Below are positions 1 through 64,000 of a stretch of DNA of 64,000 bases, piece by piece. A program made the position numbers and the translations under genes. The DNA comes from an uncultured Caulobacterales bacterium. GTDB lineage: Bacteria > Pseudomonadota > Alphaproteobacteria > Caulobacterales > Maricaulaceae. Each line of letters starts with the position of its first letter. The first letter of the stretch is position 1. Below the pieces are notes generated by a model. It was not told the origin of the DNA. It ran no database searches and saw only the letters and a program-made list of their open reading frames with translations. The stretch covers positions 1-64,000 of the forward strand of contig CALLIK010000005.1 of the NCBI GenBank assembly GCA_938009235.1, in the 5' to 3' direction.

Positions 1-2
1 AT

Positions 3-128
3 CTATCTGTCCATAGCCAAGCCAAGTTGAATGCGGTAGCAAGATCCCTTAACGAGCGTCCCAGAAAGACCCTCGAATATGAAACACCGGCCGAGCGATT
101 TGGCCAATGTGTTGCGATGACCGATTGA
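3..128 (+). CDS. IS30 family transposase, C-terminal fragment cut by the window edge
   Basis: The frame open from the left edge ends at a TGA at 126-128. It encodes about 41 residues, including [20 protein letters not shown] and then [13 protein letters not shown]. This is the conserved tail of IS30-family DDE transposases (NxRPRKTLxxxTPAExF). The rest of the gene, with the DDE residues, lies outside the window, so intactness cannot be judged. Sequence after the stop (about 129-180) should hold the right end of the element, but without the left end the terminal inverted repeat cannot be assigned. It marks the left 2.5 kb as accessory DNA. Confidence 0.85.
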
Positions 129-185
129 AACCGCACCCAAAATAGGACACTCGTCATCTGATCTACTCTCGTCGGACATTCGGCA

Positions 186-650
186 TTACCACTCAAAGGA
201 CAAAGCCTCATCAATTCCGACAGCGGTTTGAAACTGAGCGATTTCTTCCATACCTACCGAATTTGCAAAAAAGTAACCGCATCCTTGCCCAACGAAAAAG
301 GACTGTCCAAATGAGATAGAAGCCAAGCGTTCACTATCTTGCCAAAAGACTACTTGATAACGCCCAACAGGGACTCCCACCAAATCCGCAACCCAATTAT
401 TCTTAAGCGATTTTAAAGAGCCAAATACGTTCTCAATACTCTCCTTATCTTGTAATCGAACCAACTCAACACCATCGGTGTTTGAGGGACTTTTCCCCTT
501 GGGGTCATGCACGCTGATACTAGTAATATTTTGTACATTTATGGTTTGAAAGTGCATTTGCTGACCAGTGTCGCCTTTAAAACCACTACACCCAGTAATT
601 AATAATGCGAAAAACAGTGTAGAAATTAGTAAAATCGGTTTAGATGTCAT
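186..650 (-). CDS. Small predicted lipoprotein of unknown function
   Basis: A 154-residue protein with a lipoprotein signal: Met-Thr-Ser-Lys, a hydrophobic stretch and the lipobox LITGC (Cys about residue 21), so it is probably lipidated and envelope-anchored. The mature part has no motif I recognise. It carries a central predicted beta-rich segment and a single later Cys in a GQGCGYFF motif. It lies next to the IS30 fragment, reads toward it, and has no obvious operon partner. It looks like a real gene because the export signal is in frame and the start is well placed, but its function is unknown. Confidence 0.6.
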   Translation of the reverse strand: MTSKPILLISTLFFALLITGCSGFKGDTGQQMHFQTINVQNITSISVHDPKGKSPSNTDGVELVRLQDKESIENVFGSLKSLKNNWVADLVGVPVGRYQVVFWQDSERLASISFGQSFFVGQGCGYFFANSVGMEEIAQFQTAVGIDEALSFEW

Positions 651-979
651 TGGTAAGTATTAGTTACTTGACTGAAACAACGCAACTCCAATGTCCGCTC
701 CCCAACCCATAGCTACCAAAAACTCAGTGTCCTTTAATCGCCCAAAGTTAAGACACTCGCAGAGTCAGTACGAGATGGCATGCCTGAACATTCCCAAAAG
801 GAACATAAAGCCACATAGAATGGTGCCTTCAGTCAAAAGCAGTGAAGCTATTCGCATTACCCAGTTTCATCCAATGACAAGCGTCACTTACCTCTGGTCA
901 GATCAATGCGCACATGACCGCGCGTTGAAAGAAGACAAGTAAAGAATTACTCAGAATCTGATATGGGTTCTGATGTCTC
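651..979. other. Gap without a convincing gene
   Basis: An 83-codon frame at 691-942 (+) is open here, but it has no ribosome binding site, no domain and a low-complexity, shadow-like composition, so I do not call it. The stretch may hold the promoter of the minus-strand lipoprotein. No tRNA, terminator or clear repeat was seen. Confidence 0.4.
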
Positions 980-1150
980 TTAGACGATACTATTTACAAT
1001 AGATTGATCGTAATAGCCCACATTAAAGCAATTTGAATTCTGTCCTGTGGTTGGATGACATACAATCTTGCAGCCCTTCGCATCATAAGCGGCTTGGGCA
1101 ACACTGTTAATCATGGCGTAACTAGAGAGGCTCAGTCCTAAAACACGCAA
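980..1150 (-). CDS. Possible small secreted Cys-containing peptide (56 aa, TTG start)
   Basis: A short minus-strand frame encodes 56 residues if TTG at 1150-1148 is the start. Residues 1-20 look like a signal peptide (LRVLGLSLSSYAMINSVAQA) with an AQA cleavage site. The mature part is about 36 residues with three cysteines (GCKIVCH and NCF). No ATG opens the frame before the signal-like stretch; an in-frame TAA lies just upstream, and no good ribosome binding site is visible. It could be the 3' remnant of a longer secreted protein. The signal and cleavage pattern is what raises it above a chance frame. Confidence 0.35.
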   Translation of the reverse strand: MRVLGLSLSSYAMINSVAQAAYDAKGCKIVCHPTTGQNSNCFNVGYYDQSIVNSIV

Positions 1151-1234
1151 GGCAACTTACAGTAAGCTCATAAACCAAAAATAAAACACACCAATATTTA
1201 CGCTTAAATGAGACTTTTCTGATTAATTGAAAAC

Positions 1235-2485
1235 ATGCTCTCGAAGATCATTTTATGCCTTGCTGCCTTGTTATGTATGACACTGCCTCATTTCGCACAC
1301 GCTCAAATCTCGAGTCCCTCGGACCTTTCGAACTTAGTATTTTGGGTCGATGGTCAAGATATAAATGGCACAGGCATTCAACCCGCAGATGGTAGTGTTG
1401 TCACAACCTGGGTTGATAAAAGTACAGGTGGGAACAATTTAACGACGGCAGCAGGAACCGTCACCTATGAAGCCACTGGCTTTGACGGTATTAATCCCGG
1501 CCTACGCTTCCCATTAATAGCACGTATGGCGGCCGCAAAGCCTTTCGCAAGTGATTACCAAAATGAGATGACTGTATTTTTTGTAAATGCAAACGTTACA
1601 GCGACGACTAATTTTTCAGTCAATCTAAACGGTACGAATACTGGAAACAACTCAACCAATGGTCGATTTAGTTTCCATACACCGTGGGGCACTACGGGTC
1701 TTGTCTATTTCGATGGCGGCGGCTGTTGCGGATCTACGCGGCTATCAGGGGCTTCCCCAAATGCGCTCACCGAGACGACGCTTTATACTGGCCTAAATGA
1801 CGAACCGGGAAATCAACAATTATTCCGTATAGATGGTCAGGTGTTTAAAGGTGATACGACTGGACTGAACGCCAATGTGAGCGGAGGTATACATATTGGT
1901 GATACTCCGAATGCTCAACAATATGACGGTCGTTTTGCTGAAATGTTGATTTATGACAGGGCTTTAAGCCTGACAGAAATCCGAGATGTCGAGTGCTTGT
2001 TGATGTCAAAATGGAAACCGTCAGATCTCCCTTCGGACTGCACGCCGAGTATAGCGGCCAAGAAAACCGTTGAGCCTTGGAACCCAACAGGCTTGACGCC
2101 TTATTCATTACCCGGAAACGACGTCACATATACGATTGAAATAACGCATGAAAACGGCCCAGATCTAGATTCCGAAACTGTATTTTTAGTCGACAGTCTT
2201 GCCTCAGAAACTATTTTCTACAATGGCGATGTCGATGACACGGGCCCAGAGGTGAACCCGGTAGGGTTTTCAAACAACGGATCCGGACTCACCTTCGACT
2301 ATGCAACAGATGTAGGCTATTCAGACTCAGCTACAAAACCGACGGATATGTCCCTGTGTAATTATGTGCCCTCAGTCGGCTATGACGCAGCCGTCAATCA
2401 TGTTTGTATAAAGCCAACAGGAACATTCAACTCTGGAACACCCGCTCCATCCTTCGCAATTTTCTTTCGCACACAGATCAAGTAG
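1235..2485 (+). CDS. Secreted protein with LamG/concanavalin A-like and DUF11-like domains
   Basis: A 416-residue exported protein. Residues 1-23 are a signal peptide ending FAHA. Residues about 30-260 follow the pattern of LamG/ConA-like jelly-roll domains (LVFWVDGQDINGTG near the start; FAEMLIYDRALSLTEIRDVE near the end), commonly carbohydrate or matrix binding. Residues about 285-416 resemble a DUF11/isopeptide-type beta domain (PGNDVTYTIEITHENGPD...). A vicinal CysCys pair (GGGCCGST) sits in the first domain. No enzyme motif and no C-terminal sorting signal was seen. It stands alone between the accessory left end and fadA. A surface adhesin or matrix protein is the likely class; the ligand is unknown. 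Confidence 0.65.
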   Translation: MLSKIILCLAALLCMTLPHFAHAQISSPSDLSNLVFWVDGQDINGTGIQPADGSVVTTWVDKSTGGNNLTTAAGTVTYEATGFDGINPGLRFPLIARMAAAKPFASDYQNEMTVFFVNANVTATTNFSVNLNGTNTGNNSTNGRFSFHTPWGTTGLVYFDGGGCCGSTRLSGASPNALTETTLYTGLNDEPGNQQLFRIDGQVFKGDTTGLNANVSGGIHIGDTPNAQQYDGRFAEMLIYDRALSLTEIRDVECLLMSKWKPSDLPSDCTPSIAAKKTVEPWNPTGLTPYSLPGNDVTYTIEITHENGPDLDSETVFLVDSLASETIFYNGDVDDTGPEVNPVGFSNNGSGLTFDYATDVGYSDSATKPTDMSLCNYVPSVGYDAAVNHVCIKPTGTFNSGTPAPSFAIFFRTQIK

Positions 2486-2712
2486 ATTTTAGTTTCTAAA
2501 ACCCTACCTCGCCAATTCCATCTGACAACCACAATCGCAGTCATTTGATGGCTCCGCCCTTGCTTTGCGTTGACGTGAACGTTAACTGCCACGCATCTTT
2601 GAATAGGCACTGTTCGGGCACGATACCTTCCCTTGCGAGCCTAATTCGTGTTTAAGAGAGTCGAATATACCCTGACGCAGAGGCGTCGGCGCGCATCGTA
2701 AGAGGAAACACC

Positions 2713-3921
2713 ATGACCGAAGCCTATATCTATGACGCTGTGCGCACGCCGCGCGGCAAAGGAAAGTCCGACGGCAGCCTGCATGAAGTCACGCCTGTTG
2801 AGCTAGCGGCGCAAGTTCTGGCCGCTGTTCGCGACCGTAACAACATCGATTCCGCTGAAGTTGAAGACATTGCCTTTGGCTGTGTGTCCCCTGTCGGCGA
2901 ACAAGGCGCGGTCATCACGCGCTCGGCTATCCTTCAAGCCGGCTATGCGCAGACAACATCAGGCATTCAGGTCAACCGCTTCTGTGGTTCAGGTCTCGAA
3001 GCTGCCAACATCGCAGCGGCCAAAGTTATGGCCGGCGAATGCGACATGACTATCGGCGGCGGCGTCGAGCACATGTCCCGCGTCCCAATGGGCAGCGATG
3101 GCGGCGCTATGGCAACTGACCCAGCCGTCGCAATCGCGAACTACTTCGTACCGCAAGGCGTATCCGCAGATTTGATTGCAACGAAATACGGCTTCTCCCG
3201 CGACGATCTCGACGCCTATGCCGTTGAGTCGCACAAACGTGCGAGCCAAGCTTGGAAAGAAGGCCGCTTCGCTAAATCCATCGTCCCAGTTAAAGACATC
3301 TTGGGCCTCACAATTTTGGACCACGACGAAACAATCCGTCCAAATACGAACATGCAGTCACTTGGCGCGCTGAACCCAGCTTTCGCCATGATGGGCGAGA
3401 ACTTCGGTTTCGATAATGTCGCTCAGCAAAAATACCCAGGCGTTGAGAAAATCAAACATGTTCATCATGCGGGTAACTCCTCTGGTATCGTGGACGGCGC
3501 TGCGGCGATCTTGATCGGGAACAAAGAAACTGGCGAGCGTTTAGGCCTTAAGCCGCGCGCACGTATCCGTTCTATGGCGTCTATCGGCTCCGAGCCGACA
3601 ATCATGCTGACGGGTCCAGAGTTTGCAGCACAAAAAGCGTTAAAACGCGCAGGCATGAGCGTCTCTGACATTGACATCTATGAGTTGAACGAAGCCTTCG
3701 CAGCGGTTGTTCTACGCTTCATGCAAGCCATGAACATCGATCACGGCGATATCAACGTCAACGGCGGCGCAATTGCGATGGGTCATCCTTTGGGAGCCAC
3801 AGGCGCAATGATCCTCGGCACTATGGTCGACGAGCTTGAGCGCGCAGACAAAGAGACGTCCCTCGTGACGCTCTGCATCGGCGGCGGCATGGGCACTGCT
3901 ACAATCATTGAACGCGTCTAA
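2713..3921 (+). CDS. fadA: Acetyl-CoA C-acyltransferase (3-ketoacyl-CoA thiolase)
   Basis: Catalyses the last step of fatty-acid beta-oxidation, cleaving 3-ketoacyl-CoA with CoA to acetyl-CoA and a shortened acyl-CoA. The 402 residues show the thiolase family signature: nucleophile Cys91 in NRFCGSG, the [16 protein letters not shown] block with His358, and the second catalytic Cys388 in LCIGGGMG. Length is typical (about 390-400). The start is supported by AGAGGAAAC just upstream. fadB follows after 24 bases, so the two form the usual operon for the two subunits of a beta-oxidation complex. Codon use is GC-richer than in the accessory left end. Confidence 0.95.
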
Positions 3922-3945
3922 GATAGATAAGGCACGGAAAAGAAC

Positions 3946-6321
3946 ATGACTAAATATAACAATTTCAAACTCGACACGGATTCAGATGGCATCGTTACGA
4001 TGACAATTGACGTCCCAAACCAAACAATGAACGTTTGGACGCCAGACTTCATAAATGAATTCGATACATTCATCGACGACTTCAATTCCAATGAGTCCAT
4101 GAAAGGACTCATTGTTACTTCAGGTAAAGCCAATGCGTTCCTCGCGGGCGCTGATCTGAACATGATGAGCGAAAACAATGCTGCCGGTAAAGCGCTGACT
4201 ATGGAAGCGTTTGAAGAGAGCATGAAGCTAACTAAAGCTTTACGTAAAATGGAAAACGGTGGCTGGACCACACGTCAGATTCAGCGTGAAGGCAAAAAAG
4301 CTAAACCAGCTGCCGCAGCTATCGAAGGCCTCGCCCTCGGCGGCGGTCTGGAAATCTGTCTCGCAACGCATCAGCGTTTCGTAGCTGACAATCCAAAAAT
4401 CAAACTCGGCCTACCAGAAGTCCTCGTCGGTCTTCTTCCGGGCGCAGGCGGAACACAGCGCACAATGCGTCTCATGGGTCTGCAACCTGCAGCCATGATG
4501 TGTACGCAAGGCAAGGGTCTCGACCCAAAGAAAGCTAAAGCACAAGGCCTCGTCCATGAGGTTGTCGAAGTTGGCGGAACAGCCGCAGCGGCAAAAGCTT
4601 GGGTCAAAGCTAATATCGAAAAAGGCGTTGTCGCGCCTTGGGATGTTAAAGGCTTTAAAATTCCGGGCGGCGGCGGTGCCATGAACCCGAAATCTGTTCA
4701 GTTCTTCATGGCGTCCGGCGCGATGGCTCTGCAACAAACAAAGGGCAACTATCCAGCCGTCGAAGCCATCCTGTCTTGTCTCTATGAAGGCTCTATTGTC
4801 CCGATTGACACAGCGCTTCGCATTGAGAGCAAATACATCACTAAATTGTTGATGGGCGCGACGTCCAAAAACATGATCCGCACTTTGTTCCTAAACAAGA
4901 ACGCGGCTGACAAAGGCGCTGGCCGTCCAGAAGGCATTCCAAAGCAAGACATCAAAAAAGTTGGCGTCTTGGGCTGTGGCCTCATGGGTGCAGGTATCGC
5001 GCATGTTACAGCCAAAGCTGGGATGCAAGTCATCTCGCTCGACCGAAATATGGAAGAAGCGCAGAAATCCATCGCTTACTCGAAGAAAATCCTCGATAAG
5101 AAAATCAAACGTGGCCGCATGACGCAAGAGAAAGCAGATGCCTTCCTAGCGCTCATCACGCCAACGGATGATTACAACATGCTCAAGGATGTAGACCTCA
5201 TCATCGAAGCTGTGTTCGAGCGTCCAGACGTCAAAGCTGACGTTATCAAGAAGACAGAAGCTGTGATAGGTAAAGACGTTGTCTTTGCGACAAACACATC
5301 AACGCTTCCGATTGGTGGATTGGCGAAACACTCGTCCCGCCCAGAACAATATATCGGTATGCATTTCTTCTCACCCGTAGACAAAATGCCATTGTTGGAA
5401 ATCATCCCACATGACGGAACAGGCGATCTCGCTCTGGCTGTTGCGCTCGATTACAACAAGAAAATCCGCAAGACGCCGATCATCGTCAAAGACGTGCGCG
5501 GCTTCTTCACCAACCAAGTCTTCCCGCCTTACATCAACGAAGCGGCTTTGATGGTTGTCGAAGGTGTCTCTTTGTCCCTTATCGAAAACTGTGCTGCTAA
5601 CCTTGGCTTGCCAATCGGTCCGCTCGCTGTCTCTGATGATACGACATTGAAACTTGGGTATGACATCATGACGTCAACCCAAGAAGAAATGGGCGACAAA
5701 TATGTGCCAACTGGCGCAGAAGAGTTCATCACGAATATGGTCACCAAGTGGGACCGCGGTGGACGTCGTCTCGGCGCTGGTTTCTACAACTATGATGAAA
5801 ACGGTAAACGCCTCGACCTCTGGAAAGGCATGACGGATCACTACCCGCTGCTCGAAGAGCAACCTGCCCCAGAGGAAGTTATGCAACGTTTGCTCTACTC
5901 ACTCGTCGCACCATCAGCCCGCACCTTCTCTGAAGGCGTTGTATCTGATCCGCAAAGCGCAGACCTCGGCGCGATCTTCGGTCTAGGCTTCCCACCATAC
6001 ACGGGCGGTCCATTGTCCTACATCGACACCATCGGTATGGATGCTTACATCGCGACATCCGACATGCTCGCGCAACGTCATGGCGCTCGCTTCTCGCCGC
6101 CACAAAGCTTCCGCGATATGGCAGCCAAAGGCGAAACACTTTACGCTGACAGCACACCGTCCGCACAGCGCAGCTACACACGTAGCGCATTGAACCGGAT
6201 GCTCGAAGTTGAAGTCGTAAAGATCGCAAACGCAATGGGCATCGCCGCCAGCGTAGACGATCTAAAAGCCGACACAGTCAGCAAAGTCTTAGCCGCGCAA
6301 GAGAGCAAAAAAGCCGCGTAA
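3946..6321 (+). CDS. fadB: Multifunctional fatty-acid oxidation protein: enoyl-CoA hydratase / 3-hydroxyacyl-CoA dehydrogenase
   Basis: Carries out hydration of enoyl-CoA and NAD-dependent oxidation of 3-hydroxyacyl-CoA, delivering 3-ketoacyl-CoA to FadA. Domains in order: crotonase fold (residues about 1-300, with AFLAGADLNMM and GLALGGGLEICLA oxyanion-hole segments and the GLPEVLVGLLPGAGGTQR stretch); Rossmann domain from about 340 (VGVLGCGLMGAGIA dinucleotide loop); and two C-terminal 3HCDH domains (with FFSPVDKMPLLEI and KDVRGFFTNQVF). At 791 residues it exceeds the usual 700-730, owing to an extra C-terminal stretch of about 50 residues. FadB and FadJ types cannot be separated by eye; the symbol reflects pairing with fadA. 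Confidence 0.93.
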   Translation: MTKYNNFKLDTDSDGIVTMTIDVPNQTMNVWTPDFINEFDTFIDDFNSNESMKGLIVTSGKANAFLAGADLNMMSENNAAGKALTMEAFEESMKLTKALRKMENGGWTTRQIQREGKKAKPAAAAIEGLALGGGLEICLATHQRFVADNPKIKLGLPEVLVGLLPGAGGTQRTMRLMGLQPAAMMCTQGKGLDPKKAKAQGLVHEVVEVGGTAAAAKAWVKANIEKGVVAPWDVKGFKIPGGGGAMNPKSVQFFMASGAMALQQTKGNYPAVEAILSCLYEGSIVPIDTALRIESKYITKLLMGATSKNMIRTLFLNKNAADKGAGRPEGIPKQDIKKVGVLGCGLMGAGIAHVTAKAGMQVISLDRNMEEAQKSIAYSKKILDKKIKRGRMTQEKADAFLALITPTDDYNMLKDVDLIIEAVFERPDVKADVIKKTEAVIGKDVVFATNTSTLPIGGLAKHSSRPEQYIGMHFFSPVDKMPLLEIIPHDGTGDLALAVALDYNKKIRKTPIIVKDVRGFFTNQVFPPYINEAALMVVEGVSLSLIENCAANLGLPIGPLAVSDDTTLKLGYDIMTSTQEEMGDKYVPTGAEEFITNMVTKWDRGGRRLGAGFYNYDENGKRLDLWKGMTDHYPLLEEQPAPEEVMQRLLYSLVAPSARTFSEGVVSDPQSADLGAIFGLGFPPYTGGPLSYIDTIGMDAYIATSDMLAQRHGARFSPPQSFRDMAAKGETLYADSTPSAQRSYTRSALNRMLEVEVVKIANAMGIAASVDDLKADTVSKVLAAQESKKAA

Positions 6322-6341
6322 ACTTAGACTAATATTGAAAC

Positions 6342-6380
6342 AAAAAAGCCCCGTGAGCGAAAGCTTGCGGGGCTTTTTTT
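6342..6380 (+). terminator. Rho-independent terminator of the fadAB operon
   Basis: GCCCCG (6348-6353) pairs with CGGGGC (6368-6373). The stem continues inward through TGAGC/GCTTG to a GAAA tetraloop, followed by seven T on plus. An A-run precedes the stem, so it may also act on minus. It lies 20 bases after the fadB stop. Confidence 0.9.
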
Positions 6381-6494
6381 GTCGCGTCGAGATTAACGCA
6401 GCACGCTGCTCCACAAAGAAATGTAAGAAATCCCATCTTGGACCGACTACCTTATCTATAGCGCATAATTAAATGCGTCATTTAAGGGTTTGAT

Positions 6495-7046
6495 GTGGTT
6501 GAGACGAAACTAACACAAGACGAACGCTACCGTGTGGCTGCCGACGAATTCGGGGATGCCATTGGCCGCCTTGCTTATGCGTATGAGCGCGACGCGGATA
6601 AGCGGGATGACTTAATCCAGAATATCCACATGGAACTCTGGCGGAGCTTTAAGCTCTTTGATTGCCGTGCCAGTCTTCGGACATGGGTGTACCGCATCGC
6701 GCATAATACGGGCGCGAGTTATGTGCATCGACAGATGCGTCACTCCAGTAAACCCTACCTCAACATAGACGACATGACGGACCTCTCGGACGCCGTTGAT
6801 TACGAAGCGGCCTTTGCACGCATTGACCAAGTCGATCAGTTGATGGCGTTGATACAGCGGCTCAAGCCCTCAGATCGGCAAGTCATCACGCTCTATTTGG
6901 AAGGGTTAAACGCTTCTGAAATCGGAGATATTATCGGCGGTTCTAGCGGGGCCGTCGCGACGCAAACCCACCGTATCAAATCTAAATTGTCAAAATTATT
7001 CAAAACCAAAACTAGTAATAAAGGAAACAAACATGTCAGCTCATGA
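6495..7046 (+). CDS. ECF-type RNA polymerase sigma factor
   Basis: A 183-residue sigma-70 family protein with only regions 2 and 4. Region 2 spans about residues 15-85 (DDLIQNIHMELWRSF, then LRTWVYRIAHNTGASYVHR). Region 4 spans about 110-165 (LKPSDRQVITLYLEGLNASEIGDIIGGSSGAVATQTHRIKSKL), an HTH of the usual form. It starts with GTG, preceded by TAAGGG at a good distance; the overlapping ATG at 6493 is out of frame. The next gene overlaps it by 14 bases, which suggests translational coupling to a regulator. Target promoters are not evident here. Confidence 0.88.
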   Translation: MVETKLTQDERYRVAADEFGDAIGRLAYAYERDADKRDDLIQNIHMELWRSFKLFDCRASLRTWVYRIAHNTGASYVHRQMRHSSKPYLNIDDMTDLSDAVDYEAAFARIDQVDQLMALIQRLKPSDRQVITLYLEGLNASEIGDIIGGSSGAVATQTHRIKSKLSKLFKTKTSNKGNKHVSS

Positions 7047-7623
7047 AGATAAAATCAAAAACCTGTGGCAGAATTTACCCACCAGCGGGACCATCTACAC
7101 ACCCGCGCAACTCAATCAACGTGCGTCTAGATTTCAAGCCAAAATCAAACGCCGTAATCTAATTGAATACGTCAGCTGGGCTGTTTTGTTTGCGTTGACC
7201 GCCTATGTTAACCTGCAAAACCCAAGCTGGGGAAATGGGATTTTAAGCGGGCTGACCGTGTTGGGCGCAATCATTGCAATAACGAACTACCGCCGCCTCG
7301 CCCACGGTAAGTCCGGCTCCGCACACCCATCAAATGACAGCCTCATAAAACACATGCGCACAGAACTAACACTTCAACGCGATGCTGCGGCAACACAATG
7401 GCGTTGGTACGGCCTACCCTTTGCACCTGCTATAATCTTCCTGACGATTTACCGATGGTCGGAAACGAGTTCAAATTTCGCAGTCCTTACGGATGATCGC
7501 ATTTCTATTTTGTTAGGCCTAGGCACTGTTGTGACTATCTTCGCGGCCATCACATTTTGGTACTGGCTCCAAGCCGCGAAGTACCAGCGCCAACTCGATG
7601 ATCTGAATCGCTATACGTCTTAA
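7033..7623 (+). CDS. Four-segment membrane protein, probable partner (anti-sigma) of the ECF factor
   Basis: A 196-residue protein: a cytoplasmic-looking head (EDKIKNLWQNLPTSGT...), then hydrophobic segments at about 47-65, 72-88, 122-138 and 155-175, ending in a charged tail. The N-terminal KxLWQ pattern is common in membrane proteins encoded beside alphaproteobacterial ECF sigma factors. No zinc-binding anti-sigma motif (HxxxCxxC) is present. Its start overlaps the sigma gene. An anti-sigma or sigma-modulating role is inferred from position only. Confidence 0.55.
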   Translation: MSAHEDKIKNLWQNLPTSGTIYTPAQLNQRASRFQAKIKRRNLIEYVSWAVLFALTAYVNLQNPSWGNGILSGLTVLGAIIAITNYRRLAHGKSGSAHPSNDSLIKHMRTELTLQRDAAATQWRWYGLPFAPAIIFLTIYRWSETSSNFAVLTDDRISILLGLGTVVTIFAAITFWYWLQAAKYQRQLDDLNRYTS

Positions 7624-7741
7624 TTGAGCCTCAAACACCTCGCAGGCCTCTACACTCAAAGCCTTAGCGAACGGACTTGTAAGCCCAAGTTCACGCGTTA
7701 AGGTCGTGTTTAATAACGTATAAGATTGAGTGAGGGAAAAT

Positions 7742-8560
7742 ATGAGACCTGTTTTGTTTATGACAACGGCCCTTTTGGTAGCCGCCTGCCAACCTGCAAC
7801 TCCAGATGAAATTGAGCGCAAGGACATTAAAACGCTCTCTGTAACGGGTGTTGGCGAAGTTGAAGTCATGCCAGACCAATTCGTAATTTCTGGCGCGGTC
7901 ATTAAACAGGCCGATACATCCAAGGCGTCGATGAATGCCCTCGCAGATATCGTCAACGCAGTCCAAGCCTCTGCCAAGGATGAAGCCAAACTCATCAGCC
8001 GCGAGTTTAGTTTCGCATCGGTCAATACTACGGGCGTCAAAGCGCCTGAATGTTTGCTGTTCAATCAAGAGGCTGACCGCACCAATGCCACGCTGCGGAC
8101 AGGCGAGAAGCGGATTACAAAACGGGTCTGCAAGGATATCTCCCAGCAAGCCTCCATCAGTTTCACTTTCACAGCAGGCCCGCCAGATTTGGCAGGCGCA
8201 TTACTGTCTGACTTCTCAGAAAACGGCGCAATTCGCCTGACCCTTGATGGTTATAAAATCAAAGACATCGACGAGATTGAACTTAAAGCGGGCGAGCGGG
8301 CGATCTCTAATGCGCGTGAAAAAGCGGACCGCTTGGCGGCTGCGGGGGGCGCGAAAATCATCGGCGTTGTTGATTTGAACTCATACCAAGCGACCTATAA
8401 TCAACGCAGAGCCAGCCCGCCGCGTATCAACACATCTGGAGCGGGCGAGTCCTCGCAACTCGTCGAGGGAGGTGATCCTGTCGCCGTTACGGATATGAAC
8501 CTAGAAGCCGGCATGCAGATCGTATCTGCAGGCGTGCAGTTGGAGTTTATCTATGAGTAA
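7742..8560 (+). CDS. SIMPL-domain lipoprotein (first of a pair)
   Basis: A 272-residue lipoprotein: MRPVLFMTTALLVAAC gives a lipobox with Cys16, followed by a SIMPL (DUF541) domain beginning LSVTGVGEVEVMPDQFVISG. Later features are the EIELKAGERAISNAREKADRLAAAGGAKIIGVVDL helix-strand block and a C-terminal beta strand, all typical of the family. I chose ATG at 7742 with GAGGG six bases upstream, over an in-frame GTG at 7730 that would add four residues before the signal. SIMPL proteins are periplasmic or outer-membrane lipoproteins of poorly defined function, some linked to stress. The next gene overlaps by eight bases. Confidence 0.8.
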   Translation: MRPVLFMTTALLVAACQPATPDEIERKDIKTLSVTGVGEVEVMPDQFVISGAVIKQADTSKASMNALADIVNAVQASAKDEAKLISREFSFASVNTTGVKAPECLLFNQEADRTNATLRTGEKRITKRVCKDISQQASISFTFTAGPPDLAGALLSDFSENGAIRLTLDGYKIKDIDEIELKAGERAISNAREKADRLAAAGGAKIIGVVDLNSYQATYNQRRASPPRINTSGAGESSQLVEGGDPVAVTDMNLEAGMQIVSAGVQLEFIYE

Positions 8561-9878
8561 ATTTCTCTTACTTGGCGCGGCGCTCACCTGCGTAGCTGCC
8601 TTAGCGGCCTGTTCACCCAATCAACCCTCCATCGATTTGGGCGACCTCGAAGACTATGCCGATTTCCTTGAAGACCAAGGCGATATTATGCCGCCAATCC
8701 CTTTCAAGGCTGAACCCTTGTCAGTTACGGCGACGGGCAAAGTCCGCGCAACGCCCGATATTGCGGTCATCACCGCGACGATCAGCGCCGAGGATGTGAA
8801 TGAATCCAAAGCCGTCAACGCGATGTCTGAGATTATCAATGCGGTTCAGTCTTCGCTGTCCGCGCAAGACGTCGAGACAGGGTTCACGGGCATCAACTCG
8901 CGCCGTGAATTTGACCAAAAATGCCGCAACGCAAATCTAGTCGCGTCACAACGACACTCTCAAATCCAAGGTGATTATTGGTTTAACCGCAGATTAGACC
9001 AACGCGGAGACACCGAAACCAAACGCCGTGCAGACATACCGCGCGTGGCGCAAACTGTGTGCAATGCACAATCCATCAAAGTGACCACTAATATGGTCAT
9101 TCGGATTCAACCCGCCGACGCAGCAGGCGACGCCTTGCGCGCCCTCGCGGATGCAGGCGCAGAAAATGCGAGGCTCTTCGGCTATGACTTTACGGATTAC
9201 GACAGTCTCTATCAGGACGCCGCCGCGAAAGCCGTGAAAATGGCTCGTAATAAAGCGGAGACAATCGCGAGCCTGTCAGGCGCAACGCTAGGTGAAATTG
9301 AAACCTTCATGGTTGGTACACCGTCGCGAACAGGACGCTTTGGACCGCAACCCAATGTCATACGCCCCGCTCGGCCCTATCAGGGTCAAAGTGGGTCTGC
9401 CGTCGACAGGCAAGTGAGAAAGAACTCCAAAAGGCAATATGGAACAAAACCGCCTCCGCCTTCGATGGTTCGCGCTGCACCTGCGCCTGAAGTTGAATAT
9501 TCACCCATGATGATGGAGGATCAGATTATGGCGACAGGCAGTAGACAAGCCGCAGGAGGCGGGGGTTATACCTCAGGCGAAGCCCTCACTGAAACGATCG
9601 TCGTTCAAGAAGCCTCCACTGAATTAATGGTAATCCCAGCGACGTATGAAACGGTCTACGAAAACGGGGTTGCCCGCCGCGTCGTTAAAACGCCTGCGAG
9701 CACTGTCGAGCGTTCAATTCCAGCCGTGACAAAAACAATCCAGCGCAGAAGCTCTACAACCAATGCTTTATCCATGAGCTTGCTCTCTGGACCTCAAACG
9801 ATCGAAGTCACGGCGAACCTGTCATACGCCTATGACACACCGCTCGACGGTAAGGTCATAGTGGAGCCAGAAAACTAG
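8553..9878 (+). CDS. SIMPL-domain lipoprotein with a long insertion (second of a pair)
   Basis: A 441-residue lipoprotein with lipobox ALAAC (Cys20) and a SIMPL start LSVTATGKVRATPDIAVITATISAED, plus the helical block YQDAAAKAVKMARNKAETIASLSGATLGEIETF. Between this block and the final strand (TIEVTANLSYAYD) sits about 150 residues of extra sequence. The insert is Pro/Gly rich, then contains a basic PATYETVYENGVARRVVKTP element followed by ERSIPAVTKTIQRR. Translation is probably coupled to the upstream paralogue (overlap of eight bases). The pair may form a hetero-oligomer, which is inference. Function is unknown. Confidence 0.78.
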   Translation: MSKFLLLGAALTCVAALAACSPNQPSIDLGDLEDYADFLEDQGDIMPPIPFKAEPLSVTATGKVRATPDIAVITATISAEDVNESKAVNAMSEIINAVQSSLSAQDVETGFTGINSRREFDQKCRNANLVASQRHSQIQGDYWFNRRLDQRGDTETKRRADIPRVAQTVCNAQSIKVTTNMVIRIQPADAAGDALRALADAGAENARLFGYDFTDYDSLYQDAAAKAVKMARNKAETIASLSGATLGEIETFMVGTPSRTGRFGPQPNVIRPARPYQGQSGSAVDRQVRKNSKRQYGTKPPPPSMVRAAPAPEVEYSPMMMEDQIMATGSRQAAGGGGYTSGEALTETIVVQEASTELMVIPATYETVYENGVARRVVKTPASTVERSIPAVTKTIQRRSSTTNALSMSLLSGPQTIEVTANLSYAYDTPLDGKVIVEPEN

Positions 9879-9895
9879 GCGCGCGGCGTTAGCGG

Positions 9896-10357
9896 TTAAG
9901 CCTTCTTAGCCCAGCGCCCGCGATCATCTTGTTGGTAATAAGCGAGGCTCGCGCCCTTGCCTTTCAGCGTTTTCCAACGCCCGCGTTCGCGGGATATGTC
10001 GTCTTGCGAACGGCCATTGATCATGACCATGACACGTGCTGCGCCTGCCATATCTGCAATGTCTGCGCCGTCGATCAAGAACACCGCATCAAAGCCCTCT
10101 GCACTCTCGCGTGTCGCGCTCAGGAGGATAGGCTGAAGCTCGGCTTGAGGTTCATCATCACGGCCATGCGGCAGAAACACATCTTCACGAAAGGTCCAGA
10201 GAAGCTCATCCATTTGAGCGAGCTTAGACTCTGGCAATTTCACCAACGCCCGCCAGCCTTTTTGAAGCGTCTTTTCCAACAGTCCAGGGACGACGCCTTC
10301 CAGCGTCGAAGCCTCTAAATGGTAAAACCAATAGTCGGTAGGCGTAGCGTCAGCCAC
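9896..10357 (-). CDS. holC: DNA polymerase III chi subunit
   Basis: Chi links the clamp-loader complex to single-strand binding protein. The 153 residues match HolC along their length: YWFYHLEASTLEGVVPGLLEKTLQKGWRALVK, then LLWTFREDVFLPHGRDDE, and DAVFLIDGADI. Length is normal. Translation starts at GTG (10357-10355) directly after the pepA TAA, giving TAAGTG with GAGGGA inside the end of pepA as ribosome binding site. The pepA-holC order is conserved in many proteobacteria. Confidence 0.9.
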   Translation of the reverse strand: MADATPTDYWFYHLEASTLEGVVPGLLEKTLQKGWRALVKLPESKLAQMDELLWTFREDVFLPHGRDDEPQAELQPILLSATRESAEGFDAVFLIDGADIADMAGAARVMVMINGRSQDDISRERGRWKTLKGKGASLAYYQQDDRGRWAKKA

Positions 10358-11803
10358 TTATCCCTCGTGGTTATCGGCGATCCAACGGTTGAGAAGACGT
10401 ACGCCGAACCCTGTTCCGAAGGTTGGGTTACGGGGGTCTTTGCTGCCATTGACCATGCCTGTGCCCGCGATGTCCAAATGCGCCCAAGGCGTATCTTTAC
10501 CAACAAAGCGTTTTAGGAATTGCGCCGCCGTAATCGACCCCGCAGCACGTCCGCCAATGTTCTTCATATCCGCATTCGGGCTGTTGAGGAGTTTGTCGTA
10601 TTTATCCGACAGCGGCAAACGCCACGGCAGATCAGTGGAAGTATCGCCCGCAGCCGTAAGCTGCTTCGCAAGCTCATCATCTGGTGTGAACATGCCGCAA
10701 TACTCAGAGCCCAAAGCCACGATGATAGCGCCCGTAAGGGTCGCCAAGTCGATCATCGCCGCAGGCTTATATTTCGTCACAGCATAATGCAGCGCATCCG
10801 CAAGCACGAGGCGACCTTCTGCATCTGTATTCTGAACTTCGATGGTTTGACCAGACATAGAGACGACAATGTCGCCCGGAAGCTGTGCTTTGCCATCTGG
10901 CATATTTTCAACAAGGCCAACAATGCCCACGACATTCGCTTTAGCTTTCCGTGTCGCAAGTGCGCACATGGTCCCGACAACCGCCGCAGAGCCGCCCATA
11001 TCACCCTTCATGTCCCACATATTCGCGCCAGGCTTAAGGCTGATGCCGCCCGTGTCGAATGTCACGCCTTTACCGACGAGACACGCAGGCGCATCGCCAG
11101 CTTTGCCGCCATTCCATTTCATAATGACCAATTGGCTATCGCGTTCTGACCCAAGGCCGACACCCAAGAGCGCGTGCATACCGAGTTTATTCATTTCGGC
11201 CTCGCCGAGAACTTCAATCTCTAGGCCCAAGTCAGCCAATCCTTTTATGCGCTCTGCATAGGCAACAGGATAAATCTCATTTGGCGGCGCATTCACGAGA
11301 TCACGGGCCAACACGACGCCATCGCCAGCAGGTCCGTAGTAATTCTCATAGGCGTCTTTTGCCGCGCTAGGGTCGTCGCTCACAACGGTGATGGATTGCA
11401 GTGCAGGTTTCTTGGATTTCGTCGCTTTGGATTTATGCTTGTCCCAAATATAAGCGGCCAAGCGCGCGCCAAGCGCGGCACGTGCGGCGTCATCTGCCGT
11501 CGCATCTGTCCCCTCAAGATGAATCATTAGCTCTGTCTCGCCGCTACCGCGAAGCGATTTTGCCACAGTTGCAGCTGCAATTTCGTAATCAAAAATGTCT
11601 TTGTCGCCACGCCCCGTCATGAAGACGCGCGCACCTGTTTCCACGTAAGTTTGGAAACCGTCACCCGCTTTACCGTGGAAACTCGCGCTTTTGGCCGCAG
11701 CTTTCATCACCGCGCCATCATAGGCATGATCTACGCCGCTCGCAGAGATTACGAGTGCAGACCCTGATTTAGCTGCACCAGACTTAGAAAAACTGACATT
11801 CAT
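10358..11803 (-). CDS. pepA: Leucyl aminopeptidase (M17 family)
   Basis: A cytosolic, hexameric, two-metal aminopeptidase that removes N-terminal Leu and other residues; family members can also bind DNA. The 481-residue protein has the N-terminal macro-like domain (about 1-160) and the catalytic domain with the LVGKGVTFDTGGISLKPG metal/Lys segment, the M17 signature NTDAEGRLVLADAL, and DLATLTGA. Length is typical (480-500). holC follows without spacing; the divergent lptF begins 115 bases upstream, so both promoters are in 11804-11918. Confidence 0.94.
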   Translation of the reverse strand: MNVSFSKSGAAKSGSALVISASGVDHAYDGAVMKAAAKSASFHGKAGDGFQTYVETGARVFMTGRGDKDIFDYEIAAATVAKSLRGSGETELMIHLEGTDATADDAARAALGARLAAYIWDKHKSKATKSKKPALQSITVVSDDPSAAKDAYENYYGPAGDGVVLARDLVNAPPNEIYPVAYAERIKGLADLGLEIEVLGEAEMNKLGMHALLGVGLGSERDSQLVIMKWNGGKAGDAPACLVGKGVTFDTGGISLKPGANMWDMKGDMGGSAAVVGTMCALATRKAKANVVGIVGLVENMPDGKAQLPGDIVVSMSGQTIEVQNTDAEGRLVLADALHYAVTKYKPAAMIDLATLTGAIIVALGSEYCGMFTPDDELAKQLTAAGDTSTDLPWRLPLSDKYDKLLNSPNADMKNIGGRAAGSITAAQFLKRFVGKDTPWAHLDIAGTGMVNGSKDPRNPTFGTGFGVRLLNRWIADNHEG

Positions 11804-11918
11804 GAATTCGCCTCAACCATTGTTTCTTCCTCTGGTAAACGAAGCCTGCTGGTATTAGAAGGGGGACAAACCATTATGAGCGCGATTTTGCGCCGCATGA
11901 GGAACGCCAGCGCATTCC

Positions 11919-13070
11919 ATGAAATTGCTTCAGCGCTATATCTTTACTCAGGCCCTTTCACCTGCGGTCCTGTCCTTGTCTGCGCTCGCCTTGCTCGCGG
12001 TTCTGACGCAATCCCTGCAGACACTCGATTTGATTGTTGAAAACCGCCAAAGCGCGACGACATTTTTCTACATCACAATCCTCGCGCTGCCTCAGCTGAT
12101 TGGGATCATCATGCCTTTTGCGGTCTTTATGGCTGCGATTTACGCCCTGAACCGAATGACGAATGATTCTGAACTCATCGTCGCGAAAGCGACGGGCGTC
12201 TCGCCTTGGGCCATAGCGACGCCTGTTTTAAGGTTAGGCGTCTACGCCTTAGTCTTGCACATGATCATCAACCTGTTGCTTCAACCCCTTTCTTTCCGCG
12301 AAATGAGGTCAGAGATACTGAAAGTGAAAACAGATATTGCAAGCCAGATGGTGCAAGCTGGGCATTTCGTCACTCCAGCGCCAGATTTAACCGTCTATGT
12401 TCGCGAAATTTTGCCCGAAGGTGAGCTCATTGACGTACTAATTCATGATGGACGCGACCCAGAGACAAAATCGACACACACAGCCAAAACAGGACGCTTG
12501 ATAAAGGCGGAAAGCTCGACCTCTTTGATGCTCTATAATGGGTCCGTTCAAACCCCTTTGGATAACGGCGGCTTAGACGTCATTGATTTTGAAACTTATC
12601 AACTCGACCTGTCTGATGTTGTGGCTTTGGATAATGTTCTGCGCTTAAAATCATCAGATAAATTCTTGCATGAATTACTTCGTCCTGACCCTCGGGATTA
12701 CATAACGCCTAAGTCACGAAAGGTAATGGCAGCTGAAGGACATGCGCGAATAGCGACGCCGCTTTGGAATATAGCCCTTGTGCTCATTGCCCTCGCCTTC
12801 ATCCTAAGAGGGCAACATTCGAAGCTTGGTAATAGCCGGAAAATTGCGGTTTGCGCTGTAACAGGTTTCACTATCAGACTAACTGGTTTTGCGCTCGCGT
12901 CTTCTGCGGAGAGCGATGCAGCCCTTAACGCCGTCCAATATGCTTTACCTCTCTTGGTTATACTGCTCTGCATTGCCTATATTTTAAATCGAAAACGCAT
13001 TCGCTTTGGCCGCAAGAAACGAGAAAACTCCTATCGTAAAGCTAAAGTTATCATAGATATGTCCTCATGA
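11919..13070 (+). CDS. lptF: LPS export ABC transporter permease LptF
   Basis: One of two inner-membrane permeases of the LptB2FGC machine that extracts LPS from the inner membrane. The 383 residues show the YjgP/YjgQ layout: two to three N-terminal TM segments (LSPAVLSLSALALLAVLTQS and the QLIGIIMPFAVFMAAIYAL block), the MTNDSELIVAKATGVSPW coupling region, a periplasmic beta-jellyroll (about 130-270), and three C-terminal TMs. lptG overlaps by four bases (ATGA). Confidence 0.92.
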   Translation: MKLLQRYIFTQALSPAVLSLSALALLAVLTQSLQTLDLIVENRQSATTFFYITILALPQLIGIIMPFAVFMAAIYALNRMTNDSELIVAKATGVSPWAIATPVLRLGVYALVLHMIINLLLQPLSFREMRSEILKVKTDIASQMVQAGHFVTPAPDLTVYVREILPEGELIDVLIHDGRDPETKSTHTAKTGRLIKAESSTSLMLYNGSVQTPLDNGGLDVIDFETYQLDLSDVVALDNVLRLKSSDKFLHELLRPDPRDYITPKSRKVMAAEGHARIATPLWNIALVLIALAFILRGQHSKLGNSRKIAVCAVTGFTIRLTGFALASSAESDAALNAVQYALPLLVILLCIAYILNRKRIRFGRKKRENSYRKAKVIIDMSS

Positions 13071-14155
13071 CGGGCGCGCGTTTAAGCCGTTATATCGCGG
13101 GACGCATGTTACGCGGAATCGGTCTCGCGTTCCTAATAGTTACAGCGATAATTACGCTTGTTGATTATGTTGAAGGCTCTCGTAACATTGGTTCAGACGC
13201 AGACTTATCCTCGCTTCAAATGCTTGGGCTAACGACCTTGAAAATCCCAATGCTGATTGAACAAACGATTCCATTTGTTGTTCTATTCGGGGTGATGGGG
13301 GCGCTCACGGGCATGAACCGACGCTCTGAACTAACTGTCATGCGCGCCGCAGGTCTCTCGGCGTGGCAATTTTTACGACCAGCCGTCATAGTGGCTGCCC
13401 TCATTGGGGCTTTGTGGTCAACCGTGGTCAATCCACTTTCCTCGCGTATGATGGGGCAATATGAAACACGTTCATCTGCACTCTTGGGTTCAGTTCAAAC
13501 CAGTAAAATTTGGCTACGTGAAGGCTCAAATTCAGCGCAACGTGTCATCCAAGCGAACAGTCTAGATATTGCGAAAAAGCAGTTAGAGGGTGCCACATTT
13601 TTTGAAATGCAGATCACGCAAGACGGTTCAACAAAATTTGAACGACGGTTTGATACGGCAAAGGCTACGCTCCTGACTCCTGGATATTGGACCCTAGTGG
13701 ACGTTATAGAAAATGCGCCAGGTGAAGACACAAAGCGTATGGCTCTTATCACGCTTCCTACAAATATCGCAGTAGAGGACCTTCGTAAGCAATCTGGACA
13801 ACGCACCAATCCGCCCTTCTGGTCAATCCGAGATGAGATTGACGCGAATGAAAAAGCAGGCTTCTCTGCGCGAACTCTTCGCTTACAGTTTCACAAACTA
13901 CTGGCGCTGCCGTTTCTTCTCGTCGCGATGACATTCATCGCAGCAGGCGTTTCGATGCATTTGGTCAGAGGCGGCGGCACTTTGCGCCTTATGGTTACAG
14001 GAGCGTTGCTTGGGTTTGTTGTCTTTTTTGCGGATAGCGTCATCACGGCCTTTGGCGAGGTTTCCATATTACCTGTAGGTTTAGCCGCTTGGACAGTGCC
14101 TGTGCTTGTCTTACTTCTAGGAATCAGCCATTTAGCCCGTATTGAGGACGGCTGA
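13067..14155 (+). CDS. lptG: LPS export ABC transporter permease LptG
   Basis: Second permease of the Lpt exporter, 362 residues. Visible features are N-terminal TMs (GIGLAFLIVTAIITLVDYVEG and IPMLIEQTIPFVVLFGVMGAL), the coupling-helix motif MNRRSELTVMRAAGLSAWQF, a jellyroll, and C-terminal TMs (LPFLLVAMTFIAAGVSM onward). It overlaps lptF by four bases. In related genomes lptD usually follows, then surA. Here only 103 bases separate lptG from surA and lptD is not present. Confidence 0.92.
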   Translation: MTGARLSRYIAGRMLRGIGLAFLIVTAIITLVDYVEGSRNIGSDADLSSLQMLGLTTLKIPMLIEQTIPFVVLFGVMGALTGMNRRSELTVMRAAGLSAWQFLRPAVIVAALIGALWSTVVNPLSSRMMGQYETRSSALLGSVQTSKIWLREGSNSAQRVIQANSLDIAKKQLEGATFFEMQITQDGSTKFERRFDTAKATLLTPGYWTLVDVIENAPGEDTKRMALITLPTNIAVEDLRKQSGQRTNPPFWSIRDEIDANEKAGFSARTLRLQFHKLLALPFLLVAMTFIAAGVSMHLVRGGGTLRLMVTGALLGFVVFFADSVITAFGEVSILPVGLAAWTVPVLVLLLGISHLARIEDG

Positions 14156-14258
14156 AGCCTGACAGGAGTTTAATGCTTTTTTGCGTTACAGTGTCCTAAA
14201 CTTGCGGCAATAGATACTTGGGTTATAACGACCTTGAACTGAGAAGAAGACGACACCT

Positions 14259-15488
14259 ATGCGCTTTTTGAAGATGACTGCTATCGCCACAGCCCTGCTC
14301 GCAACAGCAGCGCCAACATATGCGCAAAATGCCCCTCACGGCATTGCGGCTGTCGTGAATTCTGACATCGTCACTATTCATGATTTACGTCAGCGCGTTT
14401 TGTTCATGATGGCAACTACGGGTGCGGAGGCTGATGAAGCCAGCATCAAGCGCCTACAAACTCAAGCGCTGCGAAATTTGGTAGATGAACATCTGCAAAT
14501 GCAAGAAGCTGCAAAATATGACCAGTCCATCTCGGATGAAGAAGTAAATACCTCAGTTGCACGCCTTCTGTCGCGCAACGGTGCGGACCCGAACGAACTC
14601 GTCACCAGTCTAGCGGGTGCAGGCGTTTCAATTGAGACCTTAAGAGATCAAATCCGGTCAGAAATTGCATGGCAGCGTATCGTGAACGGCCTATACGGTT
14701 CGCGTATTCGTATTTCCGATGCTCAAATTGATGAAACACTGAACCAAGTTACGGCGAATGCGTCCAAACCTAATTATCATGTCGCAGAAATATATATTGA
14801 AGCTACACCAGACATTGGCGGCATGGACGGAGCCTTAGAAGGCGCCAAGGCCATGATCTCTCAAATTAAAGGCGGCGCACCTTTCCCGCTATTGGCTCAA
14901 CAATTTTCATCTGCGGCCTCTTCCGCTAAAGGCGGAGATGTTGGCTGGGTTCGCGAAGGTGAACTTCGTCCCGAAATTGACACGGCTATCCGCCAGATGG
15001 AAGTTGGAAGTGTCTCAAATCCAATTCAAGTTCCGGGTGGCATATATGTTGTCGCATTGGTCGAAAAGAAAATTTCCCAAGCTGACACGCTCTACAAATT
15101 GAAACAGGTCACGGTTGAAGGCGAACCAGAAGCCGCAAAAGCGCGACTAATTTCTATTCGCGGAGACCTAACAGGCTGCGACACATTGGAATCTGATGTT
15201 GAGTCCATGGACAATATTCTCACAGTCGACATGGGTGAACTTAAATCATCTGACCTGAATGAAGCCATTGTTACCATCTTGGAGAAAACTGACGTCGGGG
15301 AATTATCTGACCCGGTTGATCGTCCAGATGGTGCCACGTCCATTATGGTTTGTAAGCGCGAGACCACGGGTTCTGACATCCCAACACGAGATCAAATTGA
15401 AGACCGCCTACTCGATCAACAAATGGCTCAAGCGTCGAAACGTGCCCTTCGCGATTTACGTCGTGAAGCCACGCTCGTTGTGAGATAA
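14259..15488 (+). CDS. surA: Periplasmic peptidyl-prolyl isomerase / outer-membrane protein chaperone SurA
   Basis: Escorts unfolded outer-membrane proteins across the periplasm. The 409 residues begin with a signal peptide (to TYAQ, about 22). The SurA N-domain starts GIAAVVNSDIVTIHDLRQRV. One good parvulin domain follows (about 175-270: YHVAEIYIEATPDI...FSSAASSAKGGDVGWVREGEL...NPIQVPGGIYVVALVEKK). The second parvulin region (about 280-385) is diverged, as is common in alphaproteobacterial SurA. Gene order lptG-surA-pdxA-rsmA supports the call. pdxA begins ten bases after the stop. Confidence 0.88.
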   Translation: MRFLKMTAIATALLATAAPTYAQNAPHGIAAVVNSDIVTIHDLRQRVLFMMATTGAEADEASIKRLQTQALRNLVDEHLQMQEAAKYDQSISDEEVNTSVARLLSRNGADPNELVTSLAGAGVSIETLRDQIRSEIAWQRIVNGLYGSRIRISDAQIDETLNQVTANASKPNYHVAEIYIEATPDIGGMDGALEGAKAMISQIKGGAPFPLLAQQFSSAASSAKGGDVGWVREGELRPEIDTAIRQMEVGSVSNPIQVPGGIYVVALVEKKISQADTLYKLKQVTVEGEPEAAKARLISIRGDLTGCDTLESDVESMDNILTVDMGELKSSDLNEAIVTILEKTDVGELSDPVDRPDGATSIMVCKRETTGSDIPTRDQIEDRLLDQQMAQASKRALRDLRREATLVVR

Positions 15489-15498
15489 ATCAACCTTC

Positions 15499-16485
15499 AT
15501 GCGCCCATTTGCGCTCAGCATGGGCGACCCATCAGGGATTGGCCCTGAGATTACGATCAAAGCTTGGGAGGCCCTACGCGGGCATCCTGAGTACACATTT
15601 GCTATCATTGCGCCGCCCGCTCTATTCTCGGGCTCATCTCACCGTGTCATAGATACGATAGAGCAATCGCTGGCTGTTTTCGCTGACGCTCTACCGATCA
15701 TCTCAATCAACGGTTTGCAATCACAATCAGGCGCGCCAGATGCGGCACATGCCCCCGCGATCATCCGCAGTATAGAACTCGCTGTTGAACTTTGCCTTAG
15801 CAGTCAATGTGACGCCCTAATCACAAACCCAATTGCAAAACATATCCTCTATGAATCTGGTTTTCGCTATCCAGGTCATACGGAGTTTTTGGGGCATCTT
15901 AGCCAAGATCATGACGCCCCCTATGCGTCTGGACCCGTTATGATGCTAGCCGCGCAGAATTTACGCGTTGGCCTTGCCACAGTCCATATGCCTTTAAAGT
16001 CAGCAGCCGAAGCCCTTTCAATTGATATCATCCTAGACACTGCGCGTGTCATGTTGGGCGCATTAAAAACAGATTTCGGCATTGACGCCCCGCGCCTCGC
16101 TCTGACTGGGCTCAACCCACACGCCGGTGAAGACGGCGCATTGGGACGCGAGGAAATTGAAATCATCAACCCTGCCGCAGAAATTTTACGTGCAGAGGGT
16201 CATAACGTCACCAATGCTCAACCTGCAGACACCTTGTTCCATGCAGAAGCCAGACAAGGCTATGACGCAGTCCTCGCCATGTATCACGATCAAGGCTTGA
16301 TCCCTGTAAAAACATTGGATTTCCACGGCGGCGTCAATATTACATTAGGCCTCCCTTTTATTAGAACAAGTCCGGACCACGGAACCGCTTTCAACATTGC
16401 AGGACAAGGCATTGCTCGTCCCGACAGCTTGATCGCCGCCATCCGTAAAGCCCGAGACATTGCAGGACATCGTCATGAGCCTTAA
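15499..16485 (+). CDS. pdxA: 4-hydroxythreonine-4-phosphate dehydrogenase
   Basis: Oxidises 4-phosphohydroxy-L-threonine in the DXP-dependent vitamin B6 pathway (with PdxJ). The 328 residues begin LSMGDPSGIGPEI, the PdxA signature. They include the metal-binding His segments FRYPGHTEFLGHLS, TGLNPHAGEDGALGREE and MYHDQGLIPVKTLDFHGGVNITLGLPFIRTSPDHGTAFNIAG. Length is typical (about 330). The end overlaps the rsmA start by 11 bases, consistent with the conserved surA-pdxA-rsmA operon. Confidence 0.94.
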   Translation: MRPFALSMGDPSGIGPEITIKAWEALRGHPEYTFAIIAPPALFSGSSHRVIDTIEQSLAVFADALPIISINGLQSQSGAPDAAHAPAIIRSIELAVELCLSSQCDALITNPIAKHILYESGFRYPGHTEFLGHLSQDHDAPYASGPVMMLAAQNLRVGLATVHMPLKSAAEALSIDIILDTARVMLGALKTDFGIDAPRLALTGLNPHAGEDGALGREEIEIINPAAEILRAEGHNVTNAQPADTLFHAEARQGYDAVLAMYHDQGLIPVKTLDFHGGVNITLGLPFIRTSPDHGTAFNIAGQGIARPDSLIAAIRKARDIAGHRHEP

Positions 16486-17320
16486 CGACCTACCTAGCCT
16501 GTCAGAGACGATTAAAACCTACGACCTTGGAGCCAATAAAAAGCTAGGTCAGCATTTCCTTCTAGATATGAATCTAACGGATAAAATCGCACGGCTTGCA
16601 GAACCTTTAGAAGGCTATTCAGTAGCTGAAATCGGTCCAGGTCCCGGGGGACTTACACGTGCGCTTCTGTTGCGCGGGGCTGAGAAACTCGTCGCAATTG
16701 AGATGGATGAACGTTTCATCTCTGCGCTCGCAGAGATTGGCGATAAAGCTGAGGGCCGCCTGGAAATAGCCCAAGGCGATGCCTTGAGATATAATATCGC
16801 GGCGAACCTGAAAGCACCCCGTAAAATCGTGGCGAACCTGCCCTATAATGTCGGCACAAAGATGCTCATTGATTGGGTTACGGCCTCGCCTTTATTCTGG
16901 GAGCAACTTGTGTTGATGTTTCAGTTGGAAGTCGCCGAACGCGTCGTAGCACAGCCTAGCACCGCGCATTATGGTCGTTTAGCTGTCCTCTGCCAGTCAG
17001 TCGCCGATTGCCGCCTTGCCTTTGAAGTCCCCGCTCGCGCCTTTACCCCGCCACCAAAAGTGGACAGCGCAGTCGTTGTGCTAGAGCCGTTGGAAACACC
17101 TTTTGCCGATTTAAAAACCTTGGGTCGTGTGACGCAATCGGCCTTTGGACAGCGCCGAAAAATGCTGCGTAGAAGCCTGCGGAGCCTAGCGGAGCAAAAC
17201 AACCTTGTTCTGGAAGACTGGTTAGCTGGCGCGGAAGTAGATCCACAAGCAAGACCAGAGACATTGCCTGTCAAAGCCTTCCAAAGGTTGGCTCAGGCCC
17301 TTAAAGCGTCTGTTGGATAA
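16475..17320 (+). CDS. rsmA: 16S rRNA (adenine1518-N6/adenine1519-N6)-dimethyltransferase
   Basis: RsmA (KsgA) dimethylates two adjacent adenines in helix 45 of 16S rRNA late in 30S assembly. The 281 residues show KKLGQHFLLDMNL, the SAM-binding motif VAEIGPGPGGLTRALL, the acidic IEMDERF, QGDAL, and the catalytic NLPYNV. I chose ATG at 16475, which gives normal length and an 11-base overlap with pdxA; an in-frame TTG at 16460 would add five residues. Its 3' end overlaps the convergent minus-strand gene by 20 bases. Confidence 0.93.
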   Translation: MSLNDLPSLSETIKTYDLGANKKLGQHFLLDMNLTDKIARLAEPLEGYSVAEIGPGPGGLTRALLLRGAEKLVAIEMDERFISALAEIGDKAEGRLEIAQGDALRYNIAANLKAPRKIVANLPYNVGTKMLIDWVTASPLFWEQLVLMFQLEVAERVVAQPSTAHYGRLAVLCQSVADCRLAFEVPARAFTPPPKVDSAVVVLEPLETPFADLKTLGRVTQSAFGQRRKMLRRSLRSLAEQNNLVLEDWLAGAEVDPQARPETLPVKAFQRLAQALKASVG

Positions 17321-18086
17321 ATTTTCGCGAATCCTCAGATGTGAAGCCTAAAGCTACGCCCACATCCATTAAACGGCGGATCGTCGCTCTGTCACGATTA
17401 TCCGTATCGCGAGCTAGACCGCAGAGGTCACTAAATAAAGTTAGTCCCATTCGGTTAGAACCATTCACACTACGCCAATAGCGATGAATAATAAGACTTA
17501 CTTTCTCTCTCCCGCGAATTCCTGCTGCAAGCTTGTGGAAAGCTTTTTGCTTGCGTCCAGTTCCCAATCGTAAGATTGTTTCCAAACGTGACAACATGAG
17601 TGCATCCCGCGCCTCAAATGCAAAAAAGCACAAGCGTATCAAAGTTTCGGTTCTAAGATCTAAATCAGTGCTCAGGTATTCTGTAGACACCCCTACTAAA
17701 GTTGCAGGAACAACTTTTTTCCTACGAGTACTTTCATAGGACCTCTGGCCAATACCTGCTTCTGGCGTAGGCGCAGATTGAGGATGAAAACGAACCCAGA
17801 GGTAATGTCCATGACCTTCGACCAAAAGCTGCACACATAGCGCAAGACCTGCGCCGAGTAAGAACCAAGGTAAATGGACAAAAACACTCCCTAAAGCCAG
17901 CCCAAGCAGAACTCCAAAAAATCTAACGTTTTGCCCGTGATACATTGCGACTAATGTGACGAGAGCTGCGACATAAACTAAAGCGCGTATGAGAATACGG
18001 TCTCCGCGCGAACCATCCGCCATCAACCCACACAGAGTCGATGTGATCGCAAACCCCAAAATTATAGCGAAGCCAACTTCAATCAT
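17301..18086 (-). CDS. Membrane protein with C-terminal TerB-like helical domain
   Basis: A 261-residue protein with an N-terminal membrane region (hydrophobic segments about 3-20, 33-48, 54-70 and 72-92) and a soluble helical C-terminus. The tail, about 140-260, has the alternating acidic/helical pattern of TerB/DjlA-type domains (LFSDLCGLARDTDNRDRATIRRLMDVGVALGF). DjlA-like proteins carry TerB plus a J domain; no J domain HPD motif is present here. It lies 47 bases after gmk on the same strand and could be cotranscribed. The assignment is weak and function is unknown. Confidence 0.5.
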   Translation of the reverse strand: MIEVGFAIILGFAITSTLCGLMADGSRGDRILIRALVYVAALVTLVAMYHGQNVRFFGVLLGLALGSVFVHLPWFLLGAGLALCVQLLVEGHGHYLWVRFHPQSAPTPEAGIGQRSYESTRRKKVVPATLVGVSTEYLSTDLDLRTETLIRLCFFAFEARDALMLSRLETILRLGTGRKQKAFHKLAAGIRGREKVSLIIHRYWRSVNGSNRMGLTLFSDLCGLARDTDNRDRATIRRLMDVGVALGFTSEDSRKFIQQTL

Positions 18087-18133
18087 TACGCCAACTTACG
18101 ACGCAATCGTTTTTTTTCGGATTAAGTTAGGCT

Positions 18134-18781
18134 TTACCCGCCATTTACCAAAGATTTGACAAAGCCACCTAGCCACATTTGACGTCGTCGTCGCAAGCGT
18201 TCTGCATCAACAATCGTTTGCAGTTCTCTTGACGCTGTATCGATGTTTTCATTGACAATAACATAGTCGTATTCTGGCCAATGACTGATCTCATTTTCGG
18301 ATTTACTCATCCGCTTTGCGATGACTTCGGGCGAATCTTGAGCACGGGTTTTAAGGCGCTGCTCTAATTCCCGCATATTTGGCGGTAGGATAAAAATTTT
18401 TACAAGGTCATTTGCAGCGACTTGATTCAACTGCTGCGCGCCTTGCCAATCTATATCAAAAATGACGTCATGTCCTCTGGTCAACGCTTTTTCAACGGGG
18501 CCACGCGGCGTGCCATAATAATTATCAAATACACGAGCGTTCTCTAGAAACTCACCCTGCTCTTCCCACTCAGCAAACTTACCCTTGGTCACAAAGAAAT
18601 AGTCCACGCCCTCTTTTTCGCCGGGCCTAGGTGTTCGTGTCGTCGCCGAAACACTCATTTCCATATTTGGGTTATCCGCCAAAAGCCTACGTGTTAGAGT
18701 CGTTTTCCCGGCGCCGCTTGGTGAAGACAGAACAACCATCAGTCCGCGTGTGTCCTGCTTCAATGCCTCTAAAGCGCTCAT
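18134..18781 (-). CDS. gmk: Guanylate kinase
   Basis: Phosphorylates GMP to GDP with ATP. The P-loop is VLSSPSGAGKTTLTRRLL. GMP-binding elements follow (SVSATTRTPRPGEKEGVDYFFV, then EFLENARVFDNYYGTP), and DIDWQGAQQL. I chose the ATG at 18781, which forms an ATGA overlap with the end of mltG and gives 215 residues, the normal length; a start 11 codons further upstream (18814) is possible but would overlap mltG by 37 bases. The C-terminal helices are intact. Confidence 0.94.
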   Translation of the reverse strand: MSALEALKQDTRGLMVVLSSPSGAGKTTLTRRLLADNPNMEMSVSATTRTPRPGEKEGVDYFFVTKGKFAEWEEQGEFLENARVFDNYYGTPRGPVEKALTRGHDVIFDIDWQGAQQLNQVAANDLVKIFILPPNMRELEQRLKTRAQDSPEVIAKRMSKSENEISHWPEYDYVIVNENIDTASRELQTIVDAERLRRRRQMWLGGFVKSLVNGG

Positions 18782-19818
18782 CTCAGGCCTCTTTGCCGCT
18801 GTATTTTTCGCCACTTAGCAACATTTCTCTCATGCCCCGCTAGCGTCTTCGCAAATGCATGGCCTCCAGTTCCATCCGCTACAAAAAATAATGCGTCGGT
18901 TTCTGCAGGGTTTAGTACGGCCCGAATGGCGTCCGCGCCTGGATTGCAAATAGGGCTCTTGGGCAGAGCCGGAATTTGGTAAGTATTCCAATCCGTTTTA
19001 CGATCAATCTCTGATCTGCGAATACGGCGACCCAACGGCTCGCCCTGCGTGATGCCATATATAATTGTTGGGTCAGATTGCAATTTCATGCCCTTACGCA
19101 AACGGTTGGTGAATACACCCGCAACCATCGTTCGTTCCATTCCAATGCCTGTTTCTTTCTCGACGACAGACGCCAAAACAATGGCCTCTTGTCGAGTTTT
19201 GACCGGAATAGTACGGTCACGTTTATCCCATTCTTCGTCAAGAAGTTGGATCTGCGCTAATCTCATTTTCTCAAGCAGTTGCGACTGAGACATTCCACGC
19301 GGCGTTAAATATGTTTCAGGTAAAATAGTGCCTTCAGCAGGGACAGTAGGATTGTCATCTATAAGCGTTTCGACACGATCCAAAGACCTAACAATCATGT
19401 TCGATGTCAATCCTTCAGCAGCTGTTACAGGGTAGAGAATGGCCTTACCATTCGCGAGCCCGTCATAGACGGCCGACATAGACAGGTTTTTGGAAAGGTA
19501 AAATTCGCCTGCTTTGAAGTTTCCTTCATTTCCACGAAGTTTTGTGACAACTTTGAAAGTAAATGCGCTCTTTATAAACTCGTTTGTTTCAAGACGTTTC
19601 GCAATAGAGTTCAAGCCTTCGCCTCTAGGAATTGAAAAAGAAACTTGTTCAGAAGCTCCATCTAGTCCCCGCTCATATTTGTAATTAATTGCGGCATATC
19701 CTGCGAGACCCAGAGCTCCAAAAAATGTCACCATTGCTGTTAAGGCAATAAGAGTCAGGGCACGCTTATCCCGTTTCCGAAGGCTGGGTTTAGCAAAATC
19801 CTTATTTGGTTTGGACAC
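18778..19818 (-). CDS. mltG: Endolytic murein transglycosylase MltG
   Basis: Cleaves nascent glycan strands at the inner membrane and so ends peptidoglycan polymerisation. The 346-residue protein has one N-terminal TM segment (about 22-42), a LysM-like part (FSIPRGEGLNSIAKRLETNEFI), then the YceG catalytic domain with the conserved Glu in VVEKETGIGMERTMVAGVFTNRL and the following LQSDPTIIYG. It begins six bases after fabF ends and overlaps gmk, placing it at the distal part of the fatty-acid synthesis operon. Confidence 0.92.
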   Translation of the reverse strand: MSKPNKDFAKPSLRKRDKRALTLIALTAMVTFFGALGLAGYAAINYKYERGLDGASEQVSFSIPRGEGLNSIAKRLETNEFIKSAFTFKVVTKLRGNEGNFKAGEFYLSKNLSMSAVYDGLANGKAILYPVTAAEGLTSNMIVRSLDRVETLIDDNPTVPAEGTILPETYLTPRGMSQSQLLEKMRLAQIQLLDEEWDKRDRTIPVKTRQEAIVLASVVEKETGIGMERTMVAGVFTNRLRKGMKLQSDPTIIYGITQGEPLGRRIRRSEIDRKTDWNTYQIPALPKSPICNPGADAIRAVLNPAETDALFFVADGTGGHAFAKTLAGHERNVAKWRKIQRQRGLR

Positions 19819-19824
19819 GCCCTA

Positions 19825-21108
19825 TTATTCCGTTTCAACAAAAATCAAAGCCGCATTTGTCCCGCCAAATCCAAAAGAATTAGATAGGACCGCTTTACCT
19901 TCAAAAGGCTTGGCTTCGTGAGGCACTAAATCAATTTTAGTTTCAATATTTGGCGTATCTAGGTTCAATGTTGGCGGTGCAATTTTGTCACGTAGAGCCA
20001 AGATGGAGAAAATCGCCTCGATTGCACCCGCAGCGCCTAGCAAATGCCCCGTTGCCGATTTAGTCGAAGACATTTTCACCGCTGATACATGATCACCTAG
20101 TAAACGCTCAACGGCACGAATTTCCATCTCATCCCCCATTGGCGTTGAGGTACCATGTGCATTAACATAGCCAATATCCGAAGGTTCAAGACCCGATTTT
20201 TTTAGAGCCATTTTCATGGCGCGGTAACCGCCTTCACCATCAGGGGCGGGACTTGTAATATGGTAAGCATCACCAGACAAACCATAACCAACGAGTTCCG
20301 CCAAAATATTCGCGCCACGGGCTTTGGCACTATCATAGTCTTCTAGCACAACAACACCGGCACCCTCACCCATCAGAAAACCATCACGGCCTTCATCATA
20401 GGGACGCGATGCTTTCTCAGGCGTATCATTATAATTAGTTGTCATGGCTCGACAGGCCACAAAACTCGCGATCCCGAGGCGCGTGATGGAGGCTTCGCCG
20501 CCACCTGCGACCATCATGTCAGCATCGCCGCATGCAATAATTCGCGCAGCATCACCAATCGCATGCGCACCAGTGGCACACGCCGTCGCAATGGCGCTAT
20601 TGGGTCCCTTTAGACCATGCCGAATAGAAACCTGCCCTGACGGAAGGTTAATTAGCATAGAGGGTACAATAAATGGGGACAAACGACGCGGGCCACGCTC
20701 ATTCAATAGCAGAGATGCATCATAGGTCGTTTTCAATCCACCAATACCCGAACCTAGGATAACACCTGCACGTTCGGCCTGATCAGTCGTCTCAGCTTTC
20801 CAGCCAGAGTGTTTGATCGCTTCATCAGCTGCAGCAATGGAATAAAGTATAAAGTCGTCAATGCGCTTCCGATCTCGGGCGCTCATGACGGAGTCAGGGT
20901 CGAAAGTCCCAGACAGTTCGGGGTTGCCGCCAGCGCGACCATCAACCCGAGGAATGACAGCAGCGACCTTGCACGCAAGATCGCTGACATCGAAATGTTC
21001 AATATGTGAGGCGCCAGATTTTCCAGCGAGTAAGTTTCCCCAGGCTACGGACGCGCCGCAACCAACGGGTGATACAAGACCTAAGCCTGTGACAACAACC
21101 CGTCTCAT
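19825..21108 (-). CDS. fabF: Beta-ketoacyl-ACP synthase II
   Basis: Elongates acyl-ACP by condensation with malonyl-ACP. At 427 residues it has the KAS Cys-His-His triad: Cys177 in SAIATACATGAHAIG, the His of VNAHGTSTPMGDEME, and the His of KSATGHLLGAAGAIE, plus the final NSFGFGGTNAALIF. Length is slightly above the usual 410-415 because of a loop in the first 80 residues. It lies 12 bases after acpP. Confidence 0.95.
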   Translation of the reverse strand: MRRVVVTGLGLVSPVGCGASVAWGNLLAGKSGASHIEHFDVSDLACKVAAVIPRVDGRAGGNPELSGTFDPDSVMSARDRKRIDDFILYSIAAADEAIKHSGWKAETTDQAERAGVILGSGIGGLKTTYDASLLLNERGPRRLSPFIVPSMLINLPSGQVSIRHGLKGPNSAIATACATGAHAIGDAARIIACGDADMMVAGGGEASITRLGIASFVACRAMTTNYNDTPEKASRPYDEGRDGFLMGEGAGVVVLEDYDSAKARGANILAELVGYGLSGDAYHITSPAPDGEGGYRAMKMALKKSGLEPSDIGYVNAHGTSTPMGDEMEIRAVERLLGDHVSAVKMSSTKSATGHLLGAAGAIEAIFSILALRDKIAPPTLNLDTPNIETKIDLVPHEAKPFEGKAVLSNSFGFGGTNAALIFVETE

Positions 21109-21120
21109 CCTAAGGAAGAC

Positions 21121-21357
21121 CTAGGCTGTTTTTTCAGAGATGAATTTGACGGCATCGCCGACAGTCTGGATGTGCTCTGCAGCATCATCTGGAATTTCGA
21201 TATCGAATTCTTCTTCAAAAGCCATCACTAGCTCAACAGTATCGAGCGAGTCAGCGCCCAAATCATCAATGAAGTGAGCGTTATCGGTCACTTTTGCTTC
21301 TTCAGCGTCTAGATGCTCAACAACCATCTTCTTCACGCGCTCGAGTACGTCTGACAT
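21121..21357 (-). CDS. acpP: Acyl carrier protein
   Basis: The acidic carrier of growing acyl chains, 78 residues. Ser37 in [12 protein letters not shown] is the 4'-phosphopantetheine site. I chose the ATG at 21357: AAAGGA lies just upstream and the product has the normal ACP length; an in-frame ATG six codons upstream would add MTKGIH. A gap of about 180 bases separates it from fabG, so acpP-fabF-mltG-gmk probably also has its own promoter there, as is usual for this abundant protein. Confidence 0.96.
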
Positions 21358-21537
21358 ATGTATTCCTTTAGTCATTGCCGGATAATCAGTTTCCAGCGGT
21401 TACTAGCGAGAGATGGGGCAATCTGCCCCGAATTCAACCCTGCGCTCTGTCAAGAGGGCGACCTAGCATAGCGATTAGGACATGCCTAGAGGTTTAAAAG
21501 AGCTGATACAAACTTGTGCTGCTCGCCAAAATTACAG

Positions 21538-22278
21538 TTAAATCATAGTCATACCACCATTAATGTGGAGGGTTTGACCTGTCACATAGGCGGCTTCATC
21601 TGATGCCAAATAAAGCGCGCCTGCAGCAATATCGCGGCCTTCACCTAACTTCGCAGCAGGGATTCGGGTAAGAGTCGCCTCTTTTTGAGCTTCATTGAGG
21701 GCATCCGTCATCGGAGAGCGAATAAACCCAGGGGCAATGCAGTTTACTGTAATACCTCGAGACGCTACTTCTTGCGCTAAGGATTTCGAAAACCCGATCA
21801 TACCAGCCTTAGACGCCGCATAATTGGTTTGTCCCGGATTGCCCGTAACACCAACAATTGACGTTATACCAATAATTCGACCCGATCGCGCTTTCATCAT
21901 AGGACGCAGACACGCCTTGGTGAGACGAAAATAGCTCTCTAAATTGATCCGAATAACATCATCAAAATCAGCCTGCTTCATCCGCATCAATAATCCATCA
22001 CGAGTGATGCCTGCATTTGCGATGAGGATATCAAGCGGACCTCCTAATGCCTCTGCGGCTTGCTTTGGGAGTGCGTCGACAGCCTCTCCGTCTGAAAGAT
22101 TACAGGGCGTGATCGACACACGTTCGCCCAATTCAGCGGCAAGCGACTCGAGCTTTTCGGCGCGAGTTCCCGATAAAGCGACATGTGCGCCTTGTTTATG
22201 AAGCAAACGAGCGATCTCTCCGCCCAAGCCACCTGTCGCGCCTGTTACAAGTGCACGTTTTCCTGTCAGATCGAACAT
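21538..22278 (-). CDS. fabG: 3-oxoacyl-ACP reductase
   Basis: NADPH-dependent reduction of 3-oxoacyl-ACP. The 246 residues are a classical short-chain dehydrogenase: TGATGGLGGEIA nucleotide loop, NAGITRDG, catalytic Ser of ITSIVGVTGNPGQ with the Tyr and Lys of TNYAASKAG, and C-terminal YVTGQTLHINGGMTM. AAAGGA precedes the start, and fabD ends three bases before. Position in fabD-fabG-acpP-fabF supports FabG over other SDR enzymes. Confidence 0.95.
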   Translation of the reverse strand: MFDLTGKRALVTGATGGLGGEIARLLHKQGAHVALSGTRAEKLESLAAELGERVSITPCNLSDGEAVDALPKQAAEALGGPLDILIANAGITRDGLLMRMKQADFDDVIRINLESYFRLTKACLRPMMKARSGRIIGITSIVGVTGNPGQTNYAASKAGMIGFSKSLAQEVASRGITVNCIAPGFIRSPMTDALNEAQKEATLTRIPAAKLGEGRDIAAGALYLASDEAAYVTGQTLHINGGMTMI

Positions 22279-22281
22279 GAC

Positions 22282-23244
22282 CTATCCTTTAATGAGTGTC
22301 GCGAAAGCCTCGAGAGCCTCCGGTGTGTCTAATTGATTGCCATTTAGGCCTTTAACAATGCGGCGCAACATGACGGTTAAAACCTTGCCGCACCCTGGCT
22401 CTGCGAATGTATCGATATTGCCGCCACCCTCTTCACTCGGGCTGGCCATCCATTCAATAGTTTCGCGCCAACGCACGCGACCTGTAACTTGTTTAACAAG
22501 GTCTAGTCGAAGATCATCAGGATCGGTCACTGGTCGAGCTTGTATATTGTTCACAACAGGTACGAGTGGCGGCAACATGGCGTATTTAGCCAAGGCAACC
22601 TCCATAGCGTTCGCGGCGTGTTTCATCATGTCGCAATGAAAAGGTGCCGAGACATTTAGCATCATAGCTTTTTTCACGCCTGCATCACGCGCGGCTTGGG
22701 CCGCTGCCTCAACAGCGGCTTTTTCACCTGAGAGTACAATCTGGCCTGTGGCGTTATCATTGGCAATTTGAACAATCCCAACGCCAGACGCCGCAGCACA
22801 TGCGGCCTCTGCATCTTCGATACTTGCCCCCAAAAGCGCGGCCATTGCACCCGCGCCGACAGGAACGGCCTCCTGCATTGCCTTGCCGCGAATGCGTAAT
22901 AATTTTGCTGTGTCTGAAATCGATATAGACGCCGCAGCAGCAAGAGCCGAATACTCTCCCAGGCTATGGCCCGCGACGAATGCCGCGTCTGTCACCTTCA
23001 CGCCAAACTCAGCATCCAAAGCGCGCATCGCCGCCAAAGAGCATGCCATAAGCGCAGGTTGAGTATTCTCAGTGAGTGTTAAATCTTCAGGCGTACCTGA
23101 CCACATCAAATCTGAAAGTTTCTGATCCAATGCGGAATCAACTTCTTCGAAAACGGCCCTTGCCGAAGGGAAAGCTTCAGCCAAAGCTTGGCCCATCCCT
23201 ATGAATTGGCTGCCTTGTCCGGGAAAGATAAATGCAAACGACAT
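22282..23244 (-). CDS. fabD: Malonyl-CoA:ACP transacylase
   Basis: Loads malonyl groups onto ACP. The 320 residues include FIFPGQGSQFIGMG near the start, the nucleophile Ser in VAGHSLGEYSALAA, and the conserved downstream His in LNVSAPFHCDMM. AAGGAC sits before the ATG. It is the first gene of the minus-strand fatty-acid operon; the promoter is in 23245-23456, shared with the divergent coiled-coil gene. Confidence 0.95.
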   Translation of the reverse strand: MSFAFIFPGQGSQFIGMGQALAEAFPSARAVFEEVDSALDQKLSDLMWSGTPEDLTLTENTQPALMACSLAAMRALDAEFGVKVTDAAFVAGHSLGEYSALAAAASISISDTAKLLRIRGKAMQEAVPVGAGAMAALLGASIEDAEAACAAASGVGIVQIANDNATGQIVLSGEKAAVEAAAQAARDAGVKKAMMLNVSAPFHCDMMKHAANAMEVALAKYAMLPPLVPVVNNIQARPVTDPDDLRLDLVKQVTGRVRWRETIEWMASPSEEGGGNIDTFAEPGCGKVLTVMLRRIVKGLNGNQLDTPEALEAFATLIKG

Positions 23245-23314
23245 AATTTGTCCTTGTTAAGCGTTTCGCCTCTCAGGCTAGGGCTTCTTGTGATAAGGTC
23301 AATCACGTTTGAGA

Positions 23315-23346
23315 CCTATTTTAAGCTCTATTTTAAGCTCTATTTT
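23315..23346. repeat. Short tandem repeat, 12-bp unit, about 2.7 copies
   Basis: The unit CTCTATTTTAAG repeats in the divergent promoter region between fabD and the coiled-coil gene. It may affect spacing of promoter elements; no function is shown. Confidence 0.75.
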
Positions 23347-23403
23347 CCAAACACAGTATGAGTGCAGATCAAGAGTCTTAGGACGCACAGCGTTAAAAGC
23401 TCG

Positions 23404-23417
23404 TTAACCATGATTAA
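23404..23417. promoter_or_regulatory. Possible CtrA binding site
   Basis: TTAACCAT followed by TTAA (TTAACCATGATTAA) lies 40-53 bases before the coiled-coil gene. CtrA in Caulobacter relatives binds TTAA-N7-TTAA and TTAACCAT half-sites. Here the spacing is six, so this is only a candidate. Confidence 0.35.
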
Positions 23418-23456
23418 ATAGCGCATGGTGGCGCTGAATAATCGATTCGAGGCTAG

Positions 23457-25085
23457 ATGGGTATGGCGTTTTTTCGCAAAAAACAGAATGTTGTTAAAGG
23501 TGACTCTCTTGAGAGTGCCAAGGCGGTAAACATAGAGAACCAAGCGAAGTGGGACAAACTAGAGCAATTAATCAGCTCTAAAGCTGGCAGCCCCAGCCTG
23601 AACACTCATGCGATTGAGGACAAGTCAGAGTTAAGCTCTAATGCCACGAGCTCAGATTCCCCTGATACTAAACCAGATACCTTTGATGCTAAGAAAGCTG
23701 AATTTGGTGGCCACGACCTTCGGACGTCAGATTCAGCTGCATTTGCATCTGAACTGAAAGTCGATCTTCCAAACGACTCCAACTACGTTGATGTCACTCC
23801 TGAGCCAGCGATAATGGCGCCTGTGACGGCTATGACAGCCTCAGCAAGTATCCCCAAGACACGTGAGGGCGAAGCGAACGCAACAACTCAATTCTCGGAT
23901 AGCTCATTTACACCTCCCCCTCCGGCCCTCTCTCGTCCAGATCGCGCTGACATAGGTGCCATGAGATTAGATGTGGCCCGCATATCGGCTGACATCCAAA
24001 GCGGAGAAGAACTTTACAGACGCGCGCAACAACGCATTGAAAATTTAACAAGTTTCGTTGAACGGGCCGAAGTTGATTTTTCCGTACTTAATCGGGTCGA
24101 ACCTGAAAACCGCCGCCTGAAAGCGCGCAATCGCACACTGGAACGTGAAATTAGCTCAAACACGCAAAAAATCGAAGTCCTTCGCACAGACCTCAAAGAT
24201 AGAGAGCATCGCCTTACTGAAAAATCACGCATTTACGAAGTTACTCTCGGCAAGTTATCCGTTGTACAGAAGTCCCTCCAAGAATATGAGCGTGCCCTAA
24301 ATACTACGCGTGAAGGCGCTGACCGCAACGCACTAAACTCCGAACGCCTTCAAACGTCCCTCGATGTTGAACGCCGCGAAAACGAAGTTTTACGCGAACG
24401 CATGACTGATGTCGTCAGTGAAATGGACAACAAACAAACAGCCTTCATCGAAGCCAAAAAAATGGCAGATAGCCTGGCTCAGGATTGCGCAGACTTCCGC
24501 CATCAAGCAGAAACAGCTGAAACAGATAACGCCGACCTTCGTAAAGCACTGGCTACGTCCCAAACTCAGAACAATGCCATGAAGTCAGAGCTGATGAGCC
24601 TTCATGAAGATATTCGCACCTTCAAAACTCAATCCGAATTCACGATTATCACGCGCGAAGACGAGGCTACAGCCTTGCAGCAACAAGTTGATCAACTCAG
24701 CAAACAGCTTAACATCAAGGATGAGATCATTCGAAGCGCAGCTCGTGACGTCCAAGAGCTGCGCAAAATTCGCACCGCCCAAGATCTTGAACGGGAGCGA
24801 CTTGAAGCGACGATCCAAAGACAGTCTTTCCAGTTGGACGAGGCTAGCACAGACCTATTACAGACAAAACAAGATGTGTCTGACTTTGATCGACGCTACC
24901 GCGATGTAGCAACAGCGCTCTCTGTTTCACAAGCGCGCCGCATGTCAAATAATCCTGCAGATACGCCAGACATCGCACCGGACATTCAACCCCACAAATC
25001 TGATGACCTCGATACACTATCGACAAAAGATTTTGAAGACCGTATCGCGGACTTCCGCCTCGGTTTGCGCGACGACATCTCTTAG
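23457..25085 (+). CDS. Long coiled-coil protein (cytoskeleton- or cell-pole-like), function unknown
   Basis: A 542-residue soluble protein. Residues about 1-160 are low-complexity and probably disordered, ending in a proline patch (TPPPPALSRPD). Residues about 165-490 are almost unbroken heptad-patterned coiled coil rich in Arg, Glu, Gln and Leu (e.g. ENRRLKARNRTLEREISSNT). The last 50 residues are acidic and end FRLGLRDDIS. No TM or signal is present. The architecture resembles bacterial intermediate-filament-like or polar scaffold proteins, but no family is recognised. It sits alone between fabD (divergent) and rpsF. Confidence 0.65.
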   Translation: MGMAFFRKKQNVVKGDSLESAKAVNIENQAKWDKLEQLISSKAGSPSLNTHAIEDKSELSSNATSSDSPDTKPDTFDAKKAEFGGHDLRTSDSAAFASELKVDLPNDSNYVDVTPEPAIMAPVTAMTASASIPKTREGEANATTQFSDSSFTPPPPALSRPDRADIGAMRLDVARISADIQSGEELYRRAQQRIENLTSFVERAEVDFSVLNRVEPENRRLKARNRTLEREISSNTQKIEVLRTDLKDREHRLTEKSRIYEVTLGKLSVVQKSLQEYERALNTTREGADRNALNSERLQTSLDVERRENEVLRERMTDVVSEMDNKQTAFIEAKKMADSLAQDCADFRHQAETAETDNADLRKALATSQTQNNAMKSELMSLHEDIRTFKTQSEFTIITREDEATALQQQVDQLSKQLNIKDEIIRSAARDVQELRKIRTAQDLERERLEATIQRQSFQLDEASTDLLQTKQDVSDFDRRYRDVATALSVSQARRMSNNPADTPDIAPDIQPHKSDDLDTLSTKDFEDRIADFRLGLRDDIS

Positions 25086-25276
25086 ACGGTAACCTGCGTT
25101 TAGCTTCGAGAAAGGATCGCACTTTCTACTTGCGATACGCCGTAGCATTCTCTATGTGCGCGACTTCACTGGCTAACGGTGGAGTTCGGGCTATTCCGGT
25201 TTGCTCCATCCATCAGATGATTGCCCCACCTTCTCGGGTTCATCTGCCGTTATCCCAAAGTCTGAAGGACTATTGA

Positions 25277-25627
25277 ATGTCTCTTTATGAGCATGTCGTC
25301 ATTACACGACCTGACGTCTCTTCAACAGCCGTTGAAGAATTCGTCCAAAACCTAGCGACAAAGATCGAAAATATGGGCGGCACTGTCGAAGGCGCCGAAT
25401 ATTGGGGTCTACGCAACCTAGCTTACCGCATGAATAAAAACCGTAAAGCGCATTATTCACTGTTGAAAGTCAATGCACACTCTGACGTGATCCACGAAAT
25501 TGAGCGTACTCACCGTATTAGCGAAGATATCCTACGTTACATGTCTATCCGCGTTGACGAGTTTAACGAAGACCCGTCCCCTATCCTCAAAAAACGCGAA
25601 GAGCGTAAACGTAGAGATCGGAACTAG
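25277..25627 (+). CDS. rpsF: 30S ribosomal protein S6
   Basis: S6 binds 16S rRNA with S18 at the platform of the small subunit. The 116 residues start MSLYEHVVITRPDVSSTAVEEF and contain the typical EYWGLRNLAYRMNKNRKAHY and the Arg-rich RTHRISEDILRYMSIRVDE, with a short charged C-terminal tail. rpsR follows after three bases. The 190-base leader upstream may contain the S6:S18-responsive regulatory element known in many bacteria, but I could not assign it. Confidence 0.96.
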   Translation: MSLYEHVVITRPDVSSTAVEEFVQNLATKIENMGGTVEGAEYWGLRNLAYRMNKNRKAHYSLLKVNAHSDVIHEIERTHRISEDILRYMSIRVDEFNEDPSPILKKREERKRRDRN

Positions 25628-25630
25628 ATC

Positions 25631-25894
25631 ATGGCTGCTAAAGATAGAATCAAGATTGAGAATCTACCTTCACGTTCTGGCTTCCGCCGTCGTCGTAAGG
25701 TTTGTCCATTCTCTGGCGATAACGGCATCAAGATCGATTATAAAGATCCAAAGATGTTGCAACGCTACATGTCTGAAAAAGGCAAAATCGCGCCAGCTCG
25801 TATTACGGCTGTCACACATAAGAAACAACGTGAGCTGGCCAAAGCCATCAAACGTGCACGCTTCTTGGGCCTTCTGCCCTACGAAGTGAAGTAA
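25631..25894 (+). CDS. rpsR: 30S ribosomal protein S18
   Basis: An 87-residue S18: [63 protein letters not shown] is the family core. It partners S6 on the platform of the 30S subunit. The order rpsF-rpsR-rplI is conserved; rplI starts 11 bases downstream with GGAGAA as ribosome binding site. Confidence 0.96.
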
Positions 25895-25905
25895 GGAGAA
25901 CGACC

Positions 25906-26559
25906 ATGGAAGTGATCCTACTTGAGCGTATCGAAAAGCTCGGAAATATGGGCGACGTTGTAAACGTCAAACCTGGTTTCGGCCGTAACTTCTTGCTTCC
26001 GCAAGAAAAAGCCCTTCGTGCAACAAAAGCTAACCTCGCTCGTTTTGAAGCTGAGCGTGAGTATCTTGAGCAACGCAATGCTGAGAACCGCGACGCGGCC
26101 ACTACAGATGGCGCAAAGCTAAACGGAGCGTCCGTAACGCTAATCCGCAAGGCTGGCGATACAGGCAACCTTTATGGTTCCGTATCTGCACGCGACATTG
26201 CTGAACATCTCGAAGACAAAGGCGTTAAGCGCAACATGATCGTGTTAGAAAACCCGATCAAAACGCTTGGCCTGCATGATGTGAACGTCAAACTTCATCC
26301 TGAAGTTATCGTTAGCATTCAAGTCAACGTAGCGCGTTCTGAAGACGAAGCTGAACGTCAAGCTAAAGGTGAAGACGTTGTTGCGGCTGCACTTGCTGAA
26401 GAAAAAGCGGATACAGAAGAAGCGAACCGCGAGCGGTCTGCAAATGCTGTGTCAATGTTTGAAGGCGATGAGCCTGATGACGTTCGCGGCGGCGGCCAAG
26501 AAATGGGCGAAGCGCCTGCTGCAGAAGCGGCTCCTGCTGCGACTGAAGAAAGCGCTTAA
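25906..26559 (+). CDS. rplI: 50S ribosomal protein L9 with acidic C-terminal extension
   Basis: L9 binds 23S rRNA near the base of the L1 stalk. The N-domain is clear ([40 protein letters not shown]), followed by the long helix and the C-domain ([16 protein letters not shown]...[15 protein letters not shown]). Total length is 217 residues against about 150 in the basic family. The extra 65-70 residues are acidic and Ala/Glu rich, and probably disordered. Such tails occur in alphaproteobacterial L9. Confidence 0.95.
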
Positions 26560-26595
26560 TCGCACCTTTCAAGTAATTCAGTCCTAAAAATTTTA

Positions 26596-26646
26596 CCCCG
26601 CCTTGTGCCTTTCACAAAAAGTGAACCGCACGAGGCGGGGTTTTTT
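26596..26646 (+). terminator. Rho-independent terminator of rpsF-rpsR-rplI
   Basis: CCCCGCCTTGTGC pairs with GCACGAGGCGGGG (one mismatch) around a 25-base interior that itself contains a small hairpin (TTCAC/GTGAA), followed by TTTTTT. It lies 37 bases after the rplI stop. Confidence 0.9.
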
Positions 26647-26802
26647 ATTTGCTTAAGCGCTAGCTCAATTCAGCTTACAAGATCGAGTAATGCTTGAAAA
26701 GAAATACTCATTAACATTCATGACAACCCACATGCGGCAAAATTCACCCCGCGTGACTTGTACCATTGAGCCGCCGCGCTGTTATGGTTACGACCAAAAT
26801 TG

Positions 26803-28731
26803 ATGACAGTCGAAATCGGACATATCGCCCTTATCCTCGCGCTTTGCGTGGCTGTGTTTCAATCCGTGATTCCGCTCATCGGTGCGCAAACGAATAACTC
26901 GCGCATGATGGAATTTGGCGACCGCGCTGCCGTTGGGCAATTCCTACTACTGGCGTTTGCCTTTGTCTGCCTGACGCTTGTGTTCGTGGCCTCAGATTTT
27001 TCAGTCAAATTGGCCGCATTGCACAGCCATTCGGACAAACCTTTACTTTATAAAATCAGCGGCGTCTGGGGCAACCATGAAGGCTCAATCCTGCTATGGA
27101 TTTTGATGATGGCAGGTTATGGGGCCTTCGTTCCCGTCTTAGGTAAAGCTCTTCCGCCGGGATTGAAAGCGCGCGCGGTTGCCGTACAAGCGATGCTCGG
27201 CGTTGGGTTTCTGGCCTTTATTTTATTTACGTCCAATCCGTTCGAACGGCTCAACCCAATCCCAATGAATGGCAACGGCTTGAACCCCGTCCTGCAAGAC
27301 CCCGGCCTCGCCTTTCATCCGCCCTTTCTTTACCTCGGCTATGTCGGGTTTTCCCTCCCTTTCAGCTTCGCAGTTGCCGCACTTTTAGAAGGCCGCGTCG
27401 ATGCTGTTTGGGCCAAATGGTTACGCCCGTGGGTATTAATCGCGTGGAGCTTCCTCACCATCGGAATCGCGCTTGGCAGTTTCTGGGCCTATTACGAACT
27501 CGGTTGGGGCGGTTGGTGGATGTGGGACCCCGTCGAGAATGTCAGCTTCATGCCATGGTTAGCCGGGACAGCGCTGCTCCATTCCATCATGGTTTTAGGT
27601 ACGCGTCATAGCATGGCGAGCTGGACAGTCTTGCTCGCGATCACGACCTTTGCGCTCTCACTCATCGGAACCTTTGTCGTGCGCTCTGGCGTTCTCGTCA
27701 GTGTGCATGCCTTTGCGGTAGACCCAGAACGCGGCGTTTTCTTGCTGGCTCTTCTCGGTCTTGCAACAGGCGGAGCTCTGACGCTTTACGCTATGCGCAG
27801 TCATACTCTACGCGACACGTCGCCCTTGTCTGCAACCTCAAGAGATGGCGCATTGGTTCTGAATAACCTGCTATTGATCACAGCATTAGCCACAGTCTTT
27901 TTGGGCACGTTCTATCCTATTTTTATCGACGCTATGGATGGCGCAAAAATTAGTGTGGGTGCGCCCTATTTCGAACTCACCTTTGCCCCCATCATGTGTC
28001 TTTTGATTTTGTTCATGGGAATTGGCCCCATGTTGAAATGGCGCAACGACAGCCTCAAACGTCTGCGTCGTCCGACCCTCATCTCACTGCTCGCATTCGG
28101 TGTTATCTTTGCCCTCACCGCCTTGTTTGGTAAATCAATCCTCGGTGCCATCGTTCTTGGACTCTCCGCATGGCTCGCGGTTGGAACTTGCATCGCGCTC
28201 GGACGCAAAACCAAATGGAGCCTCAAAGGCGTCCGCGCGCAACCCGCCGCGACATGGGGTTTCGTTGGCGCTCATTTGGGCATGGCTATATTCACAGCCG
28301 CCGCAACGAGCATGAGCGTCTGGGCCGAGACAGATATAGGGACCTTGAAACCTGGAGAGTCATTGACCCTCAGCGGCTACACTTACACACTGCAAGACGT
28401 TACGGGCGGTAAACGCGATAATTACGATTACTTCGGCGGAGATATTCGTGTCACAAAAGCGGGCCGCAACATTGCGACACTCTCAACGGAACGCCGCTAT
28501 TTCCCCGTCAGAAATCAAATCACGACGGAAGCGGGACTGCGTCTCTCACTCGGTCAAACCTTATTCGCGAGCATAGGCGAAGGCGACCCAGAAGGCGGCT
28601 TTGTGGTTCAGGTCTATCGTCACCCATTTGTCGTCTGGATATGGCTCAGCGCACTTCTTATGGCGCTCTCAGGCTTTGTCTCATTGGCAGACCGTCGTTT
28701 GCATTTACCTAAACGTGAACCAATAGAATGA
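26803..28731 (+). CDS. ccmF: Cytochrome c-type biogenesis protein CcmF (haem lyase subunit)
   Basis: Membrane subunit of the CcmFH haem-apocytochrome ligation complex (system I). The 642-residue polytopic protein has the haem-handling motif WGGWWMWDPVENVSFMPWLAGTALLHS, the conserved NGLNPVLQDPGLAFHPPFLYLGYVGFS stretch, and conserved His residues in periplasmic loops. A TTG precedes the ATG at 26803; I use the ATG. It overlaps ccmG by four bases. ccmE, often just upstream, is not in this position. Confidence 0.94.
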   Translation: MTVEIGHIALILALCVAVFQSVIPLIGAQTNNSRMMEFGDRAAVGQFLLLAFAFVCLTLVFVASDFSVKLAALHSHSDKPLLYKISGVWGNHEGSILLWILMMAGYGAFVPVLGKALPPGLKARAVAVQAMLGVGFLAFILFTSNPFERLNPIPMNGNGLNPVLQDPGLAFHPPFLYLGYVGFSLPFSFAVAALLEGRVDAVWAKWLRPWVLIAWSFLTIGIALGSFWAYYELGWGGWWMWDPVENVSFMPWLAGTALLHSIMVLGTRHSMASWTVLLAITTFALSLIGTFVVRSGVLVSVHAFAVDPERGVFLLALLGLATGGALTLYAMRSHTLRDTSPLSATSRDGALVLNNLLLITALATVFLGTFYPIFIDAMDGAKISVGAPYFELTFAPIMCLLILFMGIGPMLKWRNDSLKRLRRPTLISLLAFGVIFALTALFGKSILGAIVLGLSAWLAVGTCIALGRKTKWSLKGVRAQPAATWGFVGAHLGMAIFTAAATSMSVWAETDIGTLKPGESLTLSGYTYTLQDVTGGKRDNYDYFGGDIRVTKAGRNIATLSTERRYFPVRNQITTEAGLRLSLGQTLFASIGEGDPEGGFVVQVYRHPFVVWIWLSALLMALSGFVSLADRRLHLPKREPIE

Positions 28732-29291
28732 ACCTACGCGGCCTAATACCTCTGACGGCGTTTGCGGCGCTCATTGGCTTTTTAGCCTTTAGTCTCACAC
28801 GCGATCCGCGTATTTTGCCGTCAGAATTAATCGAGAAACCCTTCCCTGCCTTTGAGTTACCAGACCTAGCCGATACGCAAACCTTCGACATTTCATTACT
28901 CGAAGGCCGTGTCAGTCTCGTGAATGTTTTCGGCTCGTGGTGCGCGGCTTGCGTAGTCGAACACCCTCAACTTATGGCGCTTAAAAATACGCTCGACCTA
29001 CAGCTCGTCGGCATTGATTGGCGTGACAATCGTCAATCCGCGAACCGATGGCTCGTCAAACATGGCAACCCATTCGACGCGATTATCTTTGACGGAAACT
29101 CCCGCCTGATTGTGCCGCTCGGTGTCACTGGCGCTCCAGAGACTTTCATCGTCGATCGAAACGGCCTAATCCGTTACAAACATGTGGGCGTTATAACGCC
29201 TGAGGTTTGGACCAAAACACTTCGGCCTCTCGTCGAAAGTTTACAGGTTGCGTCGTTACAAGCTGCGTCGTTACAAGCTGCGCCGTTATGA
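28728..29291 (+). CDS. ccmG: Cytochrome c biogenesis thiol:disulfide interchange protein (CcmG/DsbE)
   Basis: A membrane-anchored periplasmic thioredoxin that keeps apocytochrome CXXCH cysteines reduced. The 187-residue protein has an N-terminal TM anchor (about 5-24) and a thioredoxin fold with active site WCAAC (Cys72, Cys75), and GVTGAPETFIVDRNG with the cis-Pro region. The C-terminus is three copies of LQ[VA]A[SP], encoded by a 15-bp tandem repeat (29241-29285). It overlaps ccmF by four bases, and the ccmH start lies in its stop (ATGA). Confidence 0.92.
   Translation: MNLRGLIPLTAFAALIGFLAFSLTRDPRILPSELIEKPFPAFELPDLADTQTFDISLLEGRVSLVNVFGSWCAACVVEHPQLMALKNTLDLQLVGIDWRDNRQSANRWLVKHGNPFDAIIFDGNSRLIVPLGVTGAPETFIVDRNGLIRYKHVGVITPEVWTKTLRPLVESLQVASLQAASLQAAPL
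29241..29285 (+). repeat. 15-bp tandem repeat, three copies, at the 3' end of ccmG
   Basis: Units TTACAGGTTGCGTCG, TTACAAGCTGCGTCG and TTACAAGCTGCGCCG are head to tail and in frame. They encode LQVAS, LQAAS and LQAAP and occupy the leader of ccmH. Copy-number change would lengthen or shorten CcmG without shifting frame. Confidence 0.9.
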
Positions 29292-29734
29292 TGCGTTGGG
29301 TCTTACCGATACTCATGTGGGCAGTCCTGACCGCATCCCCCGCTTTTGCGCAAAACTCTGTTGACGAACAGCGCGCCCGCGACATCGGAACGCAGCTGCG
29401 CTGTGTTGTCTGTCAAAACCAATCCATCGAAGAATCCGACGCTGAATTGGCCGGCGACATGCGCCGCGTTGTGCGGGACTACATCGCAGACGGCGCCAGT
29501 GACCAAGAGGTCATTGCCTATATGCGAGATAATTACGGTGACTATGTTCTGTTGAAACCCCCTGTCCAAGCCAACACCTATGTCCTTTGGTTTTTACCCG
29601 CGCTGCTTATTCTGTTGAGCCTTCTATGGTTCCTTGGCCGCGCCCGACGGAAACGCCCCACGGCACCCGCCCCGACGACCTTGACGCCCGAAGATAAAAC
29701 TTTGCTCAATGAGCTCATGCGAGACGAGACATGA
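29288..29734 (+). CDS. ccmH: Cytochrome c-type biogenesis protein CcmH
   Basis: The thiol-active haem lyase partner of CcmF. From the ATG in the ATGA overlap with ccmG it has 148 residues: a signal peptide (MMRWVLPILMWAVLTASPAFA), the redox motif LRCVVCQNQS (Cys39, Cys42), a helical bundle (AGDMRRVVRDYIADGASDQEVIAYMRDNYGDYVLLKPP), and a C-terminal TM (about 102-120). A frame extending upstream within ccmG lacks a signal and is rejected. ccmI overlaps by four bases. Confidence 0.93.
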   Translation: MMRWVLPILMWAVLTASPAFAQNSVDEQRARDIGTQLRCVVCQNQSIEESDAELAGDMRRVVRDYIADGASDQEVIAYMRDNYGDYVLLKPPVQANTYVLWFLPALLILLSLLWFLGRARRKRPTAPAPTTLTPEDKTLLNELMRDET

Positions 29735-30567
29735 TCTGGATTTTAGGATTAGCCTTAGCTCTCGTCGTCAGCGTCTATTTGGTTGCGCCTTTTTTGGCTC
29801 GTGATGTCACCGTCAAACCGTCAGATGAAATCACGGCTTACCGCGAAGAACTCCGCGCCTTAGAGCAAAACGAACATCCCGCCAAAGCAGAAATCGCGCG
29901 CCTGCAAACGCGCCTCTTAAAAGCCGCAAAATCAGAGGCTCCGCAATCAGGGACCCGTTCAACCGCCCTGCCCGTTTTGATTAGCCTTGCCGTGGTCGGG
30001 TGCAGCCTCGGTCTCTATGCCAAATTGGGCTCTCCGAATTTTCAACCGCAAACAACTCAGCGTCCTCCGCAACAACAAGCAGGATCAGATGCGGTCGACT
30101 TCAACGCACTTCTACCCCGCTTCGAGGCGCAACTCGCCGAAACCCCAGACGATGCAAAAGGCTGGTATCTCTATGGCCGCACATTGATGCTCGCAGGGCA
30201 ACCAACGGCGGGATTGCGCGCCTACTCGCGGGCAATGGAACTCTCGGATGATCCCGACATTCGCAAAGAATACGAAGCTGCCAAAACCTTCGCGACGCAA
30301 GCCCAAAGGGGCCCAAGCGCAGAGGATATTGCCGCCATGCAAAACCTCTCTGAAACCGACCGCAACGCCGCAATTAAGAATATGGTCGAAACCCTACGTG
30401 CACGTTTGGAGGAAACTCCAAATAATCCCGAAGGCTGGGAACGCCTGCTTCGGTCTCGTAAGGTATTGGGGCAAACCGAATTAGCCCGCGAAGATATCGC
30501 GGCCCTACGCCGCGCCTTACCCGAACAAGCTGACAGCATAATTTCAAACGCAGGTTGGGCTGAATAG
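29731..30567 (+). CDS. ccmI: Cytochrome c-type biogenesis protein CcmI
   Basis: A TPR chaperone that delivers apocytochrome c to CcmFH. The 278 residues show an N-terminal TM (MIWILGLALALVVSVYLVAPFL), a cytoplasmic loop with a leucine-zipper-like part (YREELRALEQNEH...RLQTRLLKAAK), a second TM (about 80-96), and a periplasmic TPR domain (DAKGWYLYGRTLMLAGQPTAGLRAYSRAMELS and NPEGWERLLRSRKVLGQTELA). It is the last gene of ccmFGHI. Confidence 0.9.
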   Translation: MIWILGLALALVVSVYLVAPFLARDVTVKPSDEITAYREELRALEQNEHPAKAEIARLQTRLLKAAKSEAPQSGTRSTALPVLISLAVVGCSLGLYAKLGSPNFQPQTTQRPPQQQAGSDAVDFNALLPRFEAQLAETPDDAKGWYLYGRTLMLAGQPTAGLRAYSRAMELSDDPDIRKEYEAAKTFATQAQRGPSAEDIAAMQNLSETDRNAAIKNMVETLRARLEETPNNPEGWERLLRSRKVLGQTELAREDIAALRRALPEQADSIISNAGWAE

Positions 30568-31171
30568 GCACACACGGAACGGCGACACCTCACCCTCTCC
30601 CAAGCGAAAATTGCGACTGCCCATCATCCTTGTCTGGAAGGGTCAGCAAAATAGACATTCTAAATAATTAGGACTGTCCGCGTGGCGGCACTCGCGATGG
30701 CTGCCAGAGTTTTATATGTTGTGTTTACGCAGATGCCGTGAATTAGGGTGCTAATCTAATCCAACGGCCACGCGGCAGCGGTTTTTGATGAAGCGGCCCA
30801 TCTGTCCCTACAGTTTGGCCATTAGACCTCGTAGTCGGCTCTCACTTCAAAAGGCCCGGCACACTCGGATGTCTCACCACCCAACGCTCAACCCCACCGT
30901 CTCTCGGTACCAGAAGGTGAGCTCCTACCTGTCCCGTGTCCGAAAGAACGCATTCATCATGCCACAGGTTTTGAGGGTGCGGATCATGTTTTTTAAAAGC
31001 GCGGTTTTATGGGGGTTATGGGTGGTTTAGAACAGGGACGGGATGAAATGAAACAAAAATTTTACACCCAAAAATCAAATTTCAAACCTCGTAAAAGCAC
31101 CGAGTGAAACGCGTGACTAAAGACATGAGAGTGGTATGGTAATCGCGACTCTTACGATTAGAAAAAGAACG
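30568..31171. other. 600-base gap without a convincing gene
   Basis: An 81-codon frame at 30785-31030 (+) lacks a ribosome binding site, signal or domain. No tRNA fold, strong terminator or transposase remnant was found. The right part presumably carries the promoter of the first YHYH gene, but the TGTAWC-N6-GATACA box found before its neighbours is not present. Confidence 0.5.
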
Positions 31172-32248
31172 ATGATGAAATTTAAGACCCCTCTCTTGGC
31201 CATAGCCGCACTCTCATTACTATCCGCCTGCCAAGATGGCGGAGTTGAGACTGGCAGTGCCCCACAAAACAGTCTCACCACGTCTCAGCTGCCAATATGG
31301 GTTAGTCAAATAGACAGCGACACAATGATCGGCACTCCTAAAATCGTGGATTGCACGCTATCTGGCGGCGCTAAAACAGAGTGCGTATCGTTCACGCTAA
31401 AACCGCAGCCAGCCTCTTTTGAAATTGGACCTTGGTGTCCACGCAATATTTCAGATGGACCTGACGCGTCGGGTATCTGGCTGAATGACGGTAAAGTGTA
31501 TGATGCGGATGGCCAATTCATACAAAATCTCGCCAGTTTTTACGGGGATGATAATTGGCAGTTATTCGATCCTGCAACGGGCAAAATAAATGTCACAGAT
31601 ACGCAGCTGTCATGTGAAGCAGCTGCACGTCCCGATGTTGACCCCGCCTATCAAAACCATTGCGTTGAATGTCAAATATCATATCTGCCAGACGGCACGA
31701 GCCTGACTTATGTTATCCCTCTGACGCCAGAACTCGCGCCAAACATCTCATCGCGTGTCGACCATGGAGGCGTAGGTGTCACATTTAGCGGTGCCAGACT
31801 TGACGCATCCGCGCCCTTAGAGGCCATTTTATCCGCCTATACGATTGCTGCCTTTGATGATTGCGGCGGGCATATTAACCCCAATGTTGGATATCACATT
31901 CACGCTGTCACAGAAGCCGACTGCTTAATTAACGTAAAATCTGAGTCCGACCACGCTCCGCAAATTGGAGTCGCCATGGATGGCTACGCGCTTCACCGCC
32001 GTTTCAATTCCGACGGTCAAGACCCTGCGGATTTAGATGTGTGCCGCGGTCACGCTACCGAAAGCCTTGCGTATCATTATCATGCAAATGACCCAGGTGC
32101 GAATGCTATACTGCCGTGTCATACGGGCCAGACTGGATGTGCGTTAGATGAAGACGGTGTTTGTGATGCGTCCGCGAGTGTTCGGCGCGGACCGCCTCCT
32201 GGCGCGGGTGGTGGTCGTCCGCCAAGACCTGAAGGCAGAAGGCCTTAA
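31172..32248 (+). CDS. YHYH-domain lipoprotein 1
   Basis: A 358-residue lipoprotein: signal MMKFKTPLLAIAALSLLSAC (lipobox LSAC). The mature protein begins with a beta-rich part containing WCPRNISD and ENHCVECQ-like cysteine motifs (QNHCVECQISY). The YHYH domain follows: DDCGGHINPNVGYHIHAVTEADC, PQIGVAMDGYALHRR, and CRGHATESLAYHYHANDPGANAI ending CHTG. The repeated His/Asp/Cys pattern suggests metal binding; family function is unknown. The tail is Pro/Gly/Arg rich. I chose ATG at 31172, which opens the signal peptide directly. It resembles YHYH protein 3 closely (e.g. GPWCPRNISD in both). Confidence 0.85.
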   Translation: MMKFKTPLLAIAALSLLSACQDGGVETGSAPQNSLTTSQLPIWVSQIDSDTMIGTPKIVDCTLSGGAKTECVSFTLKPQPASFEIGPWCPRNISDGPDASGIWLNDGKVYDADGQFIQNLASFYGDDNWQLFDPATGKINVTDTQLSCEAAARPDVDPAYQNHCVECQISYLPDGTSLTYVIPLTPELAPNISSRVDHGGVGVTFSGARLDASAPLEAILSAYTIAAFDDCGGHINPNVGYHIHAVTEADCLINVKSESDHAPQIGVAMDGYALHRRFNSDGQDPADLDVCRGHATESLAYHYHANDPGANAILPCHTGQTGCALDEDGVCDASASVRRGPPPGAGGGRPPRPEGRRP

Positions 32249-32641
32249 AGATAACATCTGCGAGCGGCATGAACATTTAAAATAAGCCGCTCGCAAATAC
32301 ACCCTCCAATTACCATCTGGAGGGTCACCAGCCTTTACGGAACAGAACCCACTCCCGCCTCCAGCTGATAAAATTTTACCCTCGAGCTGACTTTGAATAT
32401 TAGCCGATTGCAGGCACATAAAGTCGGTAAGCTCGAAAAATTCGACCTGTCTGAGATGTCAGGGACGAGTCGAGTGTCAAATTACGTCCAGATTACTTAG
32501 TCGCGGAAGCGCCCTTTTAAACTTAATAAAATGTCTCAACTTGTAACAGCTTTGATACAAATTGCGGATACTTAATTATCTCATGCCCGATAGATTGACA
32601 AAATGCTGGATAGTCAGCCAAGCCGCGTATAGGTATTTTTA
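32249..32641. other. Intergenic region before the response regulator
   Basis: Holds a short hairpin (CCCTCCA...TGGAGGG, about 32309-32331) without a T-run, and, near its right end, the TGTAAC-N6-GATACA box described separately. No gene is supported. Confidence 0.5.
32542..32559. promoter_or_regulatory. TGTAAC-N6-GATACA box upstream of the response regulator
   Basis: An inverted repeat whose right half-site lies 83 bases before the response regulator ATG. Near-identical boxes precede YHYH genes 2 and 3. It is a probable binding site for the response regulator encoded here, which would imply autoregulation. Confidence 0.6.
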
Positions 32642-33337
32642 ATGACGCACATCTTAGTGGTCGATGACCAGCCAGACATCAGAGATGCATTATGCGAACA
32701 TTTAGAGCTAAATGGCTTTACGGCAACACCTGCTGCGGACGCTAAGCAAGCACGAGACCTTCTCGATGCCCTCAGCATTGATATTGTGGTTCTGGATATC
32801 ATGATGCCCGGAGAGAGTGGCTTAAGCTTGTGCCGCCACCTTTCAGAAAATTCAGATACGCCCATCATCCTTCTGACGGCTTTAGCGGATGATACAGACC
32901 GTATTGTCGGATTGGAAATTGGGGCGGATGACTATGTCACCAAGCCTTTTAATCCTCGGGAATTGATCGCCCGAATTAGATCAGTGCTGCGGCGCTCTGG
33001 TTCAAAGTCAGCAGGTCGGGATGTAAGAAACATCACATTTGGGACATGGCGCTTAAATGCCGAAACGGCAGAACTGTTTGGGGAAGACAATGTCATCATC
33101 ACATTAAGTACTGGCGAGTTAAAACTTCTCATGGCCTTTATAGAACAGGCGGGACAGACGCTCTCGCGCGATGATTTGTTTAACCTCACGAAGGGCCGAG
33201 ACGGGCTAGCTTTTGAACGTAGCCTAGACAACATGATATCACGTTTGCGGAGAAAAATTGAACCAGACCCCTCTAATCCAGTTCACATCAAAACCGTTTG
33301 GGGTAACGGATATAAATTTATAGCTGACAGACAATAA
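32642..33337 (+). CDS. OmpR-family response regulator of the YHYH locus
   Basis: A 231-residue DNA-binding regulator. The receiver domain (1-115) has acidic pair Asp8-Asp9 (LVVDDQPD), phospho-acceptor Asp52 (LDIMMPGESG), and the TKPFNPREL Lys segment. The winged-helix domain (about 130-230) shows the TLSTGELKLLMAFIEQAGQTLSRDDLFNLT and FERSLDNMISRLRRKIEPDPSNPVHIKTVWGNGYKF pattern. The kinase gene starts three bases after the stop. A TGTAAC-N6-GATACA box upstream and similar boxes before two YHYH genes suggest it controls them. Confidence 0.92.
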   Translation: MTHILVVDDQPDIRDALCEHLELNGFTATPAADAKQARDLLDALSIDIVVLDIMMPGESGLSLCRHLSENSDTPIILLTALADDTDRIVGLEIGADDYVTKPFNPRELIARIRSVLRRSGSKSAGRDVRNITFGTWRLNAETAELFGEDNVIITLSTGELKLLMAFIEQAGQTLSRDDLFNLTKGRDGLAFERSLDNMISRLRRKIEPDPSNPVHIKTVWGNGYKFIADRQ

Positions 33338-33339
33338 TC

Positions 33340-34848
33340 ATGCGTCGCTTACTCCCACAAACGCTTGTTGGTCAATTGGTCACCCTACTCGCAATCGTTT
33401 TGATCATCGCGCAAGCCGTAAATTTGGCATTGCTAGTTGGGTCTCAACGCCTTCAGGAACGTTCGATGGCCTATCAAAGCGCCATTGAGCATAGTGTCCG
33501 AATGATCAGTAAATTACCTGAAGATTTACCTCAAAAACTGCCTTATGAGTTAAAGGCAGAACGCGGCGGGCCTCTGGGCGCATTTTTTATATCCAATGTA
33601 AACCGAGCGGCAACTCGTGATAATGTCAAATCCCTGACGCGCTATAACAATAAGTTTGTGGCCCAATTACAAAATGTTGGAATTACCCCACTGCAAACGT
33701 CTGTAACCTTTTCAATGGACGGACCAGTACTTCCAAATGGACTGCCCAAAGGGGTGGTCCCGCAAGGTAATCCAAAAAATGGGTTCCCTCCGCCACATGG
33801 ACCTCGTGGACGTCACCCTGAACATGACGGATTGTACCGCCCTGATCTGCCACCGTCATTTACCCCAGGCGGCGTAAATCCACAAGGACCGCTGCTGGGT
33901 CAAAATAACCCCAAACAAATTCAAGAAATCCTCTTATCTGCTGAACTACAAGAGGGCATCTGGTTTAACGCTATGATGCCTCATGCTGCGACTGAATCTT
34001 TCACAAGTCGAATTCTTTTGGCGACGGGTCTCTTGCTTGGCTTGGCTCTGATCGCAGCATGGTTCTTTGCTCGCCGGATTTCACGCCCCATCTCAGAGTT
34101 TGCCCGTGCAGCGAACCGCTTAGGCCGCGGGGAAGGCCATCAATTACTGCCTGAAAGTGGTCCATCTGATATTCGCGCGGCCGCGCAAGCCTTTAACACA
34201 ATGCAAACCCGCTTAACGCGCACCCTCGAAACTCAACGAAATATGCTTCGTGCTGTTGGTCATGACTTAAGGACGCCGTTGACGTCCCTTCGCATTCGCG
34301 CGGAGATGATTCCTGAAAACACGGGTCGGGAGAAATTTATTTCTACCCTGAATGACATGACCGTCATGACTGAAGAGATACTAAATTGGGCAAAGGATAC
34401 CTCAGGCCTAGAGGAAATCGCACTGGTGGATTTGGAAACATTTTTGTCTAGCCTTGTAGACGGTTATCAAGATGAGGGTCGCGATGTGACGCTGCAAGAG
34501 TTCTCATCGAGGCCCCTCTCCATTAGAAGAACCTCCATCAAACGCGCTCTACAAAACCTTATCAATAATGCGCTGCAATACGGCCACACTGCAAACCTTT
34601 CGGTTGAGACGACGAAGAGTCACGTCATGATACATATTGATGATACGGGGCTAGGTATTCCTGAAGGAAGTCTTGAAGAGGTGCGTCAACCCTTTGCGCG
34701 TCTTGAAACCTCTCGCAATAAAGAGACAGGCGGCACGGGTTTAGGGCTCTCTATAGTCGAGACGATTGTCCAAACGCATGGCGGCAAGCTGACATTATCC
34801 AATCGCAAGCCAACTGGACTACGCGCGACACTTAACCTTCCAATCTAA
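33340..34848 (+). CDS. Sensor histidine kinase of the YHYH locus
   Basis: A 502-residue membrane kinase. Segments: TM1 about 13-34; periplasmic part (35-222) with a long Pro/Gly/His-rich stretch (about 125-190: repeated PNG, PPHGPRGRH, PQG motifs); TM2 about 224-244; HAMP (RRISRPISEFARAANRLGRGEG). HisKA has His308 in GHDLRTPLTSLRIRAEM, and the ATPase domain has INNALQYGH, DTGLGIPE and GGTGLGLSIVETI. The His/Pro-rich sensor loop could bind metal, which is inference. It forms an operon with the response regulator. Confidence 0.9.
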   Translation: MRRLLPQTLVGQLVTLLAIVLIIAQAVNLALLVGSQRLQERSMAYQSAIEHSVRMISKLPEDLPQKLPYELKAERGGPLGAFFISNVNRAATRDNVKSLTRYNNKFVAQLQNVGITPLQTSVTFSMDGPVLPNGLPKGVVPQGNPKNGFPPPHGPRGRHPEHDGLYRPDLPPSFTPGGVNPQGPLLGQNNPKQIQEILLSAELQEGIWFNAMMPHAATESFTSRILLATGLLLGLALIAAWFFARRISRPISEFARAANRLGRGEGHQLLPESGPSDIRAAAQAFNTMQTRLTRTLETQRNMLRAVGHDLRTPLTSLRIRAEMIPENTGREKFISTLNDMTVMTEEILNWAKDTSGLEEIALVDLETFLSSLVDGYQDEGRDVTLQEFSSRPLSIRRTSIKRALQNLINNALQYGHTANLSVETTKSHVMIHIDDTGLGIPEGSLEEVRQPFARLETSRNKETGGTGLGLSIVETIVQTHGGKLTLSNRKPTGLRATLNLPI

Positions 34849-34867
34849 GGTTAAACTGAGCGTGAAT

Positions 34868-34885
34868 TGTATCTCAATTGATACA
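34868..34885. promoter_or_regulatory. TGTATC-N6-GATACA box upstream of YHYH gene 2
   Basis: A perfect inverted repeat (TGTATC/GATACA, six-base spacer) between the kinase stop and YHYH gene 2; it ends 75 bases before the ATG. Same form as the boxes at 32542 and 36810. Confidence 0.65.
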
Positions 34886-34959
34886 GGTTCGTACAAATTG
34901 AAGCTCAATTATTTCAAGTAAGTTGATAGAAAGAAGAGGTCGATAAGAAAAGGAAACAC

Positions 34960-36162
34960 ATGCAAATCCTTCGTAAGCTGGATCTCGAACTAAGTCCCTC
35001 CCCTGGTATAGTTCGTGTTATGAGCGGTGCTTTCCTTCTCTTATCGGCAGCTTATGCCTTTGCGGCAGAGACGCCTGCGGTGCAAAAGGGCGAGCGCCGT
35101 GGACCTCCGCCTCTTATGATAGGTGGCACACCCCCTCAAGAAGCCTTGGAGGCTTGCCTCGGGATGATCGAGGCAAACACATGTAACATGAAAACACCGC
35201 ACGGTGAAAAGCCTGGAACATGCGGCATACCTAAAGGAACCGAAGTTTTAGCTTGCATGCCCGAGGGCATGGCAGCTGGTGGTCAAGGCCGTCGTGAGGT
35301 CTCTCAAAATACATCCTCGAAGCGTCCTAACCGTCCACGCTTTCGCAAACACGCGGTTACCCAAACCAATGGAATAGATGCGCTTGAACCTGCAAGTGTA
35401 CCTCCTATTGCAGACAGCCAATTTACATCGCAAATTGAAGGCGATCGAAGAATAATTACTTCAAACTCGATTTCAGAGCATATGACTGGCGCGTTTCCTA
35501 ATGCCAATAACCCAAATGCCATTACTGAATTTGCACTCAAAGCGAGCCTTCCCGCAAACCCTGTAAAGACCCAAAAGGCCACGCGGGTAAAAGTACCTGG
35601 CTATGCCTTTAACGGCGTTAGCTTTGACCCAGGCGCGGGAGAGTTTTACCAAGGCGACCCCTCTTTAGGATGGCAATATGAACCTCTGTCTGGAGCCGTG
35701 AACTTAGGCCTTGATGAAAATCATGCCCATGTTCAACCAACAGGAAAATATCATTACCATGGCTTGCCAACAGGATTATTAAAAGAATTTGGCACGAGGC
35801 CCGATGCGCACTCCCCGCAAATTGGTTGGGCGGTAGACGGGTTTCCAATTTATGCGCTTTACGGATTTGTAGACATAAATGGCGACGGTGGCGTGACTGA
35901 ATTGAAATCAAGCTATCGCCTTAAATCTGGTGCGCGTCCAACAGGCGAGCGTCAACCCGGTGGCACTTATGACGGAACCTTTACGGCTGATTATGAATAT
36001 GTGGCTGATCTTGGTGATTTGGACGAATGTAATGGCCGCATGACAATTACGCCAGATTTCCCAAACGGAACTTATGCCTATTATTTAACAGATAGCTTCC
36101 CAGTTGTTCCGCGCTGCGTGATGGGTACGCCCGAACGCCGCTCTCGACCAGAGCGGCGCTAA
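34960..36162 (+). CDS. YHYH-domain exported protein 2
   Basis: A 400-residue protein. AAAGGAAACAC precedes the ATG. A hydrophobic export segment (about 22-37, ending AYAFAAE) follows a charged 20-residue head, so a signal peptide with a long n-region, or use of Met22, is possible. Residues about 55-105 carry a Cys-rich part (ACLGMIEANTC...GTCGIPKGTEVLAC). The YHYH domain is clear: AHVQPTGKYHYHGLPTGLLKE, HSPQIGWAVDGFPIYALYGF, DECNGRMTITPDFPNGTYAYYLTD and a final VVPRCVMG. This is the YHYH subtype found in many marine bacteria, distinct from proteins 1 and 3. Function is unknown. Confidence 0.85.
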   Translation: MQILRKLDLELSPSPGIVRVMSGAFLLLSAAYAFAAETPAVQKGERRGPPPLMIGGTPPQEALEACLGMIEANTCNMKTPHGEKPGTCGIPKGTEVLACMPEGMAAGGQGRREVSQNTSSKRPNRPRFRKHAVTQTNGIDALEPASVPPIADSQFTSQIEGDRRIITSNSISEHMTGAFPNANNPNAITEFALKASLPANPVKTQKATRVKVPGYAFNGVSFDPGAGEFYQGDPSLGWQYEPLSGAVNLGLDENHAHVQPTGKYHYHGLPTGLLKEFGTRPDAHSPQIGWAVDGFPIYALYGFVDINGDGGVTELKSSYRLKSGARPTGERQPGGTYDGTFTADYEYVADLGDLDECNGRMTITPDFPNGTYAYYLTDSFPVVPRCVMGTPERRSRPERR

Positions 36163-36214
36163 ATCCAGAAATAATTGAAACAATTACCTCATGATATCAC
36201 TTAGGACGAATGCC

Positions 36215-36808
36215 ATGACTAAACACATTCAACCACCCTCGCGGTTGCTGTTTACTGCGGCCCTCATCGGCAGCCTAAGCCTCAGCGCTTGCGCAACAAA
36301 ATCAAACCAAAAAGCCCAGCCCTCTGATAGACAGAGCCAAGAAAAAGGGCAGAGAAAAAATCAGGGAAAAGGACAGGCACCTAAACGATCATCTGGTACA
36401 TTTGTTAAGCCTATCGGTCTTCTTTTTTCAGGCATGGATAGTAACAATGACGCTATCGTTACAAAGTCTGAACTGGCCGCTGGTATTCAAACAGAATGGT
36501 CAGGTTTTGAGCGCAATCCAAGTCTCATAGATTTTTCATTTTGGAGCATCGCAAAACTTGGCTCTACAGATTCTTATCCAACATTTATGATGTTTGACAA
36601 AAACTTTAATAGTCTCGTTTCAGGGGAAGAGTTCTCAGAGCGACTAGATACAGAATTTACGAAATTAGATATAAATAAAGACGGGCAACTTGAACGCTCT
36701 GAAATGCTTGTTGCTTTTGCTGCACCAGAGGGTGAAGAAAAACCTAAAGGTGGTAAAAGCGATAAAGGGGGTAAGGGCGGTAAAGGCGGCGGGCCACCTC
36801 AACGTTGA
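36215..36808 (+). CDS. EF-hand lipoprotein
   Basis: A 197-residue lipoprotein with lipobox SLSAC after a 20-residue hydrophobic signal, then a basic Gln/Lys/Ser-rich linker. It has EF-hand loops GMDSNNDAIVTKSEL and LDINKDGQLERSEM (Asp-x-Asn/Asp-x-Asp/Gly pattern) and a partial one, FDKNFNSLVSGEEF. It ends in a Gly/Lys tail (GGKGGKGGG). I chose ATG at 36215 because AGGA precedes it and the signal follows; ATG at 36191 would add eight residues. It lies 52 bases after YHYH gene 2, so probably the same operon. Calcium binding is expected. Confidence 0.8.
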   Translation: MTKHIQPPSRLLFTAALIGSLSLSACATKSNQKAQPSDRQSQEKGQRKNQGKGQAPKRSSGTFVKPIGLLFSGMDSNNDAIVTKSELAAGIQTEWSGFERNPSLIDFSFWSIAKLGSTDSYPTFMMFDKNFNSLVSGEEFSERLDTEFTKLDINKDGQLERSEMLVAFAAPEGEEKPKGGKSDKGGKGGKGGGPPQR

Positions 36809-36809
36809 G

Positions 36810-36827
36810 TGTAACACGCTTGATACA
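36810..36827. promoter_or_regulatory. TGTAAC-N6-GATACA box upstream of YHYH gene 3
   Basis: Inverted repeat ending 83 bases before the ATG of YHYH gene 3, the same distance as the box before the response regulator. The half-sites TGTAAC and GATACA are identical to those at 32542. Confidence 0.65.
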
Positions 36828-36909
36828 CTTTAGGACACTTTAACGCTCCAATTAGGGGCACCTATGTGATAATGTGCGTGAGTTATCTCTCAAACAAGGT
36901 GGAACCAAT

Positions 36910-38154
36910 ATGTCCGTTCGCAATAACCTATCGATGTTAGCCCTCTCTGCGGCCTTGGCCGCCTGCGGCGGCAATTCAGCGACATCAGTTACTACTACTA
37001 CGCCAACGACAAACTCGGCTCCAGTTGTTAGCGCTGGCTCTGACCAAACAGTAAACGAAAGCGTGACAGTCACCTTGTCAGCAACGTCATCTGATGCGGA
37101 CGGCGATACACTCACCCTTACTTGGTCTCAAACGTCAGGCACTACAGTTGCCTTAAGCAGCACAAGCACGTCGAGCCCGACATTTACGGCGCCTAACACC
37201 TCCACAGATGAAACACTTGTGTTCCAAGTGACGGCAGATGATGGCACGACCACCACGACTGACGAAGTCTCAATTTTCATCACTGACATTGCCCTACCAA
37301 CCTATGCCGCATCGTTTGATGTTGACTCATTAGTAGAGGCACCATCCCTCGTCAGTTGTACTTTATCCGACGGCGCTGCGTCGACATGTATGTCTGTAAC
37401 TCTGAAATCATCACCTCAAAACTTCAATGTTGGACCTTGGTGTCCGCGTAACATCAGCGATGATGCGAGCGCAGGCGGTATTTGGCTTGAAAACGGAACA
37501 GATTATGAAGTCGACGGCGCATTCATTTCTAACCTAAATACATTCTATAATGATAATACATGGCAGATGTATGACACGGCGACGGGTGACATCACTTACA
37601 CGAAGACACAAACGGAATGTTCCGAAGCGGCAAACCCAGCTGTGGGTGCAGAGTATGAAAATTACTGTGTTGAATGTCAGGTTTCCTTTATCGATGAAGA
37701 CCTTACAAACACATATCTCATTCCAATTTCTCCGGTTAATGCGTCCCGCTCTGCGGATGTCGGACGAGGAAGCGTAGGCGTAGGTTTCAGCGGCATCATA
37801 TTTGATGCCTCTGCACCAGTGGACGCTATTCTTAGCGCTTACACATTGGCACCGTTTGATGACTGCGGCGGCCATATCAATTTAGGCACTGGCTATCATG
37901 TGCATGCTGTAACCGAGGCAGGGTGTTATGAAACAATCGACAACACGACCGGTCATGCCGCGCAAATCGGTGTGGCGATGGACGGTTACCCGCTCTACGA
38001 ACGCCTAAACGGCACGGTTGAGCCGACAGATCTAGACAGCTGTCGCGGCCATGATACGGATCAGGACCTTGGCATAGATGGATATCATTATCATGCGAAT
38101 GAACCTGGCGCGAACGCAATTATTGGGTGTCACACGGGTCAAACTGCAAACTAG
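36910..38154 (+). CDS. YHYH-domain lipoprotein 3 with Ig/PKD-like module
   Basis: A 414-residue lipoprotein: MSVRNNLSMLALSAALAAC signal with lipobox LAAC, then a Thr/Ser-rich linker. A PKD/REJ-like beta-sandwich follows (about 35-130: APVVSAGSDQTVNESVTVTLSA...LTWSQTSGTTV), then a region shared with YHYH protein 1 (GPWCPRNISDD, NYCVECQVSF) and the YHYH domain (DDCGGHINLGTGYHVHAVTEAGC, AQIGVAMDGYPLYERL, GYHYHANEPGANAIIGCHTG). AAGGTGG precedes the ATG. The extra Ig-like module suggests surface exposure. Transcription ends at the hairpin 38186-38217. Confidence 0.85.
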   Translation: MSVRNNLSMLALSAALAACGGNSATSVTTTTPTTNSAPVVSAGSDQTVNESVTVTLSATSSDADGDTLTLTWSQTSGTTVALSSTSTSSPTFTAPNTSTDETLVFQVTADDGTTTTTDEVSIFITDIALPTYAASFDVDSLVEAPSLVSCTLSDGAASTCMSVTLKSSPQNFNVGPWCPRNISDDASAGGIWLENGTDYEVDGAFISNLNTFYNDNTWQMYDTATGDITYTKTQTECSEAANPAVGAEYENYCVECQVSFIDEDLTNTYLIPISPVNASRSADVGRGSVGVGFSGIIFDASAPVDAILSAYTLAPFDDCGGHINLGTGYHVHAVTEAGCYETIDNTTGHAAQIGVAMDGYPLYERLNGTVEPTDLDSCRGHDTDQDLGIDGYHYHANEPGANAIIGCHTGQTAN

Positions 38155-38185
38155 ATATTATATTACCCCATAATATAATAAAACA

Positions 38186-38217
38186 AACGTCACTCCCTTA
38201 TGGGGGGTGGCGTTTTA
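38186..38217 (+). terminator. Terminator after YHYH gene 3
   Basis: AACGTCACTCCC pairs (with G-T wobbles) with GGGGGTGGCGTT around a short loop, followed by TTTTA. It lies 31 bases after the stop codon. Confidence 0.7.
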
Positions 38218-38626
38218 CGTTCTAAACCATCCATCCCCGTTCTTACTATCCGCGCGCCTTACAGGACATAACGGCATTCAAGCTCACGTGCATCTCTCCT
38301 CACTATTCAACTTATGAAATTGACTAGAACGCAGATGTTGATTTGCCGATTTAACACCCTCATCCATTCGACCACACTGAGACAAAGTTTCAAAAATTGG
38401 CGGGATAGTTGTCTGCCACGCTCCCATCACACCCTCCATTTGCGTAGTCATGAGGCTTATTTACAATTACGTTACACAGTCCCTCAGACGACCACTTTGC
38501 ACGGCTATATTTCCAGATAAAGTTAACCTGAAACCAAGGCTTAACCCCTGAATCAAATACGGGCAGCCATCTCCTTCAAAGAAATGACTGCCCGCAATAT
38601 TTTAGGCTTTAAAGGCGTTTAGACGT
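38218..38626. other. Gap between YHYH gene 3 and the TonB receptor, no supported gene
   Basis: A 68-codon plus frame (38314-38520) and a 55-codon minus frame (38284-38451) are open, but neither has a ribosome binding site, signal or known domain. The 3' untranslated part of the minus-strand TonB receptor is expected here. Confidence 0.45.
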
Positions 38627-41098
38627 CTACTGGAAGCGATACTTAAACCGTGCGCCGACAGAGCGCGGAGGAAGCACGTTCGTTCTGAAACGGCGAACAT
38701 TCGCGCCTTCAATTGTTTGATTGCTGAGCGGCGTATTTGATGCACTCGTCTCAGAGAAGTCATTCAACAAGTTGTCTACATAGCCCGTCATTGACCAGTT
38801 ATCGGCATTATAGCCAATCGCAGCATTCGCGCGGCCATAACTCGGCAAGGTATAACTACTCGCACGTGCGCCCGTGAAGGAGAGCACATCGCTTTGCCAA
38901 GAGTAACCTGCGTTAACAATGATGTTGGCGCCATTGCCCAATGGATGCGCGTAATCAGCAAATACAGAGTATTGAGTTTTCGGCGAGCCAGGCAAACGAT
39001 CACCATCTTGGCCAGCTTCAATACTCGTCCCAAACCCTGGAGGCGTGAGTGTTTGAATGAGGCCAGGCACATCCGCGCTTAGCTCTGCATCTGTGTAGCT
39101 AAAGTTACCACGCAAATTTAAGTTGTCAGTCAAGCGCCAGTTACCATCGAGCTCAAAGCCTTTCGATGTTGCAGTTTCAGCATTCACTGTAATCGCAGTG
39201 CCTGCATTAATGGAAACTGTGTTCACCTGTGGCGAATCCCAATCAACAAAGAACACCGCACCGTTCAAGCGCAATGCTCCATCTAACCAAGTTGTTTTCA
39301 CACCCAGTTCGTAGTTGTTTGTCGTGTCAGGCTCGAATGAACGCTCATCCAAAACAGCTATATCTTCTGGGTCTGCACTGAATTGCTGACCTGGGGAGAA
39401 GAGGCATAAACCTTGGTTGGCGTCTTGGTACGCCGTATCCGTACAGTCTTGTCCACCGTTGCTGGCACCAACACGAAAACCTTGGCTGAACGTGGCATAG
39501 GCCATGTTACCATTATCCAATGTGTAAGATGTATTGACCTTGAATAGCTCACCGCTTTTTGACTGGTTAAGCTCAAGAGTAAGTTGGGATTCGATATCCT
39601 CTAAAGGATAAGCTTGGAACCCATCGACACCACCGAAGATATAATCAGCAACAGGGAAATCAGTCGAGTTGGCCGTTTCATAATCATACTCATAGACACG
39701 CGCACCAAAGGTCACATCCCATGCGTTAGTAATATCGAATCCAACTTCACCGAAGATAGCTTTTTCTTCTAGGCGTGTTCTGTCTGCTTCGAAATACTCC
39801 AAATCGCCAGATGTCGGCAGTTCTAGACCGAAGTCTTCAACGTAACCCGGTGTAAACTCTGATGACAAAGCGTTGTAAGAGTTCTTGTTATAGAATGCGC
39901 CAACGATCCAGTTCAGGCGGCTATCACCCTTGGATACAAGACGAAGCTCTTGGTTGAATGTCTCTGTTTCTTCATCTTCGAATGTAAAGGCCGTGAACGT
40001 CGGGAACAATTCATAAGAATATTCTAGAGAGATCAGCAGATCAGTCTGATCACGCTGACCATTCTCTTTTACATTACCAATGCCCGTAGCCGATGTTAGT
40101 TCAGCAAAACCAAGGTCTGCGGTGACTTCCAAGGCAAGGAGGCTGCTATCGCGCTCACTTGGCTCCGCAACGCGTGCGCCAAACTCATACTCTTCAGACG
40201 GAATAGTGGTTGTACGGTAAGACGTCGTGTTCCGTCCGCCATACTCGCCATTTTGGAAGTAATAAGTCAATGTCGCATCAAGCGCGTCAGTTGGCGCCCA
40301 ACGTGCGGCGATCCGGCCAGAGAATACGTCTTCAGTGTTTGCATCATCAATCGCGCGGAAATTGCTGCCCGGGTTAGCGAAATCAACTGGGTCTGGATTG
40401 GAAACGCCAGGTTCCGCAACGACATATGGATAATCAATGAAACCTTTGTCCGCAACATTGTCCAATGAGCCACGAATGGCGAAAGTATCTGAAACAGGTA
40501 CGTTAAAAGTAAAGCCAACATCAGTGCTGATGCCATCGCCAGATTTGTAGCTGTAAGCATCTGCGCGAACTTCGAAGAGCTCTTTATCAAATTCAGGTTT
40601 GTTAGGGATGTAACGAATGGCTCCGCCTAGTGTCCCTGCACCGTAAAGCGTACCTTGTGGCCCAAGCAGGACTTCAACGCGTTTCAAATCATTTAGGCGA
40701 AGATCAACATAAAGTGGGATTTCACCAATATATGTTGCAACGGTTCCACCGCCGTTTTCTTGTCCGAAACTGTTTTGCACAGGTTCGGCGTTAAGCCCGC
40801 GAACCACAATGCGGTTACCATCGCGCCCGCCTTGATCAGAGATATTGATGCCTGGTACAAAAGCCGCAAGTTCGGACACATCATCAAAGCCTTGCTGTTC
40901 GATTTGTGCGCCGCCGATAGCAGCAATATTGACAGGGATGTCCTGAACGGATTCAGATCGACGCGTTGCCGTTACAATGATTTCGTCCTCGGCCAATTGC
41001 GCATGCGCAGGCGTGGACATGAGGGCTATACCTGACGGCAAGGCCAGCAAACTAACGGAGAGTTTGAGGTGCTGGCGAAGTGTTTTCTGAGCGGACAT
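38627..41098 (-). CDS. TonB-dependent outer-membrane receptor
   Basis: An 823-residue outer-membrane importer. Signal peptide (to AHAQ, about 33), TonB box region DEIIVTATRRSESVQDIPV, and plug domain (ELAAFVPGINISDQGGRDGNRIVVRGLNAEPV, LGPQGTLYGAGTLGGAIRYIPNKP). The 22-stranded barrel follows and ends with the C-terminal aromatic strand ARFKYRFQ. It belongs to the broad family that marine alphaproteobacteria use for carbohydrates, siderophores and other large substrates; the substrate cannot be told from sequence alone. The divergent TPR-sulfotransferase starts 209 bases away. Confidence 0.93.
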   Translation of the reverse strand: MSAQKTLRQHLKLSVSLLALPSGIALMSTPAHAQLAEDEIIVTATRRSESVQDIPVNIAAIGGAQIEQQGFDDVSELAAFVPGINISDQGGRDGNRIVVRGLNAEPVQNSFGQENGGGTVATYIGEIPLYVDLRLNDLKRVEVLLGPQGTLYGAGTLGGAIRYIPNKPEFDKELFEVRADAYSYKSGDGISTDVGFTFNVPVSDTFAIRGSLDNVADKGFIDYPYVVAEPGVSNPDPVDFANPGSNFRAIDDANTEDVFSGRIAARWAPTDALDATLTYYFQNGEYGGRNTTSYRTTTIPSEEYEFGARVAEPSERDSSLLALEVTADLGFAELTSATGIGNVKENGQRDQTDLLISLEYSYELFPTFTAFTFEDEETETFNQELRLVSKGDSRLNWIVGAFYNKNSYNALSSEFTPGYVEDFGLELPTSGDLEYFEADRTRLEEKAIFGEVGFDITNAWDVTFGARVYEYDYETANSTDFPVADYIFGGVDGFQAYPLEDIESQLTLELNQSKSGELFKVNTSYTLDNGNMAYATFSQGFRVGASNGGQDCTDTAYQDANQGLCLFSPGQQFSADPEDIAVLDERSFEPDTTNNYELGVKTTWLDGALRLNGAVFFVDWDSPQVNTVSINAGTAITVNAETATSKGFELDGNWRLTDNLNLRGNFSYTDAELSADVPGLIQTLTPPGFGTSIEAGQDGDRLPGSPKTQYSVFADYAHPLGNGANIIVNAGYSWQSDVLSFTGARASSYTLPSYGRANAAIGYNADNWSMTGYVDNLLNDFSETSASNTPLSNQTIEGANVRRFRTNVLPPRSVGARFKYRFQ

Positions 41099-41307
41099 AG
41101 AGTTCCCTTGATCTGGATGCAGCGTATTTTCATTACTGTAAGGTAATTTAGAGAAAATCGGGTTTCGAATATATTAAAATTTTCCAATTTTATCACGTTT
41201 TGCTGGGTCGAGACAAAATTCAATTTTGCAGTTGGTTTTACCTAAATCTCTACGCCCCTTACACATCTAGACTTTATGAAGTTGAAAGAACCGCGTAAGC
41301 ACTGCTC

Positions 41308-42870
41308 ATGAGCGACCTCACTGTCAAAACTGGATTGCGCCGACTTGCGGTCAAACAATATGCCGAGGTCCACGCAGACGCCATCTCCGCACTTAAAACT
41401 CAAATAAATAACCCTGTTCCCTATTTCCTTTTAGGTGTCGTCGCATTTGATCATCAGAATTTCGTGAAGGCCTTAGAGCTATTTTCAAAGGCCCACACGC
41501 TTGATCCCGCTGAAAGCTACTACCCCGCCTATCAAGCGATGACCCTCTCGACCTTAAGGCGCTCGAATGAAGCTCGCGTGGCTGTAGATGTCGCAGCGCA
41601 ACGCGTTGGCAATGATGCGCATCTGCAGGACATGATCGGCGTGATCTATAGTCGCTGTGGATTTCATGAAAACGCTGTCGCCCATTTCAAATCAGCCGTG
41701 AAGCTAAACACCAAACACCCGAATTATGTCTTCAACCTCGCGGCGTCTCTCCAATTTTTAGGAGATTTTGAGGCGGCTGAAACAGCCTATAATCAAGTGC
41801 TTTCTCTTACGCCTGACCACCACCGCGCGTGGTCGTCTATTGTCTCGCTGAAGAAGCAAACTTCAGAGTGCAATTACCTCTCGACGCTCAAAGCTTTATT
41901 TCAGGCCCCAAACATCTCGACGGATGCGAAACTGCATTTAGGTCACGCCATTGCGAAAACGCTCGAAGATTTGGGACAGCATGAGGATAGCCTTGCGTGG
42001 TTACTTCGGGCTAAGGCTGATAAGCGCGCCGAGTTCCCATTTGATCTACCCCGCGCAAAGGCACTTTTCCAAGCCACGCGAGATACATCTGAACAGCGTC
42101 GCAACGAGGCTGAATTTGAACAAGAGACAGTTCCCATTTTTGTTGTCGGACTACCGCGCACAGGCACGACACTCGTCGACAGAATTTTATCTTCTCATAG
42201 CCAAGTGAAATCCGCAGGCGAGCTAAATGCATTCGCAGAGCGAATTAAAAAAGGTTCGAAGGCCGACACCCCATTTGTCCTTGATGCAGAAACGCTTCTG
42301 GCGGCAAGTAAGATTGACCTCGAGACTGCTGGGCAAGACTACTTGCAACAGACCGAAGCTCTCGCGGGCGGCGCGCCATATATGGTCGATAAAATGCCGT
42401 TGAACTTTTTCTACGCAGCCTTGATGGCGAAGGCCTTCCCAAAGGTCAAAATCATCGTACTTCGGCGCGGCGCAATGGATAGTTGTCTGTCCAATTTTCG
42501 ACAACTATTTTCGACCCAATTTTCTTATTACAATTACACCTTCGACCTCGAAGACACAGCGGCCTTCTACCGCATGTTCGATGACCTCATGGCGCATTGG
42601 CGAGATATCTTGCCCGCAGATCGTTTCATGGAAGTACGATACGAAGACATCGTCCACGATCAAGAAAACCAAACTCGCGCACTCTTAGATTTCTGCGATC
42701 TTCCGTGGGAAGACGCCTGCCTGCGGTTCCATGAAAACACAGCGGCGGTGTCCACCGCTAGCTCCGTACAAGTGCGGCAACCGCTTTACAGAGGCTCCAT
42801 TGATCGATGGAAAAAATACGGCGGCAAGCTAGACGCCCTTAAAGCCGCCCTCGGCGATCTCGCAGGCTAA
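41308..42870 (+). CDS. TPR-repeat sulfotransferase
   Basis: A 520-residue protein. Residues about 10-240 are TPR-like helical repeats (NPVPYFLLGVVAFDHQNFVKALELFSKAHTLDPAE and NAVAHFKSAVKLNTKHPNYVFNLAASLQFLG). Residues about 270-510 are a PAPS-dependent sulfotransferase: 5'-phosphosulfate loop FVVGLPRTGTTLVDRILSSH, GELNAF, and the 3'-phosphate region VKIIVLRRGAMDSCLSNFRQ. This fusion is frequent beside TonB receptors in sphingomonads and hyphomonads, but its acceptor is not established. No export signal; predicted cytoplasmic. Confidence 0.88.
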   Translation: MSDLTVKTGLRRLAVKQYAEVHADAISALKTQINNPVPYFLLGVVAFDHQNFVKALELFSKAHTLDPAESYYPAYQAMTLSTLRRSNEARVAVDVAAQRVGNDAHLQDMIGVIYSRCGFHENAVAHFKSAVKLNTKHPNYVFNLAASLQFLGDFEAAETAYNQVLSLTPDHHRAWSSIVSLKKQTSECNYLSTLKALFQAPNISTDAKLHLGHAIAKTLEDLGQHEDSLAWLLRAKADKRAEFPFDLPRAKALFQATRDTSEQRRNEAEFEQETVPIFVVGLPRTGTTLVDRILSSHSQVKSAGELNAFAERIKKGSKADTPFVLDAETLLAASKIDLETAGQDYLQQTEALAGGAPYMVDKMPLNFFYAALMAKAFPKVKIIVLRRGAMDSCLSNFRQLFSTQFSYYNYTFDLEDTAAFYRMFDDLMAHWRDILPADRFMEVRYEDIVHDQENQTRALLDFCDLPWEDACLRFHENTAAVSTASSVQVRQPLYRGSIDRWKKYGGKLDALKAALGDLAG

Positions 42871-43955
42871 AGTTCCTCTAGCGGCACATAGTCTAGATCA
42901 AACCCAAAGCAGCGTGGTTCCACGACTTTCAACGCGGCAGGCGTGCGGTAAAAATCAGGACACCCCACAGCGAAAACTGCGACTCGATGTCCATAACGTA
43001 GGCGTTCCGCATTGATCGGCGTGCCTGTTTCATAATCCACAATCACGATCAAATCGGGCACACTTGCAATAACTTTCTCTCCAATGGCCGCGAGAAGATA
43101 TTCGTTTTTAATGCTAATTTTTAGAGGTTCACCCGCCCCGTCAAACCGTTCGATCATAGCTTCACCTACGTCATAACCGCCAACAATACGCGTAGCCTTG
43201 TCGATTACTTTACCTTGGAAAACGAGTTGGCATTGTCCATAAATCGAAGGTTCAAAAACCTTTTGTAATGGCGCGAGTAACCCTTCGGCCTGCCCTCTAT
43301 TTTCTCGCAATGTACGGCCCAGTTCGATTGAAAAACTCAACGTCCCGGGAATAACAGACCGCTTTAATTCAGCACCTGTCATAGCGTGTTCAGCCGTTGT
43401 AATCATTCCACCTGCGGCCATTGCAAAACTGCGAATATGGCGCTCATAAACTTCCGTCGTATCCGTCTGAAACGTCGCTTGGTTGCCTGCATAATCTAGC
43501 GCCAAAGCAGGTGTCGGTTTCACGCCTGCAATTGCGTAGGACATCATCTGCGCTTCTGGTAATGCGCGCCCCATGCCGTCACCATCAACGACTGGAATAC
43601 CCTTCACAGCGGCCGCGACGAGCGGAATGAGAGAGTTCCCTCCCCCAATTTCAAAAGAGGCAACCGCGTCAACTTTACGTCCGACATGCGCTTCAAAAGC
43701 ATCAATTGTTCTGGCGGCTTCGTCAACGGAGGGGAGCAATTCAAGACTCACAGTCGGCGCGCCAACATTGCCAATCGGAACAACAAACGCATCATCCGCC
43801 AACGCATCGGGCGAAATCATCTCTACCGCCCCATATGTTTTAATAGCCTGCTGCGTAATCAAAAGTGGGACATGCGGATCACCCCCACCGCCCGTAGCAA
43901 GAAACACAGACCCTAGTGCCAAATCATCAAGGTCGCCTAAGTCGATCTTTTTCAT
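42867..43955 (-). CDS. DUF917 family protein
   Basis: A 362-residue protein of the DUF917 family, seen in LGSVFLATGGGGDPHVPLLITQQAI, ASFEIGGGNSLIPLVAAAVKGIPVVDGDGMGRALPEAQM, and a C-terminal domain ending RTPAALKVVEPRCFGFDLDYVPLEEL. DUF917 proteins regularly accompany HyuA-like ATPases, and the two may form one enzyme acting on cyclic amides or similar rings, which is family inference. It overlaps the HyuA gene by four bases (ATGA). Its end overlaps the convergent sulfotransferase gene by four bases. Confidence 0.85.
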   Translation of the reverse strand: MKKIDLGDLDDLALGSVFLATGGGGDPHVPLLITQQAIKTYGAVEMISPDALADDAFVVPIGNVGAPTVSLELLPSVDEAARTIDAFEAHVGRKVDAVASFEIGGGNSLIPLVAAAVKGIPVVDGDGMGRALPEAQMMSYAIAGVKPTPALALDYAGNQATFQTDTTEVYERHIRSFAMAAGGMITTAEHAMTGAELKRSVIPGTLSFSIELGRTLRENRGQAEGLLAPLQKVFEPSIYGQCQLVFQGKVIDKATRIVGGYDVGEAMIERFDGAGEPLKISIKNEYLLAAIGEKVIASVPDLIVIVDYETGTPINAERLRYGHRVAVFAVGCPDFYRTPAALKVVEPRCFGFDLDYVPLEEL

Positions 43956-45490
43956 CGCGCCAACTCTCCGATAACTTTGACCCGAACGCGCGTTGCGCCT
44001 TCATCCATATAGGGGATAGCCGTTTCCTCAATATCAACGGCGCGAACGGTCGCAGGATCAGCGCCTGCCTTTACAGCCCGTTCTGTCGCCGCGCGCGTGA
44101 CCGAAGCGATCGATTCATCACGTGGGGTTTCCCGATAAGACAACATACGTTCCGCCTCCCCGCCAACCTGCGCAATGGCTGCGCCAATGGCATTAGCAAC
44201 GTCAGCATTTTCAGGACGATGAAGGTTTGAAGCGGCTTTCAGCCCATCCGTGACAAGCACCGCGCCGCCGCCAACTAGAATAACGGGCATTTCTTTACCG
44301 CCGGGTTTCATCATCTCAATATTATCATTTAGCATTTTATGGAGCGTCGCCTTGGCCTGCGTCACAACAGCTGCGTCCAAATACGCCACCTTTGATCTAT
44401 CGCCAATATCTGCGTGACCACCAGCAACCAAGATATCTGTAGTCGTCAGGGTTTTCCCGCCAAAGACAAGACCTTCCGTGACTAATTTATGACCGACAGA
44501 TTTGGGACCAATCTTCGTCCCATCATCCGAGACCAAACTACCGCCACCCAAACCAATCGCGAGAATATCAGGCATTCTAAAGTTCGTTCGAATACCGCCG
44601 ATATTCACAACCACATTCGACTCGCGCGGAAACCCGTTTTGGATAACGCCAATATCCGAAGTCGTGCCGCCAATATCGACAACAATCGCGTTCTCTAAGC
44701 CTGTCAATTTATACGCACCGCGCAATGAATTTGTTGGGCCAGACGCAAAGGTCAACGCAGGATAAGCGCGAACAAATTCGGCATTCATCAACGTACCGTC
44801 ATTCTGGCTGATAAAGGCGGGACAGTTCAGTCCACGTTGGGACAAGGCCCCGAGAAACGAGCTGACCACTTTATCAGCGAATGGCAGCAGGGTCGTATTC
44901 ATGATGGCAGCGTTCTCTCGCTCCATTAGGCCTAATCGCCCAAAGCTATGAGACAACGTTATATTCGCATCAGGCACCGCCGCTCGAATTTTCGCGGCAA
45001 CCTGTGTTTCGGGGGCGCTATTCATCGGGGAAAAAGCCGAGGCGATGGCTATATTCTTGATTCCCTTGCGCTTGATATCTGCGACAGCGGCATTGACCTC
45101 ATCATCTCTCATCTCCGCAATTGGCCAACCATTGTAGAGATAGCCGCCATGAAGCACATAAAGCTCTGCGCCAATCGCGTCGATCATGTCCTGCGGCCAA
45201 TCCACCATCGGCGGCATCCCGCGTCCCGACGGCAGACCGATACGGATAACCGCAACCTGAGACAATTCCCGACGCTCAATGATTGCATTCGTGAATTGCG
45301 TTGTGCCGATCATCACTGTCTGGATTGCGGATTGATCCACGGCGGATTGTTTTAGGATCTCATCCAATGCGGCTTTAACGCCCGATATAACGTCAGAAGA
45401 CGTCAACGCCTTCGTTGCCGCGATGACTTTGTCCCCGTCTAATATGACCGCATCCGTATGGGTGCCGCCAACATCAATGCCTATTCTCAT
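43952..45490 (-). CDS. Hydantoinase/oxoprolinase family ATPase (HyuA-like)
   Basis: A 512-residue ASKHA-type protein. N-terminal phosphate loop RIGIDVGGTHTDAVILDG; VMIGTTQFTNAIIERREL; second phosphate loop AIVVDIGGTTSDIGVI; and ILAIGLGGGSLV. It is shorter than full HyuA (about 680), as is common for the form paired with DUF917. I chose ATG at 45490, which makes an ATGA overlap with the permease gene and puts the glycine loop at the N-terminus. Probable role: ATP-dependent opening of a cyclic amide imported by the adjoining permease. Substrate unknown. Confidence 0.85.
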   Translation of the reverse strand: MRIGIDVGGTHTDAVILDGDKVIAATKALTSSDVISGVKAALDEILKQSAVDQSAIQTVMIGTTQFTNAIIERRELSQVAVIRIGLPSGRGMPPMVDWPQDMIDAIGAELYVLHGGYLYNGWPIAEMRDDEVNAAVADIKRKGIKNIAIASAFSPMNSAPETQVAAKIRAAVPDANITLSHSFGRLGLMERENAAIMNTTLLPFADKVVSSFLGALSQRGLNCPAFISQNDGTLMNAEFVRAYPALTFASGPTNSLRGAYKLTGLENAIVVDIGGTTSDIGVIQNGFPRESNVVVNIGGIRTNFRMPDILAIGLGGGSLVSDDGTKIGPKSVGHKLVTEGLVFGGKTLTTTDILVAGGHADIGDRSKVAYLDAAVVTQAKATLHKMLNDNIEMMKPGGKEMPVILVGGGAVLVTDGLKAASNLHRPENADVANAIGAAIAQVGGEAERMLSYRETPRDESIASVTRAATERAVKAGADPATVRAVDIEETAIPYMDEGATRVRVKVIGELAR

Positions 45491-46770
45491 ACCGAAGTCG
45501 CCTGTTTCGTTTCGCGCTCGTTCCAAGCCAGTGCAATGTAGATAACACCTGACAAGATGACTGCGTCCATGGCCGCAATTTTAGTGAGCGTTGGAATAAG
45601 GCCTTCTGAGGCCAAAACCGCGACAACTGCGCCGACAGCCCAGGCTGCGAAGCCCTTCCAATTCAAAGTTTTATTATCATCCAATGTTTCGATTTTGTAG
45701 ATGCCAGGCCGAATTAGCAGAGCGTCGATCATCAATACCCCTGCAACAGGAATGAAGATAACTGAGAGCCAGAACAAGAAGGTGATGAAGCTGTCGAGGA
45801 TATTCATCAACGCCGCCGCCACTCCAATCACGCCGAGCGCAATTGTCAAAAAGACGGTTTTTAATTTCGGAAACGTCGCCTTCATCCCAAGTACAGCACT
45901 GTAAAGGTTTAGCGAGTTGAGAACCCAACTGCCCGCAATCACGATAATAAATGCGCCAATCCCCAAATTGAGGTCCAACATAATTTCAAGAACATCGTCT
46001 TTACCTGATGTTGCGCCAGCAAGCGCAGCTGCCCCCATAACCACCGTCTGGACGATGAAATAGGAAATAACGGCTGTATAGATCGCGCCGCTCCAATGTT
46101 TCACAAAACGGGTAATATCTGGCAGGATGATTGCGCCAATTATGATCGCGCCAACAATCGCAGAGATCCCCTCACCTACCGTCAGAGTTTCAACCTTTTC
46201 CACGGCGAAAACTTCAGACAAAGTCTGAGTGGAGAGCGCGAATTTCGCGAGCAAGACCGTAACGACAACCAAAACAGGGACAAGCAAGCTCGCCAAAATA
46301 TTGATGGCTTTAAACCCGATCAATGTTGTGAGCGTCATGCAGAAGCTTGCAAATATAGCGAGGCCCACAGGCGGCAGTTCAACGCCCCAAACGTCGCGGC
46401 CCAAACCTGCAACCGCATCCATGAAGAGGTTTATGTTCACACCGAACCACCCCAATAGAGATATTGCGAAAGCAATATTGACAAAACTCGCGCCGTGATC
46501 CCCAAATGCAACACGCACCAAGAGATATGAACTCATGCGGGTCTTGGCTCCAATCACGCCCATCACTGCGCCAATGATAACGATGATGACTGACCCCCAA
46601 AGAAGCGCCCAAACCGTATTCATCGGACTCAATCCAGCGCCGACTTCTAGTCCTGTCACAAATGTTGGCAACGAAAACGCGACCATTGCTCCAACCGCCG
46701 CGACACGAGGCCAAGGCACCAACTGGCTGTCACTAATTGTAACGGCTGCAAATTCGCTATTCTCGTCCAC
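45487..46770 (-). CDS. NCS1-family permease (cytosine/allantoin/hydantoin type)
   Basis: A 427-residue, about 12-TM secondary transporter of the CodB-like NCS1 family. The N-terminal PWPRVAAVGAMVAFSLPTFVTGLEVGAGLSP and the LLWGSVIIVIIGAVMGVIGAKTRMSSYLLVRVAFGDHG segment are characteristic. It is first in a three-gene minus operon with tightly overlapping HyuA and DUF917 genes, which points to uptake and breakdown of one small N-heterocycle. The divergent Lrp-type regulator lies 136 bases away. Confidence 0.88.
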   Translation of the reverse strand: MDENSEFAAVTISDSQLVPWPRVAAVGAMVAFSLPTFVTGLEVGAGLSPMNTVWALLWGSVIIVIIGAVMGVIGAKTRMSSYLLVRVAFGDHGASFVNIAFAISLLGWFGVNINLFMDAVAGLGRDVWGVELPPVGLAIFASFCMTLTTLIGFKAINILASLLVPVLVVVTVLLAKFALSTQTLSEVFAVEKVETLTVGEGISAIVGAIIIGAIILPDITRFVKHWSGAIYTAVISYFIVQTVVMGAAALAGATSGKDDVLEIMLDLNLGIGAFIIVIAGSWVLNSLNLYSAVLGMKATFPKLKTVFLTIALGVIGVAAALMNILDSFITFLFWLSVIFIPVAGVLMIDALLIRPGIYKIETLDDNKTLNWKGFAAWAVGAVVAVLASEGLIPTLTKIAAMDAVILSGVIYIALAWNERETKQATSV

Positions 46771-46797
46771 AAGCTTCCCCTTTTATGTGACACTAAC

Positions 46798-46828
46798 TAT
46801 ATTCAAACAGAATTATCCGTCGAATATA
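46798..46828. promoter_or_regulatory. Inverted repeat between permease and Lrp regulator genes
   Basis: TATATTC (46798-46804) and GAATATA (46822-46828) form a perfect 7-bp inverted repeat with a 17-base spacer in an AT-rich divergent promoter region. It is a candidate operator for the Lrp-type regulator. Confidence 0.4.
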
Positions 46829-46906
46829 ACTATATATACGCGGTACAATTTCGTCATTGTAGGTCAATCGAAATTCACTTTATAATAAATGCAAAGTGAG
46901 GACCAC

Positions 46907-47416
46907 ATGGCCGCGAAGAAAAAGAACCTGAAGCTCGACGCGATCAACAAAATGATCCTATCGATCACGCACCTCAATTCGGATATTTCCAACCAAGAAT
47001 TAGCGGAAAAAGTGGGGCTCTCTCCGAGTGCTTGTTTCCAACGCATGAAGGCCCTCAAAGAAGCAGGGTACTTTGTTAGCTTTCATACTGACCTAGACTT
47101 GGACAGAATGGTTGAAAACGTTTTGGCCTATGTCGAATTTACACTCGAGAATAACAGCACTGCCGCGCGCCGAAAGTTTGAAGCCGCTATTGAGGTAATA
47201 CCTGAATTCATGGACTGCTTGCGGATAACGGGTGATGTCGACTACATCTGCTTTACATGTTGCTCAAACACGCAGGCGCTCAACACATTGATAGACGAAG
47301 TTAGTGGCCGCGAAGACCTAGGTATAAAAATTGTCAAAACACGTATCATCCTAGAGCGCGCAAAATGGTATCTCGGATATCCACTAGAAAAACTTAAATG
47401 GATTGATGAGTCTTGA
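46907..47416 (+). CDS. Lrp/AsnC family transcriptional regulator
   Basis: A 169-residue regulator: N-terminal HTH (LDAINKMILSITHLNSDISNQELAEKVGLSPSACFQRMKALKEAGYF) and C-terminal RAM/ligand domain (VLAYVEFTLENN...FMDCLRITGDVDYICFTCCSNTQALNTLIDEV). I chose ATG at 46907, with GAGGA just upstream; an in-frame ATG six codons earlier is possible. It is divergent from the NCS1-HyuA-DUF917 operon and probably controls it in response to substrate or an amino acid product. Confidence 0.9.
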   Translation: MAAKKKNLKLDAINKMILSITHLNSDISNQELAEKVGLSPSACFQRMKALKEAGYFVSFHTDLDLDRMVENVLAYVEFTLENNSTAARRKFEAAIEVIPEFMDCLRITGDVDYICFTCCSNTQALNTLIDEVSGREDLGIKIVKTRIILERAKWYLGYPLEKLKWIDES

Positions 47417-47560
47417 GGTTAGGTGTCGAGCTTTTCCTACTTTCTGAAGATAGTCATTAATTTTATTGAAAAGCTTGAGACCTTGTCATTCAATCCACAA
47501 ACACAACGCTTTGTGATTTCAGACAAATCATTTGTTTGATCAAAAAAATAAACTCTTAGC

Positions 47561-48826
47561 CTACGATCCAATCAATTTCGGAAACGGAATATCTAGAGCT
47601 TGAAGACGCAAAGCCGAGTTCTTGGCCTTGCGTAGTGTTTTGAAGTTCCCTGCTTTAACTTTTCTCAAAAGTTGCAATTGAATGGAGGCCACAGTGTCCA
47701 TCGTGACGCATGTAGAGACCTCTAGATTATTTTGAGCGTAATCCTGCGCGCGCGCCGGTGTCTCTAGACTTTCCTTGATGGACTCCTCTAGGGCAGCTTG
47801 GTTAAGCGGTTCGAAATTAAACCCCTTAAGTCCTTCACGTTCCGTCACATCAATAAAATCACCCATCATTGGATAGGCGGCGGGAGTGCCGTAGATCGCA
47901 GCCTGATGCAGAACACCAGAACTTCCCGTCGTGCTATCATAGTCAAAAATGGCGAGTTTGGCTTGCGTGAAGAATGAGGCGACCTCCTGTTCCGCGACGT
48001 AGCCATGAAACACTACATTTGCGTCTGCCTCATGGTCATTTGCCAAAGCCTTTAGATACCCTGGCGTCGCAGGATGATCGCTTCCGCCAATAACTAACTT
48101 TATTTTCTGCGTTGATGACAGCTCAGCATTCAAATTCTGAATAGCGCCAATTGTACGTTCGAGGCGTTTATAAGTCCCAAATTTCCCCATCGTCACAATC
48201 GTTCTAGGGCGGTGGACAAGCTCAGTTATTTGGGCGTTGGCGGCTTGCGGAAAAGAGCCATGCGGCACCATGAATGCGTTCTTGGCCTTATATTTCTCAT
48301 TCAAAATATCCCAAAAACTATCCAATGTCACGGTCATGAAACCCGTCATCAACATTGTCTTCGTCACAAAGTAACTCGCAGCACTGACCAGTTTTTGTCG
48401 TAACGGACTTTTGGCAAGATTGGTTTTGCTAAGGTCCACGGCTTCAACAAGGTTGTGCATGATCACGCCCGAAGGCACCGATAGTTTCTGCGAAATTGCA
48501 GGCGCGAGTAAGCCAAGGGCCGCCGGAATTTCACTGTCCCCGAAGGATGCCGTTTGAAGATTATATAGAGCGCCCTCAGCATCAGACGCTTTGATGGCGC
48601 GTAAGATATGAAACCCTGCAAGCGGGCTATTGAACTGCCAAATCCGCTGTACCTCTACCTTCGGGCCAAGATCCAATTCTGGCAGTACGCCGTCATATTT
48701 ATCAGCGATAACGATAATTTTTTTAACATCCTGTCTGGCGGCGAAGGCATTCACAAGATGAAAACCGTATTCGTTCAAAGAGCCTGCGCTGGGAGGGAAG
48801 GCCGTAACAATTGCGATCGTTTTCAT
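47561..48826 (-). CDS. GT4-type glycosyltransferase
   Basis: A 421-residue GT-B fold glycosyltransferase without TM. The N-domain begins TIAIVTAFPPSAGSLNEYGFHLVNAF; the C-domain shows RTIVTMGKFGTYKRLERTIGAI, KLVIGGSDH, VVFHGYVAEQEVASFFTQAKLAIFDYDSTTGSSGVLHQAAIYGTPA. The usual E-x7-E motif is altered. It is the last gene of the minus operon, overlapping the glycosidase-like gene by four bases. A role in building the repeat unit of the surface polysaccharide is inferred. Confidence 0.82.
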   Translation of the reverse strand: MKTIAIVTAFPPSAGSLNEYGFHLVNAFAARQDVKKIIVIADKYDGVLPELDLGPKVEVQRIWQFNSPLAGFHILRAIKASDAEGALYNLQTASFGDSEIPAALGLLAPAISQKLSVPSGVIMHNLVEAVDLSKTNLAKSPLRQKLVSAASYFVTKTMLMTGFMTVTLDSFWDILNEKYKAKNAFMVPHGSFPQAANAQITELVHRPRTIVTMGKFGTYKRLERTIGAIQNLNAELSSTQKIKLVIGGSDHPATPGYLKALANDHEADANVVFHGYVAEQEVASFFTQAKLAIFDYDSTTGSSGVLHQAAIYGTPAAYPMMGDFIDVTEREGLKGFNFEPLNQAALEESIKESLETPARAQDYAQNNLEVSTCVTMDTVASIQLQLLRKVKAGNFKTLRKAKNSALRLQALDIPFPKLIGS

Positions 48827-50340
48827 GGGAGTCTCCTAGACTGACTAATTTTTTGTGTGAGTTGCGCTGCGCGCTTTACGGCGTGTGCCTCAAGAATATT
48901 TTTCGCGGGGCGAGCGGACCCATCTTCGCGGATGAGACCAAAATGTTGCTGTTGGGCCTTGCGCCAAGGCCTGCGCCCAACGACGTCACTGCCGACATGA
49001 TCGAAGTCGTTCAGCGTCCAAACGAATATACCGTCGACCTCTAAAGCTTGATCAAGTTGACGTTCCAGACGGGATGCCTGTTTGGCTTCTGCTGAGCGTG
49101 TTGTTCTAAATGGAGTCCAAATCGTGGAGCCCAGCTCCGTTATCATCACGGGCTTTTCATCAACTCTGGCTTTGATTTCGTTCAAACGTTCGGCAAATCC
49201 CGTTGGATTTCCGTATTCATGATAGGTCACGAAATCGACGACATCTTTCAGGCCCATCGCGGACGTTGGTTGCGACCATCCAACCGTCACAGCGAGATCG
49301 GGGTAGGTCACTTGTATATGGCGCGTCATGACCGTCAACCAGCCCTCGACAAGGCCCTGCCCCCATCCTTCAAAATCCAAGTCGGCTTGGTTTTTTATAT
49401 CAACACCTAGGATCGCGGGGTGATCGGACACGTCCGCTAGCACCTGATCAATATGGTCAACGTCTTGCTGAAGATTGGACAGCGTATAATCTGGACGAAG
49501 ATCAAAGAGTGTCACGAGCACCATTATGTCTTCCGCAGCGCAGAGATCTAAAAATATACGAAATTTCGAATTTGCGTCTTCTTGTGTCGTCTTGTAATCG
49601 AAATATGCGTGGTTCAGGAAGACACGCACTGAATTCGCCTTCATATTTTTAATTACGCGAAGGTCAGATTTAATTTCTGCCACAGGGAACTTTGTCCAAA
49701 AATCTTTCCAAGACGCCGAAGCCGGGTAGTAATTCACTCCAACGAAGCCTTTAGAAAATTTCGATGCAAACCGCCCGTTACGGTTTTCTACAATTAGCGG
49801 CTCATTATTTATGACTTCAGATGTCTTTTGCACCCAACCGGCTTGGGTCTGATAAAATCTGAATAACCGGGTCTCATTTGCGATTTCACCAATGGCAATC
49901 ACGCCCTCCTGGCGGTCCAGATCATACTTTACCCGCAAACTCGTCTCTTTCACATTCGTGACACGTAAGTCTCTGTTCGTGTGGGCCTCGCTAAACTCTC
50001 GACCTAGACGCACGGTAATTTTGCAAGATGTAGCAGTGTCCGCACAAGACGCCTCTTTCGCGGCAACCAAGGCTTGCCCAGTTACGGGCGTTGTCGGCCT
50101 AGCGGTCCAATTTGGCTGCTCAACACGCCTAACAATGGACACAAGCTCCTTACGATCTTGAGAGGGAAGATCGTCAGCATCGTCAGCCCATTCCGCATCC
50201 AGCACGTTAGCGGGGGCGGTAAGGTGCTCATGCAAATAGTCACTCGACCCCATCGGCGACTCTATGAGGCTAGACAAGATACCTGCGAACACAACGCCAG
50301 ACAACAAAATGGCAAGGGCTATTGGGACTCGTTTTTTCAT
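48823..50340 (-). CDS. Membrane-anchored glycoside hydrolase-like (clan A TIM barrel) protein
   Basis: A 505-residue protein with an N-terminal TM/signal anchor (about 6-25), a beta-rich part (60-190), and a TIM barrel (about 195-490) of the GH5-like clan A type: FVGVNYYPASASW, NSVRVFLNHAYFDY, ILGVDIKNQAD, VTYHEYGNP, and PVMITELGSTIW with the probable nucleophile Glu402. At the position where the family has Asn-Glu (acid/base) the sequence has Asn317-Gln318, so activity may be lost or changed. It lies between a secreted Ig-like protein and a GT4 gene. A role in trimming or binding the exported polysaccharide is inferred. Confidence 0.72.
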   Translation of the reverse strand: MKKRVPIALAILLSGVVFAGILSSLIESPMGSSDYLHEHLTAPANVLDAEWADDADDLPSQDRKELVSIVRRVEQPNWTARPTTPVTGQALVAAKEASCADTATSCKITVRLGREFSEAHTNRDLRVTNVKETSLRVKYDLDRQEGVIAIGEIANETRLFRFYQTQAGWVQKTSEVINNEPLIVENRNGRFASKFSKGFVGVNYYPASASWKDFWTKFPVAEIKSDLRVIKNMKANSVRVFLNHAYFDYKTTQEDANSKFRIFLDLCAAEDIMVLVTLFDLRPDYTLSNLQQDVDHIDQVLADVSDHPAILGVDIKNQADLDFEGWGQGLVEGWLTVMTRHIQVTYPDLAVTVGWSQPTSAMGLKDVVDFVTYHEYGNPTGFAERLNEIKARVDEKPVMITELGSTIWTPFRTTRSAEAKQASRLERQLDQALEVDGIFVWTLNDFDHVGSDVVGRRPWRKAQQQHFGLIREDGSARPAKNILEAHAVKRAAQLTQKISQSRRLP

Positions 50341-50363
50341 ATAAAAGGAAGAAACCGTGATAT

Positions 50364-51053
50364 CTAAGCGCTCCCATTGTTACATAACGCCGAAACATCA
50401 GAAGATATAACGTCCGTGTTTTTTAGGGTGGCCCTAATTCTTAGGGGCGACTTAAATTTAGCGGGGCAGCGGCTCGCAAAAATGATACGACTGTTTGAAA
50501 GTTGTATGTTTTCTGAGCTTTTGACGCCGTGTTGATCAATCCAATCCAACGAGACTAGCGTTTGATCTGAAACTGCATTGCCAAAGTCATCCGTTATTAC
50601 ATCAGATCGAATATCGATCGATTGCGAATGATGAGAGCGTTTTGTTACAAGGTCAAATACAGCAGGTTGCCCCACGCTAACCATGACGGATGCGGCCTTA
50701 GAAACAACACCGTCAACCCGCGCCACAAAATCCATCATACCTGAATTAGACTGGGCATTTATATCAAAAGATACCAGTCCGTCTGTTGCGGTATCCGTTA
50801 AGGTCGTTTCAGTCCCATCTACTAAATAGGTCAATTCAACATCTTTGTTATGCGCGCTAATCCCACCGCTCTCCGTGACTTCTACAGTCACATGGATGAC
50901 TTGCCCTGGCGTGACTGTTTGCGGTCCAGCATATGTCTGAACCATATCAGTTGGCATGTGCGCCCATGCTTGCGCGTGCACAAAAACTGGAAAAACTCCA
51001 ACCGTCGCGATGAATGACAAGAGGCAATACAGGGCTTTCATACGTTGGGTCAT
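50364..51053 (-). CDS. Secreted protein with Ig-like repeats, first gene of the minus polysaccharide operon
   Basis: About 229 residues from the ATG at 51053. Signal peptide MTQRMKALYCLLSFIATVGVFPVFVHAQAWA; then one clear Ig/invasin-like beta module (about 35-135: GPQTVTPGQVIHVTVEVTESGGISAHNKDVELTYLVDG...) and a second beta-rich module (about 136-229) with two Cys. The frame is open 77 codons further upstream, but that part overlaps the divergent promoter region and has no ribosome binding site. A sigma-54 type promoter at 51088-51103 fits this start (leader about 25 bases). Function unknown; a surface or scaffold role is inferred. Confidence 0.65.
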   Translation of the reverse strand: MTQRMKALYCLLSFIATVGVFPVFVHAQAWAHMPTDMVQTYAGPQTVTPGQVIHVTVEVTESGGISAHNKDVELTYLVDGTETTLTDTATDGLVSFDINAQSNSGMMDFVARVDGVVSKAASVMVSVGQPAVFDLVTKRSHHSQSIDIRSDVITDDFGNAVSDQTLVSLDWIDQHGVKSSENIQLSNSRIIFASRCPAKFKSPLRIRATLKNTDVISSDVSALCNNGSA

Positions 51054-51087
51054 AGATCTTTTCTTTGCGAAGTTACCTATGAGGGGT

Positions 51088-51103
51088 TGCAATGGACATG
51101 CCG
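51088..51103 (-). promoter_or_regulatory. Sigma-54 type -24/-12 promoter, minus operon
   Basis: Minus strand reads CGGCATGTCCATTGCA: GG and GC separated by exactly ten bases, close to the consensus TGGCACG-N4-TTGCA. Predicted start about 51078, 25 bases before the ATG. Confidence 0.65.
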
Positions 51104-51152
51104 TAGAAAACGCCTTGTTTTCGCGCTTAATCGCGCAAAATTGCAAAATTAG

Positions 51153-51169
51153 ATTTGCGAAATGCAAAT
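51153..51169. promoter_or_regulatory. Palindromic upstream activator site shared by divergent sigma-54 promoters
   Basis: ATTTGC-N5-GCAAAT, perfect 6-bp arms, centred at 51161. It is 83 bases from each predicted start (51078 and 51244). Further TTTGC/GCAAA half-sites lie at 51134-51147 and 51180-51187. It is a candidate binding site of the sigma-54 dependent regulator encoded at 62130-63593. Confidence 0.55.
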
Positions 51170-51217
51170 GTCTTTTCTGATTTGCAAAGGAAACATGCCC
51201 AATCCCCTTAAAAATAG

Positions 51218-51233
51218 CGGCCCAGAATTTGCG
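51218..51233 (+). promoter_or_regulatory. Sigma-54 type -24/-12 promoter, GT2 operon
   Basis: CGGCCCAGAATTTGCG: GG and GC separated by ten bases, TTTGC at -12. Predicted start about 51244, followed by GGAG (51253) and ATG 51263. Confidence 0.6.
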
Positions 51234-51262
51234 TGGGTATCTTCGAAATATTGGAGATGAAA

Positions 51263-52435
51263 ATGACCGAATACGCGACATCACATCACGACACCGCCTT
51301 AACTAATACCGTATCGAAGCCTGTGGTTTGGACTCATAATAGAACGTCTATTATCATTCCATGTTATAATGAGGCCGACCGATTACACCTCGAAGTCTTT
51401 CTTAACTTCGCAAGGCAGAACCCAAAAATTTCATTCGTATTTGTAGATGATGGTTCGAAAGACTTGACCATTAGCTTGCTCTGCGGCGCAATGGCGGCAT
51501 TACCCAGTCAGGTGGATGTTTTAACAATGGCGAGAAATGCAGGTAAAGCCGAAGCGGTACGGCACGGCCTTAAATTCGCAGCCAAACGCGGTGACAAGTA
51601 TATAGCGTTTCTGGACGCCGATCTTGCGACCCCTTTGAACGCGATTAATGACTTCATTTCTGTCGCCGATAGATTGGATAACATTGACGTTGTCTTTGGG
51701 TCACGTGCTGGCGGCCTTGGTCGGCGTGTTTACCGTGACATCCACCGCAAAATGATTTCCCTCGTTTGCGCATCAATGGGACGATTAGCGACAGGTTTGG
51801 CGCTCAAGGATACACAATGCGGCGCGAAATTATTCCGGAACACGGAACTCCTCAACAACTGTCTCGAAACCCCTTTCACAGCTGGATGGCTTTTCGATGT
51901 TGAGCTTTTTCTTAGAATTTCAAACCCCAACAAACGAAAACGGGAAAACTTCTTTGAATACCCCGTTCTAGAATGGACGGAAATCCCAGGATCAAACATC
52001 AAATTTTCAGACGTCATTAAGGGCGGCTTTAAAATGACATCGCTCATTTTCAATCAATGGAAAATTCGAGCACGTTATCGGAAGAGACGAAGCCTGCCGG
52101 AACCATCGCTAACGCAACATCTTCGCTCTGGGGATACTTTAAACACGCAAAGCATTCGTTCAATGGAAGCTATCATTTCAGATGAAAAACATCTCATCAC
52201 TTTAGATTTCTCCAAGGTAAAGACCTTAGGACCTTCTGTTTTCACAACACTTACAGAAGTCTGCGAAAGCTTGATAGCGCGCGGTAAAGACGTGTCTATT
52301 TTCTTACCTGATAATACTGACGTGTTGTCAGCTGCGCGTCGGTCCTCCATCACAGCCCTTTTTAACTGTACAATCAAAACGAGCCTTCCAAGCCACTTTG
52401 CGGACAACGCACGCTTTTCATTAACGGAGGCGTAA
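51263..52435 (+). CDS. GT2 glycosyltransferase fused to a C-terminal STAS-like domain
   Basis: A 390-residue protein. Residues about 25-260 are a DPM1-type GT2: TSIIIPCYNEADRLHLEVFL, FVFVDDGSKD, ARNAGKAEAVRHGL, the metal-binding FLDADLATPL, and GSRAGGLGRRVYRDIHRKMIS. Residues about 295-385 resemble a STAS/anti-sigma antagonist domain (LITLDFSKVKTLGPSVFTTLTEVCESLIARGKDVSIFL), with Ser in the usual phospho-Ser loop. No TM. I chose ATG 51263: GGAG lies six bases upstream and it follows the sigma-54 start site. The downstream flippase begins at the next base. The fusion suggests regulated sugar transfer. Confidence 0.8.
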   Translation: MTEYATSHHDTALTNTVSKPVVWTHNRTSIIIPCYNEADRLHLEVFLNFARQNPKISFVFVDDGSKDLTISLLCGAMAALPSQVDVLTMARNAGKAEAVRHGLKFAAKRGDKYIAFLDADLATPLNAINDFISVADRLDNIDVVFGSRAGGLGRRVYRDIHRKMISLVCASMGRLATGLALKDTQCGAKLFRNTELLNNCLETPFTAGWLFDVELFLRISNPNKRKRENFFEYPVLEWTEIPGSNIKFSDVIKGGFKMTSLIFNQWKIRARYRKRRSLPEPSLTQHLRSGDTLNTQSIRSMEAIISDEKHLITLDFSKVKTLGPSVFTTLTEVCESLIARGKDVSIFLPDNTDVLSAARRSSITALFNCTIKTSLPSHFADNARFSLTEA

Positions 52436-53737
52436 ATGTCTCGTTCACTCAAACATCCCCTTCAAACCTCTTTTCATGCCCTACGCTCAAATGCCCTCGT
52501 CGGGCCTGCGGCGGTCCTGTTCATTTCTGCAAACATAGCAAATGTTGCGAATTTGGCTTTCAACATGGTGTTTGCGCGGGTGATGGGCCCTGCGGCCTTT
52601 GCCGACCTGACGCTACTCCTGACGCTCAAACTTGGAGTTTTGTCATTCTTAGGCGCTCTCCAATTCGCATTTGCGGAAATGGCCGCGAAGGAAAAAGACA
52701 TAACACTTAGTCATCGACGTGCACAGAGTCTGTCATGGCAAAGTCTCAAATTTTCTATTCCTGCGATGTTTATTATCATGGCTTTGGCAAATTATGTTTC
52801 GACGGCGTTAAACTTCTCATCCCCAGCCGCGCTGTGTATCTTGGCACTCGCGGTTCCTTTCTTTCTTCCGATGGTAATTTATCGGGGCCTCACACAGGGA
52901 CTTATTGATTTACCTAAGATCATACTCTCCATTCAATCCGAATGGATAATCCGCCTCTTCGGGAGTTTGATACTATGGAAAATGGAGTTCGGGTTAACAG
53001 GCATTGCCGTCGCCGTTGGTTTGTCGATTTTCGCAGGGTTTATTTTCTCGACGCGTAAAGATGATTGGAACCGGCCTCAACCTCAGAGGAAAGCTACTGT
53101 TGATGGGCAAACAAAAGCTCTTGGCATCGCAGTCATGCCATATCTGATTTTACAGATTGCCCAAGTTTTGGTTCTCGATAGCGACATCATCCTTGCGAAG
53201 GTCAATTTCTCTGCTGAAACAGCGGGTCTCGTTGCGGGATTACTCCTCATTCAACGCGTGTTTTTCTTCGCATTTTTATCTTGCTCAACCATCCTTCAGC
53301 CCTTTGTCGCCAAACAGCAAGACACCGACAGGTCGCCCAAGGAACTTCTGATGCTTCTGGGCGCAATCGCGATAATAACTGCGCTCGCGCTTGTCATTAT
53401 CCTGCCGAATTCAGACCTAATTGTTCGCATTATGTTAGGCGATGAATATGCGGCGTTATCATCAATTGTTTGGATCAGCGCGCTGACAGGGGCTGTCTTC
53501 ATAGGTAGTCACCTCTGCGCAATCTATCAAATTGCGAAAGGGAAGTCATTTGCCGCGATGGTCGTCTTGTTCTTTGGTATCATTCAACTGCTTTCGCTCT
53601 TCGCAGTTAATCACTTCTTACCTGACATAGGGCTACAAGCCTACTTCAGCTTTAAGTTGATGATTCAAGTGGCCTGTACGGCAATCTTATTGGGAGGCAT
53701 TCTAATGCCGCTAAACAGAGACAAACAGACGACGTAA
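52436..53737 (+). CDS. MOP-superfamily polysaccharide flippase-like membrane protein
   Basis: A 433-residue, about 12-TM protein of the MATE/Wzx-type MOP superfamily: FISANIANVANLAFNMVFARVMGPAAFADLTLLLTL at the N-terminus, with regular TM pairs to LILPNSDLIVRIMLGDEYAALSSIVWISALTGAVF and the C-terminal KLMIQVACTAILLGGI. GGAGG precedes the ATG, which directly follows the GT2 TAA. It probably translocates a lipid-linked glycan across the inner membrane. Confidence 0.82.
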   Translation: MSRSLKHPLQTSFHALRSNALVGPAAVLFISANIANVANLAFNMVFARVMGPAAFADLTLLLTLKLGVLSFLGALQFAFAEMAAKEKDITLSHRRAQSLSWQSLKFSIPAMFIIMALANYVSTALNFSSPAALCILALAVPFFLPMVIYRGLTQGLIDLPKIILSIQSEWIIRLFGSLILWKMEFGLTGIAVAVGLSIFAGFIFSTRKDDWNRPQPQRKATVDGQTKALGIAVMPYLILQIAQVLVLDSDIILAKVNFSAETAGLVAGLLLIQRVFFFAFLSCSTILQPFVAKQQDTDRSPKELLMLLGAIAIITALALVIILPNSDLIVRIMLGDEYAALSSIVWISALTGAVFIGSHLCAIYQIAKGKSFAAMVVLFFGIIQLLSLFAVNHFLPDIGLQAYFSFKLMIQVACTAILLGGILMPLNRDKQTT

Positions 53738-53738
53738 T

Positions 53739-56700
53739 ATGACAGCAAGGTCGTGGACATATCTAGCGATCTTACTGGCTCTCATGTTTCATGGGGCGCT
53801 GTTGCCATTCACCTATGGGCAAACCTACGATTCCTATATTCATATGTTTTTTGGGAATCACTATCTAACGTCTTGGTTCGACCCTTGGGAAACACGCTGG
53901 TATACAGGCTTCACAGTTACAGCCTACCCGCCCGGAAGCCATCAAGCGCTAGGTATTCTAATGCGCTTTATGGACATGCGCATAGCGTTCATCATACTGC
54001 AACTCTTAGCTATCGGCCTTTTGATTGTTGGCGTGTTTCGTTTCAGCCGCCTTTGGGTGAATGATAAGGCTGCGTCTTATGCCGCCATGCTATGCGCTTT
54101 TTCGACAAGTATTTCGGAAACGCTGCATATCTTTGGGCAGTTACCGACACTGCTCTCAATCGCATTATTTTTGAACGCAATCCCTCATATTTCAAGTTGG
54201 ATTGAACGCGGACGGAAACGCGACTTTGTCTTGGGTCTTTTCCTAACAGCCGCGACAACGTCAGTTCACCATGTCACGCCTTTGTTTGGAACTGTGTTCT
54301 TTGTGGCGCCGATTGGACTCGCCGCATTCTTAGCCAATTTAAAAATGCGCGAACCTTCAAGGCCTAAGGGCAAAATCGCCTATTTAAAATGGGCCTCCCC
54401 CGCATTGATCCGCGGCCTGATCATGGGACTGGGGATGTTGACTTTAATCATCACTATCGTCTTCCCTTATTGGCATTGGTCCATAACAGATCCGATCACG
54501 CAGGTCAGCATCCCTCATGGTAGCCGAGAAAATTTCATCGCTAAACCAAACTTGGGATTGATGTTTTTTGTTATCCCTTGGGGCATGTTGATTACTGTTG
54601 TGCCCTATGTCGTTCTAAAATCAGCCCGCACAGCCTTATGGCCATTAGGTCTCTCCGTCCTTATCGCGCTATTTTTAGGAACAGGCGGAACAACACCATT
54701 TCCGCGCATTTTGTTAGGCCCCGCATTTGAAATTTTGACGTTAGACCGCTTCACCTTCTGGGCTTCAATTTTAATATTACCCTTCGCGGGATTGGCCGTT
54801 CAAAGCCTATGGGAAGGCAGAGCGAAGATACTAATCAACCACGCCTTTGGCTCTTTTTTGAGTCGCGCTTTTCTCGTCTTAACGCTCGTGAGTTATGTTG
54901 GTCTCGCCGTCGGCACTGCCCTGCTGCCTACATTCCGCCCAACGCAGCCTGACTTCATTGATCCTGCCCCCATAGTTAAATTCATGGACGAAGACCGTCA
55001 TTCAGATTGGCGGTATCTGACACTCGGGTTTGGAGATCAATTCGCCTATCATAGCGCTCTCATCAACGCCGAGTCAGTTGACGGAAATTATCATTCAGCG
55101 AGACGTCTGCCGAGCTTGATGAACTACTCGGTCGAACGGTTGGAAAATTCGAAATATATGGGCGTGCCTGGTTTGGCATCCCTCAATCAATTTCTTACCA
55201 ATGCTGAAAAATTTCATTTGAAATATGTATTCTCGAATGACGAATTCTACGATCCAGTTCTGCACTATACGGGCTGGAACCAAGTCACGCGCCTAAACAA
55301 TGGTATTCGCGTTTGGGAGAAACCAGACATCTCGCCGTTACCTGCCGTTAGGCCGCGCCGAGATTTACCTCGCTACCAAAAAATCATGTGGGGCACATTG
55401 CCGATTGGGTCATTGATCCTTGGCTTCCTGACTTTGATAGGACTTGCATTACGGCAAAAACTGATCTCGTCTGAAGCATCGCCTTTCCTGAGGGCCCCTC
55501 CTTCGCCAATGATGATAATCCAAGCTCCTCAATCTAGCTCAACACTGGCCATAGATATGATCTCCGCACCACCGAGACGAACGCAAGGTTGGAGACCTTC
55601 AAGACGTATGACATGGATGGCCAGAGCCTTACCAGTAACCTCAGTGTGCCTATGTGTTTTTGTATTAGCCACGTCCATAAAAACTCAAAACACGCCGCTA
55701 CAACCCGCAACCGTTGTTGAGACCTTCTATCAACATTTGGACTTCCGCGAGACAGAGCAAGCATTCTCATTAATCGCGGCAAACCCCGAGATGGACTATG
55801 GGCAATTCCTAAGACTACAAAAACTCACAGGTGGCCTTGTCCCCTCTTTCGGGAAACTCACCTCCGTGACCTTGGAAAATATAGAAACAAAAGAGGCCGG
55901 CACAGTCCGAGTACAATCAGACCTTACATACCTCACATCCGTCGGAATACGGCAAGTCATGTCCGACATGACCTTAGTGACGTCAGATGCGGGAACTTGG
56001 AAAATCCAGTACAGCCCACCACAAAAGACCTACACGCCTAATCTCGCGACGCGTAGCAACGCTCCGCTGTTCCGCGACCTAACTGGGCAAAAATCCGTTT
56101 CCCCGGCAGACCCGGTCCAACGGCTAGCCCGGCCTGAGATCGAACTTATGGCGGCTGAGGTCATCAAAGAGGACGGGCGTTTATTCGTCATAGGCCGCAT
56201 CAAAAACCTGTCTGAATTCCCCGCCTGCACAAAAGTCATGGGTCAAACGACGGTCAACGAAACCCCAACAGACTTTCAACAACATGCAGGACGGCTCGGG
56301 TCACATCGGCTTCTACCTGGGGAAAGTTCTGCTTTCCGCGTGGATTTTGAAGGGTATCTGAAGATACAGGATCAGCCTTTGACTGCAGCCTATAACCCTC
56401 ATGAGTTCAGCCTACCCGAGTTTGAGACGGTTCCAACAGATGTAGGTCTGTCGATTTCCACAACTGTCTGTACACCTGCCTATTATAAATCACTGACATT
56501 TACAGAGATGTCAGTGTCTGAGACCACACGGGGAAAGTCCTTAAATTTGACAGTCACCAATTCAGGGGCTGAGATTGTCAGTACGCTTCAACTCAAACTT
56601 TCATATGTCGATGCGGATAATCACTTGATGTGGGTGGAGCCTTATTACATGCAAAACAATCTCATCCCCGGGGAGGTTCGCACAATCCAAGTTCCTCTCT

Positions 56701-56867
56701 CAGATAAGCTAGGCACGCAGGTTGCCTCCGCCAATCGCCTACAGATCAATGGCCAAACACGCGACATAAATGCCAACTCGGTGTGGCCCACAGGCGTTAA
56801 ACTGACAAACAGCGATACCCGCGTTATGATAGATTACGACGCGATGCTTTATCGCCCACTCGACTAG
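53739..56867 (+). CDS. Large polytopic membrane protein with periplasmic C-terminal region
   Basis: A 1042-residue protein. The N-terminal half (about 1-580) has many TM segments and early-loop motifs FTYGQTYDSYIHMFFGNHYL and FDPWETRWYTGFTVTAYPPGSHQALG, resembling PTPS-related/GT-C type membrane glycosyltransferase families. After another TM (about 635-655) comes about 390 residues of soluble beta-rich sequence, including a nuclear-transport-factor-like part (VVETFYQHLDFRETEQAFSLIA) and two Ig-like segments. It may transfer a sugar from a lipid donor. One base separates it from the flippase stop. Function inferred only. Confidence 0.65.
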   Translation: MTARSWTYLAILLALMFHGALLPFTYGQTYDSYIHMFFGNHYLTSWFDPWETRWYTGFTVTAYPPGSHQALGILMRFMDMRIAFIILQLLAIGLLIVGVFRFSRLWVNDKAASYAAMLCAFSTSISETLHIFGQLPTLLSIALFLNAIPHISSWIERGRKRDFVLGLFLTAATTSVHHVTPLFGTVFFVAPIGLAAFLANLKMREPSRPKGKIAYLKWASPALIRGLIMGLGMLTLIITIVFPYWHWSITDPITQVSIPHGSRENFIAKPNLGLMFFVIPWGMLITVVPYVVLKSARTALWPLGLSVLIALFLGTGGTTPFPRILLGPAFEILTLDRFTFWASILILPFAGLAVQSLWEGRAKILINHAFGSFLSRAFLVLTLVSYVGLAVGTALLPTFRPTQPDFIDPAPIVKFMDEDRHSDWRYLTLGFGDQFAYHSALINAESVDGNYHSARRLPSLMNYSVERLENSKYMGVPGLASLNQFLTNAEKFHLKYVFSNDEFYDPVLHYTGWNQVTRLNNGIRVWEKPDISPLPAVRPRRDLPRYQKIMWGTLPIGSLILGFLTLIGLALRQKLISSEASPFLRAPPSPMMIIQAPQSSSTLAIDMISAPPRRTQGWRPSRRMTWMARALPVTSVCLCVFVLATSIKTQNTPLQPATVVETFYQHLDFRETEQAFSLIAANPEMDYGQFLRLQKLTGGLVPSFGKLTSVTLENIETKEAGTVRVQSDLTYLTSVGIRQVMSDMTLVTSDAGTWKIQYSPPQKTYTPNLATRSNAPLFRDLTGQKSVSPADPVQRLARPEIELMAAEVIKEDGRLFVIGRIKNLSEFPACTKVMGQTTVNETPTDFQQHAGRLGSHRLLPGESSAFRVDFEGYLKIQDQPLTAAYNPHEFSLPEFETVPTDVGLSISTTVCTPAYYKSLTFTEMSVSETTRGKSLNLTVTNSGAEIVSTLQLKLSYVDADNHLMWVEPYYMQNNLIPGEVRTIQVPLSDKLGTQVASANRLQINGQTRDINANSVWPTGVKLTNSDTRVMIDYDAMLYRPLD

Positions 56868-56900
56868 CTTACTCTGGCATTCTAGCGGTTAAGGCACTCA

Positions 56901-56933
56901 AATTTGCATAATGCGAACTGCGATATGCAAATT
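56901..56933. promoter_or_regulatory. 10-bp inverted repeat, probable upstream activator site
   Basis: AATTTGCATA (56901-56910) and TATGCAAATT (56924-56933) are perfect inverted arms with a 13-base spacer. They contain the same ATTTGC/GCAAAT cores as the palindrome at 51153. The centre is about 109 bases before the predicted sigma-54 start of the TolC-like gene. Confidence 0.55.
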
Positions 56934-56961
56934 GCTAAAATTCTGCGAAATTTACACCTAG

Positions 56962-56969
56962 TTAACCAT
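56962..56969. promoter_or_regulatory. Possible CtrA half-site
   Basis: TTAACCAT lies between the inverted repeat and the sigma-54 promoter of the TolC-like gene. It is a short motif and chance is possible. Confidence 0.25.
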
Positions 56970-56999
56970 CTAACCGCTTGTTTTTATTGAGGCAGAAAG

Positions 57000-57015
57000 T
57001 GGTCTCTCGATTGCA
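57000..57015 (+). promoter_or_regulatory. Sigma-54 type -24/-12 promoter, TolC-like operon
   Basis: TGGTCTCTCGATTGCA: TGG at -24 and TTGCA at -12 with ten bases between GG and GC. The inner -24 bases are less conserved. Predicted start about 57026, then GGAG (57034) and ATG 57045. Confidence 0.6.
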
Positions 57016-57044
57016 ATGACTTATCTGTAAAACGGAGTCATCAG

Positions 57045-58529
57045 ATGACAATTGAGTGCAAAAACATAAGTTTCAAAACGGCCCTTATTGGGTTCGGGCT
57101 TATCAGCAGCCTGACATTGGGTGGATGTTCAACTGCGGCAGTGAAATATGATTCGACCAATGTTGGTGGCTACACTGATAGCACTCTACGTCCCCAAGCG
57201 GCTCCACTCGAAATCGATACCCCACTCAACATCGATCAGGTGCGCACCCGCACGCTGGCTCACAACTCCGAATATGCGCGCTCCCAAACGCAATTACTAG
57301 AAACTGTCCGCAAAGCCGGTATGCGCGGAAAAGACTTCCTACCGCAGGCTTATGCCAACAGCTATGGCACATGGCGAAGTAATGCGAGCGCCTCCGTTGG
57401 CAAGAAAGTCGACGATACATCAGGCACGATGCCGAAAGACTTCTATACGGCCCAAGATCAAGCTTCTGCAAATTCAAGCTTCACAACAAGTTGGGACTTA
57501 TTAGAAATTGGGCTCAGCGGATTTAAAGCGAACCGCCGCTCTATCAACGCTTATAGTCAAGGCGAGCAAAACCAATATCTCTGTAACAAAATGATGGTTG
57601 ATGTTGAAAACGCCTATTGGCGCGCGGTAGCCTTTGAACAAGCTGAAAAAAAATCCGCTTGGCTAAAAAGCCGCGTGACATATGCGCTCGATCTATCGCA
57701 GCAACGCGCTGATCAAAATCCAGAGACTAAGCTTCAGGAACTTATGTTCCAACGCGAACTCATCGATATCAACAGATGGTATCAATCGCTTTACCGCTCC
57801 CTCATCTCAGCCAAACCTGAACTCGCGCGCTTGATGAATCTTCCGGCTGGCACAAATTTCGATCTTCAATCGACGCGCCTGCCTTCCGACCTTGGCGCGT
57901 TGGGAAAAGAAGACGCCTTGGGTCTTATCACCACGGCCTATCAAAACCGTCCAGAAATTCGTCAAGCTCTCTACAAGACCGACTTGACGAAATTAAAAAA
58001 TAAGGAAGACCTGTGGCGGCACCTGCCAGCGATGCGGTTTTTCCTCGGTGCGAACCACAACACGAACAGCTTCGTTCTCAATCAAGATTTCAGCTCTGCG
58101 GGTCTTAACCTAAGTTGGGATCTTTTACGACTTGGCCAAATCGGTCAAACAAAACGTAACGGAAAAATCGCACTCGCAGAAGAGCAGCGACAAACTGAAA
58201 TACTCGCCAGTGCCATCATGGCTCAAGTTATGATCGCTCGAGAGCAAATGCACAAATTAGAGTATGATTTAACCCTCGCGTGGAAGGCCTTATCTATTCA
58301 AGGGCAAATCACTGACGACTTAATCGCTGATGTTAAATCTGGAGAAAAACCAGAAACATATCTCGTCAAAGAAGAGCTGATGCGGGAGTTATCTTTTATC
58401 CGTGAGCAAATGTCCCGTGCTGAACTACATACGGCCAAAGCTCGTTTGGAACAAAGCATCGGTATCGTACCGACCTGTCAAACACCGTCTCAATTGCAAG
58501 CCAGCATTTCGACACCGACTGCGCTTTAG
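57045..58529 (+). CDS. TolC-like outer-membrane efflux/secretion lipoprotein
   Basis: A 494-residue protein with lipobox LGGC (Cys about 28). The rest is the OMF pattern of two helical-hairpin/strand repeats: IDQVRTRTLAHNSEYARSQTQLLETVRKAGMRGKDFLPQAY; SANSSFTTSWDLLEIG; then FSSAGLNLSWDLLRLGQIGQTKRNGKIALAEEQRQTEIL. These paired SWDLL segments match the beta-barrel strands of OMFs. No inner-membrane pump or adaptor is in the operon, so a role in polysaccharide export rather than drug efflux is inferred. MBOAT follows after 16 bases. Confidence 0.8.
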   Translation: MTIECKNISFKTALIGFGLISSLTLGGCSTAAVKYDSTNVGGYTDSTLRPQAAPLEIDTPLNIDQVRTRTLAHNSEYARSQTQLLETVRKAGMRGKDFLPQAYANSYGTWRSNASASVGKKVDDTSGTMPKDFYTAQDQASANSSFTTSWDLLEIGLSGFKANRRSINAYSQGEQNQYLCNKMMVDVENAYWRAVAFEQAEKKSAWLKSRVTYALDLSQQRADQNPETKLQELMFQRELIDINRWYQSLYRSLISAKPELARLMNLPAGTNFDLQSTRLPSDLGALGKEDALGLITTAYQNRPEIRQALYKTDLTKLKNKEDLWRHLPAMRFFLGANHNTNSFVLNQDFSSAGLNLSWDLLRLGQIGQTKRNGKIALAEEQRQTEILASAIMAQVMIAREQMHKLEYDLTLAWKALSIQGQITDDLIADVKSGEKPETYLVKEELMRELSFIREQMSRAELHTAKARLEQSIGIVPTCQTPSQLQASISTPTAL

Positions 58530-58545
58530 TCGTTAGGGTAATACG

Positions 58546-60015
58546 ATGCTTTTCACCGATCCAGTCTTCCTAACGAAGTTCCTTCCGCTGGTCCTCCTCG
58601 GGTTCTTCGCGACATTGTTTTCAAAGACGCGTTGGCACAGCCAAGTGTTACTGATTGGCGCGAGCCTTGTTTTCTACAGCTGGTTCAAATCTGAATATTT
58701 GATTCTTTTGGTCGGGTCGATGGCCGTCAATTACATCCTCGCTAAACATATTTTAGCGCAGCCAGGCACAACGAAATCGAAACGCATTTTGGTTGTTGGC
58801 ATCGTAGCCAACCTACTTCTGTTGGGTGTCTATAAATACCTAGGTTTCCTAACTGTAAACTTTAACGCCCTGCTCGATGTGGGTCTACCAAACCCTAAAT
58901 TGCTCCTACCGCTTGCGATTTCATTCTTCACCTTCCAGCAAATATCCTATCTGTGTGATAGCCACGCTGGGAAGATGGATGCCGCGTCGCATAACCCTTT
59001 AGAATACGCCCTCTTCGTCACATTTTTCCCGCAGCTCATTGCAGGTCCTATTGTCCATCACGCGGAAATGATGCCGCAGTTCCGTAAGATCATCACACCA
59101 AGTGAGCGGGCTATAATGTTTTGCGAAGGCCTTTGTCTCTTCGCATTGGGTTTGTTTAAAAAACTAGCCATCGCCGACTCCATCGCGCCCTATGCCAATC
59201 AAGTTTTTACTTCCGTCGACAGCGGCGCAGTCGTCACAAGCGTTACCGCATGGGGCGGCGCGCTTACCTATACATTCCAAATCTATTTTGACTTTTCAGG
59301 CTATTCAGACATGGCGATTGGCCTTGGACTTCTATTCGCAATTCGTCTGCCTTGGAATTTCAATTCGCCATATAAATCCGAAAACATGTCTGACTTCTGG
59401 CGCCGCTGGCACATGACTCTCAGCCGTTGGTTACGTGATTATCTCTACATTCCTCTTGGCGGGAACCGTCACGGCAAACTACGCCAATATATCAACAACT
59501 TTGCAACAATGGTCCTCGGCGGGTTGTGGCATGGCGCACATTGGAACTTCCTCATTTGGGGTGCACTGCATGGTTTCTACCTAATTGTGAATCAATTCGT
59601 TCGTGCCATCGCCAAATTTTTTGGAGTGTTGGATATTGTCGAAACAGCAAAATCCATCCGGATCAGTTCATGGGCGATTACATTTTTGGCCGCTGTAGTC
59701 GCTTGGGTTTTCTTCCGCGCAACGACAACATCTGGCGCAATTTCTATGACACTTAGTATGTTTGGATTTGTGGCTGACGGCGCAGTTCATATGCCTGCAA
59801 ATTTACAGACAACCCTCTGGGTGACGTTGGCAGCCTTCGCCGCATTTCTCTTACCCAACACCAAAGAGATATCAGAGTTGTTTGAGACGAACCTCCTGAA
59901 ACGCTCGTCCGCGCTAGTCAGTGCCTTAGGTATAACATCTGGACTGGCGGCATCTGCGGCTTTCCTAGCCTCTCTGAGCTTGACGCAGTCCCCCTTCCTT
60001 TACTTCAACTTTTAG
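58546..60015 (+). CDS. MBOAT-family O-acyltransferase (AlgI-like)
   Basis: A 489-residue polytopic protein of the DltB/AlgI type that moves acetyl groups across the inner membrane for polysaccharide O-acetylation. Signatures are PLAISFFTFQQISYLCDSHAG, FVTFFPQLIAGPIVHHAEMMPQF, DFSGYSDMAIGLGLLFAIRLPWNFNSPYKSENMSDFWRRWHMTLSRWLRDYLYIPLGGN, and the catalytic His region GGLWHGAHWNFLIWGALHGFYL. Length is typical. It is paired with the SGNH-like gene nine bases downstream. Confidence 0.92.
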   Translation: MLFTDPVFLTKFLPLVLLGFFATLFSKTRWHSQVLLIGASLVFYSWFKSEYLILLVGSMAVNYILAKHILAQPGTTKSKRILVVGIVANLLLLGVYKYLGFLTVNFNALLDVGLPNPKLLLPLAISFFTFQQISYLCDSHAGKMDAASHNPLEYALFVTFFPQLIAGPIVHHAEMMPQFRKIITPSERAIMFCEGLCLFALGLFKKLAIADSIAPYANQVFTSVDSGAVVTSVTAWGGALTYTFQIYFDFSGYSDMAIGLGLLFAIRLPWNFNSPYKSENMSDFWRRWHMTLSRWLRDYLYIPLGGNRHGKLRQYINNFATMVLGGLWHGAHWNFLIWGALHGFYLIVNQFVRAIAKFFGVLDIVETAKSIRISSWAITFLAAVVAWVFFRATTTSGAISMTLSMFGFVADGAVHMPANLQTTLWVTLAAFAAFLLPNTKEISELFETNLLKRSSALVSALGITSGLAASAAFLASLSLTQSPFLYFNF

Positions 60016-60036
60016 TACGGAATTTTGGAGTTTTTT

Positions 60037-62133
60037 ATGACCCATTCAACGAACAACGACACAAACGTTTCGGCCGAATGCAATGCAACAGCCCCGCTGT
60101 TTAAGCATTTAGGTAAATTCGCAGCCTGTATGGTTGGCACCACGACCCTCTGCCTTGGCGCTTACTTTGCGACAGTCGACAACCTCGTAGAAAAGTCAGA
60201 AGTGCCAGGAACCTATAAGTCCTTCTTGCTGAAAGATGTCCCCGGCCCGCGTATTATTTTTGAGTCTGGGTCTAACTCTCACCATGCTATCGACACAAAA
60301 ACCGTCGGAACAGCGCTAGGCATGACTGCGATCAATATCGCCGACAATGCGGGTTATTCTCTAGAAGATAAAGTCACGCGCCTAGAGACCTATACTCGGG
60401 CTGGAGACGTGGTCGTTCTTCCGTTGGAGTGGAGCTTTTATAGTCGCGAGAAACTAACCGACGCCTATGTCGAATCCATATTTTCTGAGAACCGCGATTA
60501 CTATCGATCAATGCCGCCACTCAAGCGCCTACAACGTGCGTTAAGTTTACCCCCAGAGACAGTCATTTCGGAGCTACGCCAATCGGTTTCACGTCCAGCC
60601 AAAGAAACAGAATCTCCCGCACATCAATTATTCAGCACAGCCATTACCCTGCCATCAGGGCATTTCGTTAGAGAGGCATCGATCGGCCCTGGAGTAGGGG
60701 TCGCAGATCAAAGTTGTGACGACTATATTTTAGGAAAGCCTGACGTGCGGAAGACGTTGAAGCTCGGGAAAAATGTAAAACCTGCCCTTGCAAGACTAAA
60801 AAAACTCAAAGCTCGCGGTGTTGATATCCATTTCGCTTGGCCCGTTTTGGCCGGTGAAGGCTGCATGAGCGACCCTGCTTTTGTTAAAGGTTTTCGTAGC
60901 GAAATCGAAACTGCCGTTAATAAGGCGGGGTTTGAATTTTTGGGAACGCCAAGCCAGAGTCTTTACGGTCAAAATTTTCAGGACGACACGCCGTATCACT
61001 TAATTTCTGCAGGCACAGACCTGCATACTGCGCAAATGATCAGGTTTCTAAAGGCCCAAGGCCATGATACAGATGGGAAACCTCTCGATCTCAAAACATT
61101 TGCGCGCCATCGCTTATTAGAATTGGAATTAGCGGAAGCCACCTCCGTAAAACAACCTGCCCTACCCGTCGGACATGCCATTCGAATGGACGACCCTGAC
61201 TTTCGTAGCCATGTGCACTTCAGTGCAGGTTGGTGGGTATTCGAACCTTATGGTCGTTGGATGCGAGATAACCGCGCTATGTTCCAAGTAACCCTGCCAG
61301 ACAGCCTCCCAGTGGACGCGATGTTGGAGATAAAAGGGATTACAAGATCTAGGCGTCAAGACCGCGTAAATATCTCTATTGACGGGCACCTAATTGCATC
61401 ATCTTTATTTAGAGAGAACGCACCATTACAAATTCCCGTCGCAGACCTACCACGCGGTAAAGCCCTCTCAATTTTCATTGATTTGCCTGACGCAGGCGTT
61501 GCTCGTAGTCCCTTAGATGAAGGCGAAAGTGAAGACGCCCGTTCAATGACATTACTTTTTCAGAGTCTAGAACTTACATCTTTGACAGACCTAAAGGGGA
61601 CCCAGTTATCGGTCTCTAAAGATAGCTCTATTGAAATAGAAACTGTCGCAGTTTCGCCCCTACCAACACCAACAGCTCTGTCTGAAGTCTCAATACCGCC
61701 CGTAGCCCTTAAGCGAACACCCTATAACCTAGAGATAGATACTCCAAAATCATCAATAGAATATGGTGCGGGCTGGTGGTCACAGGAAACCGAGGGCCGC
61801 TGGATGCGTAATGAGACTGCAAGTTTCGACCTAAGGGTACCTCAGAGTGATCAAAGTTCAGACGGCTATATTCTTCGGCTCGTGGGAGATTTTTTCTTAA
61901 ATAAACCTCAACCCGTCGATATCATGATTAACGAAGAAATGGTTGGCTCAGCCACTGTAGACGCGTCGGGAATTATTTCTATTCCTTTCGCCTCATCAAA
62001 GGTTTCTGAGTCTGTCAAAGTGACTGTAAACCTTACAGAGGCGAACCTAATTAGCCCAAAGGCTATGGGCTTATCCTCAGACGAGCGTACGCTGACTTAC
62101 TTTTTAAAGTCAGCAGAACTACAGCCCATTTAA
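60037..62133 (+). CDS. SGNH/AlgJ-like protein with two C-terminal GWW/GRWMR domains
   Basis: A 698-residue protein: one N-terminal TM (about 28-48), then an SGNH-like domain (to about 370) with FESGSNSHHAID (possible nucleophile Ser) and the distal DDTPYHLISAGTDLHT, matching the Asp-x-x-His block of MBOAT partner esterases. The last 310 residues hold two related beta domains, each with GWW followed by GRWMR (about residues 398 and 579). I chose ATG at 60037, preceded by TTTTGGAG; an in-frame TTG lies four codons upstream. With the MBOAT it probably O-acetylates the exported glycan. Confidence 0.75.
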   Translation: MTHSTNNDTNVSAECNATAPLFKHLGKFAACMVGTTTLCLGAYFATVDNLVEKSEVPGTYKSFLLKDVPGPRIIFESGSNSHHAIDTKTVGTALGMTAINIADNAGYSLEDKVTRLETYTRAGDVVVLPLEWSFYSREKLTDAYVESIFSENRDYYRSMPPLKRLQRALSLPPETVISELRQSVSRPAKETESPAHQLFSTAITLPSGHFVREASIGPGVGVADQSCDDYILGKPDVRKTLKLGKNVKPALARLKKLKARGVDIHFAWPVLAGEGCMSDPAFVKGFRSEIETAVNKAGFEFLGTPSQSLYGQNFQDDTPYHLISAGTDLHTAQMIRFLKAQGHDTDGKPLDLKTFARHRLLELELAEATSVKQPALPVGHAIRMDDPDFRSHVHFSAGWWVFEPYGRWMRDNRAMFQVTLPDSLPVDAMLEIKGITRSRRQDRVNISIDGHLIASSLFRENAPLQIPVADLPRGKALSIFIDLPDAGVARSPLDEGESEDARSMTLLFQSLELTSLTDLKGTQLSVSKDSSIEIETVAVSPLPTPTALSEVSIPPVALKRTPYNLEIDTPKSSIEYGAGWWSQETEGRWMRNETASFDLRVPQSDQSSDGYILRLVGDFFLNKPQPVDIMINEEMVGSATVDASGIISIPFASSKVSESVKVTVNLTEANLISPKAMGLSSDERTLTYFLKSAELQPI

Positions 62134-63593
62134 CCGACAAGACTGTCGTAGGTTTGAATCTCTAAATCGGACTTGATCCATGTTCGCTGTTTTCGATAAA
62201 TTGTCGAAGGACTAATATCTAAAATAAGAGAGGCTTTTGGGACGCTCCCTCCGCACTGCGCAATCACCGACTCAATAACGTGTTGTTCAATGCGTCTCAT
62301 TGTTTGATTGATATCGATAGGAACTGTTTTTTTCATCGATTGAAGCGGAGTGACTTTGGGGCGCTCCCCCACCAATCCGATCAGCTGATAGTCATCAACA
62401 TCGCTTGATTGGGGCGCGGGTTTGAATGACAACATGTCAGGTTCGAGTTCTATCCCGTCATGTATAACTACCGCTTTTCGTATTGTATTTTGTAATTCTC
62501 TGACATTACCCGGCCAATAGTAATCGAGGAGAACTTTTTTTGCTGCAGGCGAAATCCCTACAAATTTCCGTCCCTCCTCTGCGGCATAAGATTTAAGGAA
62601 ACTATTTGCGAGCAAAATTACATCTAGCCCCCGACTCGAGAGAGGGGGTAACTCAATCGATAAAACATCAAGACGATAGAATAAATCTTCGCGAAACCGA
62701 TTTTCATTTACTTCTATGACAGGGTCCCGATTGGTCGCACAGACAATCCGAACATCAACGGTTTCGGTCCAATCACTGCCTACTCGTTTAACTTGCCCCG
62801 TTTGCAAAAATCGTAAAAGTTTGGCTTGGAGATTTATATCCATTTCGCAAATTTCATCGAGAAATAGTGTTCCGCCAACCGCTTGGCTAATCGCCCCCTT
62901 TCGCATTTCATGCGCGCCCGTGAAGGCACCTTTGACATGCCCAAATATTTCTGACTCTATCAAATGTTCTGGCAAGGCGGCGCAGTTCAAAGCGATGAAC
63001 GGCGCTTTACGGCGATAGCTAACTTTATGGATGGCCTGAGCCGTCACTTCTTTACCAGTACCTGACGCTCCAGTTATAAACACGGTTGCATTTGAGTCGG
63101 CAACATTTTGGATCATTTTATAGACGGCACGCATTGGGGCAGATTCACCCACAAAACCCGGAGGTCTAGTCGTTCCGCTTAGCGTTTCAATTTTACGGTC
63201 ATTTATCTTCAAGCATCTTTTTTCGATCGCATTTTGGACAGCCGTCAACAGTTTTTCCGCTGGAAAGGGTTTGATTAAAAAATCATCAGCCCCCGCTCGC
63301 ATCGCCTCTACGGCCGTATTTACTGACCCATTATCAGTTATAGTAATGAAGCTGATTTCATGCGCAGTTTTATTCATTTCCAGAATGATGTCCAAGCCAT
63401 TCATATCAGGTAGCCGAAGATCAAGTATGACGGTGTGAATATTACCTGTTCTCAACTCTGCTAGGGCGCGTTCCCCTGTTTGACAAAATTGAGATTTAAT
63501 TCCGTTTTTTTCTAAATTCAGTTGGTACATTATAGCCATCGACAAAGTACTCTCAACGATCAGAACGTCATGTACTATGCTTTGTTCAACCAT
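62130..63593 (-). CDS. Sigma-54 dependent response regulator of the polysaccharide locus
   Basis: A 487-residue NtrC-type regulator. Receiver (8-125): phospho-acceptor Asp58 (VILDLRLPDMNGLD) and Lys108, but the acidic pocket reads Glu14-Ser15 (LIVES) instead of Asp/Glu-Asp. AAA+ domain (about 145-385): Walker A GASGTGKE (175-182), GAFTGA (222-227) for sigma-54 contact, and GGTLFLDEICEM. The C-terminal Fis-type HTH ends VPKASLILDISPSTIYRKQRTW. ATG 63593 is preceded by AGGGA; a longer frame to 63656 has no ribosome binding site. It converges on the SGNH gene (four-base overlap). Confidence 0.92.
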   Translation of the reverse strand: MVEQSIVHDVLIVESTLSMAIMYQLNLEKNGIKSQFCQTGERALAELRTGNIHTVILDLRLPDMNGLDIILEMNKTAHEISFITITDNGSVNTAVEAMRAGADDFLIKPFPAEKLLTAVQNAIEKRCLKINDRKIETLSGTTRPPGFVGESAPMRAVYKMIQNVADSNATVFITGASGTGKEVTAQAIHKVSYRRKAPFIALNCAALPEHLIESEIFGHVKGAFTGAHEMRKGAISQAVGGTLFLDEICEMDINLQAKLLRFLQTGQVKRVGSDWTETVDVRIVCATNRDPVIEVNENRFREDLFYRLDVLSIELPPLSSRGLDVILLANSFLKSYAAEEGRKFVGISPAAKKVLLDYYWPGNVRELQNTIRKAVVIHDGIELEPDMLSFKPAPQSSDVDDYQLIGLVGERPKVTPLQSMKKTVPIDINQTMRRIEQHVIESVIAQCGGSVPKASLILDISPSTIYRKQRTWIKSDLEIQTYDSLVG

Positions 63594-63746
63594 CTTATTC
63601 CCTGCATGTAGAAGGGCACTCGAGCGTGAAAAGAGAGGCCTTTTCCTTAGAAACAAATGTTCAGATGCTACGGAATGCAGTACAAGATCAATGTACGACT
63701 TAAGGCTGTATAATCGTAGTGTGATTAGATTAGGTTAACAGCTAAG
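63594..63746. other. Divergent promoter region right of the sigma-54 regulator
   Basis: Contains GTAC-N9-GTAC (63680-63696) and a plus-strand TATAAT (63709-63714) without a good -35 hexamer. No sigma-54 element or ATTTGC palindrome is visible here, so the regulator gene does not appear to be in its own regulon. Confidence 0.35.
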
Positions 63747-63845
63747 ATGAAACTCAAAAAGATGAGAACTATTCTTGGTGATCTTTACGACTATGTTTGG
63801 GGCAATATTGCGCATCAGAACTTCAGCCACAGTGACATAATTTGA
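63747..63845 (+). CDS. Possible small protein (32 aa)
   Basis: An ATG frame encodes 32 residues beginning MKLKKMRTILGDLYDY and ending HSDII. A TATAAT lies 32-38 bases upstream and a GC-rich hairpin with a short T-run follows 15 bases after the stop. The ribosome binding site is weak. No family is recognised; the arrangement of promoter, frame and hairpin is the only support. Confidence 0.22.
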   Translation: MKLKKMRTILGDLYDYVWGNIAHQNFSHSDII

Positions 63846-63859
63846 CATACGTCTTAGGT

Positions 63860-63884
63860 AACGGAGATAGCCCACTCCGTTTTG
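63860..63884 (+). terminator. Possible terminator hairpin
   Basis: AACGGAG pairs with CTCCGTT (7 bp, 8-base loop), with TTT at the end. Confidence 0.4.
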
Positions 63885-63966
63885 CGGGTAAAAAGATGAA
63901 GTTTAAACGCCTGTGACCTGTAAGCGAATCTCAGGCACCCAAAGTAAGTCATACTCGGAGGTAATT

Positions 63967-63991
63967 AACCCACCAAGCTGGAGGGTTTTTT
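63967..63991 (+). terminator. Terminator-like hairpin near the right edge
   Basis: AACCCACC pairs with GGAGGGTT (one mismatch) around a short loop and is followed by a T-run. It cannot be assigned to a gene within the window. Confidence 0.5.
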
Positions 63992-64000
63992 CAACGCGTT

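Follow-up and report, generated by a model that had tools for sequence, protein, structure and literature searches.

An exopolysaccharide locus of an alphaproteobacterium probably controlled through divergent sigma-54 promoters by a LuxO/SypG-like phosphorelay

How might two polysaccharide operons that are transcribed away from each other be governed from a single intergenic region of 208 bases? The question is raised by a locus in the window, by which we mean the whole 64,000-nucleotide stretch of DNA that was analysed. Judged from its sequence, the region quite probably controls an exopolysaccharide locus under the command of a LuxO/SypG-like phosphorelay, and the data suggest a LuxO-like switch by which this alphaproteobacterium and its relatives turn on the polysaccharide pathway. 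The genes on the two sides of the region are the following.

47561-48826, minus strand: glycosyltransferase group 1 (PF00534)
48823-50340, minus strand: 505 aa protein, hydrolase-like by eye only, no Pfam or NCBIfam family found
50364-51053, minus strand: 229 aa protein opening the leftward operon, looks secreted by eye, no Pfam match, orthologs in relatives
51263-52435, plus strand: family 2 glycosyltransferase (PF00535), first gene of the rightward operon
52436-53737, plus strand: multi-pass membrane protein, resembles a flippase by eye, no Pfam match
53739-56867, plus strand: 1042 aa membrane protein, PTPS_related (PF10131) below the curated cut-off (23.9 against 26.4 bits)
57045-58529, plus strand: outer membrane efflux (OEP) family protein (PF02321)
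58546-60015, plus strand: MBOAT O-acyltransferase (PF03062)
60025-62133, plus strand: 702 aa protein for which no family was found, an acetyltransferase partner only in view of its position next to the MBOAT gene

Between the two operons lie these elements.

51088-51103, minus strand: promoter A (leftward operon), sigma-54 -24/-12 element CGGCATGTCCATTGCA, GG-N10-GC, read directly
51133-51147, no strand: possible left half-site (only the GCAAA half), its centre 21 bp to the left of that of the central site
51154-51168, no strand: central LuxO-type activator site TTTGC-GAAAT-GCAAA, common to promoters A and B, the best conserved block
51174-51188, no strand: second activator site TTTCTGATTTGCAAA, 8/10 in the window, its centre 20 bp to the right of that of the central site
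51218-51233, plus strand: promoter B (rightward operon), sigma-54 -24/-12 element CGGCCCAGAATTTGCG, GG-N10-GC, read directly

A preliminary description of this DNA had placed a sigma-54 element with strict GG-GC spacing on each strand, and direct reading of 51103-51088 (minus) and 51218-51233 (plus) confirms it. Both elements show GG-N10-GC in a TGGCAC-N5-TTGCW-like context, as expected of sigma-54 promoters, and an RpoN gene is found in the window's genome. With +1 placed 12 bases past the C of the -12 element, the starts are predicted at about 51078 (A) and 51244 (B), some 20-25 bases upstream of the start codons at 51053 (minus) and 51263 (plus). The full palindrome ATTTGC-GAAAT-GCAAAT occupies 51153-51169 and its centre, 51161, is 83 bases from each predicted start, in agreement with the midway position first described. 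A crude consensus scan of the window (TGGCA-N6-TGC, one mismatch) gave no excess, with 53 matches against a shuffle mean of 67.75, and it missed both elements because the consensus is too crude. Divergent flagellar promoters of Caulobacter are controlled by FlbD, and divergent NtrA-dependent promoters of E. coli were reportedly described by Lutz et al. in 1990. Divergent sigma-54 promoters of such spacing are already known from hyc/hyp; by the coordinates given in PMC3844500 the inner edges of the Salmonella hycA-hypA pair are about 114 bp apart, as compared with 115 bp here, whereas the activator there (in E. coli and Salmonella) is FhlA and the genes are others.

The central palindrome is a predicted LuxO-type activator site. 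It agrees with the LuxO consensus TTGCAWWWTGCAA, as quoted in PMC10162802, at 12 of 13 letters in the window and at 11-13 of 13 across 19 intergenic copies (the window and 18 others), four of which match exactly; within the 64-kb window only this site and promoter C, described below, reach at least 12/13. Both sigma-54 elements and the palindrome are kept in all 19 copies. The distance from palindrome to plus element is 57 bp in every copy and that to the minus element is 58 bp in 17 copies and 59 bp in two, so that the conservation of palindrome and spacing anticipated for relatives carrying the locus is indeed found. Averaged per column over 17 copies, the central site holds 1.64 bits, the highest value of the region, the second site 1.40, the spacers 0.56-0.90 and the left half-site 0.87, no better than the spacers.

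The second site scores 7-10/10 in 17 of the 18 copies scored and reads TTCGC-N5-GCGAA (10/10) in L044, L045 and L046; in L047 it scores 3/10 and is apparently shifted by one base, out of register. The preliminary description had proposed one dimer site driving both operons. The shared, conserved site between divergent sigma-54 promoters stands; "one dimer site" is too simple because the second site, centred 20 bp further right, also shows conservation. Does this lopsided array serve both promoters? If the central and right sites served promoter B only, some other sequence on the left would have to serve promoter A, and the well conserved right site opposite a left half-site resembling spacer is what such an arrangement would predict. 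Against it, the central site is nearly equidistant from the two elements, the left spacing is nearly as fixed as the right one, and the left side of the 17-copy frame holds no other region averaging more than 0.87 bits, all of which makes separate activation unlikely.

The same design recurs beyond this intergenic region. A relaxed scan of the 64-kb window for palindrome and sigma-54 pairs returned three, all within the polysaccharide locus, two at the divergent region and one at 56903-57015, where a third promoter of this kind, absent from the preliminary description, is predicted.

56903-56917, no strand: promoter C LuxO-type site TTTGC-ATAAT-GCGAA, from the scan for site and sigma-54 pairs
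56924-56938, no strand: promoter C second site TATGC-AAATT-GCTAA, 8/10, centred 21 bp after the first
56962-56973, plus strand: promoter C block TTAACCATCTAA, containing TTAACCAT and with TTAACYAYCTAA unvarying across 13 aligned copies
57000-57015, plus strand: promoter C sigma-54 element TGGTCTCTCGATTGCA, ahead of the outer-membrane protein gene, from the pair scan, with a predicted start at about 57026

All 13 aligned copies of promoter C carry a strong site, a partner 20-21 bp away (6-9/10) and a sigma-54 element. A fourth promoter of the design, D, is predicted elsewhere in the genome before an unlinked small-protein gene; its site pair, again 20-21 bp apart, and sigma-54 element are present in all four top orthologs, with a partner scoring at least 8/10, and seven weaker small-protein homologs (L183-L189) carry no such site and sigma-54 pair. 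The invariant block at promoter C is probably recognised by some protein. Since TTAACCAT is the CtrA half-site sequence as given in PMC3692519, we weighed control of promoter C by CtrA and did not adopt it; a wider regulon built on the 12-mer TTAACYAYCTAA is unsupported, since the 12-mer occurs once in the genome. A search by eye for an IHF site established none.

Across whole genomes the pattern gives 50 matches against 7 for a reversed-pattern control in 16 carrier genomes, and in 103 genomes outside the carrier class the counts are 97 and 45; the enrichment is therefore only partly specific, as non-carriers also exceed the control. Thirteen other loci with glycosyltransferase homologs (L097-L107, L116, L152; 38-51% identity) have no 10/10 site in their first 2.1 kb, and the relaxed pairs seen in five of them (L097, L101, L102, L105, L116) fall either within the gene region or no closer than about 680 bases upstream of the glycosyltransferase gene, so the circuit is not tied to this glycosyltransferase generally. 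Twelve of the 13 records bear names that we take to be of Rhodobacteraceae type; the other is named Halomonas.

Which protein would act at these sites? The candidate regulators and kinase are listed here.

62133-63596, minus strand: LuxO-like sigma-54 activator p1, divergent duplicate with altered receiver (ED to ES, AYDFL to ADDFL)
63965-64000, minus strand: 3' end of LuxO-like activator p2; whole gene at G000:C5:63965-65428
G000:C5:65437-67491: hybrid kinase upstream of p2, with PAS, HisKA, ATPase, receiver and Hpt domains

Both activators have the receiver, the AAA+ domain with GAFTGA and the Fis-type HTH of the NtrC class (by Pfam; GAFTGA was seen in both sequences). Among solved structures LuxO matches p1 best, and the best NCBIfam model, nearly full length, is LuxO NF041946 (521.1 bits for p1, 540.4 for p2); given that this Vibrio-specific model has a cut-off of 800 bits, we call p1 and p2 LuxO-like rather than LuxO. 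PrsK-PrsR of the PEP-CTERM/exosortase system, in which a sigma-54 response regulator is tied to exopolysaccharide genes, comes second, well under the LuxO score (381.8 bits for p1 and 380.5 for p2, against a cut-off of 502.6). The kinase beside p2 carries an Hpt domain (PF01627, 29.7 bits against a cut-off of 24.6), giving the window's genome the Syp-type pairing of an Hpt hybrid kinase with an activator. Of the 17 loci of relatives in which the regulator is present, 16 have a kinase homolog next to it (35-75% identity; the Hpt scan covered the genome's own kinase), and the remaining one is cut by a contig end. One regulator of this type is listed for Litorimonas cladophorae KCTC 23968.

The palindrome could nevertheless be bound by another regulator, NtrC-class or an unrelated repressor or activator, with the promoters still of sigma-54 type and the nearby LuxO-like gene incidental. 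The genome does hold further candidates (eight matches to sigma-54 activators at E<=0.001) and linkage is imperfect: G002 has locus and promoter and no regulator match above 38% identity, its contig ending before the expected place, while G001 and G065 have the regulator and no close glycosyltransferase match. Yet the site fits the LuxO consensus, 12 genomes (the window's included) have regulator and divergent operons on one contig and three more have them on split contigs, and the site recurs at promoter C and at the unlinked small-protein promoter. Moreover, in 3 of 11 distant loci, whose regulator is 42-46% identical, a site and sigma-54 pair stands directly before the kinase-regulator genes (six more pairs in these loci are chance-like or inside genes). 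We consider another regulator improbable.

The regulator first reported at the locus, with GAFTGA and a Fis-type HTH, is present, but the copy visible in the window, p1, is a divergent paralog, and the orthologous p2 only touches its right edge. By sequence comparison p1 is a fast-evolving duplicate and p2 the copy orthologous to the relatives' regulator. Could p1 instead be a genuine specialised activator of this genome's locus, with p2 now serving other targets? It adjoins the operon, is intact and keeps both GAFTGA and the recognition-helix sequence SPSTIYRK. Its branch is long, however (0.59 against 0.089), and its receiver residues are changed; among 199 genomes a regulator match of at least 50% identity is listed twice only in the window's own and in G074, whose two matches belong to its two loci, so no ortholog of p1 has been seen, whereas conserved DNA sites accompany the p2 orthologs. 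Replacement of p2 by p1 thus seems rather improbable.

Strings of the form GG-N10-GC are common, the spacer is A+T-rich, and when the 208-base region was shuffled 20,000 times with its dinucleotides preserved, a plus or a minus element of the observed score arose in about 11-12% each. All three elements together (plus at least 8, minus at least 8, palindrome 10/10, no spacing demanded, thresholds set after the sequence was seen) arose in 4 of the 20,000, and conservation across copies is the stronger evidence; at near-fixed spacing in 19 of 19 copies, an origin by chance has a negligible probability.

Among known systems, the SypF-SypG and LuxU-LuxO relays of Vibrio come closest. In the accounts of the V. 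fischeri syp locus in PMC10162802 and PMC12369376, the Hpt domain of SypF passes phosphate to SypG and an H-NOX-controlled kinase feeds in. As there, we find a response-regulator sigma-54 activator, an Hpt kinase and a polysaccharide locus as target, the comparison covering regulation and leaving the biosynthetic genes themselves aside. Compared by eye, however, the central site TTTGCGAAATGCAAA has the LuxO form and differs from the SypG site, reported as TTCTCANNNTGMDWN in PMC10162802; in addition, the host is an alphaproteobacterium, one site between divergent promoters would serve two operons, and the window's genome has no H-NOX match. With LuxU-LuxO-qrr it shares the best regulator match and a site that fits both the consensus and ChIP sites such as ttgcaaaatgcaa, one of those given in PMC10328515; it differs in a regulator scoring below the LuxO cut-off and in predicted targets that are polysaccharide operons. 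A search of open-licence PMC papers, judged by titles and abstract openings, brought up no LuxO-type exopolysaccharide circuit in alphaproteobacteria.

We infer the following course of events. The hybrid kinase beside p2 would hand phosphate via its Hpt domain to p2, and phosphorylated p2 dimers would occupy the central TTTGC-N5-GCAAA together with the second site, which lies 20 bp further right on the same face of the DNA, and then form an AAA+ ring. bEBPs generally act through DNA looping, and the ring would loop to either of the RNA polymerase-sigma-54 complexes waiting at the divergent -24/-12 elements; as these are about equidistant on both sides, one activator array could fire both operons. 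p2 would also fire promoter C, ahead of the outer-membrane protein and acyltransferase genes, and the promoter elsewhere in the genome, and the duplicate p1 may modulate p2's sites. More tentatively, it is possible, though we would not favour it over its negation, that in Robiginitomaculaceae LuxO site and Hpt-LuxO relay constitute a master switch for exopolysaccharide that is separate from quorum sensing, with tandem sites two turns (20-21 bp) apart at each predicted promoter, one array driving two divergent operons, and, in this genome, the receiver-altered duplicate beside the operon modulating those sites independently of phosphorylation or in a dominant-negative way.

Here a LuxO-like activator, along with predicted DNA sites of the LuxO type, is seen outside Vibrionaceae, linked to polysaccharide operons instead of quorum RNAs. 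The locus offers a compact natural case of one putative enhancer with two sigma-54 promoters at nearly equal and nearly fixed distances, and p1 and p2 one of an activator duplication in which the receiver of one copy has changed. In two relatives an H-NOX operon lies behind a promoter of this kind. Whether the quorum and symbiosis-polysaccharide relays of Vibrio derive from an older biofilm switch becomes a testable question. An H-NOX gene adjoins the LuxO-like regulator in relatives G083 and G090.

We find that the intergenic region between the divergent operons carries the elements that the preliminary description had claimed, two sigma-54 elements with GG-N10-GC spacing and a palindrome midway, all readable in the sequence. 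The features of the locus are as follows:

51103-51088, minus strand, sigma-54 element CGGCATGTCCATTGCA of promoter A (leftward), GG-N10-GC, read from the sequence
51218-51233, plus strand, sigma-54 element CGGCCCAGAATTTGCG of promoter B (rightward), GG-N10-GC, read from the sequence
51153-51169, central site, palindrome ATTTGC-GAAAT-GCAAAT, read from the sequence
minus strand, leftward genes: 229 aa protein, 505 aa protein, group 1 glycosyltransferase
plus strand, first three rightward genes: family 2 glycosyltransferase, membrane protein, 1042 aa PTPS_related-like membrane protein
plus strand, next three rightward genes: outer-membrane efflux-family protein, MBOAT acyltransferase, 702 aa protein
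56903-57015, promoter C, before the outer-membrane protein gene, conserved in 13 aligned copies
G000:C5:63965-65428 (own genome, contig C5), p2, tandem paralog (70% identity) of the activator p1, last bases inside the window

The palindrome centre lies 83 bases from either predicted start (near 51078 and 51244), and the symmetry described earlier thus holds. Its gene content marks the locus as one for polysaccharide synthesis and export. No Pfam family was found for the 229 aa and 505 aa leftward proteins or for the membrane protein after the family 2 glycosyltransferase, no family was found for the 702 aa protein, and the PTPS_related match lies under the cut-off. A sigma-54 activator gene lies convergent to the rightward genes, at their end.

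When the 208-base region was dinucleotide-shuffled 20,000 times, the full set of three elements appeared together 4 times at the chosen thresholds; singly, the plus element (2280) and the minus element (2319) are common and the palindrome (231) is rare. Because the thresholds were picked after the sequence was seen, we put more weight on conservation. Nineteen intergenic copies were compared (the window, 15 others, L084, L085 and L087; two are from G074, and L085 is taken as G002). Eighteen reach the score threshold of an anchored scan; L043 misses it, its palindrome scoring below 9 of 10, yet matches the LuxO consensus in 13 of 13. Anchored on the LuxO core, 17 copies, L043 included, share one gap-free frame; in L035 and L047 the minus side is off by a single base. 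The centre lies 57 bp from the plus element in 19/19 copies; from the minus element it lies 58 bp away in 17 and 59 bp away in two. The check proposed earlier, conservation in relatives with the locus, therefore finds palindrome and spacing kept. Within the 17-copy frame, mean bits per column are 1.64 for the central site, 1.62 for the minus element, 1.48 for the plus element and 1.40 for a right site 20 bp to the right. The possible left half-site (0.87) is not conserved beyond the spacers (0.56-0.90). Given that the right site is also conserved, the single dimer site suggested previously is too simple. Of 18 copies scored, 17 have the right site at 7-10 of 10 (in L047, at 3 of 10, it is apparently shifted by one base), and in L044, L045 and L046 it reads TTCGC-N5-GCGAA, 10 of 10.

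The available text of PMC10162802 gives the LuxO site as TTGCAWWWTGCAA and the SypG site as TTCTCANNNTGMDWN, and that of PMC10328515 reports ttgcaaaatgcaa and similar sequences in V. cholerae LuxO ChIP peaks. The central site matches TTGCAWWWTGCAA in 11-13 of 13 letters across the 19 copies, exactly in four, and the only matches of at least 12 in the 64-kb window are the central site and one in promoter C. The GAFTGA regulator noted earlier at the locus is borne out: GAFTGA is read in p1, and the LuxO-like paralog p2 adjoins it. LuxO is the solved structure closest to p1 by sequence. The NCBIfam LuxO model scores p1 at 521 and p2 at 540 bits (next model, 381.8 and 380.5), under its Vibrio-specific cut-off of 800; both are therefore classed, by sequence, as LuxO-like and not as LuxO equivalogs.

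Within the same genus group, five full-length orthologs share 82-87% identity with p2 and 66-69% with p1; for a sixth, partial one (G001) the values are 74% and 68%. The terminal branch of p1 is 0.59 vs 0.089 for p2, the exact position of p1 in the tree being uncertain. p1 departs from the other aligned rows in having VES instead of VED or IED (among rows that extend over this position), ADDFL instead of AYDFL or AYDYL, and GASGTGKE instead of GESGTGKE (GDSGTGKE in L043). It retains the phosphorylatable D as well as the K, GAFTGA and SPSTIYRK. No ortholog of this fast-evolving protein with changed receiver residues (62133-63596) was seen among 199 genomes. The gene upstream of p2 encodes a hybrid kinase of 684 aa that combines PAS, HisKA, HATPase, receiver and Hpt domains. 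A kinase homolog (35-75% identity) adjoins the regulator in 16 of 17 relatives' loci holding it; in the sole exception, L051, the contig ends inside the regulator.

Activators of the NtrC class bind enhancers and contact polymerase by looping. The best explanation, which we hold to be likely, is an Hpt-kinase phosphorelay acting through p2 on shared sites at the divergent promoters and promoter C. The hybrid kinase would pass phosphate via its own Hpt domain to p2, which would occupy the central and right sites, and DNA looping would bring it to either polymerase; binding and looping by p2 are the best-supported model that the anatomy offers.

Linkage is imperfect, which slightly reduces our confidence. 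A regulator search found some match in each of 199 genomes, and at least 50% identity in 17, own included. The first glycosyltransferase was matched at 52% identity or more in 15 of 28 genomes searched (in two pieces in G083), and G002, recognised later via its promoter, brings the carriers to 16. Regulator and divergent operons share a contig in 12 (G000, G007, G009, G013, G016, G032, G043, G071, G073, G074, G090, G109) and lie on different contigs in three (G012, G083, G103); in G002 no regulator match exceeds 38% identity, and the contig stops short of where the gene would be expected. The regulator is present in G001 and G065, which show no close glycosyltransferase match. Named relatives in the species collection are Litorimonas cladophorae (Robiginitomaculaceae, Alphaproteobacteria) and MAGs named Algimonas, Hellea and Robiginitomaculum. 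Gene order is kept across relatives' loci, the acyltransferase pair missing from several. G074 has two copies of the locus (L044, L045), and both come with a conserved promoter region and a regulator of their own. Additional copies may have escaped notice because the MAGs are fragmented.

Lutz et al. 1990 is said to concern the divergent hycA/hypA pair of E. coli. For Salmonella hycA/hypA, coordinates in the available text of PMC3844500 place the inner edges of the divergent sigma-54 elements 114 bp apart, compared with 115 bp here, so that the layout as such has a precedent. The apparent novelty lies in bringing together a LuxO-like activator, LuxO-type sites, an Hpt kinase and polysaccharide operons in Alphaproteobacteria; no report of this combination was found among publications judged by title and abstract opening.

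H-NOX was found in two of 19 genomes searched, both times beside the LuxO-like regulator, and not in the window's own genome. In the two relatives that have it, a LuxO-type site with a sigma-54 element precedes H-NOX, kinase and response-regulator genes close to the regulator (L049:3935-7094, L162:2602-5732). In Vibrio, H-NOX kinases feed LuxU/LuxO (available text of PMC3759921) and SypF/SypG (that of PMC12369376); the parallel is notable, yet confined to two relatives.

All 13 copies of promoter C (L047, with no outer-membrane protein gene at that position, was excluded) contain a sigma-54 element and a site scoring 9-10 of 10, accompanied 20 or 21 bp away by a partner scoring 6-9 of 10. TTAACYAYCTAA (56962-56973) is found in 13/13 and occurs once in the own genome; this invariant element contains a CtrA half-site sequence. 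A strict site plus sigma-54 pattern has matches in 124 of 199 genomes; the own genome has three matches (two at the locus, one in a stretch of C7 that looks coding by eye). In the family of 119 genomes, the 16 carriers hold 50 matches vs 7 for the reversed control, and the other 103 (including G001, G005 and G065) 97 vs 45. A LuxO-type site and sigma-54 element directly precede kinase-regulator genes in three of 11 distant regulator loci (L190:7504-7598, L194:6808-6931, L197:13488-13564), which suggests autoregulation in those three. The 20-kb stretch with p2 and its kinase (L032) yielded no such pair, and autoregulation is thus unsupported in the window's genome. Some matches are predicted to be further promoters: the pattern precedes an epimerase-like gene in G109, the H-NOX operon in G083 and G090, and a small protein of ~118 aa in G005 and G043; comparison of the G043 copy with NCBIfam gave no family. 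Orthologs of the small protein in the own genome (G000:C3:111717-112043, L182) and G013 also have such a promoter, which is thus present in 4/4 best matches and absent from seven weaker homolog loci; its site pairs lie 20 bp apart in G043 and 21 bp apart in G000, G005 and G013.
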